Assembly (NCBI GenBank): GCA_034521445.1
Contig: JAXHMM010000005.1
Location: forward strand, 372,001-436,000
Source of the DNA: Balneolaceae bacterium
GTDB lineage: Bacteria; Bacteroidota; Rhodothermia; Balneolales; Balneolaceae
Direction of reading: 5' to 3'
Length of the DNA stretch: 64,000 bases
The notes beneath the pieces were generated by a model. The model saw only the letters and a list, made by a program, of their open reading frames with translations. It was not told where the DNA came from and made no database searches. Positions 1 through 64,000 of this stretch are shown piece by piece. Every line of letters begins with the position of its first letter. The stretch's first letter is position 1. A program made the translations under genes and the position numbers.

Positions 1-656
1 AGTATAGTCCAGCTATTTTCAAATTCGGTAGCGGCCTGTCCACATAGCTCTCTTCGTTATGTGCTAGCCAAATTATCAGTGAAGGTTCATTATTTCGGAG
101 GTAATCCGAAATAATATTCATTGTAGTTCTCTGTTTTTCCTGAGCCAGTAGGCATATGTAATAAGGTCCGTCTACGATCTCCCTGAAAAACCAATTCCTT
201 TAGCTTTCTTGCAGCTTTCCTCTGATGATCAAAAAGGCCATATTCAGGTTCTTTATATGATATAGTTGGCTTCGATGATTTCTGAATTGTTTTCGGTTCC
301 TGAATCTCAAAAAAATCAAACAGCCTTTTCTCTTTAGATGAATTTTTTCTTATAGAAATTTCATTTAACTCCTGATATGGTTTGTCAGTACTACCTCCTA
401 GAGGGTCAATTAGTTTCTTTGCCTCCACCGGCCCAGTACCGAATAACTCTTGCCGAGTTTTACTTTCTCTAACAATCCAACCCTATCAAATAATTGTATA
501 AGTACTTCCCTTGGTAATCTTTTTTAGGTCGAATTAAAGCGGGCTCAATGGCATGTAAGTAATCTAATAGCATCACGGCCGACTAACTGTTGAAGTGTTT
601 CATCATCTGCACGATTTAAAATCTCATCAAGATGTACCAAAATAACCTCTTCTCTA
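1..656 (-). pseudogene. Frameshifted remnant of a DEAD/DEAH-box helicase
   Basis: Reading the minus strand and switching frame gives one continuous helicase-like protein. Its pieces are a helical N-terminal stretch (IREEVILVHLDEIL, then YLHAIEPALIRPKK, then REVLIQLFDRVGLLEKV), a linker (about 428-230), the Walker A loop MPTGSGKT near 100-125, then RTTMNIISDYLRNNE, SLIIWLAHNEE and CGQAATEFENSW. Joining them needs about five small indels, among them a missing A in an A-run near 525 and a missing G near 430. The longest open piece is only 112 codons (90-428). The gene runs off the left edge and its N-terminus abuts the symporter stop codon at 658. Helicases of this kind often belong to defence or DNA-modification loci, but no partner gene is visible. 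Family-level call only. Confidence 0.7.
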
Positions 657-657
657 A

Positions 658-2461
658 TCAGTTAAACTTTCTTATCCCAATCAACTTCCTCCAAGCATAA
701 TAAAGCCCCCACGACGACCCCACCATCGTAGCCGTAAGCACCCCAGCCAGCACCCACTCCCCATAAATCCAATACCCGGTAGCAAACAACGCACTGTAAA
801 TAGCCACGCAGCCCAGCACCATACACAGTATCCCCTGGGGTACGCTCCATTTCTCGCGTTGCAGCATTTCAACTTCTCGTCCCTCTCGATCGGCCTTATC
901 CAGCACCGGCTGCCAGCCGGGCCCGCCGGGCCGGGCAATCCGGCAGAACTCCACCAGCGTATCCTGGGCGGTGGGTCGCGTCAGGTACGTCACCAGCAGC
1001 CAGACGGCGGTGGTGAAGGCCACGCCGCAGACCAGCTCCTGCCAGCCGGTGAGGGCCGGCAGGCCGGCGGCTTCGTGGAAAAACTGAAACCAGACGGCCA
1101 CGGCGAAGGAGATGGCCATGCCGGCGATCTCGCTCCAGGCGTTGATGCGCCACCAGAACCAGCGCAGGATAAACAGCAGGCCGGTCCCTGCTCCAATCTG
1201 TAAAAGAATCTGAAAACTGTCCAATGCGTTCTCCATCCACAGCGCCAGCGCGCCGGCGACGATCATGAGCAGCACGGTGGAGAGCCGTCCCACGTTGACC
1301 AGCTCGTTCTCCGTGCTCTCGGGCCTGACGAAGCGTTTCCAGAAGTCGTTGACCAGGTAGGAGGAGCCCCAGTTCAGGTGGGTGGAGATGGTGCTCATGT
1401 AGGCGGCGGTCAGGGAGGCGACCACCAGCCCGAGCAGTCCCGTGGGCAGGAAGGTGAGCATGGCGGGGTAGCCCATGTCGTGGTCGGCCACGCCGGCCGC
1501 GCTGGGGAAGGCTTCCCGGATGGAGGCGATGTCGGGGAAGACCACGATGGAGCAGAGCGCCACGATGATCCAGGGCCAGGGGCGCAGGGCGTAGTGGGCG
1601 GCCTGGAAGAAGAAGACGGCCGCGATGGAGTTGGCCTCGTCCTTGGCGGCGAACATCCGCTGGGCCACGTAGCCTCCCCCGCCGGGCTCGGCGCCGGGGT
1701 AGTAGACGCTCCACCACTGCACGGCCAGGGGGATGATGAACACCCCGATGGCCTGGGCCGGGTCGGAGAAGTCGGGCAGGATGTTGAGCCGCGGGATCAC
1801 CGCCTCGTGGGTCAGCAGCCCGCTGAGTCCCCCCACGTCGGGATGCTGCAGGGCCACCCAGGCGGCGGCGATGCCCCCGATGATCGACAGGAAAAACTGG
1901 AAGAAGTCGGTCAGCAGCACCCCGCGCAGCCCTCCCAGGGAGGAGTAGATCACCGTGATCACCCCGGCGATGACCACCGTCTCCACGGGCGAGAGTCCCA
2001 TGAGCACCCCGCTGATCTTGATGGCGGCCAGGGAGACCGTCGCCATGATCACCACGTTGAACAGAAATCCCAGGTAGATGGCCCGGAAGCCGCGCAGGAA
2101 GGCGGCCGACTTGCCGCTGTAGCGCAGCTCGTAGAACTCCACGTCGGTCAGCACGCCGGAGCGCTTCCAGAGCTGGGCGTAGACGAACACCGTCAGCATG
2201 CCGGTCAGCAGGAAGGCCCACCAGGCCCAGTTGCCGGCCACCCCGTTGGTGCGCACGATGTTGGTGACCAGGTTGGGCGTGTCGGTGCGAGAAGGTGGTG
2301 GCCACCATGGAGACGCCCAGCAGCCACCAGGGCATGTTCTTGCCGGCCGCGAAAAACTCGTCGGTGTTCTTGCCCGCCCGGCGCATCACCCACACCCCGA
2401 TCCCCAGCGAGAAGATCAGGTAGGCGATCACAATGGTCCAGTCGACGGTCTCCAGCAGCAT
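658..2461 (-). pseudogene. Sodium:solute symporter (SSS family), one frameshift
   Basis: Two overlapping minus-strand frames together make a ~600-residue SSS-family transporter. The N-terminus starts at 2461 (MLLETVDWTIVIAYLIFSL, first membrane helix, then FFAAGKNMPWWLLG) and runs to VATTFS. The rest continues in another frame from TDTPNLVTNIVRTNGVAGNW to a TGA at 658. The break is a single extra base near 2290. The second part has roughly 12 hydrophobic helices and the WWRINAWSEI signature of NIS/SGLT-like SSS proteins. The gene starts 9 bp after the GH2 beta-galactosidase stop, so the two form an operon and the substrate is probably a sugar released by that enzyme (inference). If the frameshift is real the transporter is dead; if it is a consensus error this is an ordinary symporter gene. 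Confidence 0.8.
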
Positions 2462-2470
2462 AGGCGGTTC

Positions 2471-5944
<3,474 letters not shown>

Positions 5945-6078
5945 TCAAATGGCGCCTTTACTCCAAAACGGGGTATCCAATTCCATGCTGAGGATGCGGT
6001 AAGACGTTGTTGTCAGGCATGGGCAAAGGTAGATCCTGCCAAGCCCTGTTGCACGAAATTGCTGAGACTGCGAGCAAT

Positions 6079-6250
6079 GACTCAAAATATTGTTGCATCT
6101 GCCGGTACCCCTTACGAGGCCCAGAAATCGAGCCTTATATTTGTGATTTTTTCACAAATATCATTTGACCTGCCTGCCATTCGTGCTTCTGTGGATCGAT
6201 TGGTCTTCCGGGAGTTGTGATTAATTCACAAATTTCAGCCCCCGAAAAAT
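6079..6250 (+). repeat. Paired-palindrome dispersed element, copy 1
   Basis: About 172 bp, starting GACTCAAA..TTGTTGCATCTGCC and ending CAGCCCCCGAAAAAT, closely similar to 8513-8670 and 10356-10527. It holds two palindromes of form TTGTGA-N5-TCACAA at 6141-6157 (centre 6149) and 6215-6231 (centre 6223), 74 bp apart. The first palindrome extends to 10 bp arms (ATATTTGTGA/TCACAAATAT). It lies upstream of lacZ and downstream of the AbiEii gene, inside the gene-free stretch 5903-6459. The rest of that stretch holds the doc remnant below and nothing else I recognise. Confidence 0.9.
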
Positions 6251-6282
6251 TGACTAAAAGGGGAGCATCGCCTTCCGATTAT

Positions 6283-6345
6283 TACTTCTCGCCCTACAGC
6301 TGAAAACAGCGCTGCCCAGGTTCTGCGACCTAGACATCCCGCTCC
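6283..6345 (-). pseudogene. 3'-end remnant of a Doc-like gene
   Basis: This short stretch matches 9480-9542, which is the 3' end and downstream flank of the Doc toxin gene, at roughly three of four bases. On the minus strand it reads RDV-stop-VAQ, against RDVQVAQLE-stop in the intact gene. Nothing upstream resembles the rest of a Doc gene. It is therefore a leftover of a second, lost copy. Confidence 0.55.
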
Positions 6346-6459
6346 CCTTCGCTCGTATCCTCAGAAATCTGGTATCCCTCTTACCCATCCAACGGAGCTT
6401 GATGAGTGGTACGTCGTCTGGTGTAAGTATCCAACTGTCCCTTTACTTCTAAACGGGGA

Positions 6460-7524
6460 TCATTCTCGAATTTTGTAAATTTTATACCAATAGAAGAATG
6501 CTTCAGGATCGGATTTCTTAAGCTTATTCAGCTTCGTATTCATCGGTGCCTCTATAGTCCAATCAGTCATATCCTCCTCTTCATCGAACTTGACCATTTC
6601 TACTTCATCAGATCTAAGGATCGTTGCCAGGTAGGCCGACTTGGATGCATCTGTAATTGCTTTCTCAATATGGTAGGATTCGGAAAATACGTAAGGGTTA
6701 ATGCGTTGCATTCCCGAATTCAACTCCCTAAAATCTCCTCTCCCATCTGCTCCCCTGGTAGCCACACACAAGGAGGCCATATAGATATTGTCCAAGACAT
6801 CGCTTCCGGAAATATCACTCCTATCCCGATAGCCCAATTCCAATTCTGCAATACAGTCAAATGTTCTCCTGACAACCTCCAGATCATGAGCCTCATCAAA
6901 TAAATTTCCAATGTCATATAACTGCTTGATGATTTCCAGACTCATGCTGTCCTCCCCTCTGTAATAAGGAATCCCAGTTGTTTCCGGGGCAAATGCAGTA
7001 AGTTTATCTCCAAGCAAGTCTTCAATACTTGCCGTCTTGACTCGAAGATGTTTCTTGCTTATCGGAACAAATCGAGATTGGATGGGCAGCGAAATGACTT
7101 TTGAATAGCAATGATCTTCTATCAGTATATCAAGTAATACATTATCCTCATGCATCCCTGTATTGTAAACTGGTTCGTAATATAGTTTGTAATGTTCCTT
7201 CTGGATGGTAGAACTGCTTTCCCGATCCTGCCTCTCGCATTTATAAAATCCTTGTGTCTCAACAACTTTTTCGACTACCTCATCCAGATTATTGGTTTTT
7301 TCAGGGACAACAATATCAATATCAATCGATAGACGTTTCGTTGAGTCAAAGTGGAGCATAAGGGCCGTGCCTCCCTTAAAAACAAAAGGGAGCTCTTGCT
7401 TGACAAGCCCTTCCAACAATAGCAGCGCCCAATTCACCTTTTCGATAAGCTGTGGATCGGCTTCTTCCTTGTCCGCGGTTTCTTGAATCCACTCTCTAGT
7501 AAGATTGGATAGATCAATCATCAC
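6460..7524 (-). CDS. AbiEii-like nucleotidyltransferase toxin
   Basis: A 354-residue protein with the minimal nucleotidyltransferase core of the AbiEii/AbiGii toxin family. The motif FVFKGGTALMLHF is followed by STKRLSIDIDIVVPE, where the paired Asp residues would bind metal and NTP. Known members transfer nucleotides to tRNA or other targets and block growth during phage infection as type IV toxin-antitoxin systems. Translation follows the partner gene at 7537-8292 with only 12 bp between them, so the two are co-transcribed with the antitoxin candidate first. The gene is visibly AT-richer than the flanking glycosidase genes, which suggests acquisition. It stands between dispersed-element copies 1 and 2. 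Family assignment is firm; target and physiological role are inferred. Confidence 0.85.
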   Translation of the reverse strand: MMIDLSNLTREWIQETADKEEADPQLIEKVNWALLLLEGLVKQELPFVFKGGTALMLHFDSTKRLSIDIDIVVPEKTNNLDEVVEKVVETQGFYKCERQDRESSSTIQKEHYKLYYEPVYNTGMHEDNVLLDILIEDHCYSKVISLPIQSRFVPISKKHLRVKTASIEDLLGDKLTAFAPETTGIPYYRGEDSMSLEIIKQLYDIGNLFDEAHDLEVVRRTFDCIAELELGYRDRSDISGSDVLDNIYMASLCVATRGADGRGDFRELNSGMQRINPYVFSESYHIEKAITDASKSAYLATILRSDEVEMVKFDEEEDMTDWTIEAPMNTKLNKLKKSDPEAFFYWYKIYKIRE

Positions 7525-7536
7525 TATATTTTGGCA

Positions 7537-8292
7537 CTAAATATTAGTTACTGCCAATAATTTGAGTTGCTCCAGATAATTTGCCAGTTCGTTCCTTTTA
7601 CCCCTTCGCCTTGCATATCGCAGAAGGGTATTTTGATTGATGGTATATTTTGAAAACGCATTCTTAAAAATTTTAGAGCGCTCCGATCCTTGGTAGGCAA
7701 AAAATGTTACCTCATCACAAAATATATCCACCAAAACTTTTTCCAGTGTTGCGGTTTGAATACCATTTACTTCCTGGAGAGGAGCTTCGGATATCAGGGA
7801 TTGTACAATGTACGCCTCCTTGTTACCTGGTAAATAATCCGTGAGCATTTCTTCATCCGGTTCTTTAAACACGACCAGTTTTCTTTCTTTCAGGAATTGA
7901 AAAACGGAGTTGACAGCCTCTTCTTCCACTTCGACCAATGTTAGAAAATGCGCCGCCTGGTGAATACTGAACTCATTGAGTATCGATGTATTCCATATAC
8001 AAATCTGAAGGTAGCGGTAGTTGTCATTCAATCTCTTATTGAGAGATTTTAATTCTTTAGTAATCTGTGGTTTGAATTGCTGTTCCTGGCCCAGTTTGAA
8101 GACTCCCCGGCCGATTCGTTGAAGCGCCCCATTTTTGACCAATTTGTACACTCGCCAGTTGATGGTCGAGTTCTTGAGATCCTCATCATATTTTCTGTAA
8201 AAATCAGCTATATCCTTGGTTTTAAGGATTTCATCATTGCTGAAATACTCTTGTAAGTCTCCGATATGTAGTTTCTGAGAAGCGATGGGCAA
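7537..8292 (-). CDS. AbiEi-type antitoxin / DUF6577-like protein
   Basis: A 251-residue protein encoded just upstream of, and in operon with, the AbiEii-like nucleotidyltransferase. The N-terminal half looks like a winged-helix region (TKDIADFYRKYDED, NWRVYKLVKNGALQRIGRG), as in AbiEi-type transcriptional antitoxins. In Bacteroidota such partners are often annotated DUF6577; I assign that name from recall of the family and context, not from a search. The C-terminal ~35 codons (NTLLRYARRRGKRNELANYL) are duplicated as a fragment at 10237-10340. Expected roles are neutralising the toxin and repressing its own promoter in the gap 8293-8512. Low GC supports transfer. Confidence 0.72.
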   Translation of the reverse strand: MPIASQKLHIGDLQEYFSNDEILKTKDIADFYRKYDEDLKNSTINWRVYKLVKNGALQRIGRGVFKLGQEQQFKPQITKELKSLNKRLNDNYRYLQICIWNTSILNEFSIHQAAHFLTLVEVEEEAVNSVFQFLKERKLVVFKEPDEEMLTDYLPGNKEAYIVQSLISEAPLQEVNGIQTATLEKVLVDIFCDEVTFFAYQGSERSKIFKNAFSKYTINQNTLLRYARRRGKRNELANYLEQLKLLAVTNI

Positions 8293-8318
8293 ACACCTCT
8301 AAGCTGCCTTATTTAACT

Positions 8319-8364
8319 ATATTTCGGCAATAAACATTATTTACTGCCAGTAATTTGAATAATA
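8319..8364. repeat. Short duplication of the toxin-antitoxin junction
   Basis: The stretch TATATTTCGGCAATAAAC followed by ATTTACTGCCAGTAATTTGA is a diverged copy of 7527-7565, the junction between the AbiEii and AbiEi-type genes. It sits just upstream of the AbiEi-type gene and marks another partial duplication inside the island. Confidence 0.5.
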
Positions 8365-8512
8365 TTGGCCATTTATCCAAATAACCTTCCACTTGGATAT
8401 CGATCTCCTGCCGGGAAAATGGGAGAATTTGTCTGAGAATGCCGGATATCCTTACCGGTTTATTTTATCCGTGATCATTGTTGTGAAATATTCTCAATTG
8501 CTTGCCAATTGT

Positions 8513-8670
8513 TTGCATCTGCCGGTACCCCTCATAGAGCCCAGAAATCGAGCCTGATTTTTGTGATTTTTTCACAAAAATCATTTGGCCTGCCTGCCAT
8601 TCGTGCTTCTGTGGGGCGATTGGCCTTCCGGGAGTTGTGATTAATTCACAAATTTTAGCCCCCGAAAAAT
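8513..8670 (+). repeat. Paired-palindrome dispersed element, copy 2
   Basis: About 158 bp, from TTGCATCTGCCGGTACCCC to CAGCCCCCGAAAAAT-like sequence, same orientation as copies 1 and 3. Palindromes lie at 8561-8577 (centre 8569) and 8635-8651 (centre 8643), 74 bp apart. The first has 12 bp arms (TGATTTTTGTGA/TCACAAAAATCA), which differ from copies 1 and 3 but remain self-complementary. The gene-free stretch 8293-8829 otherwise shows only the short duplication above. An open frame on the plus strand at 8755-9165 is antisense to the DUF5615 gene. Confidence 0.9.
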
Positions 8671-8829
8671 AGCCCCAAAGGGGGTATCCCGTTCTGACTA
8701 TAACGGCGTGGCAAATAACCTGCGTGGTGATTTACTTCTCAATTTACAGACAGAATGGGAACCGAAATGGCAGGTCGGTTGAAGGGACTCTACCACGACA
8801 GGTTGATTTGCTGGTTAGACCGCCCGTAT

Positions 8830-9171
8830 CTACTTGTCGTTGATCTCTACGACATTTTCACCACTCTCAAGCAATTCAATCACTTTCGAAAGGCTGCTAG
8901 ACAGGATTTCTCTCATTTTGGCATTCGAGGTATTACCGCACCTGATCCAGATTACTTGCGGCGGGGGACCATGCTTCGTTACCAAGCGTACGAAATCATG
9001 GTCTTTGCTCATTACGACTACTTGAGCCTTTTGGGCCCGCTTGAATATTTTTGGATCTTCAGCATCTCTGAGGCCGAGAGCACGGACTTGTGTTGCATCA
9101 ATATCATCAAAGGTACGATTTATCCAAGCAGCAATGGCGGGAGAGATCTGCGCATCAATCCATAATTTCAT
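8830..9171 (-). CDS. DUF5615 PIN-like toxin candidate
   Basis: A 113-residue protein beginning MKLWIDAQISPAIAAWI, with conserved acidic residues DAEDPKIF and VVVMSKDHDFV. This is the layout of DUF5615 PIN-like (Mut7-C-related) proteins, in which Asp residues form a metal-dependent RNase centre. It overlaps the DUF433 gene upstream by 4 bp, the usual antitoxin-toxin arrangement for this family. It was assigned as toxin on that pairing; RNase activity is not directly shown. The module lies between element copies 2 and 3 in the toxin-antitoxin island. Confidence 0.83.
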   Translation of the reverse strand: MKLWIDAQISPAIAAWINRTFDDIDATQVRALGLRDAEDPKIFKRAQKAQVVVMSKDHDFVRLVTKHGPPPQVIWIRCGNTSNAKMREILSSSLSKVIELLESGENVVEINDK

Positions 9172-9392
9172 GCGGCAATAATGGGATGATCCATGTTACT
9201 GCTGGCATACTTCAATGCAGCTTCGATATCTTCTTTTTCCAAATCTGGAAGTTCCGCAAGTACTTGATCCTGGGTCAGGCCAGCAGCAAGAAGGTCGAGT
9301 ATGTCGATAACACGGATTCGCATACCACGAATGCAGGGACGCCCGCCACATTGATCGGGATTAATTGTTATCCTCTCTTTCCATTCACTCAT
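9168..9392 (-). CDS. DUF433 antitoxin candidate
   Basis: A 74-residue protein with the DUF433 signature: ITINPDQCGGRPCIRGMRI, then VIDILDLLAAGLTQDQVLAE and DLEKEDIEAALKYA. These proteins have a helix-turn-helix fold and are regularly encoded directly upstream of DUF5615 PIN-like proteins, as here with a 4 bp overlap. The likely role is to inhibit the toxin and bind the promoter in the ~115 bp gap after the Doc gene. Confidence 0.85.
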   Translation of the reverse strand: MSEWKERITINPDQCGGRPCIRGMRIRVIDILDLLAAGLTQDQVLAELPDLEKEDIEAALKYASSNMDHPIIAA

Positions 9393-9509
9393 AGCTGGCT
9401 AGGATGGTTTATTGGCTTATTGGTTACTATTCTAATCTACTTAAACAGGGACACTATTCATAGGGGGGGTATGGCGGTCTAACTTCTCGTTATACTGCTG
9501 TAAACAGAG

Positions 9510-9920
9510 CTACTCGAGTTGTGCGACCTGAACATCCCGTTTCGACGAGTGTTTTTCCAGGTATTCTGCCAATTCCTTCTTTTCAACTTTACCGTTGACC
9601 AGGTCGATCATGATAGCAAACAGACTTTTCTTTTCAGCCGCCAACCGGTAGGCATTGACAAAAAGAAAGGTGTACATTGCAATAAGAGCTGTTCGTTTGT
9701 TGCCATCATAAAACGGATGGTTTTGACAGATATGAAATCCATAGGCCGCTGCCATTTCAAACAGATCCTCGTCGACATACTCGCCCCCAAAACTGGCCTG
9801 AGGTTGGGGTAGCGCCGATTCCAACAGTCCTTCATCCCGTATCCCCTGGCTGCCTCCATAGGAGGCTATTTGATCCTGATGAAAGGCAAGGATTGTTTTC
9901 TTATCCAGGAATTCTATCAC
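9510..9920 (-). CDS. doc: Doc-family toxin (Fic fold)
   Basis: A 136-residue Fic/Doc protein, taken to start at the GTG at 9918-9920 that overlaps the antitoxin stop as GTGA; longer upstream starts would run through the antitoxin gene. It shows the Doc N-terminus (IEFLDKKTILAFHQDQIASY), RDEGLLESALPQP and the active-site motif HPFYDGNKRTALIAM. Doc proteins phosphorylate EF-Tu and stop translation. The second motif position matches Doc-type kinases better than AMPylating Fic proteins, but I did not test this. It is in operon with the AbrB-like antitoxin upstream. A remnant of a second copy lies at 6283-6345. Confidence 0.9.
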   Translation of the reverse strand: MIEFLDKKTILAFHQDQIASYGGSQGIRDEGLLESALPQPQASFGGEYVDEDLFEMAAAYGFHICQNHPFYDGNKRTALIAMYTFLFVNAYRLAAEKKSLFAIMIDLVNGKVEKKELAEYLEKHSSKRDVQVAQLE

Positions 9921-10144
9921 TTGGCCAACTCCTTGAGCACGTCCTTGTAATCGGTATTGGCCTCGCGATAGGCCTCGGCCCACTGTTCAAATTCAGGATC
10001 CATCGGCGTTAGTTTCACATTACCATCCTGGGTTTCGATAGTCAGGGTATCTCCCTCTTTCAGATGGAGCTCATCAATCAATTGCTTGGGAAGGGTGACA
10101 CCCAAACTGTTTCCAATTTTGCGAATTTTGGTTTCCATGGGCAT
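9917..10144 (-). CDS. AbrB/MazE-type antitoxin
   Basis: A 75-residue protein with a SpoVT/AbrB swapped-hairpin DNA-binding domain (KIRKIGNSLGVTLPKQLIDE, then GDTLTIETQDGNVKL) and a short acidic C-terminal tail (DPEFEQWAEAYREANTDYKDV). That tail resembles the intrinsically disordered region by which Phd/MazE-type antitoxins wrap their toxin. It overlaps the Doc gene by 4 bp, so it is translated first and probably represses the operon. The start could be the ATG at 10142-10144 or the one two codons later; neither has a strong ribosome-binding site. Confidence 0.87.
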   Translation of the reverse strand: MPMETKIRKIGNSLGVTLPKQLIDELHLKEGDTLTIETQDGNVKLTPMDPEFEQWAEAYREANTDYKDVLKELAK

Positions 10145-10236
10145 GTATTTGCGGTTCTTTAAGTTATAACAATGTTATTATTATTTACCCAATGATGCAA
10201 CGCCTCCTGTAAAAAAAACCGTTTATCTAACCTGCA

Positions 10237-10340
10237 TTTACTGCTCGTATTTTGAGTTGATCCAGGTAGTTTGCCAGTTCGTTCCTTTTACCCCTGCGCC
10301 TTGCATATCGCAGAAGGGTATTTTGATTGAAGGTATTTTT
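10237..10340 (-). pseudogene. 3' fragment of a second AbiEi-type gene
   Basis: This ~105 bp stretch is close to identical to 7548-7645, the C-terminal codons of the AbiEi-type gene (NTLLRYARRRGKRNELANYL). Homology ends near 10340, some 15 bp before element copy 3 begins. It looks like the stump of a second AbiE-like module whose body has been lost or replaced. The remaining bases of 10145-10700 hold copy 3 and no convincing gene. Confidence 0.75.
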
Positions 10341-10355
10341 TAAAATGCTTCCAAA

Positions 10356-10527
10356 GACTCAAAGTTTTGTTGCATCTGCCGGTACCCCTCATAGAGCCCA
10401 GAAATCGAGCCTGATATTTGTGATTTTTTCACAAATATCATTTGGCCTGCCAGTCATTCTTGCTTCTTTGGGCCGATTGGCCTTCCGGGAGTTGTGATTA
10501 ATTCACAAATTTCAGCCCCCGAAAAAT
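10356..10527 (+). repeat. Paired-palindrome dispersed element, copy 3
   Basis: About 172 bp, matching copy 1 over its full length. Palindromes lie at 10418-10434 (centre 10426) and 10492-10508 (centre 10500), again 74 bp apart. The first has 12 bp arms TGATATTTGTGA/TCACAAATATCA. It marks the right end of the toxin-antitoxin island, before the GH29 gene. Confidence 0.9.
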
Positions 10528-10731
10528 CGCCCAATAGAGGTACCCCACTCCAAAGTACCAAACACCGGACCCGCCTGGGTTGTGACGGTAATACCGGCTA
10601 CGTGAGGACGGGCATCTCGGCCTGGCGACCCTGCCATCCCATCCTCCGCGCCAACACCCGGTTGCATATGAATCGATAATTAGAGTGATTTAGGATGTTT
10701 GGGATGCACCGTAACGAAACAGGGCAAGATG

Positions 10732-12279
10732 ATCAGGGATATGGAACATGCCGGCACCGACAACCGCCTTCCTCGCCGGACCGGGTCTGCCGGAGCTGCG
10801 GGGTCTACCTGGGCTGCCGGTTCTACCTGGACTGCCGGGTCTACTTACGCAGCGGCCCTGCTGCTGGCCGCCACCTTCCTGACCGGCTGCGGGGGAGGCG
10901 ACTACGCGGGCGACCAGCCCGATCCCGTCCATCCCGCCGACCGCCAGGTGGAGTACCAGCGCAAGGAGAAGATCGCCTTCATCCACTTCGGCGTGAACAC
11001 CTTCAACAACGTGGAGTGGGGTACGGGGGAGGAAAGCCCGGCCGATTTCAACCCCACGGATTTCGCCCCCGAGCAGTGGGCGCGGGTGCTCAGCGAAAAC
11101 GGCTTCCGGACGCTCATCCTGACCGCCAAGCACCACGACGGTTTCGCCCTCTGGCCCAGCGACTATACCGACCACGACGTGGCTTCCTCCCCGTGGCGCG
11201 ACGGTGAGGGCGATGTGGTGGGGGCCGTGGCGGAGGCCGCCCGGGCCCACGGCATGGAATTCGGCGTCTACCTGTCGCCGTGGGACATGCACGAGCCCTC
11301 CTACGGCACGCCGGCCTACAACCTCTTCTACCAGAACCAGCTCCGCGAGCTGCTCACCGAATACGGCCCCATCGCCGAGGTCTGGTTCGACGGGGCCAAG
11401 GGGGAGGACGCCGAGGACATGGCCTACAATTTCGAGGGATGGTGGCAGACCGTCCGCGAGCACCAGCCGGGCGCGGTGATCTTTTCCGACGAGGGACCCG
11501 ACGTGCGCTGGATCGGCAACGAGCACGGCTTCGCCGGGGAGACCAACTGGTCGAAAGTGAACCGCGACTCCATCACCATCGGCGCGCCGGGGCAGGGCGC
11601 CTACCTGAACCGCGGGCAGGCCGACGGGCCCGACTGGGTGACGGGGGAGTGCGACACCTCCATCCGCCCGGGCTGGTTCTACCACCCGGAGCAGGACAGC
11701 GCCGTGAAGTCGGTGGACGATCTCATGGAGATCTACTACAAGAGCGTGGGACGCAACTGCACCATGCTGCTGAACATCCCGCCCACGCCGGAGGGCCGGC
11801 TGCACGCCACCGACGTGCAGCGGCTGTATGACTTTACCGACCGGGTGAACGCGATATTCAACGAAAACCTGGTGACACGGACCGACTCCGCCGGCAACCG
11901 CAGCCTCTCCACCCGCACGGTGCAGGCCAGCGCCCGCTATCCCGCAGGCCACGCCCTGGACGGCGACCCGGACACCTACTGGCTCGGCCAGGACGGTCCC
12001 CTCAACCCGGCGCTCGCCATTGAATTCGAAGGACCGGTGGCCTTCGACCACGTGGTGCTGCAGGAGCACATCCCGCTGGGGCAGCGCATCGCCGCCTTTC
12101 GCATCGAGGCTTGGCAGGAAGGGGCCTGGCAGGAGATCGCCCGCGGCACGACGGTGGGACACAAGCGCATCCTGCGCACCGGGGCGCCGGTAACGGCCGA
12201 CCGCCTGCGGCTGGTCATCGAGGAGGCCCGCGGCTACCCGGCCGTCAGCGAGATCGCCCTCTACCTCGCGCCCGGCTGA
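10732..12279 (+). CDS. GH29 alpha-L-fucosidase, lipoprotein
   Basis: A glycoside hydrolase family 29 protein releasing terminal alpha-L-fucose. Motifs are AFIHFGVNTFNNVEWGTG, TLILTAKHHDGFALWPS, and the nucleophile Asp in EVWFDGAKG (codon 11389-11391). A C-terminal discoidin/F5-8C-like domain (ASARYPAGHALDGDPDTYW) probably binds sugar. A lipobox LAATFLTGC predicts a lipid-anchored protein. The start is uncertain: ATG at 10699, 10732 or 10744 are all in frame and none has a clear ribosome-binding site; I take 10732. The leader before the hydrophobic core is lengthened by four 18 bp repeats. The GH20 gene follows 102 bp downstream in the same direction, so the two probably act on the same glycans. 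Confidence 0.9.
   Translation: MRDMEHAGTDNRLPRRTGSAGAAGSTWAAGSTWTAGSTYAAALLLAATFLTGCGGGDYAGDQPDPVHPADRQVEYQRKEKIAFIHFGVNTFNNVEWGTGEESPADFNPTDFAPEQWARVLSENGFRTLILTAKHHDGFALWPSDYTDHDVASSPWRDGEGDVVGAVAEAARAHGMEFGVYLSPWDMHEPSYGTPAYNLFYQNQLRELLTEYGPIAEVWFDGAKGEDAEDMAYNFEGWWQTVREHQPGAVIFSDEGPDVRWIGNEHGFAGETNWSKVNRDSITIGAPGQGAYLNRGQADGPDWVTGECDTSIRPGWFYHPEQDSAVKSVDDLMEIYYKSVGRNCTMLLNIPPTPEGRLHATDVQRLYDFTDRVNAIFNENLVTRTDSAGNRSLSTRTVQASARYPAGHALDGDPDTYWLGQDGPLNPALAIEFEGPVAFDHVVLQEHIPLGQRIAAFRIEAWQEGAWQEIARGTTVGHKRILRTGAPVTADRLRLVIEEARGYPAVSEIALYLAPG
10783..10854 (+). repeat. Four tandem 18 bp repeats in the GH29 leader
   Basis: Units begin at 10783, 10801, 10819 and 10837 and encode GSAGAA, GSTWAA, GSTWTA, GSTYAA. 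They sit directly before the hydrophobic core of the lipoprotein signal peptide. Whole-codon length means copy-number change would alter leader length without breaking the frame. Confidence 0.85.
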
Positions 12280-12381
12280 CCGCCTTCGCGGCCTGCCGCG
12301 GCAACCGCAGCTTGGCGCGGGCCAAACCCCGCCCCGCCGCACCCCTGCAGAATCAGACTTACAACCAACCCATTCACGCAC

Positions 12382-14082
12382 ATGCTTTTTCAACGCCTCG
12401 CACTGCCTTTTCTCGGACTGGTCCTGCTGACCGCCGGATGCGCCATGCCGGGGGAGTCCTCCGCCCAGGAACCGGCCACCCTCGAACAGCCCTCCGTCAT
12501 CCCCAAGCCGGTGTATATGGAGCGCGGGGAGGGACATTTCCGGCTGGCGCGCGGCACGGTCATCCACGCCGACATCACCATGCCCTCCGTGCAGGGCACG
12601 GCGGAGTTCCTGAAGCGCAAACTGGACTCGGCCACGGGCTACGACCTGCCCCTGCAGCCGTGGAGCAACCGCAGCGAGGCGGAGGGCAGCATCCTGCTCT
12701 CGGTCAACGCGGACACCGCGGCCTTCGGGGGAGCCGAGGGCTATTCCCTGGAGGTTTCGCCCGAGCGCATCGAGATAGAGGCGCCCTCCTCCGCCGGACT
12801 CTTCTACGGGGTGCAGACCCTGCTGCAGCTTATGCCCGGGCAGATCTACCGCACCGACTACACCCTGGTGCCGGCCGACACCGAGTGGCGCGTGCCGGCG
12901 GTTTCCGTGCGCGACCATCCGCGTTTTGAATACCGCGGCATGCACCTGGACGTGGCGCGGCACTTCTTCCCGGTGGAGTTTGTCAAGCGCTACATCGACC
13001 TGTTGGCCATGCACAAGATGAACCGCTTTCACTGGCATTTGACGGAAGACCAGGGCTGGCGCATCGAGATCGAGCAGTACCCGCGGCTCACCTCGGTGGG
13101 CGCCTGGCGGGATTCCACGCTGGTGGGACATGCCGGCAGCGGGATATGGGACGGGGAGCGCTACGGCGGCTTCTACACCCAGGAGGAGGTGCGCGAGGTG
13201 GTGGAATACGCCCGGGAGCGCCACATCACCGTCATCCCCGAAATCGAGATGCCGGGCCACGCCTCGGCCGCCCTGGCCGCCTACCCCGAGCTGGGCTGCG
13301 TGGAGGGAAAGGACTACCAGGTGAAGACCACCTGGGGGGTGTTCGAGGACATCTACTGCCCGAGCGAGCAGACCTTCACCTTCCTGGAAAACGTATTGGA
13401 CGAGGTGATGGAGCTCTTCCCCAGCGAGTACATCCACATCGGCGGGGACGAGGCGCCCAAGGCGCAGTGGGAGGAGAGCGAGCTGGCCCAGCAGGTGATG
13501 GCGCGCGAGGGACTGGAAACCGAGGAGGAGCTGCAGAGTTATTTCATACGGCGTATCGAGCAGTACCTGAACGGCAACGGGCGGCAGATTATCGGCTGGG
13601 ACGAGATCCTGGAGGGGGGACTAGCCCCGAATGCCACGGTGATGTCGTGGCGGGGCACCGAGGGCGGCATTGCGGCGGCCCGGCAGGGCAACAAGGTGGT
13701 GATGACCCCGGTCTCCCACAGCTACCTCGACTACTACCAGGCCCCGCGGGGGTCGGAGCCGCTGGCCATCGGGGGATTCAACACCCTCCGCAACGTCTAT
13801 TCCTTTGAGCCGGTGCCCGAGGAGCTTACGGAGGAGGAAGCCGGGTACGTGATGGGCGCCCAGGCCAACGTCTGGACGGAGTACATGCACACGGGCGAGA
13901 AGGTGGAATACATGGCCTGGCCGCGGGCGGCGGCCATGGCGGAGGTGGTATGGTCGCCCGCCGGGCGGCGCAACTGGACCGACTTCTGGCGGCGCCTGCA
14001 GCCCCATTTCGAGCGCTTCGACGTGCTGGGGGTGAACGCCGCCGAGCACTACCGGGGACGCTTGCCGGAGTTCGAGAACTAA
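12382..14082 (+). CDS. GH20 beta-N-acetylhexosaminidase, lipoprotein
   Basis: A 566-residue family 20 hexosaminidase that removes terminal beta-GlcNAc/GalNAc. The leader MLFQRLALPFLGLVLLTAGC carries a lipobox. The GH20b domain (QPSVIPKPVYMERGEGHF) precedes the TIM barrel with FEYRGMHLDVARHF, KMNRFHWHLTEDQGWRIEI and the catalytic Asp-Glu pair at residues 356-357 in IHIGGDEAPKAQWEE. YVMGAQANVWTEY and WPRAAAMAEVVWSP close the fold. Length is typical. With the upstream GH29 fucosidase and the GH2 enzyme across the island it would trim fucosylated, GlcNAc-containing glycans; this combined role is inference. Confidence 0.95.
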   Translation: MLFQRLALPFLGLVLLTAGCAMPGESSAQEPATLEQPSVIPKPVYMERGEGHFRLARGTVIHADITMPSVQGTAEFLKRKLDSATGYDLPLQPWSNRSEAEGSILLSVNADTAAFGGAEGYSLEVSPERIEIEAPSSAGLFYGVQTLLQLMPGQIYRTDYTLVPADTEWRVPAVSVRDHPRFEYRGMHLDVARHFFPVEFVKRYIDLLAMHKMNRFHWHLTEDQGWRIEIEQYPRLTSVGAWRDSTLVGHAGSGIWDGERYGGFYTQEEVREVVEYARERHITVIPEIEMPGHASAALAAYPELGCVEGKDYQVKTTWGVFEDIYCPSEQTFTFLENVLDEVMELFPSEYIHIGGDEAPKAQWEESELAQQVMAREGLETEEELQSYFIRRIEQYLNGNGRQIIGWDEILEGGLAPNATVMSWRGTEGGIAAARQGNKVVMTPVSHSYLDYYQAPRGSEPLAIGGFNTLRNVYSFEPVPEELTEEEAGYVMGAQANVWTEYMHTGEKVEYMAWPRAAAMAEVVWSPAGRRNWTDFWRRLQPHFERFDVLGVNAAEHYRGRLPEFEN

Positions 14083-14104
14083 ATGTAATTCAATACCCTC
14101 GCTT

Positions 14105-15853
14105 ATGAACGGCATCTGGCTGGCAACCGCGGCGCTCGTCATCTTTGCGCTGGGATACCGCTTTTACTCGAAATTTCTGGCCGAGAAGATTTACCAGCTC
14201 GACCCCGATTTCACCACGCCCGCCCACGAGCGGGAGGACGGGGTGGACTTCGTGCCCACCAACAAGTGGGTGGTGCTGGGGCACCATTTTACCTCTGTGG
14301 CGGGGGCGGCGCCCATTGTGGGACCCGCCATCGCCATCTACTGGGGATGGCTGCCCGCCATTCTCTGGGTGGCCCTGGGCACGGTGCTGGCGGCGGGCGT
14401 GCACGACTTCGGCACCCTGGTGCTCTCGCTGCGCCACAAGGGACGCTCCATCGGCACCCTGGCCAGCGAACTTATCGGCGAGCGGGGCAGGATTCTCTTT
14501 CTCTTTATTATTCTCATCCTGGTGCTGATGGTGAACGCGGTCTTCGCCTGGGTGATCTCCAACCTGTTTATCTCCTTCCCGGCCAGCGTGCTGTCGATTT
14601 TCCTGCAGATCCCCCTGGCGGTCTGGATAGGCTATTACACCTACCGCCGGCAGGGCAACATGGTGATGCCCACCATTTTCGTGCTGGTGGTGATGTACGC
14701 CTCGGCGGTGGCGGCCACCTACGTGCCCGTCCTGCAGATCGACCTGGTGCGCTACTTCGGCGGAGAGGCCGCGGCGGGGATACTGGGACTGGGCGCCACC
14801 TCTTCGGCCTTCCTGATCTGGATCGTGGTGCTGTTCGTGTACGTCTACATCGCCTCGGTGCTGCCGGTCTGGAAACTGCTGCAGCCGCGCGATTTCATCA
14901 ACGCCGAGCAGCTGATACTGGGGCTGGGCATTCTCTACGCCGGACTGTTTTTCATGGCACCGGAGGTCACCGCGCCGTGGAGCAACCCGCAGGCCACGGA
15001 CGTAAGCTGGTTCCCCCTGCTTTTCATCACCATCGCCTGCGGGGCGGTCTCCGGCTTCCACGGGCTGGTTTCGTCAGGGACCACCTCCAAGCAGATCCGC
15101 AAGGAGACCGACGCGCGGTTCGTGGGCTACCTGGGGGCCATCGGTGAGGGCGCCCTGGCAGTGATCACCATCGTGGCCGTGGCCACCTTTTTCGGAGGCA
15201 GCGGGGCTTTTCATGAGACCTACGCCTCCTTTTCGGCGGCCGGCGCCAACGGGCTGAACGCCTTCATCCAGGGGGCCGGGCATCTGGCCACCGGCGTGGG
15301 TATTCCAGCGGAGGCCGCCCGCACCATTATCGCGGTGATTGTGGTGAGCTTCGCCGCCACCACGCTGGACACCTCCGTGCGGCTGATGCGCTATATCATA
15401 TCGGAACTCGGGGAGGTGTACGCGATCAAACCCCTGACCGGCATCCACACCGCCACGGCCCTGGCCGTGCTCTCCAGCGCCGCCCTGGTGCTGCTGCCCG
15501 AAGGGCCGCGCGGGATAGGGTCAGGGGGATACCTGCTCTGGCCTTTGTTCGGCACGTCCAACCAGCTGCTGGCCGGCATCAGCTTCCTGCTGGTCACCAT
15601 CTGGCTGAAACGCCAGGGGCGGCCGGTGATCTACACCCTGGTGCCCATGGTGTTCCTGCTGTTTATGACCCTGTGGGCCATGGTGCAGCAGGTGGTCTTC
15701 GACTGGTCAGGCTACGGGGGCGCCGACGCCAACATGCTGCTGTTCGTGCTGGGCGCGTGTATCCTGGGCTTTACCTTGTGGATTCTTTTCGAGGCGGTGG
15801 CGCTGCTGCGGAGGGAAAGCAGGGAGGCGGACGAGCCTGCGGCCCAGCAGTAG
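14105..15853 (+). CDS. cstA: CstA-family carbon starvation transporter
   Basis: A 582-residue membrane protein of the CstA family, with about 15 hydrophobic segments. Family signatures include FVPTNKWVVLGHHFTSVAGA, IVGPAIAIYWGWLPAILW, GVHDFGTLVLSLRHKGRSIG and SGFHGLVSSGTTSKQI. CstA proteins import pyruvate or peptides and rise under carbon starvation in model bacteria. It starts 22 bp after the GH20 stop and may be read through from the glycosidase genes. The length fits short CstA forms. Substrate is not deducible from sequence. Confidence 0.92.
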   Translation: MNGIWLATAALVIFALGYRFYSKFLAEKIYQLDPDFTTPAHEREDGVDFVPTNKWVVLGHHFTSVAGAAPIVGPAIAIYWGWLPAILWVALGTVLAAGVHDFGTLVLSLRHKGRSIGTLASELIGERGRILFLFIILILVLMVNAVFAWVISNLFISFPASVLSIFLQIPLAVWIGYYTYRRQGNMVMPTIFVLVVMYASAVAATYVPVLQIDLVRYFGGEAAAGILGLGATSSAFLIWIVVLFVYVYIASVLPVWKLLQPRDFINAEQLILGLGILYAGLFFMAPEVTAPWSNPQATDVSWFPLLFITIACGAVSGFHGLVSSGTTSKQIRKETDARFVGYLGAIGEGALAVITIVAVATFFGGSGAFHETYASFSAAGANGLNAFIQGAGHLATGVGIPAEAARTIIAVIVVSFAATTLDTSVRLMRYIISELGEVYAIKPLTGIHTATALAVLSSAALVLLPEGPRGIGSGGYLLWPLFGTSNQLLAGISFLLVTIWLKRQGRPVIYTLVPMVFLLFMTLWAMVQQVVFDWSGYGGADANMLLFVLGACILGFTLWILFEAVALLRRESREADEPAAQQ

Positions 15854-15923
15854 GTTTGTCGCTTTGCGCTGATTAGTTGACGGCCCGTTGGGCGGATCAG
15901 GTGCGCCGCCTATTTATATCTTT

Positions 15924-16307
15924 TCAAGTGCCTCTCTTTTCAATCACCACGTCCCGGAGCACTTTTGCGTGGGTGCGGGCTGCCCCGGCGCCTTCGGAAT
16001 CGACGATCTTGGCCGCGAAAAGAAAGGTTACCTTTTCGCGGCCACGCAGTTCATCCAGGGCCTCGCGCATGGCCTCCTCCCTTCCGGCCAGCTCTTCGCG
16101 GTAAGCCGTTTTGAACTCCTCCCAGCGCTGCTCCTTGTCTTCATGGTACCATTTACGCAGCTCGTCGGAGGGGGTAAGCTCCTTTAGCCAGCCGTCCAGC
16201 TTCGCGGCTTCCTTGCTGACGCCGCGCGGCCAGAGACGATCCACCAGCACGCGGTAGCCGTCGGAGGGTTCGGGATCGTCGTATATGCGCTTGAGTTGGA
16301 TATGCAT
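15924..16307 (-). CDS. DUF488 family protein
   Basis: A 127-residue DUF488 protein: IQLKRIYDDPEPSDGYRVLV, DRLWPRGVSKEAAKLDGWLK, then PSDELRKWYHED and a C-terminal FLFAAKIVDSEGAGA. The usual family length is about 115-125 residues. Biochemical role is unknown. It stands alone, convergent with cstA and separated from groEL by a repeat-bearing stretch. Confidence 0.88.
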   Translation of the reverse strand: MHIQLKRIYDDPEPSDGYRVLVDRLWPRGVSKEAAKLDGWLKELTPSDELRKWYHEDKEQRWEEFKTAYREELAGREEAMREALDELRGREKVTFLFAAKIVDSEGAGAARTHAKVLRDVVIEKRGT

Positions 16308-16366
16308 GGGTCGGTCGATTTACGAGGCTGTGCGGCATTGCGGGCTAAATGACATTGCGAGCTCCG

Positions 16367-16418
16367 GCCCTGGGTCCTAGGCCCTAGGTCCTGGGCTCTG
16401 AGTCCTGAGTCCTGAACT
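16367..16418. repeat. Degenerate GTCCT(A/G)G microrepeat tract
   Basis: About 50 bp of imperfect 7-9 bp units (GGTCCTAG, GCCCTAG, GTCCTGGGC, GAGTCCT, GAGTCCT) upstream of the DUF488 gene. It lies ~55 bp before element copy 4. No coding or terminator signal was found in it. Confidence 0.75.
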
Positions 16419-16471
16419 TTGGGCATTGCCGACCTGGGGCCCCATTAGGCTCTGATAACGTTGCCAAATAT

Positions 16472-16562
16472 TTGTGAAAAAATCACAAAAAATTCTGTGG
16501 CCTGACCCGTCTATACGCAGCAGGCGCGATGCAGGCAATTGCTATTTGTGAAAAAATCACAA
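16472..16562 (-). repeat. Paired-palindrome element, copy 4 (diverged)
   Basis: Palindromes TTGTGA-AAAAA-TCACAA at 16472-16488 (centre 16480) and 16546-16562 (centre 16554) are exactly 74 bp apart. The N5 spacer AAAAA shows opposite orientation to copies 1-3. The intervening DNA is mostly unlike copies 1-3 apart from GGCCTG near the first palindrome and ATCAGGGGTACC after the second, which matches the revcomp of the element start. The gene-free stretch 16308-16903 also holds a microrepeat tract and a terminator. Confidence 0.85.
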
Positions 16563-16708
16563 AATCAGGGGTACCTTTCCGGAGCCAAATGGGCATACCC
16601 CCGACCCGCCGCTCAACCCCCAAAAACGACGCCCCAAGCGCCCCAAACGCCCCCACACACCAGGCCCGCTATCCCCTCGCCCGCAGAACATCCCATACCC
16701 GCCAATAA

Positions 16709-16746
16709 AAAAACCCCGCAACACCATAAGGCGCTGCGGGGTTTTT
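16709..16746 (-). terminator. Rho-independent terminator after groESL
   Basis: A 12 bp stem, AAAAACCCCGCA (16709-16720) pairing with TGCGGGGTTTTT (16735-16746), gives a GC-rich hairpin flanked by A and T runs. It lies ~160 bp beyond the groEL stop and fits termination of groESL on the minus strand. It could also act on the plus strand. Confidence 0.88.
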
Positions 16747-16903
16747 AGAATTTCTGCGGCTCACCTGCCGCGGGTCCGTCGGTCAGCCGACCGGCCGTCC
16801 GGGCAAGGCCCGGCATAAGCCTGATCAGCGTCGACCCACACCCCGCGGACAGATACCGCTAGAAGGTTCAGGGAGAGCTCGCGTAGAGCTCAGAAGAGCG
16901 GGC

Positions 16904-18586
16904 TTACATCATGCCGCCCATTCCTCCCATGCCTCCCATGCCGCCCATTCCGCCGGGCATTCCGCCGCCGGGTCCGCCGCCGTCGTCATCGTCGTCGTCG
17001 CCTTTGGTAGGCTTCTCGGAGATGATCGCTTCGGTGGTCAGCATGAGGCCGGCCACGGAAGCGGCGTTTTCGAGGGCGGTGCGTGTAACCTTCGTCGGGT
17101 CGATCACACCGGCCTTGATCAGGTCTTCGTACTTCTCGGTGCGGGCGTTGTAGCCGAAGGCGTCTTTGCCTTCCTTGACTTTCTGCACCACGATGGAGCC
17201 CTCGGCGCCGGCGTTGCTGGCGATGATCCGAAGCGGCTCCTCAAGGGCGCGGCGGACAATGTTGAAGCCGACCTCATGGTCAGGTGCTTCGGCCTCCAGC
17301 TTGTCCAGCACGCTTTGGGCGCGCAGCAGCGCGACGCCTCCGCCGGCCACGATGCCTTCTTCAACGGCAGCGCGGGTGGCGTGCAGCGCGTCTTCCACGC
17401 GGGCTTTCTTCTCTTTCATCTCCACTTCGGAGGCTGCGCCGATGTTGAGAACCGCAACGCCGCCGCTCAGTTTGGCGAGGCGCTCCTGCAGTTTCTCACG
17501 GTCGTAGTCCGAGGTGGTGTTTTCAATTTGACCCTTGATCTGGTTGACGCGGGCTTTGATGTCCTTGTCCTGGCCCTGTCCGCCGACCACGGTCGTGGTG
17601 TCCTTGTCGATGTTGATGCGGTCGGCCGTACCCAGGTAATCCAGGGTGGCGTTCTCCAGCTTGTAGCCGCGCTCTTCGCTGATAACGGTACCGCCGGTCA
17701 GAATGGCGATATCCTCCAGCATCTGCTTGCGGCGGTCACCGAAGCCGGGCGCCTTGACGGCGGCGATCTTCAGGGAACCGCGCAGCTTGTTGACCACCAG
17801 CGTGGCGAGGGCTTCGCCCTCCACGTCTTCGGCGATGATCAGCAGCGGCTTGCCGGTTTGAATGACTTTCTCCAGGATGGGGAGCAGGTCCTTCATGTTG
17901 GAGATCTTCTTGTCGAAGATCAGAATGTAGGGTTCCTCCATCTCGGCGACCATCGTTTCGGAGTCGGTCACGAAGTAGGGGGAGAGGTAGCCGCGGTCGA
18001 ACTGCATACCCTCGACCGTCTCCAGGAAGGTCTCGGTACCCTTGGCTTCCTCAACGGTGATCACACCGTCCTTGCCGACCTTCTCCATGGCGTCGGCGAT
18101 GTTCCGGCCGATCTCCTCGTCGCCGTTGGCGGAGATGGAAGCCACCTGCTTGATGCTTTCCAGGCTGTCGCCCACAGGCTTGCTCATCTTGCGCAGCTCC
18201 TCCACGATGGCTTTCACGGCGGTGTCAATACCGCGCTTCAGTTCCATCGGGTTGGCGCCGGCCGTCACGTTCTTCAGGCCGGTCTGGATGATGGACTGCG
18301 CCAGCACGGTAGCGGTGGTCGTTCCGTCACCGGCATTGTCGCTGGTCCGGGAGGCAACCTCCTTGACCATCTGGGCGCCCATGTTCTCGCGCTTGTTGGA
18401 GAGCTCGATCTCCTTGGCTACGGTCACGCCGTCTTTGGTGACGGTGGGCGAGCCGAAGGATTTTTCAATTACCACGTTGCGGCCGCGCGGACCCAGGGTG
18501 ACCTTGACAGCATTGGCAAGCTTGTCAACGCCACGCTTGAGCGCATCGCGCGCCTCCATATCATAGTGAACTAACTTGGCAGACAT
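16904..18586 (-). CDS. groEL: Chaperonin GroEL (Hsp60)
   Basis: A 560-residue 60 kDa chaperonin that folds proteins in an ATP-driven double ring with GroES. Visible hallmarks are [18 protein letters not shown], the nucleotide loop [35 protein letters not shown], and [13 protein letters not shown]. The C-terminal tail is Asp-rich then Gly/Met-rich (repeated GGM), as usual. It follows groES in one operon with a 58 bp gap and ends at the terminator at 16709-16746. Confidence 0.98.
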
Positions 18587-18644
18587 ATGTACTCTTAGGT
18601 TTGTTGTTGAAGATTAAATCGTGTTGCTAAAAGATGGGTCAGGT

Positions 18645-18938
18645 TCAGTCGACGATACCCAGGATGTCGGATTCGCGCATGATCAGGTACTCCTGGCCAT
18701 CCAGCGTAATTTCCGTGCCGGAGTATTTGCCGTAGAGCACCGTATCTCCTTTCTTGACCGACATTTCAATCTTGGTGCCGTTTTCCACCTTGCCGGGGCC
18801 GGCAGCGACAACCTTGCCTTCCTGCGGCTTTTCTTTGGCCGTATCAGGGATAATGATGCCCGACTCGGTTTTGTCTTCGGCAGGTTCGGGCTGAACCAGT
18901 ACACGATCGCTTAAGGGTTTGATCTTCGTTTTAGCCAT
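18645..18938 (-). CDS. groES: Co-chaperonin GroES
   Basis: A 97-residue Hsp10, taken from the ATG at 18936-18938 ([19 protein letters not shown]); an upstream in-frame extension to 19088 has no family similarity. [20 protein letters not shown], then the beta-barrel segments [19 protein letters not shown] and [12 protein letters not shown] are typical. It caps the GroEL ring. A putative promoter and direct repeat lie upstream at 18978-19026; no CIRCE inverted repeat (TTAGCACTC-N9-GAGTGCTAA) is present. Confidence 0.97.
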
Positions 18939-18977
18939 AAGTAATGACTCGCTGAGTTTAGGTTTAACGGTTAAATG

Positions 18978-19026
18978 ATTGTAAATCCATAAATCCTTGT
19001 TGCAACGGATATCCATGTTGCAACGG
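18978..19026 (-). promoter_or_regulatory. groESL promoter with 10 bp direct repeat
   Basis: On the minus strand TTGCAA (19005-19000) and TACAAT (18983-18978) are 16 bp apart, a fair -35/-10 pair about 40 bp before the groES start. The -35 lies inside CCGTTGCAAC, which is repeated exactly 18 bp upstream (19017-19026). The repeat may bind a regulator. Inference from sequence only. Confidence 0.5.
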
Positions 19027-19207
19027 TTCCGACGCAACAGGACCCTAAGTGAGCAAGTTCCGTACCAAACTCGCCTGTAAAAGCCCATTGCGGCAAATTT
19101 CCCGGGAAAAACCCGGCATTCCCCCGCATATCGCGGCCCATCGCCTTCTAGGGGCCGTTGAGGGCGCCTCCCTCCCCCGTCGCCTTCTCACGCGGCTGGT
19201 CGAAATT

Positions 19208-19981
19208 TCAGGTCAAAATGCCACGTGCCGCCAGTATTGCTGTCAACTTTTCATAAAGGTCCGGCGTCCAGGCCTCCGGCCGCTTGCCGTAGTCGAAGCC
19301 TTCGGGCAGCAGCTCCTTGTCAACCAGCGGCTTGAGGGCGTTGCTGAGTTTCTTGCGGCGCTGGTTGAAGGCGGTGCGCACCACCTGCTTGAGGTGGGCG
19401 TCGCTGCAGTCCAGCTCCCCCTTGTCGAAGACCAGCCGCACCACGGCGCTCTCCACCTTGGGAGGCGGGTCGAAGCAGTGGCGGGAAACCGTGAACAGTA
19501 TTTCGGGCGAGCTCATCAGCTGGGTCTGCACGCTAAGGATGCCGTAGTCCTTGGTGCGGATGCCGGATACCAGCCGCTCGGCCACCTCCTTCTGCATCAT
19601 CAGGGTGGCCGTAGCCAGGTGTTCGCGCGCCTCCAGCAGGGCGAAGAGAATCTGGCTGGTGATGTAGTAGGGGAGGTTGCCCACCACATGGGTGCGTGCC
19701 TTGCCCGCCGAAAGCCCCGCCCAGTCGGTGTCGAGCACGTCCTGTTCCACAAGCTCCAGCTCCGGGAAGCGCTCGCGCAGCACCTCCACGGCGCGCTGGT
19801 CCAGCTCCACGGCGGCCATGTCGGGATGGCGCTCCAGCAGGGCCTCGGTGAGGGTGCCCGTGCCGGGACCGATCTCGATGAGCCGGTCGCCCTCCCCCGC
19901 GGGAAGTGAGTCGGCTATTTTATGGATGATGTTGCCGTCGGTAAGGAAGTGCTGGCCGAGGCTCTTTTTGGGTCGGATCAC
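19208..19981 (-). CDS. rsmA: 16S rRNA dimethyladenosine transferase RsmA/KsgA
   Basis: A 257-residue methyltransferase that dimethylates two adjacent adenines near the 3' end of 16S rRNA. It begins PKKSLGQHFLTDGNIIHKIA. The SAM-binding loop is EIGPGTGTLTEALLE, and the catalytic motif VVGNLPYYITSQIL is intact. FDPPPKVESAVVRLVF and the helical C-terminal lobe complete the family pattern. It is divergent from the alanine dehydrogenase gene across 110 bp. Confidence 0.96.
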   Translation of the reverse strand: MIRPKKSLGQHFLTDGNIIHKIADSLPAGEGDRLIEIGPGTGTLTEALLERHPDMAAVELDQRAVEVLRERFPELELVEQDVLDTDWAGLSAGKARTHVVGNLPYYITSQILFALLEAREHLATATLMMQKEVAERLVSGIRTKDYGILSVQTQLMSSPEILFTVSRHCFDPPPKVESAVVRLVFDKGELDCSDAHLKQVVRTAFNQRRKKLSNALKPLVDKELLPEGFDYGKRPEAWTPDLYEKLTAILAARGILT

Positions 19982-20092
19982 AAAGGTGTGTCCTGGATGG
20001 AGGTGACGCGGGCCCTGTTGTTTGGACTGAATTAATAAATTAAGTTGTCAAAAATATCCACTTAACGCGGCCCAAGCAACCAGCAAACGTAT

Positions 20093-21307
20093 ATGGACAT
20101 CAATCCCCTGGAGACGGAACAGATCGGCATCAAGACCCTCGAGAAGCAGCTGATGAAATCCAAGTCCCGCGTCTCCCTCAAAATCGGCCTGCCCAGGGAG
20201 ATCTCCAATGACGAGCGGCGCATCTCCCTGACGCCCGGCGGGGTGTCGGTGCTGAAATCCAACGGCCACGAAATCTACATCGAACAGGACGCGGGGGAGG
20301 AGGCCAACTTTTCCGACAGCGAATACGCCGACGCGGGCGCCGAGATTGCCTACTCGGCCGAGGAGCTCTACAAACAGAGCGAGATGATTCTGAAAGTGGC
20401 GCCCCCCTCCAGGGAGGAGTTCGAGCTGCTGCAGCCGCGCCAGATCCTGCTCTCCGCCCTTCACCTGGGCGGGGCAACGGAGGAATTTCTGGACGTCCTC
20501 ATCCGGAAGAATATCACCGCCATCGGCTACGAGTTCATACAGAGCGAGGACAAGGAGTTTCCCATCGTGCGGATGATGCACGAGATCACCGGTTCCATGG
20601 CCGTGCAGATCGCCGCCCACTACCTGGAGAAGAGCGACGGTGGACCCGGTATCATGCTGGGGGGTATTTCGGGCATCCCGCCGGCCACCGTGGTGATCCT
20701 GGGGGCGGGAATCACGGCCGAATACGCCGCCCGCACCGCCCTGGGCTACGGGGCGCAGGTCTTCGTGATGGACAACGACCTGGCCCTCCTTCGCCACCTT
20801 GAAAACGCGCTGGACCGGCGCATTATCACCGCCACGGCCAACTACCAGTACCTCAGCTCGGCCCTGAAGTACGCCGACGTGGTCATCGGGGCGGCCATGT
20901 TTGAGGGAGAGCGCGCCCCCGTGTGGGTCACCGAGTCGATGGTAGCCAGCATGAAGGCGGGCAGCGTGATCGTGGACACGGTCATGGACCAGGGAGGGTG
21001 CATCGCCACCAGCCGCGCCACCTCCCACTCCGAGCCGGTGTTTTCGGAGTACGATGTCATACATTACTGCGTGCCCAACATCCCGTCCAACGTGGCGCGC
21101 ACGGCCACCTACGCCCTCAACAACGTGCTGGCAAGTTACCTGCTGGCCATAGGCGACGCCGGGGGCATCCAGCAGTGCCTCTGGTCGAACACCGCCCTGC
21201 GCAACGGCACCTACATCTACAAAAAACACCTGACCAAGAAGGCGCTGGCCAGCCAGTTCGACATGCCCTACCGCGACATTGAAATGCTCATCGCAAGCCA
21301 GATCTGA
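20093..21307 (+). CDS. ald: Alanine dehydrogenase
   Basis: A 404-residue NAD-dependent alanine dehydrogenase/PNT family enzyme interconverting alanine and pyruvate plus ammonia. GLPREISNDERRISLTPGGV, a Lys in LKVAPPSREEF, HEITGSMAVQIAAHYLE and the Rossmann loop VILGAGITAEYAARTALGYG are visible, followed by SVIVDTVMDQGGC and VPNIPSNVARTATYALNN. It carries ~28 extra N-terminal residues compared with shorter family members; a start at the ATG of codon 21 is possible. The small membrane-protein gene follows 10 bp after the stop, suggesting a shared transcript. Confidence 0.9.
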   Translation: MDINPLETEQIGIKTLEKQLMKSKSRVSLKIGLPREISNDERRISLTPGGVSVLKSNGHEIYIEQDAGEEANFSDSEYADAGAEIAYSAEELYKQSEMILKVAPPSREEFELLQPRQILLSALHLGGATEEFLDVLIRKNITAIGYEFIQSEDKEFPIVRMMHEITGSMAVQIAAHYLEKSDGGPGIMLGGISGIPPATVVILGAGITAEYAARTALGYGAQVFVMDNDLALLRHLENALDRRIITATANYQYLSSALKYADVVIGAAMFEGERAPVWVTESMVASMKAGSVIVDTVMDQGGCIATSRATSHSEPVFSEYDVIHYCVPNIPSNVARTATYALNNVLASYLLAIGDAGGIQQCLWSNTALRNGTYIYKKHLTKKALASQFDMPYRDIEMLIASQI

Positions 21308-21317
21308 GCCACCCCGC

Positions 21318-21683
21318 ATGGCCCCTGACGAGCTGAATCCCTCCAACTACCGGCGCATCTCTTATATCAACTGGGTGATCACCCTGCCGCTGGCCATTCT
21401 GTTTGCCTGGCCCTATTTGTACCTGGGGAGGCTGGCCGGCATCGAAAGCTGGGCCCTCTATCCCGGCAGCATTTTATTTGCCGCGCCCTTCGTGCTGACC
21501 ATCCTGCACGGGCACGCCACGCTGGCGCTGGGATCCCTGCACCGGGGCCGCTACTACGAATGGCTGGAGCACAAGCCCCTGACGTTCGGACTGCTTTTTC
21601 ATCCGGTGCTGGCGAGCACGCGGCTGCGCCTGGCGCTGTTGGTAGTGAGCGTGGTTATTTTCCTGGTGACTTGGGCTATATAA
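21318..21683 (+). CDS. Small integral membrane protein, unknown function
   Basis: A 121-residue protein starting MAPDELNPSNYRRISYINWV, 10 bp after ald. It has three predicted membrane helices (about residues 18-40, 48-68, 99-119), with HGHATLALGSLHRGRYYEWL between helices 2 and 3. I do not recognise the family. Codon use matches its neighbours, and the operon position makes it likely real. A link to alanine or nitrogen metabolism is suggested only by position. Confidence 0.65.
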   Translation: MAPDELNPSNYRRISYINWVITLPLAILFAWPYLYLGRLAGIESWALYPGSILFAAPFVLTILHGHATLALGSLHRGRYYEWLEHKPLTFGLLFHPVLASTRLRLALLVVSVVIFLVTWAI

Positions 21684-21739
21684 GTCTGCAAAGTCTTAAA
21701 GTCAGGAAGTCGGGAAGTCGGGAAGTCGGGAAGTCGGAG
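21682..21739. repeat. AAGTC microrepeat tract
   Basis: Seven AAGTC units spaced 7-9 bp apart (AAGTCTGC, AAGTCTTA, AAGTCAGG, then four AAGTCGGG/GG) run directly from the stop codon of the membrane protein gene. The same unit makes up tracts at 37132-37220 and, inverted, 37847-37938. It lies ~60 bp before element copy 5. Confidence 0.85.
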
Positions 21740-21796
21740 GATATAAATTTGCCGGTAGGGGGGTCCCCATTTCGGGCAAATTTCTCCAGTCTATTT

Positions 21797-21887
21797 TTGT
21801 GAAAAAATCACAAACACTTCGCACGCAAACCCCGATTCTTCCCCATAAGCCCCCACGGGTCGATTTGAATTTGTGAAAAAATCACAA
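21797..21887 (-). repeat. Paired-palindrome element, copy 5 (diverged)
   Basis: TTGTGA-AAAAA-TCACAA occurs at 21797-21813 (centre 21805) and 21871-21887 (centre 21879), 74 bp apart as in all other copies. Intervening sequence is unlike the others. Flanks keep traces: ATTTCGGG..AAATTT on the left resembles the reverse complement of the element end. The rest of 21684-22055 shows the AAGTC tract and no gene. Confidence 0.85.
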
Positions 21888-22055
21888 ATATAAGACACCG
21901 AAAAAGGGTCCTGTGGGGGGGGGTGATACTCACGATCAGGTGCAACGAATAGGAAGTGCCCGATGGGAAGTGCCTACGGGGATATGCCTGACGTGATGAA
22001 ACGAACTGGAAGTGCCGGCTCACCCGAGAGTACTGCCTCACCCGGGAGCCCTACA

Positions 22056-23954
<1,899 letters not shown>

Positions 23955-24116
23955 AATAGGGTTCCTTGCTGGAAAATTTCTGGTTTGGGCCCGCGGCGCG
24001 ATGGCCTTCGGGGATGCGGACGTGGCAGCGCACTTGCTGCGCCGGTTGACTGCATGGCCGCAGATCTCCGGGCTCCTCCCGCCGCCCTCTTAAATAATCT
24101 GTCCTGCCCGTGATAA

Positions 24117-25817
24117 TCAAGTGGGATCCTCGGGCTGTTCAACGGCCTCCGCCGGGTAGCGGATGGTCTCCACCAGCTCGCGGATCTCCTCCGGCGGTCG
24201 GGCCGTCATGCGGGAGACGGTCAGGGCCACTGCCAGGTTGACGCACATGGCCACCGTGCCGAAGCCTTCGGGCGAGATGCCCCACCACCAGTCGGCCTCC
24301 GTCCCGCCGCCGAAGCCGCCCAGCTTGTACTTGATCATGTAGAAGAGCATGAGCAGGATGCCCACCACCATCCCCGAGATGGCCCCTTCGCGGTTCATGC
24401 GCTTGTCAAAGATGCCCAGGATGATGGCCGGGAAGAAGGAGGCGGCCGCCAGTCCGAAAGCCAGGGCCACCGTCGCCGCCACGAAGCCGGGTGGATTGAT
24501 GCCGAAGTAGCCGGCCACCAGCACCGCGAAACCCGCGGCGATGCGCGCCCAGATCAGTTCGGCCTTCTCGGTGATGTTGGGACGTATCTGCTTCTTGATA
24601 AGGTCGTGGGAGATGCTGGTTGAGATGACCAGCAGCAGGCCCGCCGCCGTGGAGAGGGCCGCGGCCAGTCCCCCGGCGGCCACCAGGGCGATCACCCAGT
24701 TGGGGAGGCCGGCAATTTCGGGGTTGGCAAGCACCATAATATCCTGGTCGATCTGCAGCTCGTTGCGGCCCGGATCGGGCAGATACTGAATCCGCCCGTC
24801 CTCGTTCTTGTCCTCGAACGCTATGAGGCCGGTCGTCTCCCAGTTGTCAAACCACTGCGGCACCTCGCTGTACTGCTCCTCGGAGACCGTCTCGATGAGG
24901 TTTACCCGCGCGAAGGCGGCGATGGCTGGGGCGGTAGTGTAGAGGATGGCGATGAAAAGCAGGGCGTAGCCCACCGACTTGCGGGCGTCGCGTACCTTCG
25001 GCACGGTAAAAAAGCGCACGATCACGTGGGGGAGGCCGGCCGTGCCCACCATCAGGGCAAAGGTGATGGCAAAGACGTCGATGGTGGACTTGGTGCCGGA
25101 GGTGTACTCGGCAAAGCCCAGCTCGTTGTGGAGCTGGTTGAGCTTCTCCAGCAGGTAGGTGCCCGAGCCGTCGGCCAGCGTGCTGCCGAAACCGGCCTGT
25201 GGCAGCCATACGCCGGTAAGCTGAATGGAGATGAAAATAGCGGGCACCATGTAGGCAAAGATGAGAATGCAGTACTGGGCCACCTGGGTGTAGGTGATGC
25301 CCTTCATGCCGCCCAGCACGGCGTAGAAGAAGACGATGCCCATGCCGATGAAGACCCCGAGATTGATAGGCACCTCCAGGAAACGTGCGAAGACCACCCC
25401 CACCCCGCGCATCTGTCCGGCCACATAGGTAAAGGAGACGATCACCGCGCAGATCACCGCCACGGTACGCGCCCAGTTGGAGTAGTAGCGGTCACCGATG
25501 AAATCGGGTACGGTGAACTTGCCGAACTTGCGCAGGTAGGGCGCAAGCAGCATGGCCAGCAGCACATAGCCGCCGGTCCACCCCATAAGGTACACCGCCC
25601 CGTCGTAGCCCATAAAGGCGATGAGTCCGGCCATGGAAATGAAGGAGGCGGCCGACATCCAGTCGGCCGCGGTGGCCATGCCGTTGGCTAGGGGAGGCAC
25701 GCGGCTGCCCGCGATGTAAAAGTCGCTCGTGGAGCCGGCCCGCGACCAGATGGCGATGCCGATGTAGAGCGCAAAGGTCAGTCCCACCAGCAGGTAGGTC
25801 CACGTCTGTATGCCCAT
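24117..25817 (-). CDS. Sodium:solute symporter large subunit (acetate-type)
   Basis: A 566-residue SSS transporter with 13-14 membrane helices: WTYLLVGLTFALYIGIAIW, SDFYIAGSRVPPLANGMATA, ADWMSAASFISMAGLIAFMG, and AGGLAAALSTAAGLLLVIS. A large hydrophilic loop after the seventh helix (DKNEDGRIQYLPDPG) is typical of the two-component VC_2705-like subfamily that pairs with DUF4212. The small subunit lies 80 bp upstream and acsA 162 bp downstream, so acetate or another short monocarboxylate is the likely substrate. It is close to ActP but should not be given that name without a tree. Confidence 0.92.
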   Translation of the reverse strand: MGIQTWTYLLVGLTFALYIGIAIWSRAGSTSDFYIAGSRVPPLANGMATAADWMSAASFISMAGLIAFMGYDGAVYLMGWTGGYVLLAMLLAPYLRKFGKFTVPDFIGDRYYSNWARTVAVICAVIVSFTYVAGQMRGVGVVFARFLEVPINLGVFIGMGIVFFYAVLGGMKGITYTQVAQYCILIFAYMVPAIFISIQLTGVWLPQAGFGSTLADGSGTYLLEKLNQLHNELGFAEYTSGTKSTIDVFAITFALMVGTAGLPHVIVRFFTVPKVRDARKSVGYALLFIAILYTTAPAIAAFARVNLIETVSEEQYSEVPQWFDNWETTGLIAFEDKNEDGRIQYLPDPGRNELQIDQDIMVLANPEIAGLPNWVIALVAAGGLAAALSTAAGLLLVISTSISHDLIKKQIRPNITEKAELIWARIAAGFAVLVAGYFGINPPGFVAATVALAFGLAAASFFPAIILGIFDKRMNREGAISGMVVGILLMLFYMIKYKLGGFGGGTEADWWWGISPEGFGTVAMCVNLAVALTVSRMTARPPEEIRELVETIRYPAEAVEQPEDPT

Positions 25818-25841
25818 AAGTACCGTAGCTATAGGTTATGC

Positions 25842-25872
25842 GGTGCCGGGGTGCCGGGTGCCGGGTGCCGGG
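25842..25872. repeat. GTGCCGG tandem microrepeat
   Basis: Four 7-8 bp units GGTGCCGG in tandem between the small and large symporter genes, on the untranslated stretch of the operon. Possibly a slippage site; no coding effect. Confidence 0.8.
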
Positions 25873-25897
25873 CGACCTCCGGATTCCGGTCGGGGTC

Positions 25898-26155
25898 CTA
25901 CTCCTCGTGCACCCCGAAGCGGCGGTCCAGCCGGTTCATCAGCCAGACGTAGACAAAAATAAGGACCACGAACACGTAGATGGAGCCCTGCTGGGCGAAC
26001 CAGAAACCCAGCTTGAAGCCTGCCACCTGGATCTCGTTGAGCTGCTCGACCAGCAGGATGCCGAATACGTAGGAGACCAGGAACCAGACGGCCAGCAACG
26101 AGCCCACATAACGCAGATTGGCGCGCCAGTAAGCCTTTCTGTTTTTACGTTCCAT
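25898..26155 (-). CDS. DUF4212 symporter small subunit
   Basis: An 85-residue membrane protein with two helices (about residues 15-37 and 53-73) and the DUF4212 pattern YWRANLRYVGSLLAVWFLVS, FWFAQQGSIYVFVVLIFVYV, MNRLDRRFGV. This family is encoded immediately upstream of VC_2705-type sodium:solute symporters and is thought to be their small subunit. Position, strand and length all fit. First gene of the acetate uptake cluster. Confidence 0.92.
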   Translation of the reverse strand: MERKNRKAYWRANLRYVGSLLAVWFLVSYVFGILLVEQLNEIQVAGFKLGFWFAQQGSIYVFVVLIFVYVWLMNRLDRRFGVHEE

Positions 26156-26244
26156 CCCTGGGTGTCTGTATGCCTTCGGTTTAGGTTCCCCCCGAACTAA
26201 AATAAATTTCGGTAATAATCAACTGAGAGCACGCCGCCGGACGG

Positions 26245-26811
26245 CTATAGTTTCCACTTGCGCTTGAAGCAGTGGTGCAGCCGGCTCAGGATGCGTGATT
26301 TCCTGGTGCGTACATTGGCCCCGCTCAGGTTGAAAAGCCTGCTGACCTCCTTGGTGCTGGCGTCGGGCTTTTCAATGAAATACTCGATCAGCTCACGGGA
26401 CTCCTCCTCTAGCTCCTCAAGGCACTCCTTCAGGATGCGCTGGCGGTCCTCATCCATCAGGTTCTCCACTTGCTGGGCCGGCGTGGTGAGGTGTTCCGAC
26501 TTCTCCTCCTCCGGAGAAGTAAAGCGGTGCTGTTCCTTGTAGAAACGCATGTATTCGTTGCGGCAGGCCTGGATGAGATAGCTGAAGATGTACTTCTCCC
26601 TGCGGATATTGCCCTGCAGAATCTGCTCATAGACGTTGAAAAAGGCCTGCTGTATGCACTCTTCGGCATCCCTGGGATCGGCATCCATGGTGACCTCCAG
26701 GTAGTCCTTCAGCCGGGGAAGAAGCTCTTCGAGCAGCTCGTTGGCCTGTCCATCCTTGTGCTGTTTCAGGGCCGCGACCAGTTCCGAATAATCAAGTCTG
26801 GAGGTACTCAA
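26245..26811 (-). CDS. ECF-type RNA polymerase sigma factor
   Basis: A 188-residue extracytoplasmic-function sigma factor. Region 2 is RDAEECIQQAFFNVYEQIL to FSYLIQACRNEYMRFYKEQH, including the core-binding and -10 recognition helices. Region 4 is ECLEELEEESRELIEYFIEK to TKEVSRLFNLSGANVRTRKS, the helix-turn-helix for -35 contact. It is divergent from the twin lipoprotein and CHAT genes across a 504 bp AT-rich gap. No anti-sigma gene is adjacent; the best partner is the membrane TPR protein at 31300-32031 on the far side of the CHAT gene, which has an anti-sigma-like N-terminus. That pairing is inference. Confidence 0.92.
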   Translation of the reverse strand: MSTSRLDYSELVAALKQHKDGQANELLEELLPRLKDYLEVTMDADPRDAEECIQQAFFNVYEQILQGNIRREKYIFSYLIQACRNEYMRFYKEQHRFTSPEEEKSEHLTTPAQQVENLMDEDRQRILKECLEELEEESRELIEYFIEKPDASTKEVSRLFNLSGANVRTRKSRILSRLHHCFKRKWKL

Positions 26812-27315
26812 TGGTTATCAGCCAATTTATGTGGATGGGCCCCTTCCTCCCTACCATTTGAGAAATCGGAACCATTTAACGTCCTCGGAAAATATATAAT
26901 TATTGACCGACCATACCAAGGTATTCGATGATAAGAATCATGAAAGAGTATAAAATATTGCCTTATGGAGATGCATAAGTATTAGGGCTAGATTATTTTA
27001 AATAATTAACTTACCATGCATACTGTACCGTCTCCCGGGAACCGATATGCTCCTGGGTATTCATCTTAACCATACAGGCAACTATATATTTATATATAGG
27101 GATTTGTTACAAATTAAATTTTTGGGTCCATGTTCTAAAAAACCTGATTTTTTTTGTAACAATTGCCCTTGAAAATACTCTTGTAGTCGAGAAGGGGTTT
27201 AAAAAATGGCCAGAATGGGTACCGGCCTGCGGCGAACATCGCCGATCCTTCCCTTCGCACAAGTTTACCTTAAGAACAACCAAACAACTAACCAAAACCT
27301 ACACAGGTACCTACC
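26812..27315. other. AT-rich divergent control region
   Basis: A 504 bp gap between the sigma gene (minus) and the lipoprotein genes (plus), much AT-richer than neighbours. It holds an 18 bp near-palindrome CTATATAT-TT-ATATATAG at 27082-27099 and two related motifs, TTTGTTACAAA near 27103-27113 and TTTTGTAACAA near 27152-27162. No ORF or clear -35/-10 pair of standard type was found. It is the obvious place for control by the sigma factor. Confidence 0.5.
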
Positions 27316-27513
27316 ATGAAAGCTCTGACAACCAAGATCCTTTCCATCGTCTTCATCTTCGCCCTCATCTCCGGGTGCGCGTCCGTAACCGACGCCGGAC
27401 TCCAGGATGCCAACGGTGACCTTTCCAGCGACGCCAATATCGAGGCTCCGAACCCCGATGCTTTCGGTGACGCCGAGGTGAAGCCTATCATCATAAAGCC
27501 AGAAGGCGAATAG
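27316..27513 (+). CDS. Small lipoprotein, copy 1
   Basis: A 65-residue protein: leader MKALTTKILSIVFIFALISG with lipobox ISGC, then a 45-residue acidic mature part (SVTDAGLQDANGDLSSDAN and AEVKPIIIKPEGE). I do not recognise the family. The mature part differs from copy 2 (27569-27766) at one residue only (Gly/Asp after DAN), so the duplication is recent. Coding is supported by conserved frame and by silent third-base changes. Both copies precede the TPR-CHAT gene on the same strand and may be co-transcribed with it. A role as signal, inhibitor or substrate of that protease is speculation. Confidence 0.8.
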   Translation: MKALTTKILSIVFIFALISGCASVTDAGLQDANGDLSSDANIEAPNPDAFGDAEVKPIIIKPEGE

Positions 27514-27568
27514 TCTATAATATTCATCGATGGATAATCCATTTTTTAAATCAAAGAGGAATAGCCTT

Positions 27569-27766
27569 ATGAAATCCCTGACCACCAAACTTCTTTCCGT
27601 CCTGTTCATCTTCGCCCTTATCTCCGGATGCGCGTCCGTAACCGACGCCGGACTCCAGGATGCCAACGACGACCTTTCCAGCGACGCCAATATCGAGGCT
27701 CCGAACCCCGATGCTTTCGGTGACGCTGAGGTGAAGCCCATTATCATAAAGCCGGAAGGCGAGTAA
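27569..27766 (+). CDS. Small lipoprotein, copy 2
   Basis: A 65-residue near-duplicate of the protein at 27316-27513, offset by 253 bp. I take the ATG at 27569, matching copy 1 (MKSLTTKLLSVLFIFALISG) and preceded by a GAGG ribosome-binding site 12 bp upstream. Differences cluster in the leader; the mature peptide is almost unchanged, which points to constraint on the exported part. A hairpin TCCCGGA-N7-TCCGGGA at 27797-27817 follows but lacks a T-tail, so read-through into the CHAT gene is plausible. Confidence 0.8.
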   Translation: MKSLTTKLLSVLFIFALISGCASVTDAGLQDANDDLSSDANIEAPNPDAFGDAEVKPIIIKPEGE

Positions 27767-27939
27767 CGGCTGACTGGGTTATTCGTCTATCTTAGATCCC
27801 GGACTCTAGCTCCGGGACATCAATTCCGCTGACCACTGGCGACGGGAATACGCCCGGCGTCAATACGTTGTACGGCTGCTGTCCTGCCCCCTATTCCTAT
27901 GGGTATTGGCAGCGCTTTGTGTTATCATGATCCTCTCTT

Positions 27940-30900
27940 ATGGATTCAAGCCGTTTGCCATACCGGTTCCTTCTACGGCTGATGGGAGCCGTTCTCATCC
28001 TGGGCACAGCGTATCCCTGCCACCCTGTCCACGCCATGCAGAACCAGGACGCGGAAATTCTTCAGCAGTCCCGCGAACAGGCACGCAATTACATTGCCAA
28101 CATCCGTCAGGAGCGCAATCTTGAACAAAACCTCTGGGCGCTTGCCGCTCTTGCCGACGCCAGCGGAGAAATCAATTCCTACATCGGTAGTTACCTCTCC
28201 TCCGATTCGATTAAAAATCCCCTTCTCGCATCCTTTCGGGACACCTCCCTGAGTTACGGCGAACGGCTGCGCGATACGGCTATCCAGCAGAAGTCACCTG
28301 CCCTGCTGCTCGCCTATTTCCTGGCAGAAAGCGACTCCCTCCAAAAAGAAACGGTCTATTCGGAGTTTCCCTTCCAAAGTATTTCGGGCAATACAAATTA
28401 CCGCCGTCTGGCCAGGTCCCTGCTGAGACGATACCCCGATCACCCGAGAAATCCTGTCTCCGAATAATCTCACCCTTTCACACTTTCTGCTCATCTACTA
28501 TTCCGCCGGGCGGAGCATTCTTCCAGCCGAGTACCTGGAAGCCGTGGCCTCTGTCTCCCCGGGAGAGGATAAGGAGGGATCCAGTCTGCCGCATACCCTA
28601 AATGTGATGACGGTCTTCCAGGCTGATTACCGCCTCAGCAACTACTCCACAGCACAGGAATATTACGCCTTGTTATCGGATGTCTCCCACTTTCCCAATT
28701 CCAGGTTCAAGATGTACCTGTTCAATTTCCTTGACTTTTCGCTCTATCAGTCGGGGAACACCGACCTCAGCCTGGAAGCCATGCGAAACTACACGATCCC
28801 TTTGTCTTCCTTTCTGGGACGGCCTGATCTGCAGCTGGGCATGAATCATCAACCGCGGCGGCTATCTCTACGAAATCGGCAAGATGCAGGAGGCACAGGA
28901 GGTCTACCAGCAAGTCGTTCAGAGCGCCGATGAGCTGGGCTATGCCGTCCCCCAGTCCATCCTATACAATAATCTGGCGGTCACCTATAAAAAAATGGGG
29001 GATTTTGACCAGTACCTGGAGCTGCAGTTCCAGGCCCTGAACAGCATCGAGGAGGGCGAGGATTACGAAAATCACTTCAGAATCCTGGAGAACCTCTTCA
29101 TCCACTACCGCAACACGCGAAACTTCGATTCGGCCCTCAACTACCTGGCGGAGGCGCGCCAGCTGGCTGCCGACCACGGGGCCATGGACGATCTGGCCTG
29201 GGTGAACCTCTACACCGGCATGGCCTACCGCGACTACCAGGAAAACTACGCGATGGCCGAAGCCTACATGGATTCGGCCTCACGGCAGGTAAACGCCGGC
29301 GAAAACTACGACCGGAAGCAAACCATCTATGCCGAGCGCGGCCATCTCTATATGGATCAGGGGCACTACGACCGGGCCCTGGCCATGCAGGACAGTATTC
29401 TGTATGAAGCGCGCCTGGCAGGTAACCAGTCCGACCTGCTGGAGGCCTATATCACCAAGGCGCGTATCTACCTGGAGCTGGATGATCCGGACGAGGCCGG
29501 ACGTTTTGTGGCGAGGTTTGATACCATGGACCTCTCCACGCTGCGATTTGAGCAGATCGTGGAGGCCCGAACCACAAAGTCCCGCCACCTCTACGAAACC
29601 GGGCGAACGGATGAAGCCTATGCCCTCCTCCAGCCTACCATGGATCAGCTGGTGGACTGGGTGCGGGGGAGCACCGAGCTACAGACCGGTTACTGGAACC
29701 TGGCCCCGGAATTCAGCGATGCATTTCAGCTTGTGGCCGACCTGCTGATCGAGACCGGCAGGCAGGGCGAGGCGGTGGAGGTGCTGGACCAGCTCAAGTC
29801 CATCAACGACGCCAGCCTCTACCAGAATCCCTTGGTGCGTTCCAGCATCCTCTCCGAAAGCGAGCTTACCGAATACAAGCAGCTCACGACACAACTGGAC
29901 GGGCTCCGCCGTTCCCTGCTGGCTGCCGCCGACAGCAACCGCGCCGGTATCCAGCAGCGCATCGACGAGCTGGCCGCTCAGAAGCAGCGCCTGGACCGGC
30001 GCCTCTCCACGGTGACCAACCACGATCCGGTTTCTGTGAGGTTTGTACAGTCGCGGCTTAGCGCCCGCGAGCAGGTGCTGCACATCACCGAACTGGAGGA
30101 CCGCTACTACATCGCCCGGATCACCCGAAGGGACGTCGCCTTCCGCACCGTACCGCTGGACTCGGTCAACCGCGCCCTCTTCCAAGAGTCGGTGGAGCAG
30201 ATCGCCAACAAGAACACCGACCTGCTGAACCTCCACCGCATTTCGGAGCTGATGGGTTTTGACGAGCTGGATCCCTCCATGGAGAGGGTCACCGTCATAC
30301 CCGACAGCTACCTCTACCAGATTCCCCTGGACATTATGCCGGTAACACGGCCCGAATACTCCTACAGTTACGGGAGCGCCAGCTACCTGGTCGAGGAGGT
30401 GGAGGTGCGCTATCTCACCTCCCTGAACGACTACCGAAAATCGGACCGGCAGGCGACGGCCTCTTCCCGCCGAACCGGCTACGCCGGATACGGCATCTCC
30501 ACCTTCGAAAACTACCGCGACCGCGGGCTGGTCTCCCTCCCCTATGCACGCCGCGAGGTGGAAAACATCGGCGGGGCGCTGACCAACCTGGCCAGCCGCA
30601 GCGTCTACCTCGATTCCGCATCCACCGAAGAGCGCTTCAAGGCCACCGCTCCCCACGCGCGCATCCTGCACCTGGCCACCCACAGCCAGGTGTCCGACCG
30701 GGACCCCCTCTTCTCGCGTATCTTCATGAGTCGTACGGACACGGTGAGCGGTGAGGAACAGTTTCCGGGTCAGATTTTCGCCTACGAGCTTTTCGAGCTT
30801 AACCTCAACAACGAGCTCATCATGCTGAACTCCTGTGAATCGGGATCGGGCGGCTACCTGCAGGGCAGCGGGGTGATGGGCATCAGCAGGGCCCTGCGCT

Positions 30901-31232
30901 ACGCGGGTGCGCAGACCCTGGTGCTGAATCTCTGGTCGGTGAACGACATGATGGCCTCGGATTTTGCCCTGCAGTTCTACAAGGGACTCAACCGTGGGAT
31001 GAGCAAGCCTGAGGCGCTGCGCCAGGCCAAGCTCCACTTCCTCAGGAACAAGAACGCCAATCCCCATTTCTGGGGTCCCTACATGATGATCGGCGACAGC
31101 GAGCCGGCCATACGGCCCTACGAGCAGTGGAACTACGTGGTGGCGGGCTCGTTCATGCTCTACTTCCTTCTCTTCGTGGGCGGCTCCCTCTACTACCGGC
31201 GCCGCAACGCTTTCTCTCGCTCCTCTTCATAG
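27940..31232 (+). pseudogene. Secreted TPR-CHAT caspase-like protease, two frameshifts
   Basis: Three consecutive frames (27940-28467, to ~28850, then 28870-31232) form one ~1090-residue protein with two +1-type breaks, near 28435 and 28855. A signal peptide (RFLLRLMGAVLILGTAYPC) leads into helical TPR-like repeats (AQEVYQQVVQSADELGYAVP, NYLAEARQLAADHGAMDD). The C-terminal CHAT domain keeps the His in ARILHLATHS (codon 30681) and the Cys in MLNSCESGSG (codon 30834). A last membrane helix (VVAGSFMLYFLLFVGGSLYY) and basic tail predict anchoring in the inner membrane with the protease outside. CHAT domains are caspase/separase-like cysteine proteases. Without the breaks the enzyme would look active. 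Confidence 0.82.
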
Positions 31233-31299
31233 AAAAGGCACATCTTTTGAGGATGTGCCTTCTCCGGAAGCTATCGTATGAGTCGTCTCGGGTATATTC

Positions 31300-32031
31300 C
31301 TAACGGGCCAGTGCTTCCAGGTAGCTCTGAGCCACCCGGCGGTAGGCGCCGTTGAGCGCGTAGGCCTTCTGGATGTTTTCGCGTGCGTCCTCCAGGCGTT
31401 CCATTTGGAAGTAGGTGTTGCCCAGGTACCAGTAGGCCTTTTCAAGGGTGAGCACATCCACATCGTCGCGGTGCCCGATGACCGTCTCGTAATGGGGGAT
31501 GGCATCGGGATACTGCCCCTCGTTGTAGTAGAGGGATCCCAGCGTAAGGCTTACCTCCGATTCCCAGGCGGGCGTGATGTTTTCGGTCTGGAGCTCGCTA
31601 TTCAGCAGGGTGACGGCCTGCTGGAACTGGCCCGTATTGGCCAGGGTGATGGCACGCGTGATGACCGTGGCGCCGTTCTCGGCGGCCCCTTCGGCAGAGC
31701 GGTAGTAGTCAAGCTCGATGCTCTGGACGGGCTGCACGTCGGAGGTGCCGGTAAAATCGGTGACATTCATGACCAGCATGACGCCCAGGAAAAGAGTGAT
31801 CACTGCGGCAGCCGCGTAACTCCATATCCTGCGGATACGGGCCTGCCTGCGTTTTTTGACCTCTTTTTCAACAACCGCCTTGACGTTGGCTACGCTGCGA
31901 AGATAGTCCAGGTGGTAGGGATCCTGCACCAGTTCGGCCCAGAGTTCGTCTATTTCGGCGGGAGAAAGCTTGCCGTTGACGTATCGGTCAATTTTCTCTT
32001 CCAGTTCCTCTTCGTTAAAACTCTCGATCAT
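31300..32031 (-). CDS. Membrane TPR protein with anti-sigma-like N-terminus
   Basis: A 243-residue single-pass protein. Residues 1-60 (EEKIDRYVNGKLSPAEIDEL, DPYHLDYLRSVANVKAV) resemble the helical cytoplasmic sigma-binding segment of Bacteroidota anti-sigma factors, without zinc ligands. A basic stretch RRQARIRRIW precedes the membrane helix (about 70-90). The outer part has TPR-like units: ANTGQFQQAVTLLNSELQ, LGSLYYNEGQYPDAIPHYET, LGNTYFQMERLEDARENIQK. It is convergent with the CHAT gene (68 bp). The predicted topology puts its TPR domain in the same compartment as the CHAT protease, so cleavage and sigma release is an attractive model. The anti-sigma role is inferred from pattern and locus only. 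Confidence 0.72.
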   Translation of the reverse strand: MIESFNEEELEEKIDRYVNGKLSPAEIDELWAELVQDPYHLDYLRSVANVKAVVEKEVKKRRQARIRRIWSYAAAAVITLFLGVMLVMNVTDFTGTSDVQPVQSIELDYYRSAEGAAENGATVITRAITLANTGQFQQAVTLLNSELQTENITPAWESEVSLTLGSLYYNEGQYPDAIPHYETVIGHRDDVDVLTLEKAYWYLGNTYFQMERLEDARENIQKAYALNGAYRRVAQSYLEALAR

Positions 32032-32571
32032 AACGGTGGTTCCTCTGCTTTAACCTGCCCTGCAGGAGTTCTGCCTCTGCTCCCGCAAGATGGTAAGTTT
32101 CTCGATGCCGTGCCATCGCCTTCTGGTATGCACGCATGTACCTTGTACATGCCAGCGTGGCGATGTGCCGTCTGGGAGGCATATTGCGACCTCCTTTGTT
32201 TCGTCGTTTCATATACAAGAGTATCCTGCAGCCCGATTGTTACAGAATAATGCATTTATTTTGTTAAAATCTTCTAATAAACGGTCCGAATCCACCTCTC
32301 CCCGGTGATATGGGGATTTTGGAGGCTTCCGGCCACCTGCCGGTGCAGGTCCACGGTATCGGCTTTTACCATGATACGATATCAGGGAAAATACGTAATT
32401 CTCCCGGCTGGCGCAGCCGAAGGAATCCCTCCTCTGTGCGAGCAGCCGGCTCATTCCCTCCGGGGACGGCGCGTTCAGACGACCGGCAGGGAACCGGCAC
32501 CCTTGCATAGCCGCCCCAGACTCGTATACTAGGACATCGGTACCCACAACCCTGAACCCAATCCTCATGTC
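32032..32571. other. Gene-free divergent region with inverted repeats
   Basis: A 540 bp gap between the TPR/anti-sigma-like gene and the GH3 gene. It contains a nested inverted repeat at 32114-32165 (CATCGCC..GGCGATG outside, GCATGTAC-CTT-GTACATGC inside) upstream of the minus-strand gene, and ACCTGC-CGGT-GCAGGT at 32335-32350. Short open frames here are low quality and overlap on both strands; I see no supported gene. Confidence 0.5.
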
Positions 32572-33687
32572 ATGAACCTACGCTCCCTGCTGCTCCTGCT
32601 TCTCATCCCCCTCTGCGCCGCCTGCGCCCAGCAGCAGGACGACGAAGAACTGGACAGGCGCATCGGACAGATGCTGATGACGGGTTTCAGGGGACTGGAA
32701 CTGGCCGACTCCCTGCAGGTGTCCGATGATCTGCGGGAGGGGCGCCTGGGCGGGGTGATCCTCTTCGACTACGACGTGCCGGCAGACACCTCCCTGCGCA
32801 ACATCCGCTCGCCGGAGCAGCTGCGCGCCCTTACCGCCCAGCTGCAGGAACGCTCCCCCACGCCCCTTTTCATCGCCATCGACCAGGAAGGGGGACGCGT
32901 GTCGCGTCTGAAAGAGCGGTACGGCTTTCCCTCCACCGTCTCCGCCGCACGGCTCGGCACCCAGCCGCTCGACTCCACCCGTTTCTACGCCCGGCGCACG
33001 GCGGCCGTGCTGGACAGCATGGGCGTCAATTTCAACTTCGCCCCGGTGGTGGACCTCGATGCCAACCCGGACAACCCGGTGATCGGGGGACTCGATCGCG
33101 CCTTCTCGGCCGATCCCGATACGGTCTACCGCCGCGCCAAAGCCTGGATACGCGCCTCCCGCCGCCGTGGCGTGATCACCGCCCTCAAACACTTTCCGGG
33201 CCACGGCAGCTCCGCAGGCGACTCCCACCTGGGGGTGGTGGACGTGACCGACACCTGGAGTGAGCGCGAGCTGGCGCCCTACCGGCGGCTCATCGGCCAG
33301 GGGCTGGCCGACGCAGTGATGACGGCGCACATTTTCAACCGCGACCTCGACCCCGAGTGGCCGGCCACTCTCTCCCGCGAAATCATCGGCGGGGTGCTCA
33401 GGGACAGCCTGGGATTCCGGGGGGTGGTGGTGTCGGACGACATGCAGATGGGGGCCATCCGGCAGGAGTACGGCCTGGAGACCGCCATCCGCCGCGCGCT
33501 GCTTGCAGGGGTGGACCTGCTGGTTTTCGCCAACAATTCGGTCTACCAGCCCAATATCACGCAGCGGGCTCACGGCATCATCCGCCGCCTGGTGGAGGAG
33601 GGCACCGTTCCGCGTGAGCGCATCGACCGCTCCTGGGAGCGCATCATGGCCCTCAAAAGGGAGTACGGGCTGCTTCCGGGTCCCTGA
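32572..33687 (+). CDS. GH3 beta-N-acetylhexosaminidase (NagZ-like), exported
   Basis: A 371-residue family 3 glycosidase. The leader [18 protein letters not shown] has a lipobox, so this is an exported lipoprotein, unlike cytoplasmic NagZ of E. coli. Motifs are [30 protein letters not shown], and [18 protein letters not shown], the loop carrying the NagZ-type His/Asp general acid. The nucleophile Asp lies in [12 protein letters not shown]. Likely action is removal of GlcNAc from peptidoglycan fragments or related glycans. It stands alone, divergent from the anti-sigma-like gene. Confidence 0.93.
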
Positions 33688-33714
33688 ACGGGAACCCTCG
33701 AAGCGGCGCCCCCC

Positions 33715-36465
33715 TCAGTTGCCGCCGCGGTAGGGCACGCCCTCCTCAATCCAGTCGGGCGCCGGCATCCCGCGCAAGTAGTGGTCGAAGTACTCCTTCA
33801 TCTTGACGGCGTAGTCCAGCCGGTTGCCGTAGCGCTGCAGGTGGTGCGGCTCGTTGTGATACTGCAGGAAAACCGCGTCCTTGCCCAGCCGGCGCATGGC
33901 CAGGTAGAGCTCGATGCCCTGGTACCAGGGCACGGCGGTGTCCTCGTCGCCGAACATCAGCATGAGGGGCGTCTCGATGCGGTCGGCGAAGAAGACGGGC
34001 GAGTTCTCGATGTAGCGCTCGGGGTACTCCCAGAGGCTGCCGCCGATGCGGCTCTGCGTCTGCTCGTACTGGAACTGCCGGGCCAGTCCGCTGCCCCAGC
34101 GAATGCCGCTGTAGGCGCTGGTCATGTTGGAGACCGGCGCGCCGGCGATGGCCGCGTCAAAGATGTCGGTCTCCGTGATAATGTGCGCGGTCTGGTAGCC
34201 GCTCCAGGAGTGGCCGTGCAGCCCCAGCTTGTCGGGGTGGGCGATGCCCATGTCGATGAGCTTAAGAATGCCCGGCACCAGGCTCTTGACCGAGGAGGGA
34301 CCGGGAAAGCCTACCGTGAAATGCACGTCGGGCAGAAAGACCACGTAGCCGTCGCTCACATACTGCGGCAGCACGGGGCGGTCGTCGTTGGTGATGTTGT
34401 TGAACTCGTAGGCCCGCTGGGAGAAGAAGCGGTAGAAATAGGTCATGACCGGGTAACGCTGGTCCGGGTCGTAGTCGTCCGGCTTGATCACCGCGCCGCG
34501 GACCGTATCGCCCTTCACGTCGGTCCACTGGATGATCTCGGCGCGTCCCCAGTTGTAGTCGGCATGCAGGTTGTCGTGCAAGTCGGTGAGCTGCCGGGTT
34601 TCGGAGAAATCCATGCCCTCGCTCACCCAGATGTTGGGGTAGAGGTCGTAGCTCTCCTTGGTGAAGAGGATGCGGTCGGCGTCGTCAGCCTGCTGGCCCA
34701 CCTCGTAGTTCAGCGGCTCGCCCAGGAGCTCGGTGGTGCCGCGGCGGTCCAGGCGCATGGAAAAGAGTCCCTCGTACTTCTCCCGGTCGTAGAAGGCCTC
34801 CAGCAGCAGGCGCTCGTCCGGCGCAAAGTAGTCGCGGTCGTAGTCCAGCCGCTCGATGCGGTAGGTCAGGTGACGCTGCCGCCCGTCCCGGGTGAGGTTG
34901 GCCGCCTCGCCCGATTCGGTGTCAAAGCTCCAGATATCGTACTTGTCGTAGACCAGCACCTGCTCTTCGCCCTCGATCCAGCCGGCCACGCCGTAGCCCG
35001 GCGTCGGGGAGGGATAGTCGTGATCCTCGTCCCAGAAAGGGACCTCCATCCCGTCCGTCAGGTTCTGCGTGCTCTCCTCGCCCACATCGTAGAGGTGCCA
35101 GTCCTTGTCGCGGAAGTAGAGGGCGTAGTTGCCGCCGGGGGAGAGCTCCACCCCACCGTCCAGGCGCTCGGTAATGAGGGTTTTCTCGCCCGTCCGCAGG
35201 TCCATGATATAGTAGTCGCTGTAGAAGCCGTCCCAGGTCATCTGCTTGCGGTAGGGCATGCTTGAGCTGGCGAGGGTAACCTCGGGGTCGTGGTTGGCCT
35301 CCACATCGGGAACCTCCTCGGTCGCCAGCTGCACATATTCGTCGGTGTCAAGGTGGTAGACGGCGCGGTAGAGCTGGCCCTTGCGCTGGTTCCAGGTCTC
35401 CCGCTCATGGGTCTTGATCAGCGGATCGTCCCAGTGCCACACGTCCACGCTCTTCTCATCGAGAATCTCCTGCATGTCGTAGGGATCCGCCTCCCCCTCG
35501 TCCTCTTCACCGCTGTCGCCCGAGCCCGGCAGGTCGGCCTCCATCAGCTCGCGGTTCTGCACGCCGAAGAAGAGGCGGTTGTTGTCGCGGGTCCACTCCA
35601 GGTCGTTGTCCGAGCGCAGCCACCACTGTTCGGGCACCTCGGAGCCGGCCACCAGCGTGCGCGTCTGCATGCCGTCGGAAGACCAGAGCTGCAGGTCGGC
35701 CGTACCGCTGAAGTAGGTGGAATCGAGGGGCGCCGAGGTAAAGGCCAGCCGTCCCGTGTCGTGGTCCCATGCCAGGTTGTCGAAGAGCGCGTCCTCCATG
35801 GCGGCCGCGGTGTGGGTTGCTCCGCCGCCGGAGAGCTCCCGCAGGTAGAGTCCGTTGCCGGAGCCGGAAGTGTCGACTACGCTGTAGGAGAGCCAGGTTG
35901 AGGTGCTGTCGAAGGCCATGTCGGAGACGAAGGAGAGCTCCTCGTTGGCGCCCGACTGCAGGTTCATAAGCCGCAGCGGGGCTCCCAGGTGACCGTTGTC
36001 GTCGTAGGCCTCGGAAACGGAATCGGCCAGCATCCTGCGGATGGCCAGCCAGCGTCCGTCCTCGGAAAACTGGAAGGAGCTCACGCTGTCGATCTCCTGC
36101 ACGTCGCCGCTGCCGGTGTTCAGCAGGAACATGCCCTGCACGGGGGCGTCGTCCCCTTCGGCGCCGAAAGGCACCTCGCGGTAGGCCCCCACCCACTGCC
36201 CGTCGGGCGTAATGGCGGGGTCCTCGCCCAGTTCAAGGGTATAGCCGGTGTCCCCCTCCACGCTGCGCACGCGCACCTCCCCGTCCCCGCGGTCGGGCCA
36301 GACCTCATAGGCCAGCCACTGGCCGTTGCCGGAGATCACCTCGCCGGAAAGGTCCTCCCAGCGCATGATGTCTTCGAAGGTGAGCTGCCGGTCCTGGGCC
36401 TGCAGGGCGCCGGAGCAGAAGAGGGTGAGCAGGAGGAGAGTGCCGAAAAAGCTAGTGGGTTTCAT
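33715..36465 (-). CDS. S9 family prolyl oligopeptidase, exported
   Basis: A 916-residue serine peptidase. A signal peptide (residues 1-23, ending GALQAQ) is followed by a long beta-propeller (WD-like blades such as FSEDGRWLAIRRM, ELSPGGNYALYFRDKDWHLY). The C-terminal alpha/beta-hydrolase carries the nucleophile Ser at residue 755 in GLHGHSWSGYQTA, Asp in MFGDEDTAVPW and His in NEPHHLQRYGNRLD. It would clip short peptides in the periplasm or outside. It is larger than typical S9 members and resembles the ~900-residue S9 peptidases common in Bacteroidota. Convergent with the GH3 gene, 27 bp apart. Confidence 0.95.
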   Translation of the reverse strand: MKPTSFFGTLLLLTLFCSGALQAQDRQLTFEDIMRWEDLSGEVISGNGQWLAYEVWPDRGDGEVRVRSVEGDTGYTLELGEDPAITPDGQWVGAYREVPFGAEGDDAPVQGMFLLNTGSGDVQEIDSVSSFQFSEDGRWLAIRRMLADSVSEAYDDNGHLGAPLRLMNLQSGANEELSFVSDMAFDSTSTWLSYSVVDTSGSGNGLYLRELSGGGATHTAAAMEDALFDNLAWDHDTGRLAFTSAPLDSTYFSGTADLQLWSSDGMQTRTLVAGSEVPEQWWLRSDNDLEWTRDNNRLFFGVQNRELMEADLPGSGDSGEEDEGEADPYDMQEILDEKSVDVWHWDDPLIKTHERETWNQRKGQLYRAVYHLDTDEYVQLATEEVPDVEANHDPEVTLASSSMPYRKQMTWDGFYSDYYIMDLRTGEKTLITERLDGGVELSPGGNYALYFRDKDWHLYDVGEESTQNLTDGMEVPFWDEDHDYPSPTPGYGVAGWIEGEEQVLVYDKYDIWSFDTESGEAANLTRDGRQRHLTYRIERLDYDRDYFAPDERLLLEAFYDREKYEGLFSMRLDRRGTTELLGEPLNYEVGQQADDADRILFTKESYDLYPNIWVSEGMDFSETRQLTDLHDNLHADYNWGRAEIIQWTDVKGDTVRGAVIKPDDYDPDQRYPVMTYFYRFFSQRAYEFNNITNDDRPVLPQYVSDGYVVFLPDVHFTVGFPGPSSVKSLVPGILKLIDMGIAHPDKLGLHGHSWSGYQTAHIITETDIFDAAIAGAPVSNMTSAYSGIRWGSGLARQFQYEQTQSRIGGSLWEYPERYIENSPVFFADRIETPLMLMFGDEDTAVPWYQGIELYLAMRRLGKDAVFLQYHNEPHHLQRYGNRLDYAVKMKEYFDHYLRGMPAPDWIEEGVPYRGGN

Positions 36466-36589
36466 GGTGGGGAATTGAATTCCAGGTTGCTACTAAAAAA
36501 ACGTATTTCCCCCACAGATACAATCTTTTGGAGCTAAGAAGGTTGTTGCGTTACTTCACAGTGCGCGGCGTCAATCAGTTTAATCGACT

Positions 36590-37162
36590 ATGGAATTCAC
36601 CTACCAGGACCTGATCGCAGACTTCGAGGAGGCCGGCAGGTCGGCCGAGAATTTTCTGTCCTCCCTCTCGGACGAACACTTCCGAACGAGTCCCGCTCCC
36701 GGACGCTGGTCGCCCGCCGAATGCTTCGACCACCTTCTGCACTTCAATCGCAACTACCTCAGGAGCATGCGGGAGGCCGACGATGGCCTGGAGCCCGCCG
36801 CGGCCCCGGCCAAGAAAGCCTTCCGTCCCAGGCTGCCCGCGCGCTGGGTAGTCTCCTTCTTCGAGCCGCCCTACAAAATGAAGGTCAAAACCCTGGATCC
36901 CTTCAAACCCGGCGAGGCCGTGGACCTGGACCGCGAGGAGATCCTGGCAGATTACCTTGAGCTGCAGCAAACCTTCATCGGGCGGATCCGGGAGGAGGTT
37001 CGCGGACAACGCGACCTGGAGCAGGTGGGCGTGCGCCACCCCCTCTTTCCGTGGCTGCGCATGAGTCTTGTAGAATGCTATGCTGTTATCCTGGCTCACC
37101 AAAGGCGACATCTTTGGCAGGCTCAAAAAGCTTTAAAGTCTTTAAAGTCTATCAAGTCATAA
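36590..37162 (+). CDS. DinB-family protein
   Basis: A 190-residue four-helix DinB/DUF664-type protein with PAPGRWSPAECFDHLLHFNR in the first helix pair and VILAHQRRHLWQAQKA near the end; the His residues in these two places probably bind a metal, as in DinB_2 proteins. Enzymatic role unknown; thiol transferases occur in the superfamily. The last residues (ALKSLKSIKS-stop) and the stop codon are encoded by the AAGTC microrepeat tract that starts at 37132, so the native C-terminus has been replaced or extended by repeat DNA. Confidence 0.85.
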   Translation: MEFTYQDLIADFEEAGRSAENFLSSLSDEHFRTSPAPGRWSPAECFDHLLHFNRNYLRSMREADDGLEPAAAPAKKAFRPRLPARWVVSFFEPPYKMKVKTLDPFKPGEAVDLDREEILADYLELQQTFIGRIREEVRGQRDLEQVGVRHPLFPWLRMSLVECYAVILAHQRRHLWQAQKALKSLKSIKS

Positions 37163-37220
37163 AGTCGGAAAGTCTGACTTCAAGTCATAAAGTCTATAAA
37201 GTCAGAAAGTCTTGAAGTCG
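37132..37220 (+). repeat. AAGTC microrepeat tract, left of four-helix gene
   Basis: About ten AAGTC units spaced 7-9 bp apart (AAAGTCTTT, AAAGTCTAT, CAAGTCATA, AAAGTCGG and so on) run from inside the DinB gene to 37220. It is nearly the reverse complement of the tract at 37847-37938. Together they bracket the gene at 37269-37643. Confidence 0.88.
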
Positions 37221-37268
37221 GGGAGTTGCAGGCGGCATCCACCACCGTTTGAACGCGTCGTTTGCCTG

Positions 37269-37643
37269 TCACCTGGCTGAACTCTTTCTCAGGTACCGCA
37301 CGAAGGCCAGGCAGAGAAAGCGGACGTCCGATGCCTTGGCAAAGGCCTGGCCGAATTCCTCCTTGTCGATATACTTCTGGTCCACCGCCACATAGAGCAG
37401 GCTCTTCACTTCTTCGCATGAGCTCTGGGCGATATCCAGGAAGCGTATAAATTCCCGGTCCGAAAAGCGCGCGAATCCCTCCGCAATATTACTCATGGAC
37501 GACACGGCAGCCTTCCGTATCTGGTCTTTCAGTCCAAAATCGTGAACAAACGACGCATTCCTGGTAAGATCATATACCAAATGCACAAGGTCTCTTGCAG
37601 CGGTCCAGCATTCCAGATCTTCAAACGATTCGATGCGACTCAT
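37269..37643 (-). CDS. Four-helix bundle (S23/IVS-type) protein
   Basis: A 124-residue protein, start taken at the ATG at 37641-37643 (MSRIESFEDLECWTAARDLV); an in-frame extension to 37760 is repeat-derived. The pattern LVYDLTRNASFVHDFGLKDQ, IRKAAVSSMSNIAEGFARFS and LDIAQSSCEEVKSLLYVA is that of the 23S rRNA intervening-sequence/four-helix-bundle family, related to Avd of diversity-generating retroelements. No reverse transcriptase or variable repeat is nearby. Function is unknown. The gene is bracketed by inverted AAGTC tracts, which suggests it moves or is maintained as a cassette. Confidence 0.9.
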   Translation of the reverse strand: MSRIESFEDLECWTAARDLVHLVYDLTRNASFVHDFGLKDQIRKAAVSSMSNIAEGFARFSDREFIRFLDIAQSSCEEVKSLLYVAVDQKYIDKEEFGQAFAKASDVRFLCLAFVRYLRKSSAR

Positions 37644-37696
37644 GGCTCCTTTTTTGGTATCTGCGATGGGTTGATGGGTGAAATATTTATGGGTAT

Positions 37697-37730
37697 GTAC
37701 GTTGAGGGTGCGTACGTTGAGAGTGTGTAC
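37697..37730. repeat. 15 bp tandem repeat upstream of four-helix gene
   Basis: GTACGTTGAGGGTGC and GTACGTTGAGAGTGT in tandem, followed by a third GTAC. It lies ~55 bp upstream of the four-helix-bundle start, on the promoter side of that gene. The rest of 37644-37994 holds the right AAGTC tract and no gene. Confidence 0.8.
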
Positions 37731-37846
37731 AATGATGGTACCTATATCAATCCGGCACATCCAATCGAAGCACGGTACCTCTCATCAGACCCGGGCGGAC
37801 GCCTGCACTTACGCAACCTCTTCACTCATTTATCGAATACTCCCCC

Positions 37847-37938
37847 GACTTCCAGACTTATCAGACTTCTAGACTTCTAGACTTCCAGACTTATCAGACT
37901 TTCTGACTTATCAGACTTTTAGGACTTATAAGACTTCA
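37847..37938 (-). repeat. Inverted AAGTC (GACTT) tract, right of four-helix gene
   Basis: About eleven GACTT units spaced 7-9 bp, in the opposite orientation to 37132-37220. The stretch CAGACTTTCTGACTTATCAG closely matches the reverse complement of the left tract. It ends ~55 bp before the TetR-type gene. Confidence 0.88.
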
Positions 37939-37994
37939 TATAGTGTTAGGGCCATGAACGACAATAACCCGAAGGCCAACGGCACACCCGAGCT

Positions 37995-38702
37995 ATGATC
38001 GACCTGGACCAATTTGACGCCGACGCCTTCCAGGCGCGCTACGACATCATGGAGGCGGCCATCCCCGCCTACCTGGAGAAAGGCATGGATTTCACCCTCA
38101 AGGAGGTCGCCCGCGAGGCGGGCATCACGGTGGGGGAGATTTTCGAATACTTTCCCGATAAGAAATCCATCCTGGAATTCTACTACACCTCTCTGGCGGT
38201 GCGCTACCGGCTGATGCTGGAGGAGATCGACGACTTCGAAGAGTACTCCCTGGGCGAGAAGCTCTCCAACCTGGCCTACACCACCTTCGACATGATGGCC
38301 GAGCAGGAGGCCTTCGTGCAGGCCACCTTCACGGAACTGGTGCTCTGCGCCCGCGGCCGCACCGACTTCGGGAAGGAGATCCGCGGACTGCTGCGCCGCA
38401 TGTTCGAAAACGACGACTACATCCCCTACCTGAACACCATGGTGCTGGGCGGTCGCTTCTACGGACTACTCTACCGCAAATACCTGGCGCTCATACGTTT
38501 CTGGCTGGGCGACGAGAGCGAGGGGCGCCAGCAGACCATGGAGCTGACCGACAAGACCACCGCCCTGGCCGAGGAGCTGATGTACAGCGGGGCCGCTGAC
38601 CGCGGGGTGGACCTGCTGCGCTACCTGGCCGGCAACTCCTTTTTTATCGACCGCATCCCCCTGGTCCGCGAACTGAGATCCAAATTCGAATTCCGAAGCT
38701 GA
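37995..38702 (+). CDS. TetR-family transcriptional regulator
   Basis: A 235-residue regulator. The N-terminal DNA-binding three-helix unit reads YDIMEAAIPAYLEKGMDFTL, KEVAREAGITVGEIFEYFPD, KKSILEFYYTSL, close to TetR helices 1-4 but with Gly-Glu-Ile-Phe in the recognition helix. The C-terminal ligand-binding part is all helical. Its TGA stop shares one base with the ATG of the UbiB-like kinase (TGATG), so the two are translationally coupled and probably regulate or serve one process. Ligand unknown. Confidence 0.85.
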   Translation: MIDLDQFDADAFQARYDIMEAAIPAYLEKGMDFTLKEVAREAGITVGEIFEYFPDKKSILEFYYTSLAVRYRLMLEEIDDFEEYSLGEKLSNLAYTTFDMMAEQEAFVQATFTELVLCARGRTDFGKEIRGLLRRMFENDDYIPYLNTMVLGGRFYGLLYRKYLALIRFWLGDESEGRQQTMELTDKTTALAEELMYSGAADRGVDLLRYLAGNSFFIDRIPLVRELRSKFEFRS

Positions 38703-40036
38703 TGAGCGAAGATTTTCCATCCTCCAAAATGGAGCGGGGCAAGGTGTTTGCAAAGACCGGCCTCAAGCTGGGCACCAACTACGCCAAGCGCTACCTCAAA
38801 AAGAAGGCCGGTCGCGGGGAGACGGCCGAGGAGAGCCGCCGCTTTCACTCCGAAAACGCGCGGCAGCTCTTCAACGAGTTCACCCGCCTGCGAGGCACCG
38901 CCCTGAAGATTGCCCAGTCGTTGAGCATGGACCAGGGCATGCTGCCCGAGGAGTTCACCGAGGTGATGAGCGAGGCGCAGTACAGCGTGCCCCCCATCAA
39001 CAAGGCGCTGGTACGCACCATCATCAAGCGCGAGCTGGGCGACTACCCCGAGGAGCTTTTCGCCTCCTTCGACATGGAGGCCATCGCCGCGGCCTCCATC
39101 GGACAGGTGCACACCGCCCGCCTGAAGAGCGGCGAGAAGGTAGCCATCAAGATCCAGTATCCCAACGTGCGCAACACCATCCAGTCGGACATCAAACTGG
39201 CCAAGACGCTGGTGCGCCGGCTGGTCAAGCGGGGCGCCAACATCGACGACTACTTCGACGAGGTGGAGTCCACCCTGGTCGAGGAGACCGACTACCACCG
39301 CGAGGCGGAATACCTGCAGTATTTCCACGACAAGTTTACGGGGGATGCCGGCGAGATTCGCATCCCCGCCCTCTTCCCCGAGTACTCCACCGACAAGGTG
39401 CTCTGCATGGAGTTCCTGGAGGGGAGCCACCTGAAGGAGTACCTGGCCGGCGATCCGTCCCAGGCCAAGAGAGACCGTATGGGACAGCTCCTATGGGATT
39501 TTTTCCACCGGCAGGTGGCCCAGCGCGATTTCATCCATGCCGACACCCATCCCGGCAACTTCCTGTTCCGGGACGACGGCCGGCTGGGGGTCATCGACTT
39601 CGGCTGCGTGAAAAAATTCCCGGTGAACTTCACCCGCAATTACCTGCTGCTGCTTCCCACCCACCTCGACAAAAGCGAGCAGGAAATCCGCGAGCTTTAT
39701 ACCCGGCTGGGCATCGTGCAGGAGAACCCCGACAACCCCGAGAAAGAGGAGCGCTTCTTTCGGTTCTGCAAGAACTGGGGCGCCACCTTCGCACGGCCCT
39801 ACCTGCAGGACCGCTTTGATTTTGGCCAGCCCGATTTCCAGGAGGCTATCAACACCTACGCCCAGGAGATGCCGGTCATGAACGAGCCGCGGGGTGACAA
39901 GAACTTCATCTTCAGCACCCGCGTGCACATGGGACTCTACAACATCCTCATCAAGCTGGGGGCGCGGGTGGACACCACCGAGAGCCGGCGCATGGCCTTC
40001 GACGTATTGGATGAGATGGATGAAGTCAGACTTTAA
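38702..40036 (+). CDS. ABC1/UbiB-family atypical kinase
   Basis: A 444-residue ABC1/AarF/UbiB protein. The N-terminal KxGQ-type motif is present as LKIAQSLSMDQGMLPEEF, the Ala-rich nucleotide loop as AAASIGQVH, the ion-pair Lys as KVAIKIQYP, and the catalytic loop as FIHADTHPGNFLF followed by GVIDFGCVKKF. Members support ubiquinone/menaquinone metabolism or lipid handling and show ATPase more than protein-kinase activity. It is coupled to the TetR gene upstream and overlaps the convergent SpoIIE-type gene by 11 bp at the 3' end. Confidence 0.92.
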   Translation: MSEDFPSSKMERGKVFAKTGLKLGTNYAKRYLKKKAGRGETAEESRRFHSENARQLFNEFTRLRGTALKIAQSLSMDQGMLPEEFTEVMSEAQYSVPPINKALVRTIIKRELGDYPEELFASFDMEAIAAASIGQVHTARLKSGEKVAIKIQYPNVRNTIQSDIKLAKTLVRRLVKRGANIDDYFDEVESTLVEETDYHREAEYLQYFHDKFTGDAGEIRIPALFPEYSTDKVLCMEFLEGSHLKEYLAGDPSQAKRDRMGQLLWDFFHRQVAQRDFIHADTHPGNFLFRDDGRLGVIDFGCVKKFPVNFTRNYLLLLPTHLDKSEQEIRELYTRLGIVQENPDNPEKEERFFRFCKNWGATFARPYLQDRFDFGQPDFQEAINTYAQEMPVMNEPRGDKNFIFSTRVHMGLYNILIKLGARVDTTESRRMAFDVLDEMDEVRL

Positions 40037-42563
40037 GACAGATGATCGTCGTATCGTCTGCAAGCTGGTAGTCGCTGAATTTCTGCACAATGCGCTTGAT
40101 TTCCTGGGCGATCTCGCTGCTGCTTTTGGCGTCAGTATCGAGTTCATTGACCAGGGTCAGGACCTCCTTGTAGCCGAATCGGCGCCCCTCCGGGTCCACC
40201 GCCTCGGGCAGCCCGTCCGAATAGAACAACACGAAGTCCCCCTCTTTCAGCTGCGTCTCCAGGGCCGTGTAGTTCACCAGGCGACGCACGCCCAGCGGGT
40301 AGCGAGGCTCGGGCGTATGAATAAATTCGGCGCTGCCGTTGCGCTTGAGGATAGGCAGGCAGTGCCCGGCGTTGGCGATGCTCAGAGTGCGTTTCTCCAG
40401 GTGGTACTGGGCGATCACACAGGTGATGAAGGTCCTTGGATCGGTGCGCGAAAAGATGGTGGGACTCACCTCCTGCAGGATGGCCTCCGGGCGGTCACGG
40501 TGCAATCTTGAGAGCAGCAGTCCGCTGGTAAAGACGGCATGCATGGCCGCCTTCATCGCCTTGCCCGATACGTCGGCGATGGTCATGGTCAGCACCTGCT
40601 GGTCGGGCGCGCCGTTGGTGCCCACCACGTAATCGAAGTAGTCGCCCCCCACCTCGAAGGAGGGTATAAAAAAGCCGTAGACGTCCACCCCTTCCAGAAC
40701 GGGAGGCTGCAAGGGCATCAGCTTGAACTGGCTCTCGCGCGCAATCTCGATCTCCTTCTCCATGCGCATGTGGTTGGACAGCCGCTCCTGGTACTCGGGG
40801 ATGTAGCCCGCCATTTCCGCCACCGAGGGTGCGTAGCGTAGGGAAACGAAACCGTATATGGCCGGCAAGGCAATAAGTGTCAGCTGGATCCAGCCCACAT
40901 AGGCCACGTCCATGTCACCCGACCCCAGGTAGGGCGGCACCATCAGCACCACCACGAAGAGCCACCAGCCGGTGGCGAAGGTGAACAGGCCCGAGCGGCG
41001 AAAGGCATAGACGATAGGCGGGGCCAGGCAAAGACAGACGAGCAGGTTAATCCATATGGGACCGTAAATACCGACCAGGGTGGCCGAACCGCAGAACAGC
41101 AGGGCGGCCACTGCCGTCACCGTCAGCCAGTTGAGCCAGGTGCGCCGGATACGCCCGGCCAAAAAGCCCACGGCCACGCCCACATGTCCCAGCGCCACCA
41201 GCCAGACGTTGATCCAGGCACCCATGTTCAATGTCAGCAGTTTGGGTTGCATGGTAGGCTCCATGTAGCCGAACTGGCTGTCGGCCTGGTAGTAGAAGCT
41301 GTCAAGAAGCCACAGTGCCACGGCGAAGAGGCCCAGCAGCAGCCCGCCCAGGGCGTAGCCACGCAGCAGCCCGTCGCCGGTCTCCCGGAAAAAGAAGCGC
41401 TTGCGCCAGAAGGCGTCCACCAGCTTCACCTGCGGCTGCTCCTGCTCGCGGGCCATGGCCTCCCACCCCACATAGGCAAGGGCCCCGTAAAGGCCCACCA
41501 CCGCCGCAAAAAGGATCTGGTTGAGCAGGTAGATGGAGACCCCCGTGTCGCTCAAGAAGGGCTCCCAGGTATTCATCACGAAGATTGCGCGCCAGCCCAG
41601 CACACCCAGGGCGACCGCCCCGAAGAGCATAATGGCCCGTTTCCACTCCACCTGTCCCCGGTTGATGTGCCGTATGCCGGTAAAAAAGACCAGGCAGATG
41701 AGCACGCCGATGGATCCGAATCCCACGATCAGGTTGAGATTACTGATGATGCCCGAACTGTCCATGCGCTCGGGCTGGTAGGGTCCCGTGGCCTGAAAGT
41801 CTTCGACGGCGGCCCCCACTACAGTGGGGCTGAAGGGGTCGGAGCCCTCCCGCAGGGTCTGGATGAATTCCAGGCGCAGCTTGTCGGGGCCCTCGGCTGA
41901 GGGATTCACCTTGTTCCAGGAGTAGACCAGGTTGGGACTCAGCCGGCTGCTGCCGCTCTCCAGGGGACGGCTTCGCCCGGCCGTTTCCGTAGCCGGGGAG
42001 AGACTGTCGGTGACTACCTCGCCCAGGGCGTAGTTGTCCAGGTTGTAGCCGAAGATGTCACCCACCACGCGCCGGGCGACCTCGTCGCGGTCCTCCCCTT
42101 CCACAAAAGTTGGATTGGGCTCGGAGGGATTGGTCTGCAGGCGGTATACCTTGCCCTGCCGGTCATAGCGTAGCTGAAGCTGTCCCGCCTGGTCGAAAAG
42201 ATCCTCGTTCGAGGTAATGTAACCTTCCTCGGCACCCTGCATGCGAGAGCCCACGGTTACCTTCCAGCCCGTCAGGTTGGTGCCGCGCTCGTTGAGGGTA
42301 CCCGGGCCGGGCAGCTCCTCCCCGACCGAATCCCTGAGGGTGCGATAGTAGTTCAGGTGCTGCGTGCGAAGGGTGAGCAGGGAGAGCGAGTCGGTATCAA
42401 AGCCCAGGCGTTCGGCCAGGGCGTCGGTGCGCGCCTCCACGGCCGAGCGGCTCTCTTCAATGGGCGCGCCTGCGTTGAAATCCACGACGGGACGCAGCGC
42501 GACGAAGGCAGCCAGCCCCAGAACGCCCAGAAAAATCCAGTATGTTAGCCTTTGCCCCATCAA
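40026..42563 (-). CDS. Membrane PP2C/SpoIIE serine phosphatase
   Basis: An 845-residue protein. One N-terminal helix (YWIFLGVLGLAAFVALRP) precedes a ~270-residue outer domain, then about ten membrane helices (residues ~275-580). A coiled segment (YQERLSNHMRMEKEIEIARE) leads to a SpoIIE-type PP2C domain: PSFEVGGDYFDYV, TMTIADVSGKAMKAAMHAV, NAGHCLPILKRNG, and GDFVLFYSDGLPEAVD, with metal-binding Asp residues intact. Such phosphatases usually control anti-anti-sigma partners; none is encoded next to it. It is convergent with the UbiB-like gene. Confidence 0.93.
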   Translation of the reverse strand: MMGQRLTYWIFLGVLGLAAFVALRPVVDFNAGAPIEESRSAVEARTDALAERLGFDTDSLSLLTLRTQHLNYYRTLRDSVGEELPGPGTLNERGTNLTGWKVTVGSRMQGAEEGYITSNEDLFDQAGQLQLRYDRQGKVYRLQTNPSEPNPTFVEGEDRDEVARRVVGDIFGYNLDNYALGEVVTDSLSPATETAGRSRPLESGSSRLSPNLVYSWNKVNPSAEGPDKLRLEFIQTLREGSDPFSPTVVGAAVEDFQATGPYQPERMDSSGIISNLNLIVGFGSIGVLICLVFFTGIRHINRGQVEWKRAIMLFGAVALGVLGWRAIFVMNTWEPFLSDTGVSIYLLNQILFAAVVGLYGALAYVGWEAMAREQEQPQVKLVDAFWRKRFFFRETGDGLLRGYALGGLLLGLFAVALWLLDSFYYQADSQFGYMEPTMQPKLLTLNMGAWINVWLVALGHVGVAVGFLAGRIRRTWLNWLTVTAVAALLFCGSATLVGIYGPIWINLLVCLCLAPPIVYAFRRSGLFTFATGWWLFVVVLMVPPYLGSGDMDVAYVGWIQLTLIALPAIYGFVSLRYAPSVAEMAGYIPEYQERLSNHMRMEKEIEIARESQFKLMPLQPPVLEGVDVYGFFIPSFEVGGDYFDYVVGTNGAPDQQVLTMTIADVSGKAMKAAMHAVFTSGLLLSRLHRDRPEAILQEVSPTIFSRTDPRTFITCVIAQYHLEKRTLSIANAGHCLPILKRNGSAEFIHTPEPRYPLGVRRLVNYTALETQLKEGDFVLFYSDGLPEAVDPEGRRFGYKEVLTLVNELDTDAKSSSEIAQEIKRIVQKFSDYQLADDTTIICLKV

Positions 42564-42670
42564 TGATTGATCTTTAATATAGGCCTCGCCGTCATGCCTG
42601 TCAGGAGACCCTCAGGGGATCCCGCCTGCACGAGAAGGTTATAAAATCGAACACGAAGTTAAAAGATACC

Positions 42671-44281
42671 ATGTTTCAGCCAATTAGCCTACGGAAAACG
42701 CTGTTTGTTGTTGCTCTGGCACTGTTCGCACAGGCCGTGGCCGCCCAGCCCGTAATCAGCCAGGGCGAGACAGCTCTGCCCGAAAACCTGCTGCAGTCTC
42801 CGCGGCGGGCGGTGCACACGTTCCTGCACTGGCAGCAGGAGGGGCACCGGCGGCCGGATCTGGTCATCCAGACCTTCAAACTATCCGACAAACCGCGGGA
42901 CAAAAAAGTTGAACGGGCCCGCCAGCTGCGCAGGGTGCTCGACGCGCGTGGTCTGCTGGTGGACTACGACCAGGTGCCGGGCGACCCGGCCTGGACCGAC
43001 TCCCTTTCCGGTCAGCACCAGTACATTCTCTTTGACGCCCTGCCGGAGGTCTACCTGGTGCGTCACGAGGGTGAGTGGCTCTTCTCCCAGGCCACCATCG
43101 AACAGATCCCGGAAATTTACGGGGACACCTTCTCTTTTATGGTGGAGGCCGTGGTGGACAACCTGCCCGACGCGCTGCGCGGGGAGTGGATGGGACTGCA
43201 GGTCTGGCAGTACCTGGCCATATTCCTCTGGCTGCTGACCGGATTCGTGCTTCGCAAGGTGTTCGAGTATTTCTTCGAAAATTACGGGAGGGGGCTGGTG
43301 AGCAGCAGTACCACGCAGTGGGACGACAGGCTGCTGCACGAAACCGAAAAGCCGGTGAGTTTTCTATTTATGATGGGCTTCTACTGGGCCACCTTCACCA
43401 ACCTGATGCTCTCGGTGACGGTCAACTATTACCTGGCACTGGCACTGGAGGTGGCCTTTTCGGCCAGCTTCGTATGGCTCTTTTACAACCTCTCCAACGT
43501 CTTCTCGGAGTACCTGATGAAGATGACCTCGCGCACGGAGAGCAAACTGGACGACCAGCTGGTACCCCTGCTGCGCAAGACGCTTAAGGTCTTCGTGCTG
43601 GTCATCGGCATCATTTTCATCCTGCAGAACCACGGCATCAACGTGGCCTCCCTGCTGGCTGGACTGGGACTAGGGGGTCTGGCCATCGCCCTGGCGGCGC
43701 GCGAAACCCTGGCCAATTTCTTCGGCTCAATCACCATTTTCACGGACAAGCCTTTCCAGGTGGGCGACTGGATCGTCACCGACAAGGTGGAGGGGACGGT
43801 GGAGGAGGTGGGCTTCCGCTCCACGCGCATACGCACCTTCTACAACTCCCTGGTGAGCGTACCCAACTCCAAGCTGGCCGACAGCGCCATCGACAACATG
43901 GGACTGAGGGAGTATCGCCGCCTGCGGACCGTGCTCAACCTCACCTACGACACCACGGCCGACCAGATGGAGGCCTTCACGGAGGGCATCCGCGAGCTGG
44001 TGCGGGGCAACGAGCACATTCGCCAGGACTTCTTCGAGGTGCATTTCAGCGAGTACGGCCCGCACTCCCTGGACGTGATGGTCTACATCTTCTTTGACGT
44101 GCCCGACTGGAGCACGGAGCTGCGGGAGCGTCACCGTTTCCTGCTGAACATCAAGGCGCTGGCCGAAGACGTAGGCGTCGAGTTTGCCTTCCCGACCCGC
44201 ACCCTGCACATGGAGAGCCTCCCGCCGGAGAGCGGACTCCCCTCCCCCGAAACCTCCTCCCCCGGGAAAATGGACAAATAG
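42671..44281 (+). CDS. MscS-family mechanosensitive channel
   Basis: A 536-residue channel. A cleavable leader (SLRKTLFVVALALFAQAVAA) and a ~180-residue periplasmic domain precede four to five membrane helices and the MscS core: INVASLLAGLGLGGLAIALA is the pore helix, followed by FFGSITIFTDKPFQVGDWIV and GTVEEVGFRSTRIRTFYNSL. The extended N-terminus puts it with the larger MscS relatives. It would release solutes on hypo-osmotic shock, fitting a halophile. It stands alone and ends 3 bp before the convergent bacilliredoxin gene. Confidence 0.95.
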   Translation: MFQPISLRKTLFVVALALFAQAVAAQPVISQGETALPENLLQSPRRAVHTFLHWQQEGHRRPDLVIQTFKLSDKPRDKKVERARQLRRVLDARGLLVDYDQVPGDPAWTDSLSGQHQYILFDALPEVYLVRHEGEWLFSQATIEQIPEIYGDTFSFMVEAVVDNLPDALRGEWMGLQVWQYLAIFLWLLTGFVLRKVFEYFFENYGRGLVSSSTTQWDDRLLHETEKPVSFLFMMGFYWATFTNLMLSVTVNYYLALALEVAFSASFVWLFYNLSNVFSEYLMKMTSRTESKLDDQLVPLLRKTLKVFVLVIGIIFILQNHGINVASLLAGLGLGGLAIALAARETLANFFGSITIFTDKPFQVGDWIVTDKVEGTVEEVGFRSTRIRTFYNSLVSVPNSKLADSAIDNMGLREYRRLRTVLNLTYDTTADQMEAFTEGIRELVRGNEHIRQDFFEVHFSEYGPHSLDVMVYIFFDVPDWSTELRERHRFLLNIKALAEDVGVEFAFPTRTLHMESLPPESGLPSPETSSPGKMDK

Positions 44282-44284
44282 CGT

Positions 44285-44749
44285 CTATTCGGCCGCCGTC
44301 TCGTTCTCCTCGCCCTCGCCGGCAAAGGCGTCGAAGACCATCTTCAGGTCGTCGGCCACTTCGGCCTTGGTGCGGCCTTCCACGCGGTGCCGCGGGATCA
44401 TGGCCTTGATCTCCCCGTCCTTGAAGTAGGCGAAGGCGGGTGAGGAAGGCGGGTATTCGCTGAAGTATTCGCGGGCGCGCGCCGTGGCATCCTTGTCCTG
44501 CCCGGCAAAAACCGTGACCATTTGGTCCGGCTTGGCCTCGCTCTGCTCGAGGGCCAGCTTGAGCCCGGGACGGGCGTTGCCGGCCGCGCAGCCGCAGACG
44601 GAGTTGATGACGATGAGCATGGTGCCCGAGTCGTATTCCTTCATGGCGCGGTCCACTTCCTCGGGCGTGGTAAGCTCCTCCACGCCGAGTTCGGTCAGTT
44701 CCTCGCGCATCCAGGATACGTCGGGGCCGCCTCCTAGTCCAAATTGCAT
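44285..44749 (-). CDS. Bacilliredoxin (BrxA/BrxB family)
   Basis: A 154-residue thioredoxin-fold protein with the CxC-type active site in NSVCGCAAGNARPGL, QMVTVFAGQDKDATARAREY and a cis-Pro region SPAFAYFKDGEIKAMIPRH. Family length is ~140-145; the Glu-rich tail is extra. In Firmicutes these proteins remove bacillithiol from mixed disulfides; whether this organism makes bacillithiol is not visible here. It precedes the sod gene's stop by 95 bp on the same strand, forming a small redox cluster with sod and sthA. Confidence 0.9.
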   Translation of the reverse strand: MQFGLGGGPDVSWMREELTELGVEELTTPEEVDRAMKEYDSGTMLIVINSVCGCAAGNARPGLKLALEQSEAKPDQMVTVFAGQDKDATARAREYFSEYPPSSPAFAYFKDGEIKAMIPRHRVEGRTKAEVADDLKMVFDAFAGEGEENETAAE

Positions 44750-44844
44750 GGTAAAATCGTTTTTATTCGGGTTGGTTGGGCAGGCCGGATCCCCGTCGGG
44801 GGGATCTCCTGCCAGGGGCCTTATAACGTATGGCCTTCCGCCTT

Positions 44845-45453
44845 TTAGCGGGCGTCGTTGTAATATTGATTCACCTGGTCCCAGTTCACGAGGTTCCAGA
44901 AGGCGTTCACGTAGTCGCCCCGCTTGTTCTGGTAGTTCAGATAGTAGGCGTGCTCCCAGACATCAAGTCCCAGGATGGGCGTCAGACCGTCCATGTAGGG
45001 ACTGTTCTGGTTGGCTGTGGAGGTGACCTCCAGCTCGCCGTCGTCGTCCACGCAGAGCCAGGCCCATCCAGAGCCGAACTGGCCGGTCGCTGCGTCGTTG
45101 AAGGCTTTCTTGAGATTGTCATAGCTGCCGAAGGCGTCGTCGATGGCCCCGCCGATGTCGCTGCCGGGCGCGCCGCCCCCGTTCGGGGAGAGTACGGTCC
45201 AGAAGAGACTGTGGTTGGCGTAGCCGCCGCCGTTGTTGATCACCGCCTGGCGCTTGGAGGAGGGCAGCTCATCCACGCGCTTCAGCACATCTTCGATGGG
45301 CAGGTCGGCGAACTCATGCCCTTCCAGTGCGGCGTTCACCTTGTCGGTATAGCCCTGGTGGTGCTTGGTGTGGTGAATCCTCATCGTGCGCTCGTCAATA
45401 TGGGGTTCGAGCGCATCGTAGGCGTAAGGAAGATCCGGAAGTGTGTAAGCCAT
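44845..45453 (-). CDS. sodA: Superoxide dismutase [Fe/Mn]
   Basis: A 202-residue Fe/Mn SOD converting superoxide to oxygen and peroxide. Metal ligands are the His in [15 protein letters not shown], the His in [13 protein letters not shown], and Asp and His in [36 protein letters not shown] is also typical. Metal preference cannot be assigned safely; the Gly in [11 protein letters not shown] does not settle it. It has an acidic surface in keeping with halophily. Same strand as and just upstream of the bacilliredoxin gene. Confidence 0.96.
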
Positions 45454-45700
45454 AATAATTTTTCGAGTTTGGTATTTGCGATTATTTATGGTCGCCCGCG
45501 GGGATTGGACGGTGCTGCCGCGGGCGTTTCGCGTCTAACAACAACCAATCAATAGTCCGGGTGCTATCGTTCCATTCTCCTGCCTCCCGCAGGCGCTTCA
45601 GAAAAAGGACAATAAAGCACGCAATTTTCTCTATTTTACAGGAGGAAGGCACCCCAAAAGCACAAAAGGCAAGGCCAGTTCAACCAAGAAGACACGGACC

Positions 45701-47203
45701 ATGTCGCACGACTACGACGTCATCATTATCGGCAGCGGACCCGCAGGCTTCTCCTGCGCCATGCAGAGTTCCAAGTTCGACAAGAAGGCCCTGGTGGTGG
45801 AGGCCCATGAGAAGTACCTGGGCGGCACGTGGATCAACACGGGCACCGTACCCAGCAAAGCCCTCCGCGAGGCCGCCAAAACCATCTCCGATTTCAACGC
45901 TCAGTTCGGGGGCGAGCAGCCGCGCAAGCCCTACGACCAGTTCCGCATGCAGGATCTGCTGAAGTACAAGGACGACATCCTGGAGAAGGAGAACCGCAAG
46001 ATCAAGAACGACCTGATCAAGAACAAGGTGGACGTGGCGCGCGGCACGGGCACACTGGTCGACGAACACACGGTGGAGGTGCATACACACATTGGATCGG
46101 TACAGACCTATTCGGCCGATTACATCCTAGTCTGCACCGGCAGCCGTCCCGTCTCCCCCAACCGCTTTGAGATCGACCACAACCGGGTGCTCGACTATAC
46201 CTCCCTTCTCAAGCTCACCCACATCCCCCGCCGCCTGACCATTGTCGGAGGAGGCGTTAACGCCCTGGAGTATGCGACCACCTTTTCGGCCCTTGGCAGC
46301 CGGGTCAGCGTGCTGACCTCCCGCGGGGAGGTGCTCAGCTTTCTGGACGCGGAGATCAAGGAGCTATTCCTGGAATCCCTGCGCAAGCGCAACATCCACC
46401 TGCAGATCGGCGTGAGGGTGGAGGACATCGGCTACAACTCCCTGCAAAACTACACCGAAGTGAGCTACCGCGCCAAAGACGACCCGGACAGCCGCCTTGA
46501 GGTCATCGAAACCGAGCACGTACTATTCATGGGAGGTCGCCGTCCCAACACCTCCGAACTCAACCTAGAGGAGGTGGGCATCAAGACCGACGACAAGGAT
46601 TTCATCCGGACCAGCGAGGTCTTCCAGACCGACGTGCCGAGCATCTACGCGGCGGGCGACGTGATCGGCTTTCCCCAGTTGGCCTCCGCCTCCTTCACCC
46701 AGGGAAGGCTGGCCGCCTGCAACATGTTCGGCATTCCCATGCAGGAGGTGCCCGACCGCACGCCCTACGCCATCTACACCATCCCGGAGATCTCCCATAT
46801 CGGAATCACCGAGGAGGAGGCCGAACGGCAGGAGTTGGACGTGACGGTGGGACGCGCCTACTTCAAAAACGTGGTCAAGACCGACATGACCGGCCACGAT
46901 GAGGGAATGCTGAAACTGGTCTTCCAGAAGGACAGCCTGAAACTGCTGGGCGTGCACATCTTCGGTGACGAGGCGGCCAACCTGCTGCATCTGGGGCAGT
47001 CGGTGATGGCCTACGACGGGGACATCCGCTACTTCACCCAGCATGTCATGAACTATCCCACCCTGGGCGAAGCCTACCGCATCGCGGCCTTCAACGGCTT
47101 CAACCGGGCTTATAAGGCGGGCGTGAAGTACAAGTCGCTGCTGGAAGATGCACAGCCACCCACAGATGCGCCGAAAAAGCAGGACGTCCGGGAAGAAGAG
47201 TAG
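45701..47203 (+). CDS. sthA: Soluble pyridine nucleotide transhydrogenase
   Basis: A 500-residue flavoprotein of the disulfide-reductase fold that exchanges hydride between NAD(H) and NADP(H). FAD loop: VIIIGSGPAGFSCAMQSS. The active-site region reads GGTWINTGTVPSKALREA, with no CxxxxC disulfide, which distinguishes SthA from lipoamide dehydrogenase and glutathione reductase. NAD loop: TIVGGGVNALEYATTFSALG. FAD/dimer regions IYAAGDVIGFPQLASASFTQ and HVMNYPTLGEAYRIAA are intact. Slightly longer than E. coli SthA owing to a polar C-terminal tail. Confidence 0.95.
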   Translation: MSHDYDVIIIGSGPAGFSCAMQSSKFDKKALVVEAHEKYLGGTWINTGTVPSKALREAAKTISDFNAQFGGEQPRKPYDQFRMQDLLKYKDDILEKENRKIKNDLIKNKVDVARGTGTLVDEHTVEVHTHIGSVQTYSADYILVCTGSRPVSPNRFEIDHNRVLDYTSLLKLTHIPRRLTIVGGGVNALEYATTFSALGSRVSVLTSRGEVLSFLDAEIKELFLESLRKRNIHLQIGVRVEDIGYNSLQNYTEVSYRAKDDPDSRLEVIETEHVLFMGGRRPNTSELNLEEVGIKTDDKDFIRTSEVFQTDVPSIYAAGDVIGFPQLASASFTQGRLAACNMFGIPMQEVPDRTPYAIYTIPEISHIGITEEEAERQELDVTVGRAYFKNVVKTDMTGHDEGMLKLVFQKDSLKLLGVHIFGDEAANLLHLGQSVMAYDGDIRYFTQHVMNYPTLGEAYRIAAFNGFNRAYKAGVKYKSLLEDAQPPTDAPKKQDVREEE

Positions 47204-47236
47204 CCCGGCCGTCCGGTGCAGGACGGCGGACGCCGG

Positions 47237-47947
47237 TCAGGCGTAGTGAATGGCCATGGTGAGGCCGGTGGAATCGACGGGAGGATCTTCCGGCAGGGTT
47301 TTGAGCTCCCCCTCCATCGAGCGCCGGGCAAAGAGAGCCAGGGACATGGCATCCACGATATCGTCCTCGTCCACCTGGTTGCGCCGGTACTCCTCCTTGA
47401 TGTCACGGAAAAAATCATCCACGTACCTGTTCTGCTCCTTCAGCAGGCCCAGCCGATGGCGCAGCCCCTTCTTGGTCTCCTTTTTCTGCAGGATGGAGTT
47501 GCCGCCGTTAAGTTTCTGAAAGAGCAGTTCGGGATGGCTTTCGAATACCTTCTCGCGGAAGGACTCTTCACGCTGCAGCAGGTTGTCCACCACCCGAATA
47601 TAGGGAGCAATGTTCCAGGCCTGGATCGTCACCTTCTTGTCGGTGGTCTCGTAGCTGACCAAGGAGGCCTCCGCGTAGGTGGGGGCGTTGAGCGCCGGGC
47701 GGATGGGCGGGGTGAATACGCTGGAGGCGTACTTTTCGCCCAGTACGCTGCGCAGCTCCGTGTCGCAGTCGCGCGTATACTGGTCTTCGGTCATGCCGAT
47801 GGGGATGTCCACGAACACCCGGTCGAAGTCGCGAAAATAGTCTTCCAGTTCGTCGTGCGATTCCAGCAGCCAGTAGCCGGCCCCCTCCTCGTCAAGGGAG
47901 ATGGCGATCCAACCGGCCCGGCATCCGTCCAGTCCCAGTGTCTTCAC
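47237..47947 (-). CDS. DUF429 family protein
   Basis: A 236-residue DUF429 protein with an RNase H-like pattern: MKTLGLDGCRAGWIAI, then FDRVFVDIPIGM, TPPIRPALNAPTYAEAS, and FESHPELLFQKLNGG, ending with DEDDIVDAMSLALFARR. Conserved acidic residues suggest a nuclease-like site, but the role is unknown. It starts with GTG at 47945-47947 overlapping the aspS stop by GTGA, so it is co-translated with aspS. Confidence 0.88.
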   Translation of the reverse strand: MKTLGLDGCRAGWIAISLDEEGAGYWLLESHDELEDYFRDFDRVFVDIPIGMTEDQYTRDCDTELRSVLGEKYASSVFTPPIRPALNAPTYAEASLVSYETTDKKVTIQAWNIAPYIRVVDNLLQREESFREKVFESHPELLFQKLNGGNSILQKKETKKGLRHRLGLLKEQNRYVDDFFRDIKEEYRRNQVDEDDIVDAMSLALFARRSMEGELKTLPEDPPVDSTGLTMAIHYA

Positions 47948-49743
47948 GTTGTTTGGTTGTCGTTGGTATTTCCATTCAGGTCGTCGGCCAGCCTAATGTG
48001 TAGCTCCTCGAGCTGCTGCGGGTCCACCGAGCCCGGGCTGTCGTCCATCAGGCTCTGCGCCTTCTGGTTTTTGGGGAAGGCGATCACGTCCCGCAGGCTG
48101 CTGCTGCCGGTGAGGATCATGGCGATGCGGTCGACCCCGAGGGCGATGCCCCCGTGGGGCGGGGCGCCGTAGCGGAAGGCCTCCAGCAGAAAGCCGAAAC
48201 GCTCCTGGGACTCCTCCTCGTCCATGCCCAGCAGGTCGAACATCCACATCTGCCGTTTTCGTTCGTGGATGCGGATGGAGCCTCCCCCGATTTCGTAACC
48301 GTTGAGCACCAGGTCGTAGGCGCGCGAACGGATCTCGGCGGGTTCCACGCCCTTCTGCACGTCCTCCTCCCGGGGGGCGGTAAATGGGTGGTGCAGGGCG
48401 TGGTAGCGACCGGTCTCCTCATCCCACTCCACCAGCGGAAAGTCGGTCACCCAAAGAAAATTGTAGGCACCGGTGTCGATCAGCTCGAACTCCCGGCCGG
48501 CCAGCTGGCGCAGCTTGCCCATCTGCCGGTAGACCTCCGGGTCGGGTCCGGCCAGAATGAGCACCAGGTCGCCCTCGCCGCAGCCGGCCCGCCCGGCCAT
48601 GGCCTCTATGGTCTCCTCCTCCAGGAACTTGCCCACGTTGCAGGAGAGCCCCTCCTCCGGGTCGTGCTGCAGGTAGATGAGTCCCTTGGCCCCGGTCTCC
48701 TGCTGCGCCTGTTCGGTAAGTCGGTCCATGGCGCCGCGTCCCAGCGAGCCCTGCTCGGGCACGGTGATGCCCAGCACAGCGCCGCCGTCGGCTACCGTCT
48801 TCGAAAAGATGCGGAATTCGGCGTCGGCCACCAGGTCAGACAGGTCGGCGATCTCCAGGCCGAAACGCGTGTCCGGCTTGTCGGTGCCGTAGGTCTCCAT
48901 GGCCTCGCGGTAGGTCATCCGCGGGAAAGGCAGTTCGACATCGCGTCCCATGGTCTGGCGCATGAGGCGGGCCATCATGCCTTCGGTTATGGAGAGCACC
49001 TCCTCCTCGTCCACGAAGGAGAGCTCCACGTCCACCTGGGTAAATTCCGGCTGGCGGTCCGCGCGCAGGTCCTCGTCCCGAAAACATTTTGCGATCTGGA
49101 AATATCGGTCAAAGCCGGAGACCATCAGGATCTGCTTGTAGGTCTGCGGGCTCTGCGGCAGGGCGTAAAATTTGCCCGGGTTCACCCGGCTGGGCACCAG
49201 GTAGTCGCGCGCGCCCTCGGGCGTGCTGCGCATCAGGTAGGGCGTCTCCACCTCCGCAAAGCCGTGATCGTGGAAATACTGCCGGACGGCATGGACGGCC
49301 CGCGAGCGGAACAGCAGGTTGCGCTGCACGGGCGCCCGCCGCATGTCCAGGTAGCGGTAGCGCAGGCGCGTCTCCTCGGTAGCATTGACCTCCTCCCTGA
49401 CCTCCATGGGCGGGGTCTCCGCCTGGGAGTAAATGACCAGCTCCCCGGCCAGCACCTCGATTTCGCCGGTGGCCATTTCAGGATTCACGTTCTTGTCGTC
49501 GCGCTCCCGCACCTTACCCCGCACGCCGATCACGTATTCGTTACGCAACCTGCCCGCCTTGTCGAGGAGGTCCTGGTCGTGTTCGGCGAAGACGATCTGC
49601 GTCAGGCCGTAGCGGTCGCGGAGGTCGATAAAAATGAGTCCCCCGAAATCCCGCCGGCCATCCACCCAGCCGTTTAGAACCACTTGTTCGCCTGCCTTGG
49701 ATCGGTCGAGTTCGCCGCAGGTATGCGTACGCTTTAGTACCAT
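47944..49743 (-). CDS. aspS: Aspartate-tRNA ligase
   Basis: A 599-residue bacterial-type AspRS. The N-terminal OB fold reads VVLNGWVDGRRDFGGLIFID; class II motif 2 is FRDEDLRADRQPEFTQVDVE; the bacterial GAD insertion lies in the middle (VLGITVPEQGSLGRGAMDRL); motif 3 is GVDRIAMILTGSSSLRDVI. Whether it charges tRNA-Asp only or also tRNA-Asn cannot be read with confidence. It heads an operon with DUF429 and is divergent from the response regulator gene across 210 bp. Confidence 0.97.
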   Translation of the reverse strand: MVLKRTHTCGELDRSKAGEQVVLNGWVDGRRDFGGLIFIDLRDRYGLTQIVFAEHDQDLLDKAGRLRNEYVIGVRGKVRERDDKNVNPEMATGEIEVLAGELVIYSQAETPPMEVREEVNATEETRLRYRYLDMRRAPVQRNLLFRSRAVHAVRQYFHDHGFAEVETPYLMRSTPEGARDYLVPSRVNPGKFYALPQSPQTYKQILMVSGFDRYFQIAKCFRDEDLRADRQPEFTQVDVELSFVDEEEVLSITEGMMARLMRQTMGRDVELPFPRMTYREAMETYGTDKPDTRFGLEIADLSDLVADAEFRIFSKTVADGGAVLGITVPEQGSLGRGAMDRLTEQAQQETGAKGLIYLQHDPEEGLSCNVGKFLEEETIEAMAGRAGCGEGDLVLILAGPDPEVYRQMGKLRQLAGREFELIDTGAYNFLWVTDFPLVEWDEETGRYHALHHPFTAPREEDVQKGVEPAEIRSRAYDLVLNGYEIGGGSIRIHERKRQMWMFDLLGMDEEESQERFGFLLEAFRYGAPPHGGIALGVDRIAMILTGSSSLRDVIAFPKNQKAQSLMDDSPGSVDPQQLEELHIRLADDLNGNTNDNQTT

Positions 49744-49953
49744 GGAAAATCTAGATTCTGGAGTTGGAATTACCGCAGATGCGTGCTCACCGCAATACGG
49801 AGCGGAAAATAACCAATATGGAAACCAATCGCTTACGGCAGGCTGCAGCTTTTTTTATTTGCATGGTGACCCGCGTGGTAGTAGTATGTACGTAGGTTGT
49901 TACGGTAAGAGAGAGGAAGTACCTGCCCGTGGATGGTTTCAAACCGTCTTGCC

Positions 49954-50595
49954 ATGGATAAAATACGAATTCTGATCGCTGACGATCACGAAATTATTCG
50001 TTTCGGCATCAGTACGCACCTGTCTTCGGCCGAAGATATGGACGTGGTTGGCGAAGCCTCATCCGGCGAGGAATGCCTGACGCTTTTCAAGGAAACGCAA
50101 CCCGACGTCTGTCTGATCGACATCACCATGCCCGGCATGAACGGACTGGAAAGCGCCCGCGCCATGCGTGAAATCGACCGGAAATGCAGGATGGCTATTC
50201 TGTCCATGCACCTGGACAGTGACCTGCTGGCCGAGGCCCTGCAGTCCGACATTCACGGCTACCTGCTGAAATCCATTGATCGCGAGCAGCTTTTGCACTG
50301 CGTCCGGGTGGTCCACAACGGCCAGCATGTATTCAGCAAAGAAGTCTTCCAGCTGATGTCGAGGGCCTTCGCCAGCCAGAAATTCAGGTTTGGTAAGCTG
50401 AAAAGTGATATTACCGACCGCGAGCGCGAGGTGCTGAAACTCATTGTCCGAGGAATGACAAGCCTGAAGATGGCCCGGGAACTCAATATCAGTCCCCGCA
50501 CCATCGAGACCCACCGCTCCAACCTGCTCAAAAAGCTGGGAGTCAAGAACACCGCCGAACTGGTTCGCATGGCCCTGGAGAACCAGGAGGAGTAG
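49954..50595 (+). CDS. NarL/FixJ-type response regulator
   Basis: A 213-residue two-component regulator from the ATG at 49954. Receiver: IRILIADDHEIIRFGI with the acidic pair, phospho-acceptor Asp in DVCLIDITMPGMNG, Thr/Ser switch at AILSMH, and Lys in GYLLKSI. LuxR-type helix-turn-helix: DITDREREVLKLIVRGMTSL, KMARELNISPRTIETHRSNL. No histidine kinase is adjacent, so it is an orphan here. A candidate small RNA gene starts ~130 bp downstream. Confidence 0.95.
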   Translation: MDKIRILIADDHEIIRFGISTHLSSAEDMDVVGEASSGEECLTLFKETQPDVCLIDITMPGMNGLESARAMREIDRKCRMAILSMHLDSDLLAEALQSDIHGYLLKSIDREQLLHCVRVVHNGQHVFSKEVFQLMSRAFASQKFRFGKLKSDITDREREVLKLIVRGMTSLKMARELNISPRTIETHRSNLLKKLGVKNTAELVRMALENQEE

Positions 50596-50692
50596 AATGA
50601 GGACAGCACGCCGCCCTGCGCCAATTGCTTGGGCCAAAGAGCCTATCTTGCCTGTACGTATTTTTACGTACCAAAATACCCATTTCCTCGCA

Positions 50693-50721
50693 TTGACAGG
50701 ACCCCCTGCATCAATTATAAT
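50693..50721 (+). promoter_or_regulatory. Consensus -35/-10 promoter
   Basis: TTGACA at 50693-50698 and TATAAT at 50716-50721, separated by exactly 17 bp, match the sigma-70 consensus perfectly. No coding frame with a sensible start follows before the terminator at 50762-50800, so the promoter appears to drive a short noncoding transcript. Confidence 0.75.
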
Positions 50722-50728
50722 ACTGATT

Positions 50729-50800
50729 GCAAATGGGGTAATAGCCGTCTGTAGATGATATTTAGCAGCTCATCCTTGACTGGAGGGCTGCTAATTTTTT
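50729..50800 (+). ncRNA. Candidate small RNA (~72 nt)
   Basis: The predicted start near 50729 lies 7-8 bases after the perfect -10 box, and the transcript would end in the T-run of the terminator at 50762-50800. The body contains GCAAATGGGGTAATAGCCGT and no open frame. Expression and targets are unknown. Alternatively the terminator serves the response regulator gene and the promoter is fortuitous. Confidence 0.5.
50762..50800 (+). terminator. Rho-independent terminator
   Basis: Perfect 8 bp stem TTAGCAGC (50762-50769) with GCTGCTAA (50787-50794), followed by six T (50795-50800). The 17 nt loop can form a further small stem (CCTT..TGGAGG). It would end both the candidate small RNA and read-through from the response regulator gene. 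Confidence 0.85.
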
Positions 50801-50889
50801 GCCTGTCTTTTCTGCCGTTCCGCCCCAGATCTCCTTTGAACCTATCATCATCCGGTGGCATGACCTGCGCAGGCAATAATGTAAACTTG

Positions 50890-50936
50890 ACTTGACAAAT
50901 AGCGACTGTTTTCGTAATGTCAAGTAGAGTTGACAT
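50890..50936 (+). promoter_or_regulatory. Promoter overlaid by inverted-repeat operator
   Basis: TTGACA (50892-50897), 17 bp, TAATGT (50915-50920) form a good promoter 37 bp before the membrane-protein start. The same bases form an inverted repeat ACTTGACA (50890-50897) and TGTCAAGT (50918-50925), plus a further GTTGACAT at 50929-50936. An operator covering -35 and -10 suggests repression, perhaps by the XRE protein encoded downstream. Confidence 0.65.
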
Positions 50937-50956
50937 ACAACCAATATCATACGACT

Positions 50957-51409
50957 ATGAAACCGGTAAACATCTCACGATTCCTGCTTCCACGGGCCTG
51001 GCGATACGTGGGTTTATGCTTCCTCGGACTGATGGTTGCAGCCTATGCTGTATTTATTTTAACCGAACAGTCTCCGGAGAGATGGACTAACCTTGACAAA
51101 GCCCTGGGGCAGGATAACCTGCATGTATTCTTTTCGCTTATGAAATACCATCTTCCCGTAATCGGACTCATACTTATGTTCATATCCAGGGAAAAGGTGG
51201 AGGATGAACTGAGCACCCACTTGCGACTGCAGTCGCTGATTATTGGCCTGTTACTGACGCTCGCCCTTTCCGTAGCCGGCTTCCTGGTAGCGGTTCTGTG
51301 GAACCCTACATATACCATGATCACTAATTTCAACCTGCCCTTCATGATGACCGTTACCGTCATCACGTATTGGGTGCTGAAACGCAGGGGAGGTCGCTAT
51401 GAGGAATAA
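50957..51409 (+). CDS. Four-helix membrane protein paired with XRE regulator
   Basis: A 150-residue membrane protein (MKPVNISRFLLPRAWRYVGL) with four hydrophobic helices, about residues 15-38, 53-72, 89-113 and 120-140. REKVEDELSTHLRLQS between helices resembles the loop of DUF2178-like proteins that are encoded directly before small YozG-type XRE regulators. Its stop overlaps the start of the XRE gene. Function unknown. The upstream operator-promoter suggests tight regulation. Confidence 0.75.
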   Translation: MKPVNISRFLLPRAWRYVGLCFLGLMVAAYAVFILTEQSPERWTNLDKALGQDNLHVFFSLMKYHLPVIGLILMFISREKVEDELSTHLRLQSLIIGLLLTLALSVAGFLVAVLWNPTYTMITNFNLPFMMTVTVITYWVLKRRGGRYEE

Positions 51410-51580
51410 GACACGCGCGATGCGAAAGGAACGGGGACTCACACAGGCAGAGTTGGCGGAGGCCTTGGGTGTGTCATCGAAAACGGCGACTACAATCCAT
51501 CCACTTCACTTGCCATCAAGCTTTCCATCTATTTCGGGACGACGGTCAATGAGATGTTTGAACTGGAGGATGGAGACTAG
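51399..51580 (+). pseudogene. XRE-type regulator, recognition helix deleted
   Basis: The start reads MRNKTRAMRKERGLTQAELA and EALGVS, helices 1-2 of a 65-70 residue XRE protein. The expected C-terminal part appears in another frame: IENGDYNPSTSLAIKLSIYF then GTTVNEMFELEDGD-stop at 51580. Compared with the family, about 19 bases are missing at the join (near 51470). This removes the third (recognition) helix and shifts the frame. The protein as encoded should not bind DNA. The stop codon overlaps the convergent propeller pseudogene stop. Confidence 0.75.
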
Positions 51581-52148
51581 GAGGCGACTTCATCTCCGGG
51601 ATATACCAGAATCATCCCATCCGATTGTCTTCCCCACAGGTAGAAGACATCATTTTGCGGCCGATAGATGAATTGGCGGGGAGGAGTCTCCATGGGCGGG
51701 AAATTGATTCGGCGTGTGACGTCTCCCGCCACATCATTGAGTTCTAGCAAAAAACTGTGGAAATCGCCGTCCGTACTCTCGCCCTGGGATAAAAGTTGAA
51801 GCCGATCGCCATGGTGTCCAGCATCCGCAAAATAGCGAAGGGGCTGGAATCACATCATGCCTCCGCCGGAGTTCTCCTCAATAAAGCGATCGAAAATGAC
51901 ATCCTTCTCGGCAAAGGGAACCGAGGCGTCCCAAATCAATTCGCCTTCGTCACTGAATTTCTGTACACGTCCGTAGGCCTGGTAGACCAGGTATGCATTA
52001 CCACGTAATAATACTAATCTGGTTTCTGAAAGGCTCACTAGCAATTTTGGGATAGCCACGGGTGTCGGTCAACAGATCACTCCACAACAGAAAGCGGATC
52101 GCTCTTGAAATATAGCATATCGTAGGCCATATCCTGTCCGTGTGGGCT
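51577..52148 (-). pseudogene. 6-bladed beta-propeller protein, 3' part, frameshifted
   Basis: Minus-strand segments in different frames read in order as a BF3164-like 6-bladed propeller C-terminus: SPHGQDMAYDMLYFKSDPLS, WSDLLTDTRGYPKIASEPFR, GNAYLVYQAYGRVQKFSDEG with ELIWDASVPFAEKDVIFDRF, then DRLQLLSQGESTDGDFHSFL and FYLWGRQSDGMILVYPGDEV-stop. At least three indels separate them. The 5' half is missing or unrecognisable beyond 52150. Intact relatives are exported proteins of unknown role. Confidence 0.7.
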
Positions 52149-52185
52149 GAAATATCAGATTCAGCAAAGTCGAAATCTTAGAAAG

Positions 52186-52260
52186 GACATCCTCTCGGCA
52201 AAGGGAACCAGGCGTCGCCAAAAATTCGCCTTCGTCACTGAACGCACGTCCGAGGCCTTA
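52186..52260 (-). repeat. Degraded duplicate of a propeller-gene segment
   Basis: This ~75 bp repeats 51896-51990 (GACATCC..CTCGGCAAAGGGAACC, AATTCGCCTTCGTCACTGAA, ACGTCCG..AGGCCT) with about eight small deletions. It is either the stump of a tandem paralogue or a mis-assembled repeat. Confidence 0.7.
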
Positions 52261-52521
52261 TGAATCCGACGCTGCTCATATCCAACGGTGAAAGCTACCA
52301 CAGCCTTAGGTTACCAGGTGTCATACGTCCTTGACAGCGGACAGTGGATCGATGCTTAGCCCCGGGATCGGAAACCATATCGCCGTCCCGACCCTGTCGG
52401 GATTAGTGAATCCGAACTCTTGCTGCACCGAACTGTAGCGTATCCAACGCCATAGTTACCGGATTGTCAATGTCACGTCTCACCAGCGGCCGTGTTCCAG
52501 TCAATGTCTAGCCGTCTCAGC
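52257..52521 (-). repeat. Strongly decayed units of the tRNA-like array
   Basis: Two further, much degraded units precede the clean array. TGAATCCGACGCT at ~52260 and TGAATCCGAACTC at ~52407 each sit where the anticodon arm would be, and GCCGTCCCGACCCTGTCGGG recurs at 52382. Spacing is irregular (about 150 bp). No gene is seen here. Confidence 0.6.
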
Positions 52522-52833
52522 GGCGGAAACGAACGCCGTCCCGACCCTGTCGGGATATGAATCCGACGCTCTCACCAACTGAGCTACCACGCCATAGTTA
52601 CCATGTCAATGTCTTGAAGCGGCGTGTTCGATGCAGCCCCGGGCGGAAACGAACGCCGTCCCGACCCTGTCGGGATATGAATCCGACGCTCTCACCAACT
52701 GAGCTACCACGCCATAGTTACCATGTCAATGTCTTGAAGCGGCGTGTTCGATGCAGCCCCGGGCGGAAACGAACGCCGTCCCGACCCTGTCGGGATATGA
52801 ATCCGACGCTCTCACCAACTGAGCTACCACGCC
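52522..52833 (-). repeat. Tandem 120 bp tRNA-Met-like units
   Basis: Two full units and part of a third, with 120 bp period (tRNA 5' ends at 52593, 52713 and 52833 on the minus strand). Each starts like tRNA-Met: acceptor GGCGTGG, TA, D-arm GCTC..GAGC, and an anticodon loop TTCATAT giving CAT. After the anticodon comes a hairpin TCCCGAC-AGG-GTCGGGA instead of a normal variable loop and T-arm; a closing CACGCC 93 nt from the start could still pair with GGCGTG. No TTCGAAT T-loop is in place. I judge the units as not functional standard tRNAs. An open frame over them on the plus strand is only repeat translation. Confidence 0.75.
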
Positions 52834-52996
52834 GTAAAGAGTTGCCAAATATAAGGGTTTTTTGTCCAAAACGTGAACCGCCCCTCTTCATTTTTCCACG
52901 CCCTGTCGATTCTTCTTTTGAGGCTCCTGAAAATCGCCCTATTTTAGCGGTTCATAACCGCCAAAACAGCGAATAAACAAACATTTCTGCTAACCG

Positions 52997-54463
52997 ATGG
53001 CAAAGAAAATTACAGAACGCGAAGAGGATTTTTCCCAGTGGTACCAGGACGTGATCCGGGAGGGCAAGCTGGCCGAGCACTCGCCGGTCCGCGGATGCAT
53101 GGTGATCCGCCCCAACGGCTACGCCATCTGGGAGAACATGAAGCGCGCGCTCGACGGGATGTTCAAGGAGACGGGTCACCAGAACGCCTACTTCCCTCTC
53201 TTCATCCCGAAGTCTTTCCTGTCGAAAGAGGCCCAGCACGTGGAGGGCTTTGCCAAGGAGTGCGCGGTGGTGACCCACAGCCGGCTGAAAAGCGTGGACG
53301 GGGGCGTGGAAGTGGACCCCGAGTCGCGCCTGGAGGAAGAGCTTGTGGTACGTCCCACCTCCGAGACCATCATCTGGGATTCCTACAAGAACTGGATTCA
53401 GTCCTACCGCGATCTGCCCATCCTGATCAATCAGTGGGCCAATGTAGTGCGCTGGGAGATGCGGACACGCCTCTTCCTGCGCACCATGGAGTTCCTCTGG
53501 CAGGAGGGCCATACCGCACACGCCACCAAAGAGGAGGCCGTCGAGGAGACCGAACGCATGCTGGAGGTCTACCGCACCTTCGCCGAGGAGTACATGGCCA
53601 TGCCGGTCAAAACAGGTCTCAAGACCGCCTCGGAGCGTTTCGCCGGGGCTGTGGAGACCTACTGCATCGAGACCCTGCTGCAGGACAACAAGGGTCTGCA
53701 GGCGGGTACCTCCCACTTCCTGGGACAGAATTTCGCCAAGGCCTTTGACGTAAAATTCCAGAGCTCCGAGGGCGAGCACGAATACGTCTGGGCCACCAGC
53801 TGGGGCGTCTCCACGCGTCTCATCGGGGGACTGATCATGACCCATTCGGACGACCAGGGACTGGTCCTGCCTCCCAAACTGGCCGATACGCAGGTGGTGA
53901 TCGTCCCCATCTGGAAAAGCGACGAAGAGAAGGCGGAGGTCATGGAATACGGCGACGGCATCGTCTCCGAGCTGCGCGACCGCGGCATCTCCGTGAAAGT
54001 GGACGACCGGGAGAACATGAGCCCGGGCTGGAAATTCAACGAGCACGAGGCCGCCGGCATCCCCCTCCGCATCGCCATCGGTCCCCGCGACCTGGAAAAC
54101 AACAACGTGGAGCTGGCCCGCCGCGACACCCTCGAGAAGAACATTGTGGACCGCCAGGGCATCGGCAAGCGCGCCGACGAGCTGCTCACGCAGATCCAGC
54201 AGGACCTCTACGACGCCGCCAGCAGGCGCATCGACGAAAATACCCATACGGTGGACGACTACGAGACCTTCAAGGAGATCATCGAGGAGGAGGGCGGTTT
54301 TGTCTACGCCCACTGGGACGGCACCGAGGAGACCGAGGCGCGCATCAAGGAGGAGACCTCCGCCACCGTCCGTCTCATTCCCCTCGAGGGAGGCGAAGCC
54401 GGCCAGTGTATGGTGACCGGCGAGCCCTCCGAGCAGCGCGTCCTCTTTGCCAAAGCCTATTAA
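52997..54463 (+). CDS. proS: Prolyl-tRNA synthetase (eukaryote/archaea-like type)
   Basis: A 488-residue class II synthetase without the bacterial editing insertion, i.e. the archaeal/eukaryote-like ProRS common in Bacteroidota. Motifs: [40 protein letters not shown], motif 2 [23 protein letters not shown], and [20 protein letters not shown]. The C-terminal anticodon-binding domain and a zinc-type tail ending KAY follow. The tRNA-like array lies immediately upstream on the opposite strand. The nnrDE gene follows 13 bp after its stop. Confidence 0.96.
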
Positions 54464-54476
54464 CCCACCCCGCGAG

Positions 54477-56036
54477 ATGAGCACCCGGATCGTACCGCAT
54501 CCCGAATGGATCCTGACGGCCGAGCAGGGCCGCAACCTGGACCGCCAGACCATCGAGCGGTTCGGCATCGACGGCTTTACCCTCATGGAGATGGCCGGCA
54601 CCCACACCGCCCGGCGCCTGTTGGACTGCACGGTGCCAGGCGACAGCGGACTCCTGTTTTGCGGCAAGGGCAACAACGCCGGGGACGCCCTGGTGGCCGC
54701 CCGCTGGCTGCTGCAGCTCGGCCGCCCACTCACCGTGCTCTTCGTCAGCGGCACCGGCGATCTGAGTCCCAGCGCCGCCAAAAACCTGGAGCTTTTGCGC
54801 AAGGTTTCGGAGGAGGACAACGATGCCGCCGAGCTGCTTATAATCGACGGGTGGGAGGAGGCCTGGGAGAACTACTGGAGCCGCGCCGCCGCACCGCCCG
54901 CCGATTTCGACTTCATCGTAGACGGCATGCTGGGTACAGGACTCGACAGCGAGCTTCGCGCCCCCTACCCGGAAGCGGTCACCCTGGCCAACGAGGCGGG
55001 ACTTCCGGTCTTCGCGGTGGATATTCCCACGGGACTTCATGCCGACCGCGGCGTGCCCCTGGGCGGGGCCGTCCGCGCCGATGAGACCCTTACCTACGGC
55101 ACGCGAAAGCCCGGACTCTACCTCGGCGAAGGCCCCGAACACGCCGGACGCATTACCTTCTGCGAGCTCCCCTTCCCCAACTACATGAAAAAGGAGCAGG
55201 GGGTGAACACCTTCCTGATTGACCGCGGGTGGGTGGGAGAACCGGGACGCGAACCTGCGCGGCACAAGTACGAAAAGGGAGTGGTCTACGTGCTCGGGGG
55301 TTCCGAGGGACTCACGGGGGCCGCCCTGATGAGCGCGCAAAGCGCCTGGGGCGCCGGGGCCGGTGCGGTCATCTGGATCGCCCCCCGCGGCCTGCTGTCA
55401 CGCGTGGAGGGGCGCCATCCACAAATCATCACGCGGCCTGTGGGCGAGGCGGGCGACCTCCGCTATACCGCGGCGCATGCCCGTGAAGCCCTGGCTATTA
55501 TGAACGAGAAGCACGGAACGGCGCTGCTGGGACCCGGACTGGGACGCGCAGACGAAACACAGGAATTTGTGGAGAAGGTGGCCGGCACCTACTCTGGAGA
55601 GCTGGTCATCGACGCCGACGGCCTGCGGGCGCTGGCCGCAGCCGGCTTAACCCCGCCCGGCCAGGCCTCGTGGATACTTACCCCTCACCCAGGCGAGCTG
55701 GGCGACCTGCTCGGCAAAGCCCCCGATGGAGACTACGAACGCCTGCAGAGGGTGCGCGCCTGGGCGGCGGACCACGGCGTAACCCTCCTCTCCAAGGGTT
55801 ATCCCTCCATCGTGGGAACATCGGACGGGAACGCCTATATCACAGGATACGACACACGGGTTTTCTCACGCGCCGGCTTCGGCGACGTACTGTCGGGCAA
55901 GATTGCCGCCCTTTGCGCGTTGGGACACCAGCCCTTGCAGAGCTGCTGTCTGGCCATGCTTGACGGCATCGAACGCGTCGCCGAGCTGAACGCAAGCGGC
56001 GGCAGGCATATTCCCGAACCTCTGGACCTGATATGA
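54477..56036 (+). CDS. nnrDE: Bifunctional NAD(P)H-hydrate epimerase/dehydratase
   Basis: A 519-residue repair enzyme that epimerises and dehydrates damaged NAD(P)H hydrates. The N-terminal YjeF epimerase domain has GFTLMEMAGTHTARRLL, FCGKGNNAGDALVAARWL, and VDGMLGTGLDSELRAPY. The C-terminal ribokinase-like dehydratase has GSEGLTGAALMSAQSAWGAG, LLGPGLGRADETQEF, DADGLRALA, LTPHPGELGDLLG and FSRAGFGDVLSGKIAAL. Start taken at ATG 54477, 13 bp after proS. The stop overlaps the vanZ-like gene by 4 bp. Confidence 0.96.
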   Translation: MSTRIVPHPEWILTAEQGRNLDRQTIERFGIDGFTLMEMAGTHTARRLLDCTVPGDSGLLFCGKGNNAGDALVAARWLLQLGRPLTVLFVSGTGDLSPSAAKNLELLRKVSEEDNDAAELLIIDGWEEAWENYWSRAAAPPADFDFIVDGMLGTGLDSELRAPYPEAVTLANEAGLPVFAVDIPTGLHADRGVPLGGAVRADETLTYGTRKPGLYLGEGPEHAGRITFCELPFPNYMKKEQGVNTFLIDRGWVGEPGREPARHKYEKGVVYVLGGSEGLTGAALMSAQSAWGAGAGAVIWIAPRGLLSRVEGRHPQIITRPVGEAGDLRYTAAHAREALAIMNEKHGTALLGPGLGRADETQEFVEKVAGTYSGELVIDADGLRALAAAGLTPPGQASWILTPHPGELGDLLGKAPDGDYERLQRVRAWAADHGVTLLSKGYPSIVGTSDGNAYITGYDTRVFSRAGFGDVLSGKIAALCALGHQPLQSCCLAMLDGIERVAELNASGGRHIPEPLDLI

Positions 56037-56440
56037 GAGAAACCGTCAAGCAGATCGTTGCCGAGTACCCCTTCCTGCTGCCCGCCGGCACCCTTCTGCT
56101 GACGGCGGCGGTGCTTTTCCTGACCCTTTCGCCGGCCGACCTGATCGGGGGACAGAGCCTGGGAAGCTACGACAAGACGGGCCATGTGATCATGTTTGGC
56201 TCGTGGACCTACCTCTTTGGTCTCTACCGCTACGTGAGCCAGCCCGACAAGCCCAGCCTTTTTACCATTTTCCTGGTAGGCGTACTCTTCGGCATCTCGG
56301 TGGAGGTGCTGCAGTTCCTGCTGCCCTTCGAGCGTAGCGCCGACCTCTTCGACATCGCTTTCGATGCCATCGGGGCCTTTATCGCCATCCTGGTGCTCCG
56401 CAAAAGCGTCTCCAACGAACTGCCTTTCAGCTCCACCTGA
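56033..56440 (+). CDS. VanZ-like membrane protein
   Basis: A 135-residue VanZ-family protein with four helices: FLLPAGTLLLTAAVLFLTLS, GHVIMFGSWTYLFGLY, FTIFLVGVLFGISVEVLQFL and DAIGAFIAILVLRKS. The conserved DKTGHV and SVEVLQFLLPFERSADLFDI are present. Role unknown in this context; VanZ relatives affect teicoplanin tolerance or envelope assembly. ATGA overlap with nnrDE places it in the proS-nnrDE operon. Confidence 0.9.
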   Translation: MRETVKQIVAEYPFLLPAGTLLLTAAVLFLTLSPADLIGGQSLGSYDKTGHVIMFGSWTYLFGLYRYVSQPDKPSLFTIFLVGVLFGISVEVLQFLLPFERSADLFDIAFDAIGAFIAILVLRKSVSNELPFSST

Positions 56441-56462
56441 GATCCGACGCATCCTTTCACAG

Positions 56463-56526
56463 TTGACAATGGCCCGGGAATAGTGTTATTTATACTTAAT
56501 GAATAATACTATTATGTTAAATAACA
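56463..56526 (+). promoter_or_regulatory. Putative promoter and inverted repeat before tonB1
   Basis: TTGACA at 56463-56468 has AT-rich -10 candidates 17-18 bp on (TTATTT/TATTTA, 56486-56492). A 9 bp perfect inverted repeat TGTTATTTA (56484-56492) and TAAATAACA (56518-56526) spans the likely transcription start and ends 4 bp before the ATG. It could be an operator or an mRNA hairpin masking the start. Confidence 0.5.
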
Positions 56527-56530
56527 TGTT

Positions 56531-57181
56531 ATGAGAAAAACCCCCCAAGCAGACTTGCGGAAGTACCATACCCTGTTCATGGAGTTCGGCCTGATCCTCG
56601 TCCTGCTGGCCTTTATTATCGCCGCAAAGGTAGACCTGCGCGCATCGGCAAGCGACCTGGACCTTACCGAGGAGCAGGACTTGGTGGAAATGGAGGAAAT
56701 TGAGCGCACCGAACAGGAAAAGAAGGCTCCGCCTCCGGAGCGGCCCCAGCTGCCCGTGGAGGTGCCCGACGACGAAATAATAGAGGATCAGCGTTACGAT
56801 TTCAGCGCCGACCTGGACCTCTCTGAAGAACTTCCTCCCCCGCCCTCGGCCAACAGGAAGGACGAGGAGGATGAGCCCGATTATTTCGAAGCCGTGGAGC
56901 AGATGCCCCAGCCCATCGGGGGTATGAAAGCCATACATGATCGCATCCGCTACCCCAGGGAGGCCCTGCGCGCCGACATCGAGGGCACGGTGCACCTGAA
57001 GTTTTACGTCAACGAGAACGGCGAGGTGGAAGACCCCGAGGTCGTCCGCGGACTTCCGGGAGGATGTAACGAGGAGGCTCTCAGGGTCATAAAAAATACC
57101 CGGTTCACGCCTGGTATGCAGCGTGGACGCCCTGTGAAGGTACTCATGGGACAGGCGATACACTTTCGCATTAAAAATTAG
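56531..57181 (+). CDS. TonB-type energy transducer, paralogue 1
   Basis: A 216-residue TonB-family protein. A short cytoplasmic N-terminus (RKTPQADLRKYHTLFMEFGL) leads into one membrane helix (about 17-37), an acidic/Pro-rich spacer (APPPERPQLPVEVPDDEIIE) and a C-terminal TonB domain (IRYPREALRADIEGTVHLKF, VNENGEVEDPEVVRGLPGGC). Unlike classic TonB, the N-terminal helix lacks a SxxxH motif. It is the most diverged of three tandem paralogues. It would couple an ExbBD-type motor to outer-membrane receptors, though none is encoded nearby. Confidence 0.92.
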   Translation: MRKTPQADLRKYHTLFMEFGLILVLLAFIIAAKVDLRASASDLDLTEEQDLVEMEEIERTEQEKKAPPPERPQLPVEVPDDEIIEDQRYDFSADLDLSEELPPPPSANRKDEEDEPDYFEAVEQMPQPIGGMKAIHDRIRYPREALRADIEGTVHLKFYVNENGEVEDPEVVRGLPGGCNEEALRVIKNTRFTPGMQRGRPVKVLMGQAIHFRIKN

Positions 57182-57348
57182 TGGAATACACGCTAAGACG
57201 CTCACTGGTGCGTTATTCATGGTCACATCCGGATTGCAGGTGTCGGAAAACACCCCTTGCATACCGGGTGGAAAGTCATATCTTTTAGGACTTTTGTTCA
57301 GCCTGGCTGCCCCGCAGCCCTTATCGAAACCCGAAATGACTACGTACT

Positions 57349-58017
57349 ATGAGTACTGAGAGAAAAAAGCCGGAAGCCGATCTCCGGAAGTACCATACCA
57401 TTTTTCTGGAAGCCGGCCTTATCATCACCCTGCTTCTTTTCATCATCGCAGCCAAGGTCAACCTGACTTCGACCGGATCCGACATGGACCTGACCAGCGA
57501 ACAGGAAATCGTGGAGATGGAAGATATCGTACAGACCAAACAGGAGGAGACCCCGCCTCCCCCGCCGCGACCCCCGGTACCCGTAGAGGTGCCCAACGAC
57601 GAGGTTATTGAAGACGAAATTATCAACCTGGACGCCGACCTGGACCTCTCGGAGTCTCTTGACATGCCGCCGCCTCCGGGCAATGATGTTGAGGAAGAAG
57701 AAACTCAACCTGATTTCTTCGTGGCCGTCGAGCACGAGCCCGAACTGATCGGCACTCTTCAGGATCTGCAAAAAAAGATCGAATACCCTGAAAAAGCCAG
57801 GCGAGCAAGCATCGAAGGACAGGTAATTGTTCAGTTCATCGTCAACGTGAACGGCGATGTGGAATCCCCGGTTGTGATCCGAAGCGTGCACCCGCTGTTG
57901 GACGAGGCGGCCATTCAGGGCATAATGACGCATGCCAAGTTCCGGCCCGGCCAGCAACGGGGTGAGCCGGTACGCGTGCAGTTCAGCCTGCCCATCATTT
58001 TCCGCCTGAACAACTAG
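57349..58017 (+). CDS. TonB-type energy transducer, paralogue 2
   Basis: A 222-residue TonB-family protein, very like paralogue 3 throughout (KKPEADLRKYHTIFLEAGLI, helix about 22-42, PPVPVEVPNDEVIEDEIINL, SESLDMPPPPGND, then KIEYPEKARRASIEGQVIVQ FIV and HPLLDEAAIQGIMTHAKFRP). The acidic spacer suits high salt. A Rho-independent terminator at 58046-58081 separates it from paralogue 3, so the paralogues are probably transcribed independently. Confidence 0.93.
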   Translation: MSTERKKPEADLRKYHTIFLEAGLIITLLLFIIAAKVNLTSTGSDMDLTSEQEIVEMEDIVQTKQEETPPPPPRPPVPVEVPNDEVIEDEIINLDADLDLSESLDMPPPPGNDVEEEETQPDFFVAVEHEPELIGTLQDLQKKIEYPEKARRASIEGQVIVQFIVNVNGDVESPVVIRSVHPLLDEAAIQGIMTHAKFRPGQQRGEPVRVQFSLPIIFRLNN

Positions 58018-58045
58018 GCCTTCTCATCCATCCACCTTATACGGG

Positions 58046-58081
58046 AAGGGCGTCTCGACACTGGTCGTGACGCCCTTTTTT
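58046..58081 (+). terminator. Rho-independent terminator after tonB paralogue 2
   Basis: AAGGGCGTC (58046-58054) pairs with GACGCCCTT (58069-58077), 9 bp with a 14 nt loop, followed by a T-run to 58081. Confidence 0.92.
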
Positions 58082-58226
58082 GTGCCTTATAAACAGGTCA
58101 AACCGTGATGGAACATCACGATCCTTAAAACGGTTTTAATAATAGAAACTAAACACATATTTTAAGCTCGTGAAAAGACAAAACTCAACTGCTGACGTTT
58201 TACGCGATTAACACAAGGAGGAAACC

Positions 58227-58895
58227 ATGAGAAACGAACGAAAAAAACCCGAAAGCGATCTCAGGAAGTACTACACGGTTTTCCTAGAGGCGGGGCTGGT
58301 CGTCGTACTTCTTATTTTTATCGTCGCCATGAGAGTGGACTGGCGCGACACCGGTCCCCAGATGGACCTGACCGAAGAGCAGGAAGTGGTCGACATGGAG
58401 GATATTGTCCAGACCGAGCAGGAGGAGAAACCACCCCCTCCCCCGCGTCCCCCGGTACCTGTTGAGGTGCCCAACGACGAGGTGATCGAAGACCAGAACA
58501 TCAACCTGGATGCCGACCTGGACCTCTCGGAGTCTCTTGACATGCCGCCGCCTCCGGGCAACGACGAGGCCGAGGAGGATACCGGCAATGACTTCTTCAC
58601 GACCGTTGAGAACGAGCCCGAGCTCATAGGAACGCTCCAGGATCTGCAGAGCAAGATCAGCTATCCTGAAAAAGCCCGACGGGCAGCCATTGAGGGACAG
58701 GTCATCGTGCAGTTCATCGTTAACAAGAACGGCGAGGTGGAAAGTCCCAATGTGGTACGCAGCGTGCATCCCCTGCTGGACCAGGCCGCGATCGACGGCA
58801 TCATGGAGCATGCCAAGTTCAAGCCCGGCCAGCAGCGCGGCGAACCGGTGCGTGTGCAGTTCAGCCTGCCAATTATATTCAGGCTGCAGAACTGA
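58227..58895 (+). CDS. TonB-type energy transducer, paralogue 3
   Basis: A 222-residue TonB-family protein nearly collinear with paralogue 2. It differs mainly in the membrane helix (VVVLLIFIVAMRVDW) and the acidic linker (EAEEDTGNDFFTTVENEPEL). It has a strong ribosome-binding site AAGGAGG at 58215-58221, 5 bp before the ATG, unusual in this window. Upstream of it is a 145 bp AT-rich gap for its own promoter, and the terminator at 58934-58968 follows. Confidence 0.93.
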   Translation: MRNERKKPESDLRKYYTVFLEAGLVVVLLIFIVAMRVDWRDTGPQMDLTEEQEVVDMEDIVQTEQEEKPPPPPRPPVPVEVPNDEVIEDQNINLDADLDLSESLDMPPPPGNDEAEEDTGNDFFTTVENEPELIGTLQDLQSKISYPEKARRAAIEGQVIVQFIVNKNGEVESPNVVRSVHPLLDQAAIDGIMEHAKFKPGQQRGEPVRVQFSLPIIFRLQN

Positions 58896-58933
58896 TGCGT
58901 CAGATACGTTGAACGAAGTTTAACAACGATTGG

Positions 58934-58968
58934 AATCCCCTTCGCCCATCCGCGGAGGGGATTTTTTT
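58934..58968 (+). terminator. Rho-independent terminator after tonB paralogue 3
   Basis: AATCCCCT (58934-58941) pairs with AGGGGATT (58956-58963) and a T-run follows to 58968. The T-run overlaps the stop codon of the convergent NUDIX gene. Confidence 0.9.
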
Positions 58969-59455
58969 ATGGGTCCGTCCCCTGCCCTCCCTCCAGCAAA
59001 GCCCGAAAGGCGTCCAGCACCTCCACCAGGTTATCGTATCCCACCCGACTGCGCGCCTCAGCCAGGGGTACCCATGCCACGCGCTCGATCTGCTCTTCGC
59101 GCTGGGGGGTAAAAGCACCAAAGGGCTCCCCGTCCATGGCGTACCAGAAGGTTATCTTCTCAACGGCGCGGTCTTGCTCCCGGTAGCTGTGGAAGGTTTT
59201 GACCAGGAAGGCGGTGATGCGGGGGAGGCGGTCAAGTCCCACCTCCTCGGCCACTTCACGACGGGCGCAGTCCTCGTGCCCCTCCCCCTCCTCCATCTTG
59301 CCCTTGGGCAGGTCCCACACCCCGCGGCGGTGTATCAGCAACACCTCCACCCCGTCGGGGACGGGAGGTGCCATCTCGCCGTTTTCATACCTTCTAAACT
59401 CCTCCTTCCGCCGGAAGAGCACCCCGCCGGCGGCCTGAAGTTGCAGGGGCGTCAC
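58967..59455 (-). CDS. NUDIX hydrolase
   Basis: A 162-residue NUDIX protein. It begins LQLQAAGGVLFRRKEEFRRY; the Nudix box is GKMEEGEGHEDCARREVAEE VG, in which the E-x2-EE metal ligands are intact. The start VLLIHRRGVWDLPKGKME resembles Ap4A/diadenosine-type and 8-oxo-type hydrolases. Substrate cannot be told. Its start overlaps the DUF1844 gene stop by 4 bp (ATGA), forming a two-gene operon. Confidence 0.93.
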   Translation of the reverse strand: MTPLQLQAAGGVLFRRKEEFRRYENGEMAPPVPDGVEVLLIHRRGVWDLPKGKMEEGEGHEDCARREVAEEVGLDRLPRITAFLVKTFHSYREQDRAVEKITFWYAMDGEPFGAFTPQREEQIERVAWVPLAEARSRVGYDNLVEVLDAFRALLEGGQGTDP

Positions 59456-59823
59456 TCCTGCTGGTCTCCCGCGCCGGCATCCCCCGGGGAGCCCGCACCG
59501 TTCTCCTGGTTATCGGCAAGAGCCTCGTCTCCGGCCTCCTTCTCATCGGCATAGTTGAGCCGCAGGTTGTTGAGCGTCTGGCCGAGGTAGTTTTTCAGCT
59601 CTTTCGGCAGATTTCCCTCCGTATACTTCTGAAGCATGACGAGGGTGTCGATGGCGAACTTGGCCGACTTCATCTCCCGCTCCACCTTGTCGGTGCTGGG
59701 ATTCTTGATCTTGCCCATGCCCATCATGGCGATCTGCTGGTGCTGCTGGATGAGCATCATGAGGAGCAGCTGGTCCTGCTGTTCCTCCGAAAACTTGTCG
59801 GTATCGAAATTCATCTGATCCAT
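59452..59823 (-). CDS. DUF1844 family protein
   Basis: A 123-residue protein with the DUF1844 core: QLLLMMLIQQHQQIAMMGMG, then KSAKFAIDTLVMLQKYTEGN and LGQTLNNLRLNYADE. A Gly/Ala/Asp-rich tail is added. The Met-rich first helix is typical. Function unknown; homologues are small helical proteins. It is the first gene of the operon with the NUDIX gene. The start could also be the ATG at codon 4. Confidence 0.88.
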   Translation of the reverse strand: MDQMNFDTDKFSEEQQDQLLLMMLIQQHQQIAMMGMGKIKNPSTDKVEREMKSAKFAIDTLVMLQKYTEGNLPKELKNYLGQTLNNLRLNYADEKEAGDEALADNQENGAGSPGDAGAGDQQE

Positions 59824-59969
59824 GATCTTCCGTGTCTGGTTGGCGGGTGTTCCATGCTGCGGCTAAAAATACCCAACAGCAGCTGCAGTTTCATAATTTA
59901 CTTTAAAGTTTCGGGTTCTACCGCTACCTTGGGACTCCCTGAAAAACGCAGCCAAACGGATCCCCATTC

Positions 59970-61175
59970 ATGGCACGCATTCATCCTTTCCGGGCCCGCC
60001 GGCCCGACCCGCAGCAGGCGCCTGACGTTGCCAGCCTCCCCTACGACGTGGTCAGCGCGGAGGAGGCGCGCGGGCTGGCCGAAGGCAAACCCCACAGTTT
60101 CCTGCACGTAATCCGTCCTGAAATCGACCTGCCCGAGGGCACCCCCTTCGACGACGACCGGGTCTACCGCCAGGGCGCTGAAAACCTGCAGGACCTGTTC
60201 GAGAATGGCGTGCTGCGCCGCGACACCGACCGCGCCGTCTACCTCTACCGGCTGGTGCGGGGGGGACGTCCGCAGACCGGCGTCTTTACCTGTGTGTCGG
60301 TGGACGAATACGACCGCGACCTGATCCGGAAGCACGAGCTGACCCGTCCCGACAAGGAGGACGACCGCACCCGGCATATCCTCACCCAGTCGGCCCACGC
60401 CGAACCCGTCATGCTCACCTTCAAGCCGAAGGACAAGGTGGGCAAGCTGATGGAGGAGGCGCAGCGCGAGCGGGACCCCCTCTACGATTTCGAGGCGGAA
60501 GACGGCGTGCGCCACACCCTCTGGAAAATCACCGATACCGCCCCCTGGGAGGAAGCCTTCGGGGAGGTCCCCCTGCTCTACATTGCCGACGGACACCACC
60601 GCTGCAAAAGCGCCAGCCGCGCTGCGGCCGAGCTGGAGAAGGGCGGCGCCGGGGAGGAGGGCGAACACCGTTTTTTTCCCGCGGTTCTCTTTCCCATGGA
60701 CCAGATGGAAATTTTGCCCTACAACCGGCTGGTCTACAAGGTGCCGGCGGATTTCCGCGAGACCCTGGAAAAGCGCTACCGGGTGGAGCCGTCGGAGCAT
60801 CCCGCCCCGGGCGGCAAGGGTTCGGTCTGCCTCTACCACCGCGGGACGTGGCTGCGCCTGGAGCTACCGCTGGATGAGGACCCCGGTCCCGTACAGCGCC
60901 TGGACGTCTACCGTCTGCAGAAACACGTGCTGGAGCCCATGCTGGACATATCTGACCCGCGGCGTGACACCAACATCACCTTTGTGGGCGGCATCCGCGG
61001 CACCGATGAATTGCAGCGCCGCGTAGACGACGGCGAGGCCGACCTGGCCGTGAGCATGTATCCCACTGCCATCGAGGAGCTGGTGGCCGTGGCCGACGCG
61101 GGCGAACTGATGCCTCCCAAATCGACCTGGTTCGAACCCAAACTGCGCTCGGGCCTTCTGGTGCACACCTTTTAA
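59970..61175 (+). CDS. DUF1015 family protein
   Basis: A 401-residue DUF1015 protein: ARIHPFRARRPDPQQAPDVA, ASLPYDVVSAEEARGLAEGK, HSFLHVIRPEIDLPEG, YLYRLVRGGRPQTGVF, KHELTRPDKEDDRTRHI, and YIADGHHRCKSASRAA. The last has a ParB/sulfiredoxin-like GHHR sequence. Similar ParB-fold proteins bind ATP and some act as free serine kinases. It lies 26 bp before serC on the same strand, and DUF1015 genes sit beside serine genes in many Bacteroidota, so a part in serine or phosphoserine metabolism is likely but unproven. Confidence 0.88.
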   Translation: MARIHPFRARRPDPQQAPDVASLPYDVVSAEEARGLAEGKPHSFLHVIRPEIDLPEGTPFDDDRVYRQGAENLQDLFENGVLRRDTDRAVYLYRLVRGGRPQTGVFTCVSVDEYDRDLIRKHELTRPDKEDDRTRHILTQSAHAEPVMLTFKPKDKVGKLMEEAQRERDPLYDFEAEDGVRHTLWKITDTAPWEEAFGEVPLLYIADGHHRCKSASRAAAELEKGGAGEEGEHRFFPAVLFPMDQMEILPYNRLVYKVPADFRETLEKRYRVEPSEHPAPGGKGSVCLYHRGTWLRLELPLDEDPGPVQRLDVYRLQKHVLEPMLDISDPRRDTNITFVGGIRGTDELQRRVDDGEADLAVSMYPTAIEELVAVADAGELMPPKSTWFEPKLRSGLLVHTF

Positions 61176-61201
61176 CCCAAGCCCTCCCAACCCCCACAGC
61201 C

Positions 61202-62284
61202 ATGACCCGCGTTCACAACTTCAGCGCAGGACCCGCCGCCCTCCCGCAGCCGGTCCTTGAGAAAGCGCAATCGCAGCTGCTCGACATTGCCGGCACCGGC
61301 CGTTCCATCATGGAAATGAGCCACCGTTCGGCCCTCTACAGCGAAGTGGACCACCAGGCCAAGGTGCGCCTGCGCGACCTGCTGGGACTGGGAAGCGAAT
61401 TCGAGATCATGTTTCTTCAGGGCGGGGCCAGCTCCCAGTTCATGATGCTGCCCATGAACTTCCTGGAGGAAGAACACACCGCGGGCTACCTGGATACCGG
61501 ACGATGGTCGGCCAAAGCCATTACCGAGGCGCGCCGCTTCGGGCAGGTGGACGTGCTCTTCAGCAGCGAAGACGACGCCTACCGGCGTGTGCCGGAAGCG
61601 GGTACCTTCGAGGTGGACCCCCAGTGGACCTACCTCCACTACACCTCCAACAACACCGTGGCGGGCACGCAGTTCCCCTACGAACCCCATGCCGGGGAAG
61701 TGCCCCTGGCCTGCGACGCCTCCTCCGACCTGCTCTCCCGCGCAATCACCCCCGATACGTACGGGCTGATCTATGCAGGCGCACAGAAGAATGTTGGACC
61801 CGCGGGCGTGACCATCGTGATTATCCGCCGGGACTTCCTGGAGCGCTCGCGCGTCTCCGGGGAGATTCCCACCATCCTGCGCTACCGCACCCACGCCGAA
61901 AAGATTTTCAACACGCCACCTGTGTTCAATGTCTACATGGTGGGGCTGGTGCTGGAGTGGCTGCAGGAACAGGGAGGCGTAGCACATTTCGAAGAGCTGA
62001 GCCACAGAAAAGCGGGGCTCATCTACGAGGAGATCGACCGCGACGGCTTCTACGAAGGAGCGGTGGAGGCTGGCTCGCGCTCGCTGATGAACGTCACCTT
62101 CAGGCTGGCCGACCGCGCCCTGGAGGAGCGCTTCCTGGAAGAAGCATCCGAGGAGAAGCTGATGGGGCTCAAGGGACATCGCAGCGTGGGCGGCGTGCGC
62201 GCCAGCCTCTACAACGCCGTTCCCCTCGCCTCGGCCGAGGCCCTGGCGCAGTTCATGCGCAGCTTCCGCGAGCAATACGGCTAG
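61202..62284 (+). CDS. serC: Phosphoserine aminotransferase
   Basis: A 360-residue PLP enzyme converting 3-phosphohydroxypyruvate to phosphoserine. It begins VHNFSAGPAALPQPVLEKAQ, with GRSIMEMSHRS, FLQGGASSQFMMLPMNFL, and the PLP lysine in YGLIYAGAQKNVGPAGVT. The C-terminal GLKGHRSVGGVRASLYNAV binds the phosphate. Length is normal. In operon with DUF1015; serA and serB are not in the window. Confidence 0.97.
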   Translation: MTRVHNFSAGPAALPQPVLEKAQSQLLDIAGTGRSIMEMSHRSALYSEVDHQAKVRLRDLLGLGSEFEIMFLQGGASSQFMMLPMNFLEEEHTAGYLDTGRWSAKAITEARRFGQVDVLFSSEDDAYRRVPEAGTFEVDPQWTYLHYTSNNTVAGTQFPYEPHAGEVPLACDASSDLLSRAITPDTYGLIYAGAQKNVGPAGVTIVIIRRDFLERSRVSGEIPTILRYRTHAEKIFNTPPVFNVYMVGLVLEWLQEQGGVAHFEELSHRKAGLIYEEIDRDGFYEGAVEAGSRSLMNVTFRLADRALEERFLEEASEEKLMGLKGHRSVGGVRASLYNAVPLASAEALAQFMRSFREQYG

Positions 62285-62286
62285 CC

Positions 62287-62904
62287 TCAGGCCAGTCCCA
62301 TAAGCCGCAGGAATCGCTCCATGGCGTTGGGCACGAAGAGCATCAGGTAGAGCATGCCCCAGACCGCCCCGGAAAAGTGCGCTTCGTGGTTCACCTTGCC
62401 CCGCGCCTGCTTGCTTTCGTACATGCTGTAGATCAGGTAGAGCACGGCGAAGACGAAGGCGGGTATGGGGATGGGTATGAGCAGGAGGTAGAGATTCTCG
62501 GTGGGATAGAGAAAGATGAAGGCGAAGAGCACCGACCCCACCGCCCCGGAAGCCCCCAGGGTGGCGTAGTTGGGGTTATTGCGGTACTTCACCAGGGAGG
62601 GAATCCCCGAAATGACCAGCCCGGAGAGGTAGAGCCCCATAAAATAGGCCGGTCCCAGCGTCTGCTCCATTACCGTCCCGAAGAAGTAGAGGGTGAACAT
62701 GTTGACGAACAGGTGTCCCAGGTTCACGTGGAGAAAACCGGAAGTGATGAGCTCATACCAGGTGTTCTCCCTCACCGTCCGGTAGGGCTTCAGGTAGCCA
62801 GCCTTCAGCAGGGGAGGCCAGACGTAGAGGGCCAGCAGCGAAGCCCCGACGTTGACCGCGATCAGGTAGAAGGTCAGCGAAGAGGTCAGGTCTAAGGAGT
62901 TCAT
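62287..62904 (-). CDS. Rhomboid-family intramembrane serine protease
   Basis: A 205-residue protein with six hydrophobic helices. The rhomboid pattern is complete: ITSGFLHVNLGHLFVNMFTL (HxxxN region), nucleophile Ser in TLGASGAVGSVLFAFIF and the second catalytic His in EAHFSGAVWGMLYL. It cleaves membrane-spanning substrates within the bilayer. It is convergent with serC, 2 bp apart. No substrate candidate is evident nearby. Confidence 0.93.
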   Translation of the reverse strand: MNSLDLTSSLTFYLIAVNVGASLLALYVWPPLLKAGYLKPYRTVRENTWYELITSGFLHVNLGHLFVNMFTLYFFGTVMEQTLGPAYFMGLYLSGLVISGIPSLVKYRNNPNYATLGASGAVGSVLFAFIFLYPTENLYLLLIPIPIPAFVFAVLYLIYSMYESKQARGKVNHEAHFSGAVWGMLYLMLFVPNAMERFLRLMGLA

Positions 62905-63002
62905 GGAACGCAGGTTAATTCAGGCGGAAGATAGAGAAGCCTGTGCATCGAATCCACCGCGCCGACCGGCCGGGACGCCTGCCGCCGCACGCCCCTTTTC
63001 CC

Positions 63003-63031
63003 TTGATTGCGTTGGCGTACAATGCTTATAT
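63003..63031 (+). promoter_or_regulatory. Putative tRNA-Thr promoter
   Basis: TTGATT at 63003-63008 and TTATAT at 63026-63031, 17 bp apart, lie ~50 bp before the tRNA gene. Fair match to a housekeeping promoter. Confidence 0.5.
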
Positions 63032-63081
63032 TTCCGTTTTGCCCGGCTCCGGAAAGGCGACCGGGTTAAGTCCCGATTTCA

Positions 63082-63156
63082 GCCAATGTAGCTCAGGGGT
63101 AGAGCAATGCTCTCGTAAAGCATAGGTCGTCGGTTCGAATCCGACCATTGGCTCCA
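63082..63156 (+). tRNA. tRNA-Thr(CGT)
   Basis: All arms fold: acceptor GCCAATG/CATTGGC, D-arm GCTC-AGGGGTA-GAGC, anticodon arm ATGCT-CTCGTAA-AGCAT with anticodon CGT, T-arm GTCGG-TTCGAAT-CCGAC, discriminator T. The CCA end is encoded (63154-63156). This reads threonine ACG codons, which are frequent in this GC-rich genome. Confidence 0.95.
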
Positions 63157-63180
63157 ACGCATTCCTGCAAGAACCCTCTC

Positions 63181-63909
63181 ATGGCACCATACCGGACATT
63201 CCTGCCTGTTCTTCTGGTGTTGAGCATCCTGCTGAGCGGCTGCGGACTTACCAGCCGCCTGGAGCGGGAGACCGAGCGGCGACCCGATTCCCCCGGCGAC
63301 GGCGCGGCCGACGCACGCGAGGTTTCCGGCCTGCGGCCGGGCGCGATGATCGAGGAGGGCGTCGCCAGCTGGTACGGACCCAACTTCCATGGCAAGCTGA
63401 CGGCCAACGGGGAGGAGTACGACATGCACGGCCTCACCGCCGCCCACCGCACCCTGCCCTTCAACACCCTGGTCCGTGTGCGCAACACCGACAACGGGGA
63501 GACGGTCACCGTGCGCATCAACGACCGCGGCCCCTACGCCAAGAACCGCGTCATTGACCTCTCGCGCGGCGCGGCGGAAGAGATCGGAATGATCGGTCCC
63601 GGCACCGCCCCGGTGGAGCTGTTCCTGGTGGAAGGCGACCTCTCCCGCTCGCGCATCACCGACCTTACCCGTCCCACCTACACTGTACAGCTGGGCTCCT
63701 TCAGCACCGAGCAGCAGGCCTTCGCCCTCTCGCGCAAGGTACAGGGTTCGCGCGTGGAGGAGGCAAGCGTGGGCGGACAGACCCTGTGGCGCGTCTACTA
63801 CGGCACCTACGTGGACCGCGGGAAAGCCGAATCGAAGCGTCGCGAACTGTCCGGCCGCGGCGTACAGGGTTACGTGAAACAGCTGGAAAACAGCGCGCCG
63901 GAGCCCTGA
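63181..63909 (+). CDS. rlpA: RlpA-family lipoprotein with SPOR domain
   Basis: A 242-residue lipoprotein, start at ATG 63181 (an upstream extension would overlap the tRNA). The lipobox is LSILLSGC. The RlpA double-psi barrel shows EEGVASWYGPNFHGKLTANG, EEYDMHGLTAAHRTLPFNTL, and TVRINDRGPYAKNRVIDLSR, with the catalytic Asp in INDRGPY. The C-terminal SPOR domain (YTVQLGSFSTEQQAFALSRK) binds denuded septal peptidoglycan. Likely a septal lytic transglycosylase; activity varies across the family. Confidence 0.94.
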   Translation: MAPYRTFLPVLLVLSILLSGCGLTSRLERETERRPDSPGDGAADAREVSGLRPGAMIEEGVASWYGPNFHGKLTANGEEYDMHGLTAAHRTLPFNTLVRVRNTDNGETVTVRINDRGPYAKNRVIDLSRGAAEEIGMIGPGTAPVELFLVEGDLSRSRITDLTRPTYTVQLGSFSTEQQAFALSRKVQGSRVEEASVGGQTLWRVYYGTYVDRGKAESKRRELSGRGVQGYVKQLENSAPEP

Positions 63910-63931
63910 TCATCCCGTACCAAAGCTCGCC

Positions 63932-64000
63932 ATGTCCAAAGACATCATTGTAATCGGAAGCGGTTTCGGGGGACTCGCCGCCGCTTCGCGCCTGCTCTCC
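63932..64000 (+). CDS. Phytoene desaturase-like oxidoreductase, 5' end only
   Basis: Only 23 codons lie in the window: MSKDIIVIGSGFGGLAAASR. The dinucleotide loop GSGFGGLAAA is that of CrtI-type phytoene desaturases and related FAD amine oxidases. A carotenoid role suits a pigmented halophile, but the fragment cannot distinguish the subfamilies. Starts 22 bp after rlpA. Confidence 0.7.
   Translation, partial: MSKDIIVIGSGFGGLAAASRLLS

Follow-up and report, generated by a model that had tools for sequence, protein, structure and literature searches.

A conserved Balneolales locus of an ECF sigma factor, lipoprotein arrays, an exported CHAT protease and an anti-sigma-like TPR protein: a possible envelope signalling switch

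The Balneolales are marine and salt-loving bacteria. The window analysed here, a 64 kb stretch of Balneolaceae DNA, carries an ECF sigma factor gene close to genes for two small lipoproteins, an exported TPR-CHAT protease and a single-pass TPR protein, raising the question of whether a CHAT protease could control a sigma factor from within the envelope. The original prediction had proposed such a release system as an envelope version of type III-E control, in which a Csx29-type CHAT protease has been shown to cut a sigma inhibitor (PMC10028731). The literature searched yielded no work joining a CHAT domain, a sigma factor, a lipoprotein and an anti-sigma factor, none on a CHAT domain in connection with Balneola, and no envelope stress pathway for Balneolota. 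If the proposal holds, it would define such a pathway, explain the role of exported CHAT proteins beside sigma factors in Bacteroidota, and give a clan CD cysteine protease of the envelope the part that DegS plays for RseA; regulation of sigma factors by CHAT would then be a general bacterial device, one that type III-E CRISPR systems perhaps took over. New beyond the original prediction are the promoter, the linker arginine, the frame breaks, the variable copy number, a paralogous second locus, the tail motif and homogenisation of the lipoproteins, and the promoter before a small RNA in four genera.

Gene content, conservation and predicted topology

The four predicted gene types are all present at the locus: an ECF sigma factor of 188 aa (26245..26811, minus strand; NCBIfam TIGR02937 sigma70-ECF, E=1.6e-14, 53.8 bits against a cut-off of 42.9), two lipoproteins of 65 aa (27316..27513 and 27569..27766, plus strand), a TPR-CHAT protease running from a signal peptide to a C-terminal transmembrane segment (27940..31232, plus strand) and a single-pass, anti-sigma-like TPR protein of 243 aa (31300..32031, minus strand). 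What did not stand is the CHAT gene as one open frame, as it spans three (27940-28464, about 28427-28930 and 28845-31229); the frame changes around 28402-28430 and again around 28825-28854. CHAT relatives are encoded in a single frame of about 1,030-1,090 aa, and elsewhere in this genome a response-regulator gene (L267, G000:C6:438000-443000) is likewise broken over two frames, so the two frame changes are probably assembly indels rather than marks of a pseudogene; programmed frameshifting was rejected on the same grounds. Because the window gene is split, the features of the CHAT protein were read from its relatives.

A close CHAT relative (E < 1e-70) occurs in 73 of 92 Balneolaceae genomes; contig searches returned relatives with an alignment as query and none with the window CHAT. 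Among the 41 loci read, those long enough to show gene order have the sigma gene on the minus strand, one to six near-identical lipoproteins and the signal peptide-TPR-CHAT-TM protein on the plus strand, and the single-pass TPR protein on the minus strand, the exceptions being two Fodinibius loci without the sigma gene. Sigma homologues are 52-71% identical and hold the same position in most loci, and the same order was found again in contigs named Fodinibius, Aliifodinibius, Gracilimonas, Balneola and Rhodohalobacter, a recurrence that argues for more than chance. The co-occurrence check proposed with the original prediction, run across the Balneolales, thus found the genes staying together rather than dispersed. 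Many contigs start or stop in or beside the lipoprotein array, or have runs of N there, as expected if the repeats break assembly. Two loci (L079, G061:C21, and L122) carry two CHAT genes of the locus type in tandem, and distant CHAT genes are the only ones seen on plasmids. No CRISPR-like array was found between window positions 20000 and 40000, in line with the prediction of a locus without CRISPR; a short tandem repeat of four overlapping copies of GACTTCCAGACTTATCA-like units lies at 37847-37926.

The CHAT domain (PF12770) is recognised with 171.1 bits against a cut-off of 24 (E=4.7e-50), together with TPRs. The presumed catalytic His (LHLATHS, codon at 30681..30683, plus strand) and Cys (LNSCESG, codon at 30834..30836, plus strand), His893 and Cys943 in the numbering of the relative L082, occupy columns that are invariant in 38 sequences and stay so even among very diverged relatives. 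An N-terminal hydrophobic segment and a C-terminal transmembrane segment, the latter followed by Arg residues in the window (about 31131..31205, plus strand, from hydropathy), are predicted in 38/38 full-length relatives, as expected for an exported protease anchored by its last helix. Prediction likewise bears out the placement of protease, TPR sensor and lipoproteins on the same side of the inner membrane.

An AlphaFold model of the CHAT protein of L082, a Fodinibius-type relative (mean pLDDT 86; C-terminal helix at 1039-1064), matched Csx29 (Z 27.1, 491 residues, 7.1 A), separase (Z 24.3, 298 residues, 3.4 A) and DdvA (PDB 8ROT; Z 21.5, 527 residues, 10.9 A), a modelled likeness in fold that shows no function. 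A sequence search of the PDB with the CHAT domain alone returned no match.

The TPR protein has a single predicted transmembrane segment (residues about 71-89; 31765-31821, minus strand), which is predicted in all its homologues, and its model (pLDDT 86) comprises three N-terminal helices, the third of which continues into the transmembrane segment, followed by periplasmic TPRs. Foldseek matched this protein to TPR proteins only, including peptide-binding TPR structures, and so says nothing about the N-terminal domain. The prediction that the N-terminal 65 residues form an anti-sigma domain gains indirect support: CHAT-linked relatives in other Bacteroidota match anti-sigma models below the cut-off, and loss of the promoter accompanies loss of the sigma factor (see below), but a PDB search with the domain found no anti-sigma structure, which counts against a switch. 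Stand-alone proteins of 61-77 aa resembling this domain are encoded in four further loci (L190, L192, L193 and L194), in two of which the gene adjoins an MreB-like gene; no recognised sigma gene lies near any of the four, a further point against a switch.

The lipoprotein array and its ECF-type promoter

The two lipoproteins of the window, predicted as near-identical, share 91% of their DNA, start 253 bp apart and, in copy 1, show the lipobox ISGC; each ends in a C-terminal PIIIKP (27484-27501 and 27737-27754). Homologues are present in the loci with enough upstream DNA, and copy number varies from one to six. Mature lengths range from 39 to 64 residues, and conservation is limited to the lipobox, the early residues, among them an Ala after the lipid-bearing Cys in 35/35, and a C-terminal motif, x[IMV]xx[KR]P, found within the last 20 residues in 32/35; the extreme C-terminus varies. 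Two of the three lipoproteins without the motif belong to the sigma-less Fodinibius lineages. In most genomes the copies share 90-100% of their coding sequence (63% at the lowest, in L080), whereas identity over the 40 bases that follow a copy is mostly 53-80% and coding parts compared between genomes average 61%, which points to homogenisation of the coding parts within genomes. The notion that the lipoprotein tail mimics the juxtamembrane tail of CHAT was rejected as a general rule, because best-window scores beat those of shuffles (p<0.05) in only 8/32 loci, mostly of one clade.

Phylogenetic footprinting identified TGTAACAAA-N15-ACTCTTGT before the first lipoprotein gene, often twice, and the promoter takes the form TGTAACA-N15/16-CTCTTGT at the loci. 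In the window it precedes the array as TGTAACA-N16-CTCTTGT (27155..27184, plus strand) and recurs before the anti-sigma TPR gene (32215..32244, minus strand). With a relaxed pattern, 71/71 matches in the 41 loci lie at these two places, 37 ahead of the array and 34 ahead of the anti-sigma gene. The entire window holds two TGTAACA-N15/16-CTCTT matches against 0.01 expected, and ten genomes hold 36 strict matches against one for the reversed control. One other group of genera has a variant -10 element, CTCTTTATCTG. The motif again precedes the lipoprotein in a different family of the order (L197, L198), where it also lies before a response-regulator gene that is followed by the anti-sigma gene. 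At the level of sequence, these placements support shared control of array and anti-sigma gene through a single ECF-type promoter.

Our best evidence that the locus sigma factor recognises this promoter comes from two species, Fodinibius roseus and Fodinibius sediminis (L056, L058), which keep the array, the CHAT gene and the TPR protein and have lost the locus sigma gene: no strict copy of the promoter was found anywhere in either genome, from which we infer recognition by the sigma factor. Their retention of the remaining genes also suggests that the TPR protein may work with partners other than the sigma factor, which argues against a switch. One of the two has a TPR protein with a shorter N-terminus. 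Another shared sequence, TGTAGTAATTATTATTAA, lies before the anti-sigma gene in both and before the array in one, and a 719-aa gene whose C-terminus is sensor-kinase-like lies upstream of the TPR protein.

A proposed proteolytic switch and its rivals

The periplasmic linker of the TPR protein contains an isolated motif, P-[IV]-x-x-I-[EG]-[LYF]-[DEN]-x-x-R-[SG], with the Arg present in 56/56 sequences (Arg111, codon at 31699..31701, minus strand, in IELDYYR-S), while the rest of the linker around it is variable and mostly modelled with low confidence. R-[SGNA] stands at the equivalent place in most of the distant, CHAT-linked homologues from other Bacteroidota. For separase, the cut falls behind the Arg of an ExxR sequence, and the resemblance of [DEN]xxR-[SG] to that site singles out Arg111-Ser112 as a candidate CHAT cut site; the Arg may instead be structural.

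We tentatively favour, at somewhat under an even chance, an envelope signalling switch in which CHAT cuts the TPR anti-sigma protein, the sigma factor is freed, and lipoproteins and new anti-sigma protein are made as feedback. The TPR protein would retain the ECF sigma factor with its cytoplasmic N-terminal domain until an envelope signal led the exported CHAT protease to cut the periplasmic linker, most likely after Arg111, upon which ordinary intramembrane and cytoplasmic proteolysis would release the sigma factor. Free sigma factor would then fire TGTAACA-N15/16-CTCTTGT, chiefly before the array, just downstream of which CHAT lies, and before the anti-sigma gene. More speculatively, abundant lipoproteins might damp CHAT and so provide negative feedback together with new anti-sigma protein, their basic-Pro tail being perhaps bindable but hardly cuttable by a protease that cuts after Arg or Lys. 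The switch is argued for by the conserved gene set, the invariant His and Cys, the predicted membrane topology and the invariant linker Arg, by the promoter placement (71/71 and the other family) and the absence of the promoter where the sigma gene is absent, and by the fold matches to Csx29 and DdvA and the Csx29-type precedent (PMC10028731). Its most specific form, in which CHAT, as a caspase/separase-like protease of the envelope, makes the first cut at [DEN]xxR and is checked by sigma-promoted, homogenised lipoprotein arrays acting as uncuttable pseudo-substrates, is considerably more doubtful. The switch model names a precise bond, a defined promoter and a very small lipoprotein as objects for testing.

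The strongest rival takes the locus as a DdvA-like receptor in which a ligand reshapes a complex of CHAT and TPR anti-sigma protein and frees the sigma factor without cutting, CHAT being a scaffold or cutting something else. The match to DdvA across both TPR and CHAT parts indicates that one polypeptide can carry both functions, but the invariance of the His and Cys columns over very diverged relatives and of the linker Arg sits poorly with this reading, which we consider unlikely though of some weight. The lipoproteins could themselves be the CHAT substrate, a peptide being freed from its lipid anchor as signal or effector and arrays raising the dose. Such a role would suit an array directly upstream of CHAT wherever enough DNA is available, copies homogenised within genomes and conservation limited to the lipobox, early residues and C-terminal motif; yet Pro, which makes a poor P1', comes right after the conserved basic residue, and the sigma/TPR anti-sigma/CHAT sets of other Bacteroidota have no array, making it a distinctly improbable alternative.

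Equally hard to favour is a lipoprotein that acts as an activating ligand gauging lipoprotein sorting: transported to the outer membrane under normal conditions, it would accumulate in the inner membrane on a sorting failure, and its tail would then activate CHAT or the TPR sensor. In E. coli, Ala at +2 suggests outer-membrane sorting, and Ala follows the lipid-bearing Cys in 35/35 lipoproteins, while the TPR part matches peptide-binding TPR structures. The +2 rule is E. coli's, however, and may not be that of Balneolota; the varying extreme C-terminus argues against simple C-end docking, and the promoter would create positive feedback atop more anti-sigma protein. Very improbable, finally, is an antiphage regulator akin to DdvS in Myxococcus and the Craspase sigma factor: both closest fold relatives belong to antiphage settings (PMC12288465, PMC10028731), but no defence gene stood out in the roughly 25 downstream regions read, PADLOC returned a single weak CHAT match for the four locus proteins, and the locus is near-universal in the family rather than patchy.

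By analogy, we infer that the proposed switch works like Craspase and RseA/DegS control while belonging to neither. With Craspase (Csx29/Csx30/CASP-sigma) the locus shares a TPR-CHAT protein with a His-Cys dyad, together with an ECF sigma factor and its putative inhibitor; unlike the cytosolic Craspase TPR-CHAT, the Balneolales protein is predicted to be exported and membrane-anchored (38/38), the presumed inhibitor is a TPR protein with one membrane pass, and the locus has a lipoprotein array in addition. No CRISPR array lies within 20000-40000 of the window, and none of the conserved genes resembles Cas7-11 (gRAMP). The nearest envelope relative is the fused DdvA of Myxococcus xanthus, a transmembrane anti-sigma factor that aligns with the TPR and CHAT parts of the CHAT protein and whose partner DdvS serves in an antiphage setting (PMC12288465); DdvA is one chain, whereas CHAT and anti-sigma protein are separate genes in all loci read. 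The ECF54 group also has CHAT genes near the sigma factor, with subtilase and carboxypeptidase neighbours, and proteolytic control has been proposed for it, but it is described as acting with no anti-sigma factor (PMC8999054), whereas the Balneolales locus keeps a transmembrane anti-sigma-like protein.

In RseA/DegS and RsiW control, a single-pass inhibitor receives its first cut on the periplasmic side, outside the membrane, the anti-sigma factor is autoregulated and a small RNA depends on the sigma factor. The locus would resemble them in a single-pass inhibitor, a periplasmic first cut, an autoregulated anti-sigma gene and a sigma-dependent small RNA. It would differ in its first protease, which would be a cysteine protease of clan CD and not a serine protease, and in the lipoprotein array, for which they have no counterpart.

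Wider promoter targets and related gene sets

Promoter targets beyond the locus are mixed and include peptidases, pilin-like genes and regulators; they share no theme, which leaves them too weak to name a function and counts against a switch. A target that recurs is a conserved RNA, about 100 nt long, present in 11 genomes of four genera (L277-L288), with the promoter upstream in 10/11 genomes. Its 32-base core, CTAGTCACTCCTAAATGCTGAAACCTAAAGCA (L286, G000:C12:67996-68027), is identical in 10/12 copies, and is preceded by TGTAACA-N16-CTCTT at G000:C12:67906. The RNA has a covarying terminator hairpin, and over the whole fold 10/20 pairs are changed on both sides yet kept; no Rfam family was matched at threshold. 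Its CACUCCU segment could pair with Shine-Dalgarno sequences.

Related sets extend further. Other families of the order (L195-L198) still have a lipoprotein gene immediately before CHAT, and in Bacteroidota outside the order (L145, L146, L202, L204) a sigma/TPR anti-sigma pair lies beside, or a few kb from, an exported CHAT gene, with no lipoprotein array in these sets. The window's genome also carries a paralogous set in the order FtsY-CHAT-M28 peptidase-ScpA-sigma-TPR protein (L011:4359-11722, G000:C6), which recurs in relatives (L206-L208). The array is absent from all of these paralogous sets, and the promoter motif was not found before the genes of those read. A short, divergent acidic ORF of 41-65 aa separates the FtsY and CHAT genes of L011 and L207, and one of this kind precedes the second CHAT gene in L206.
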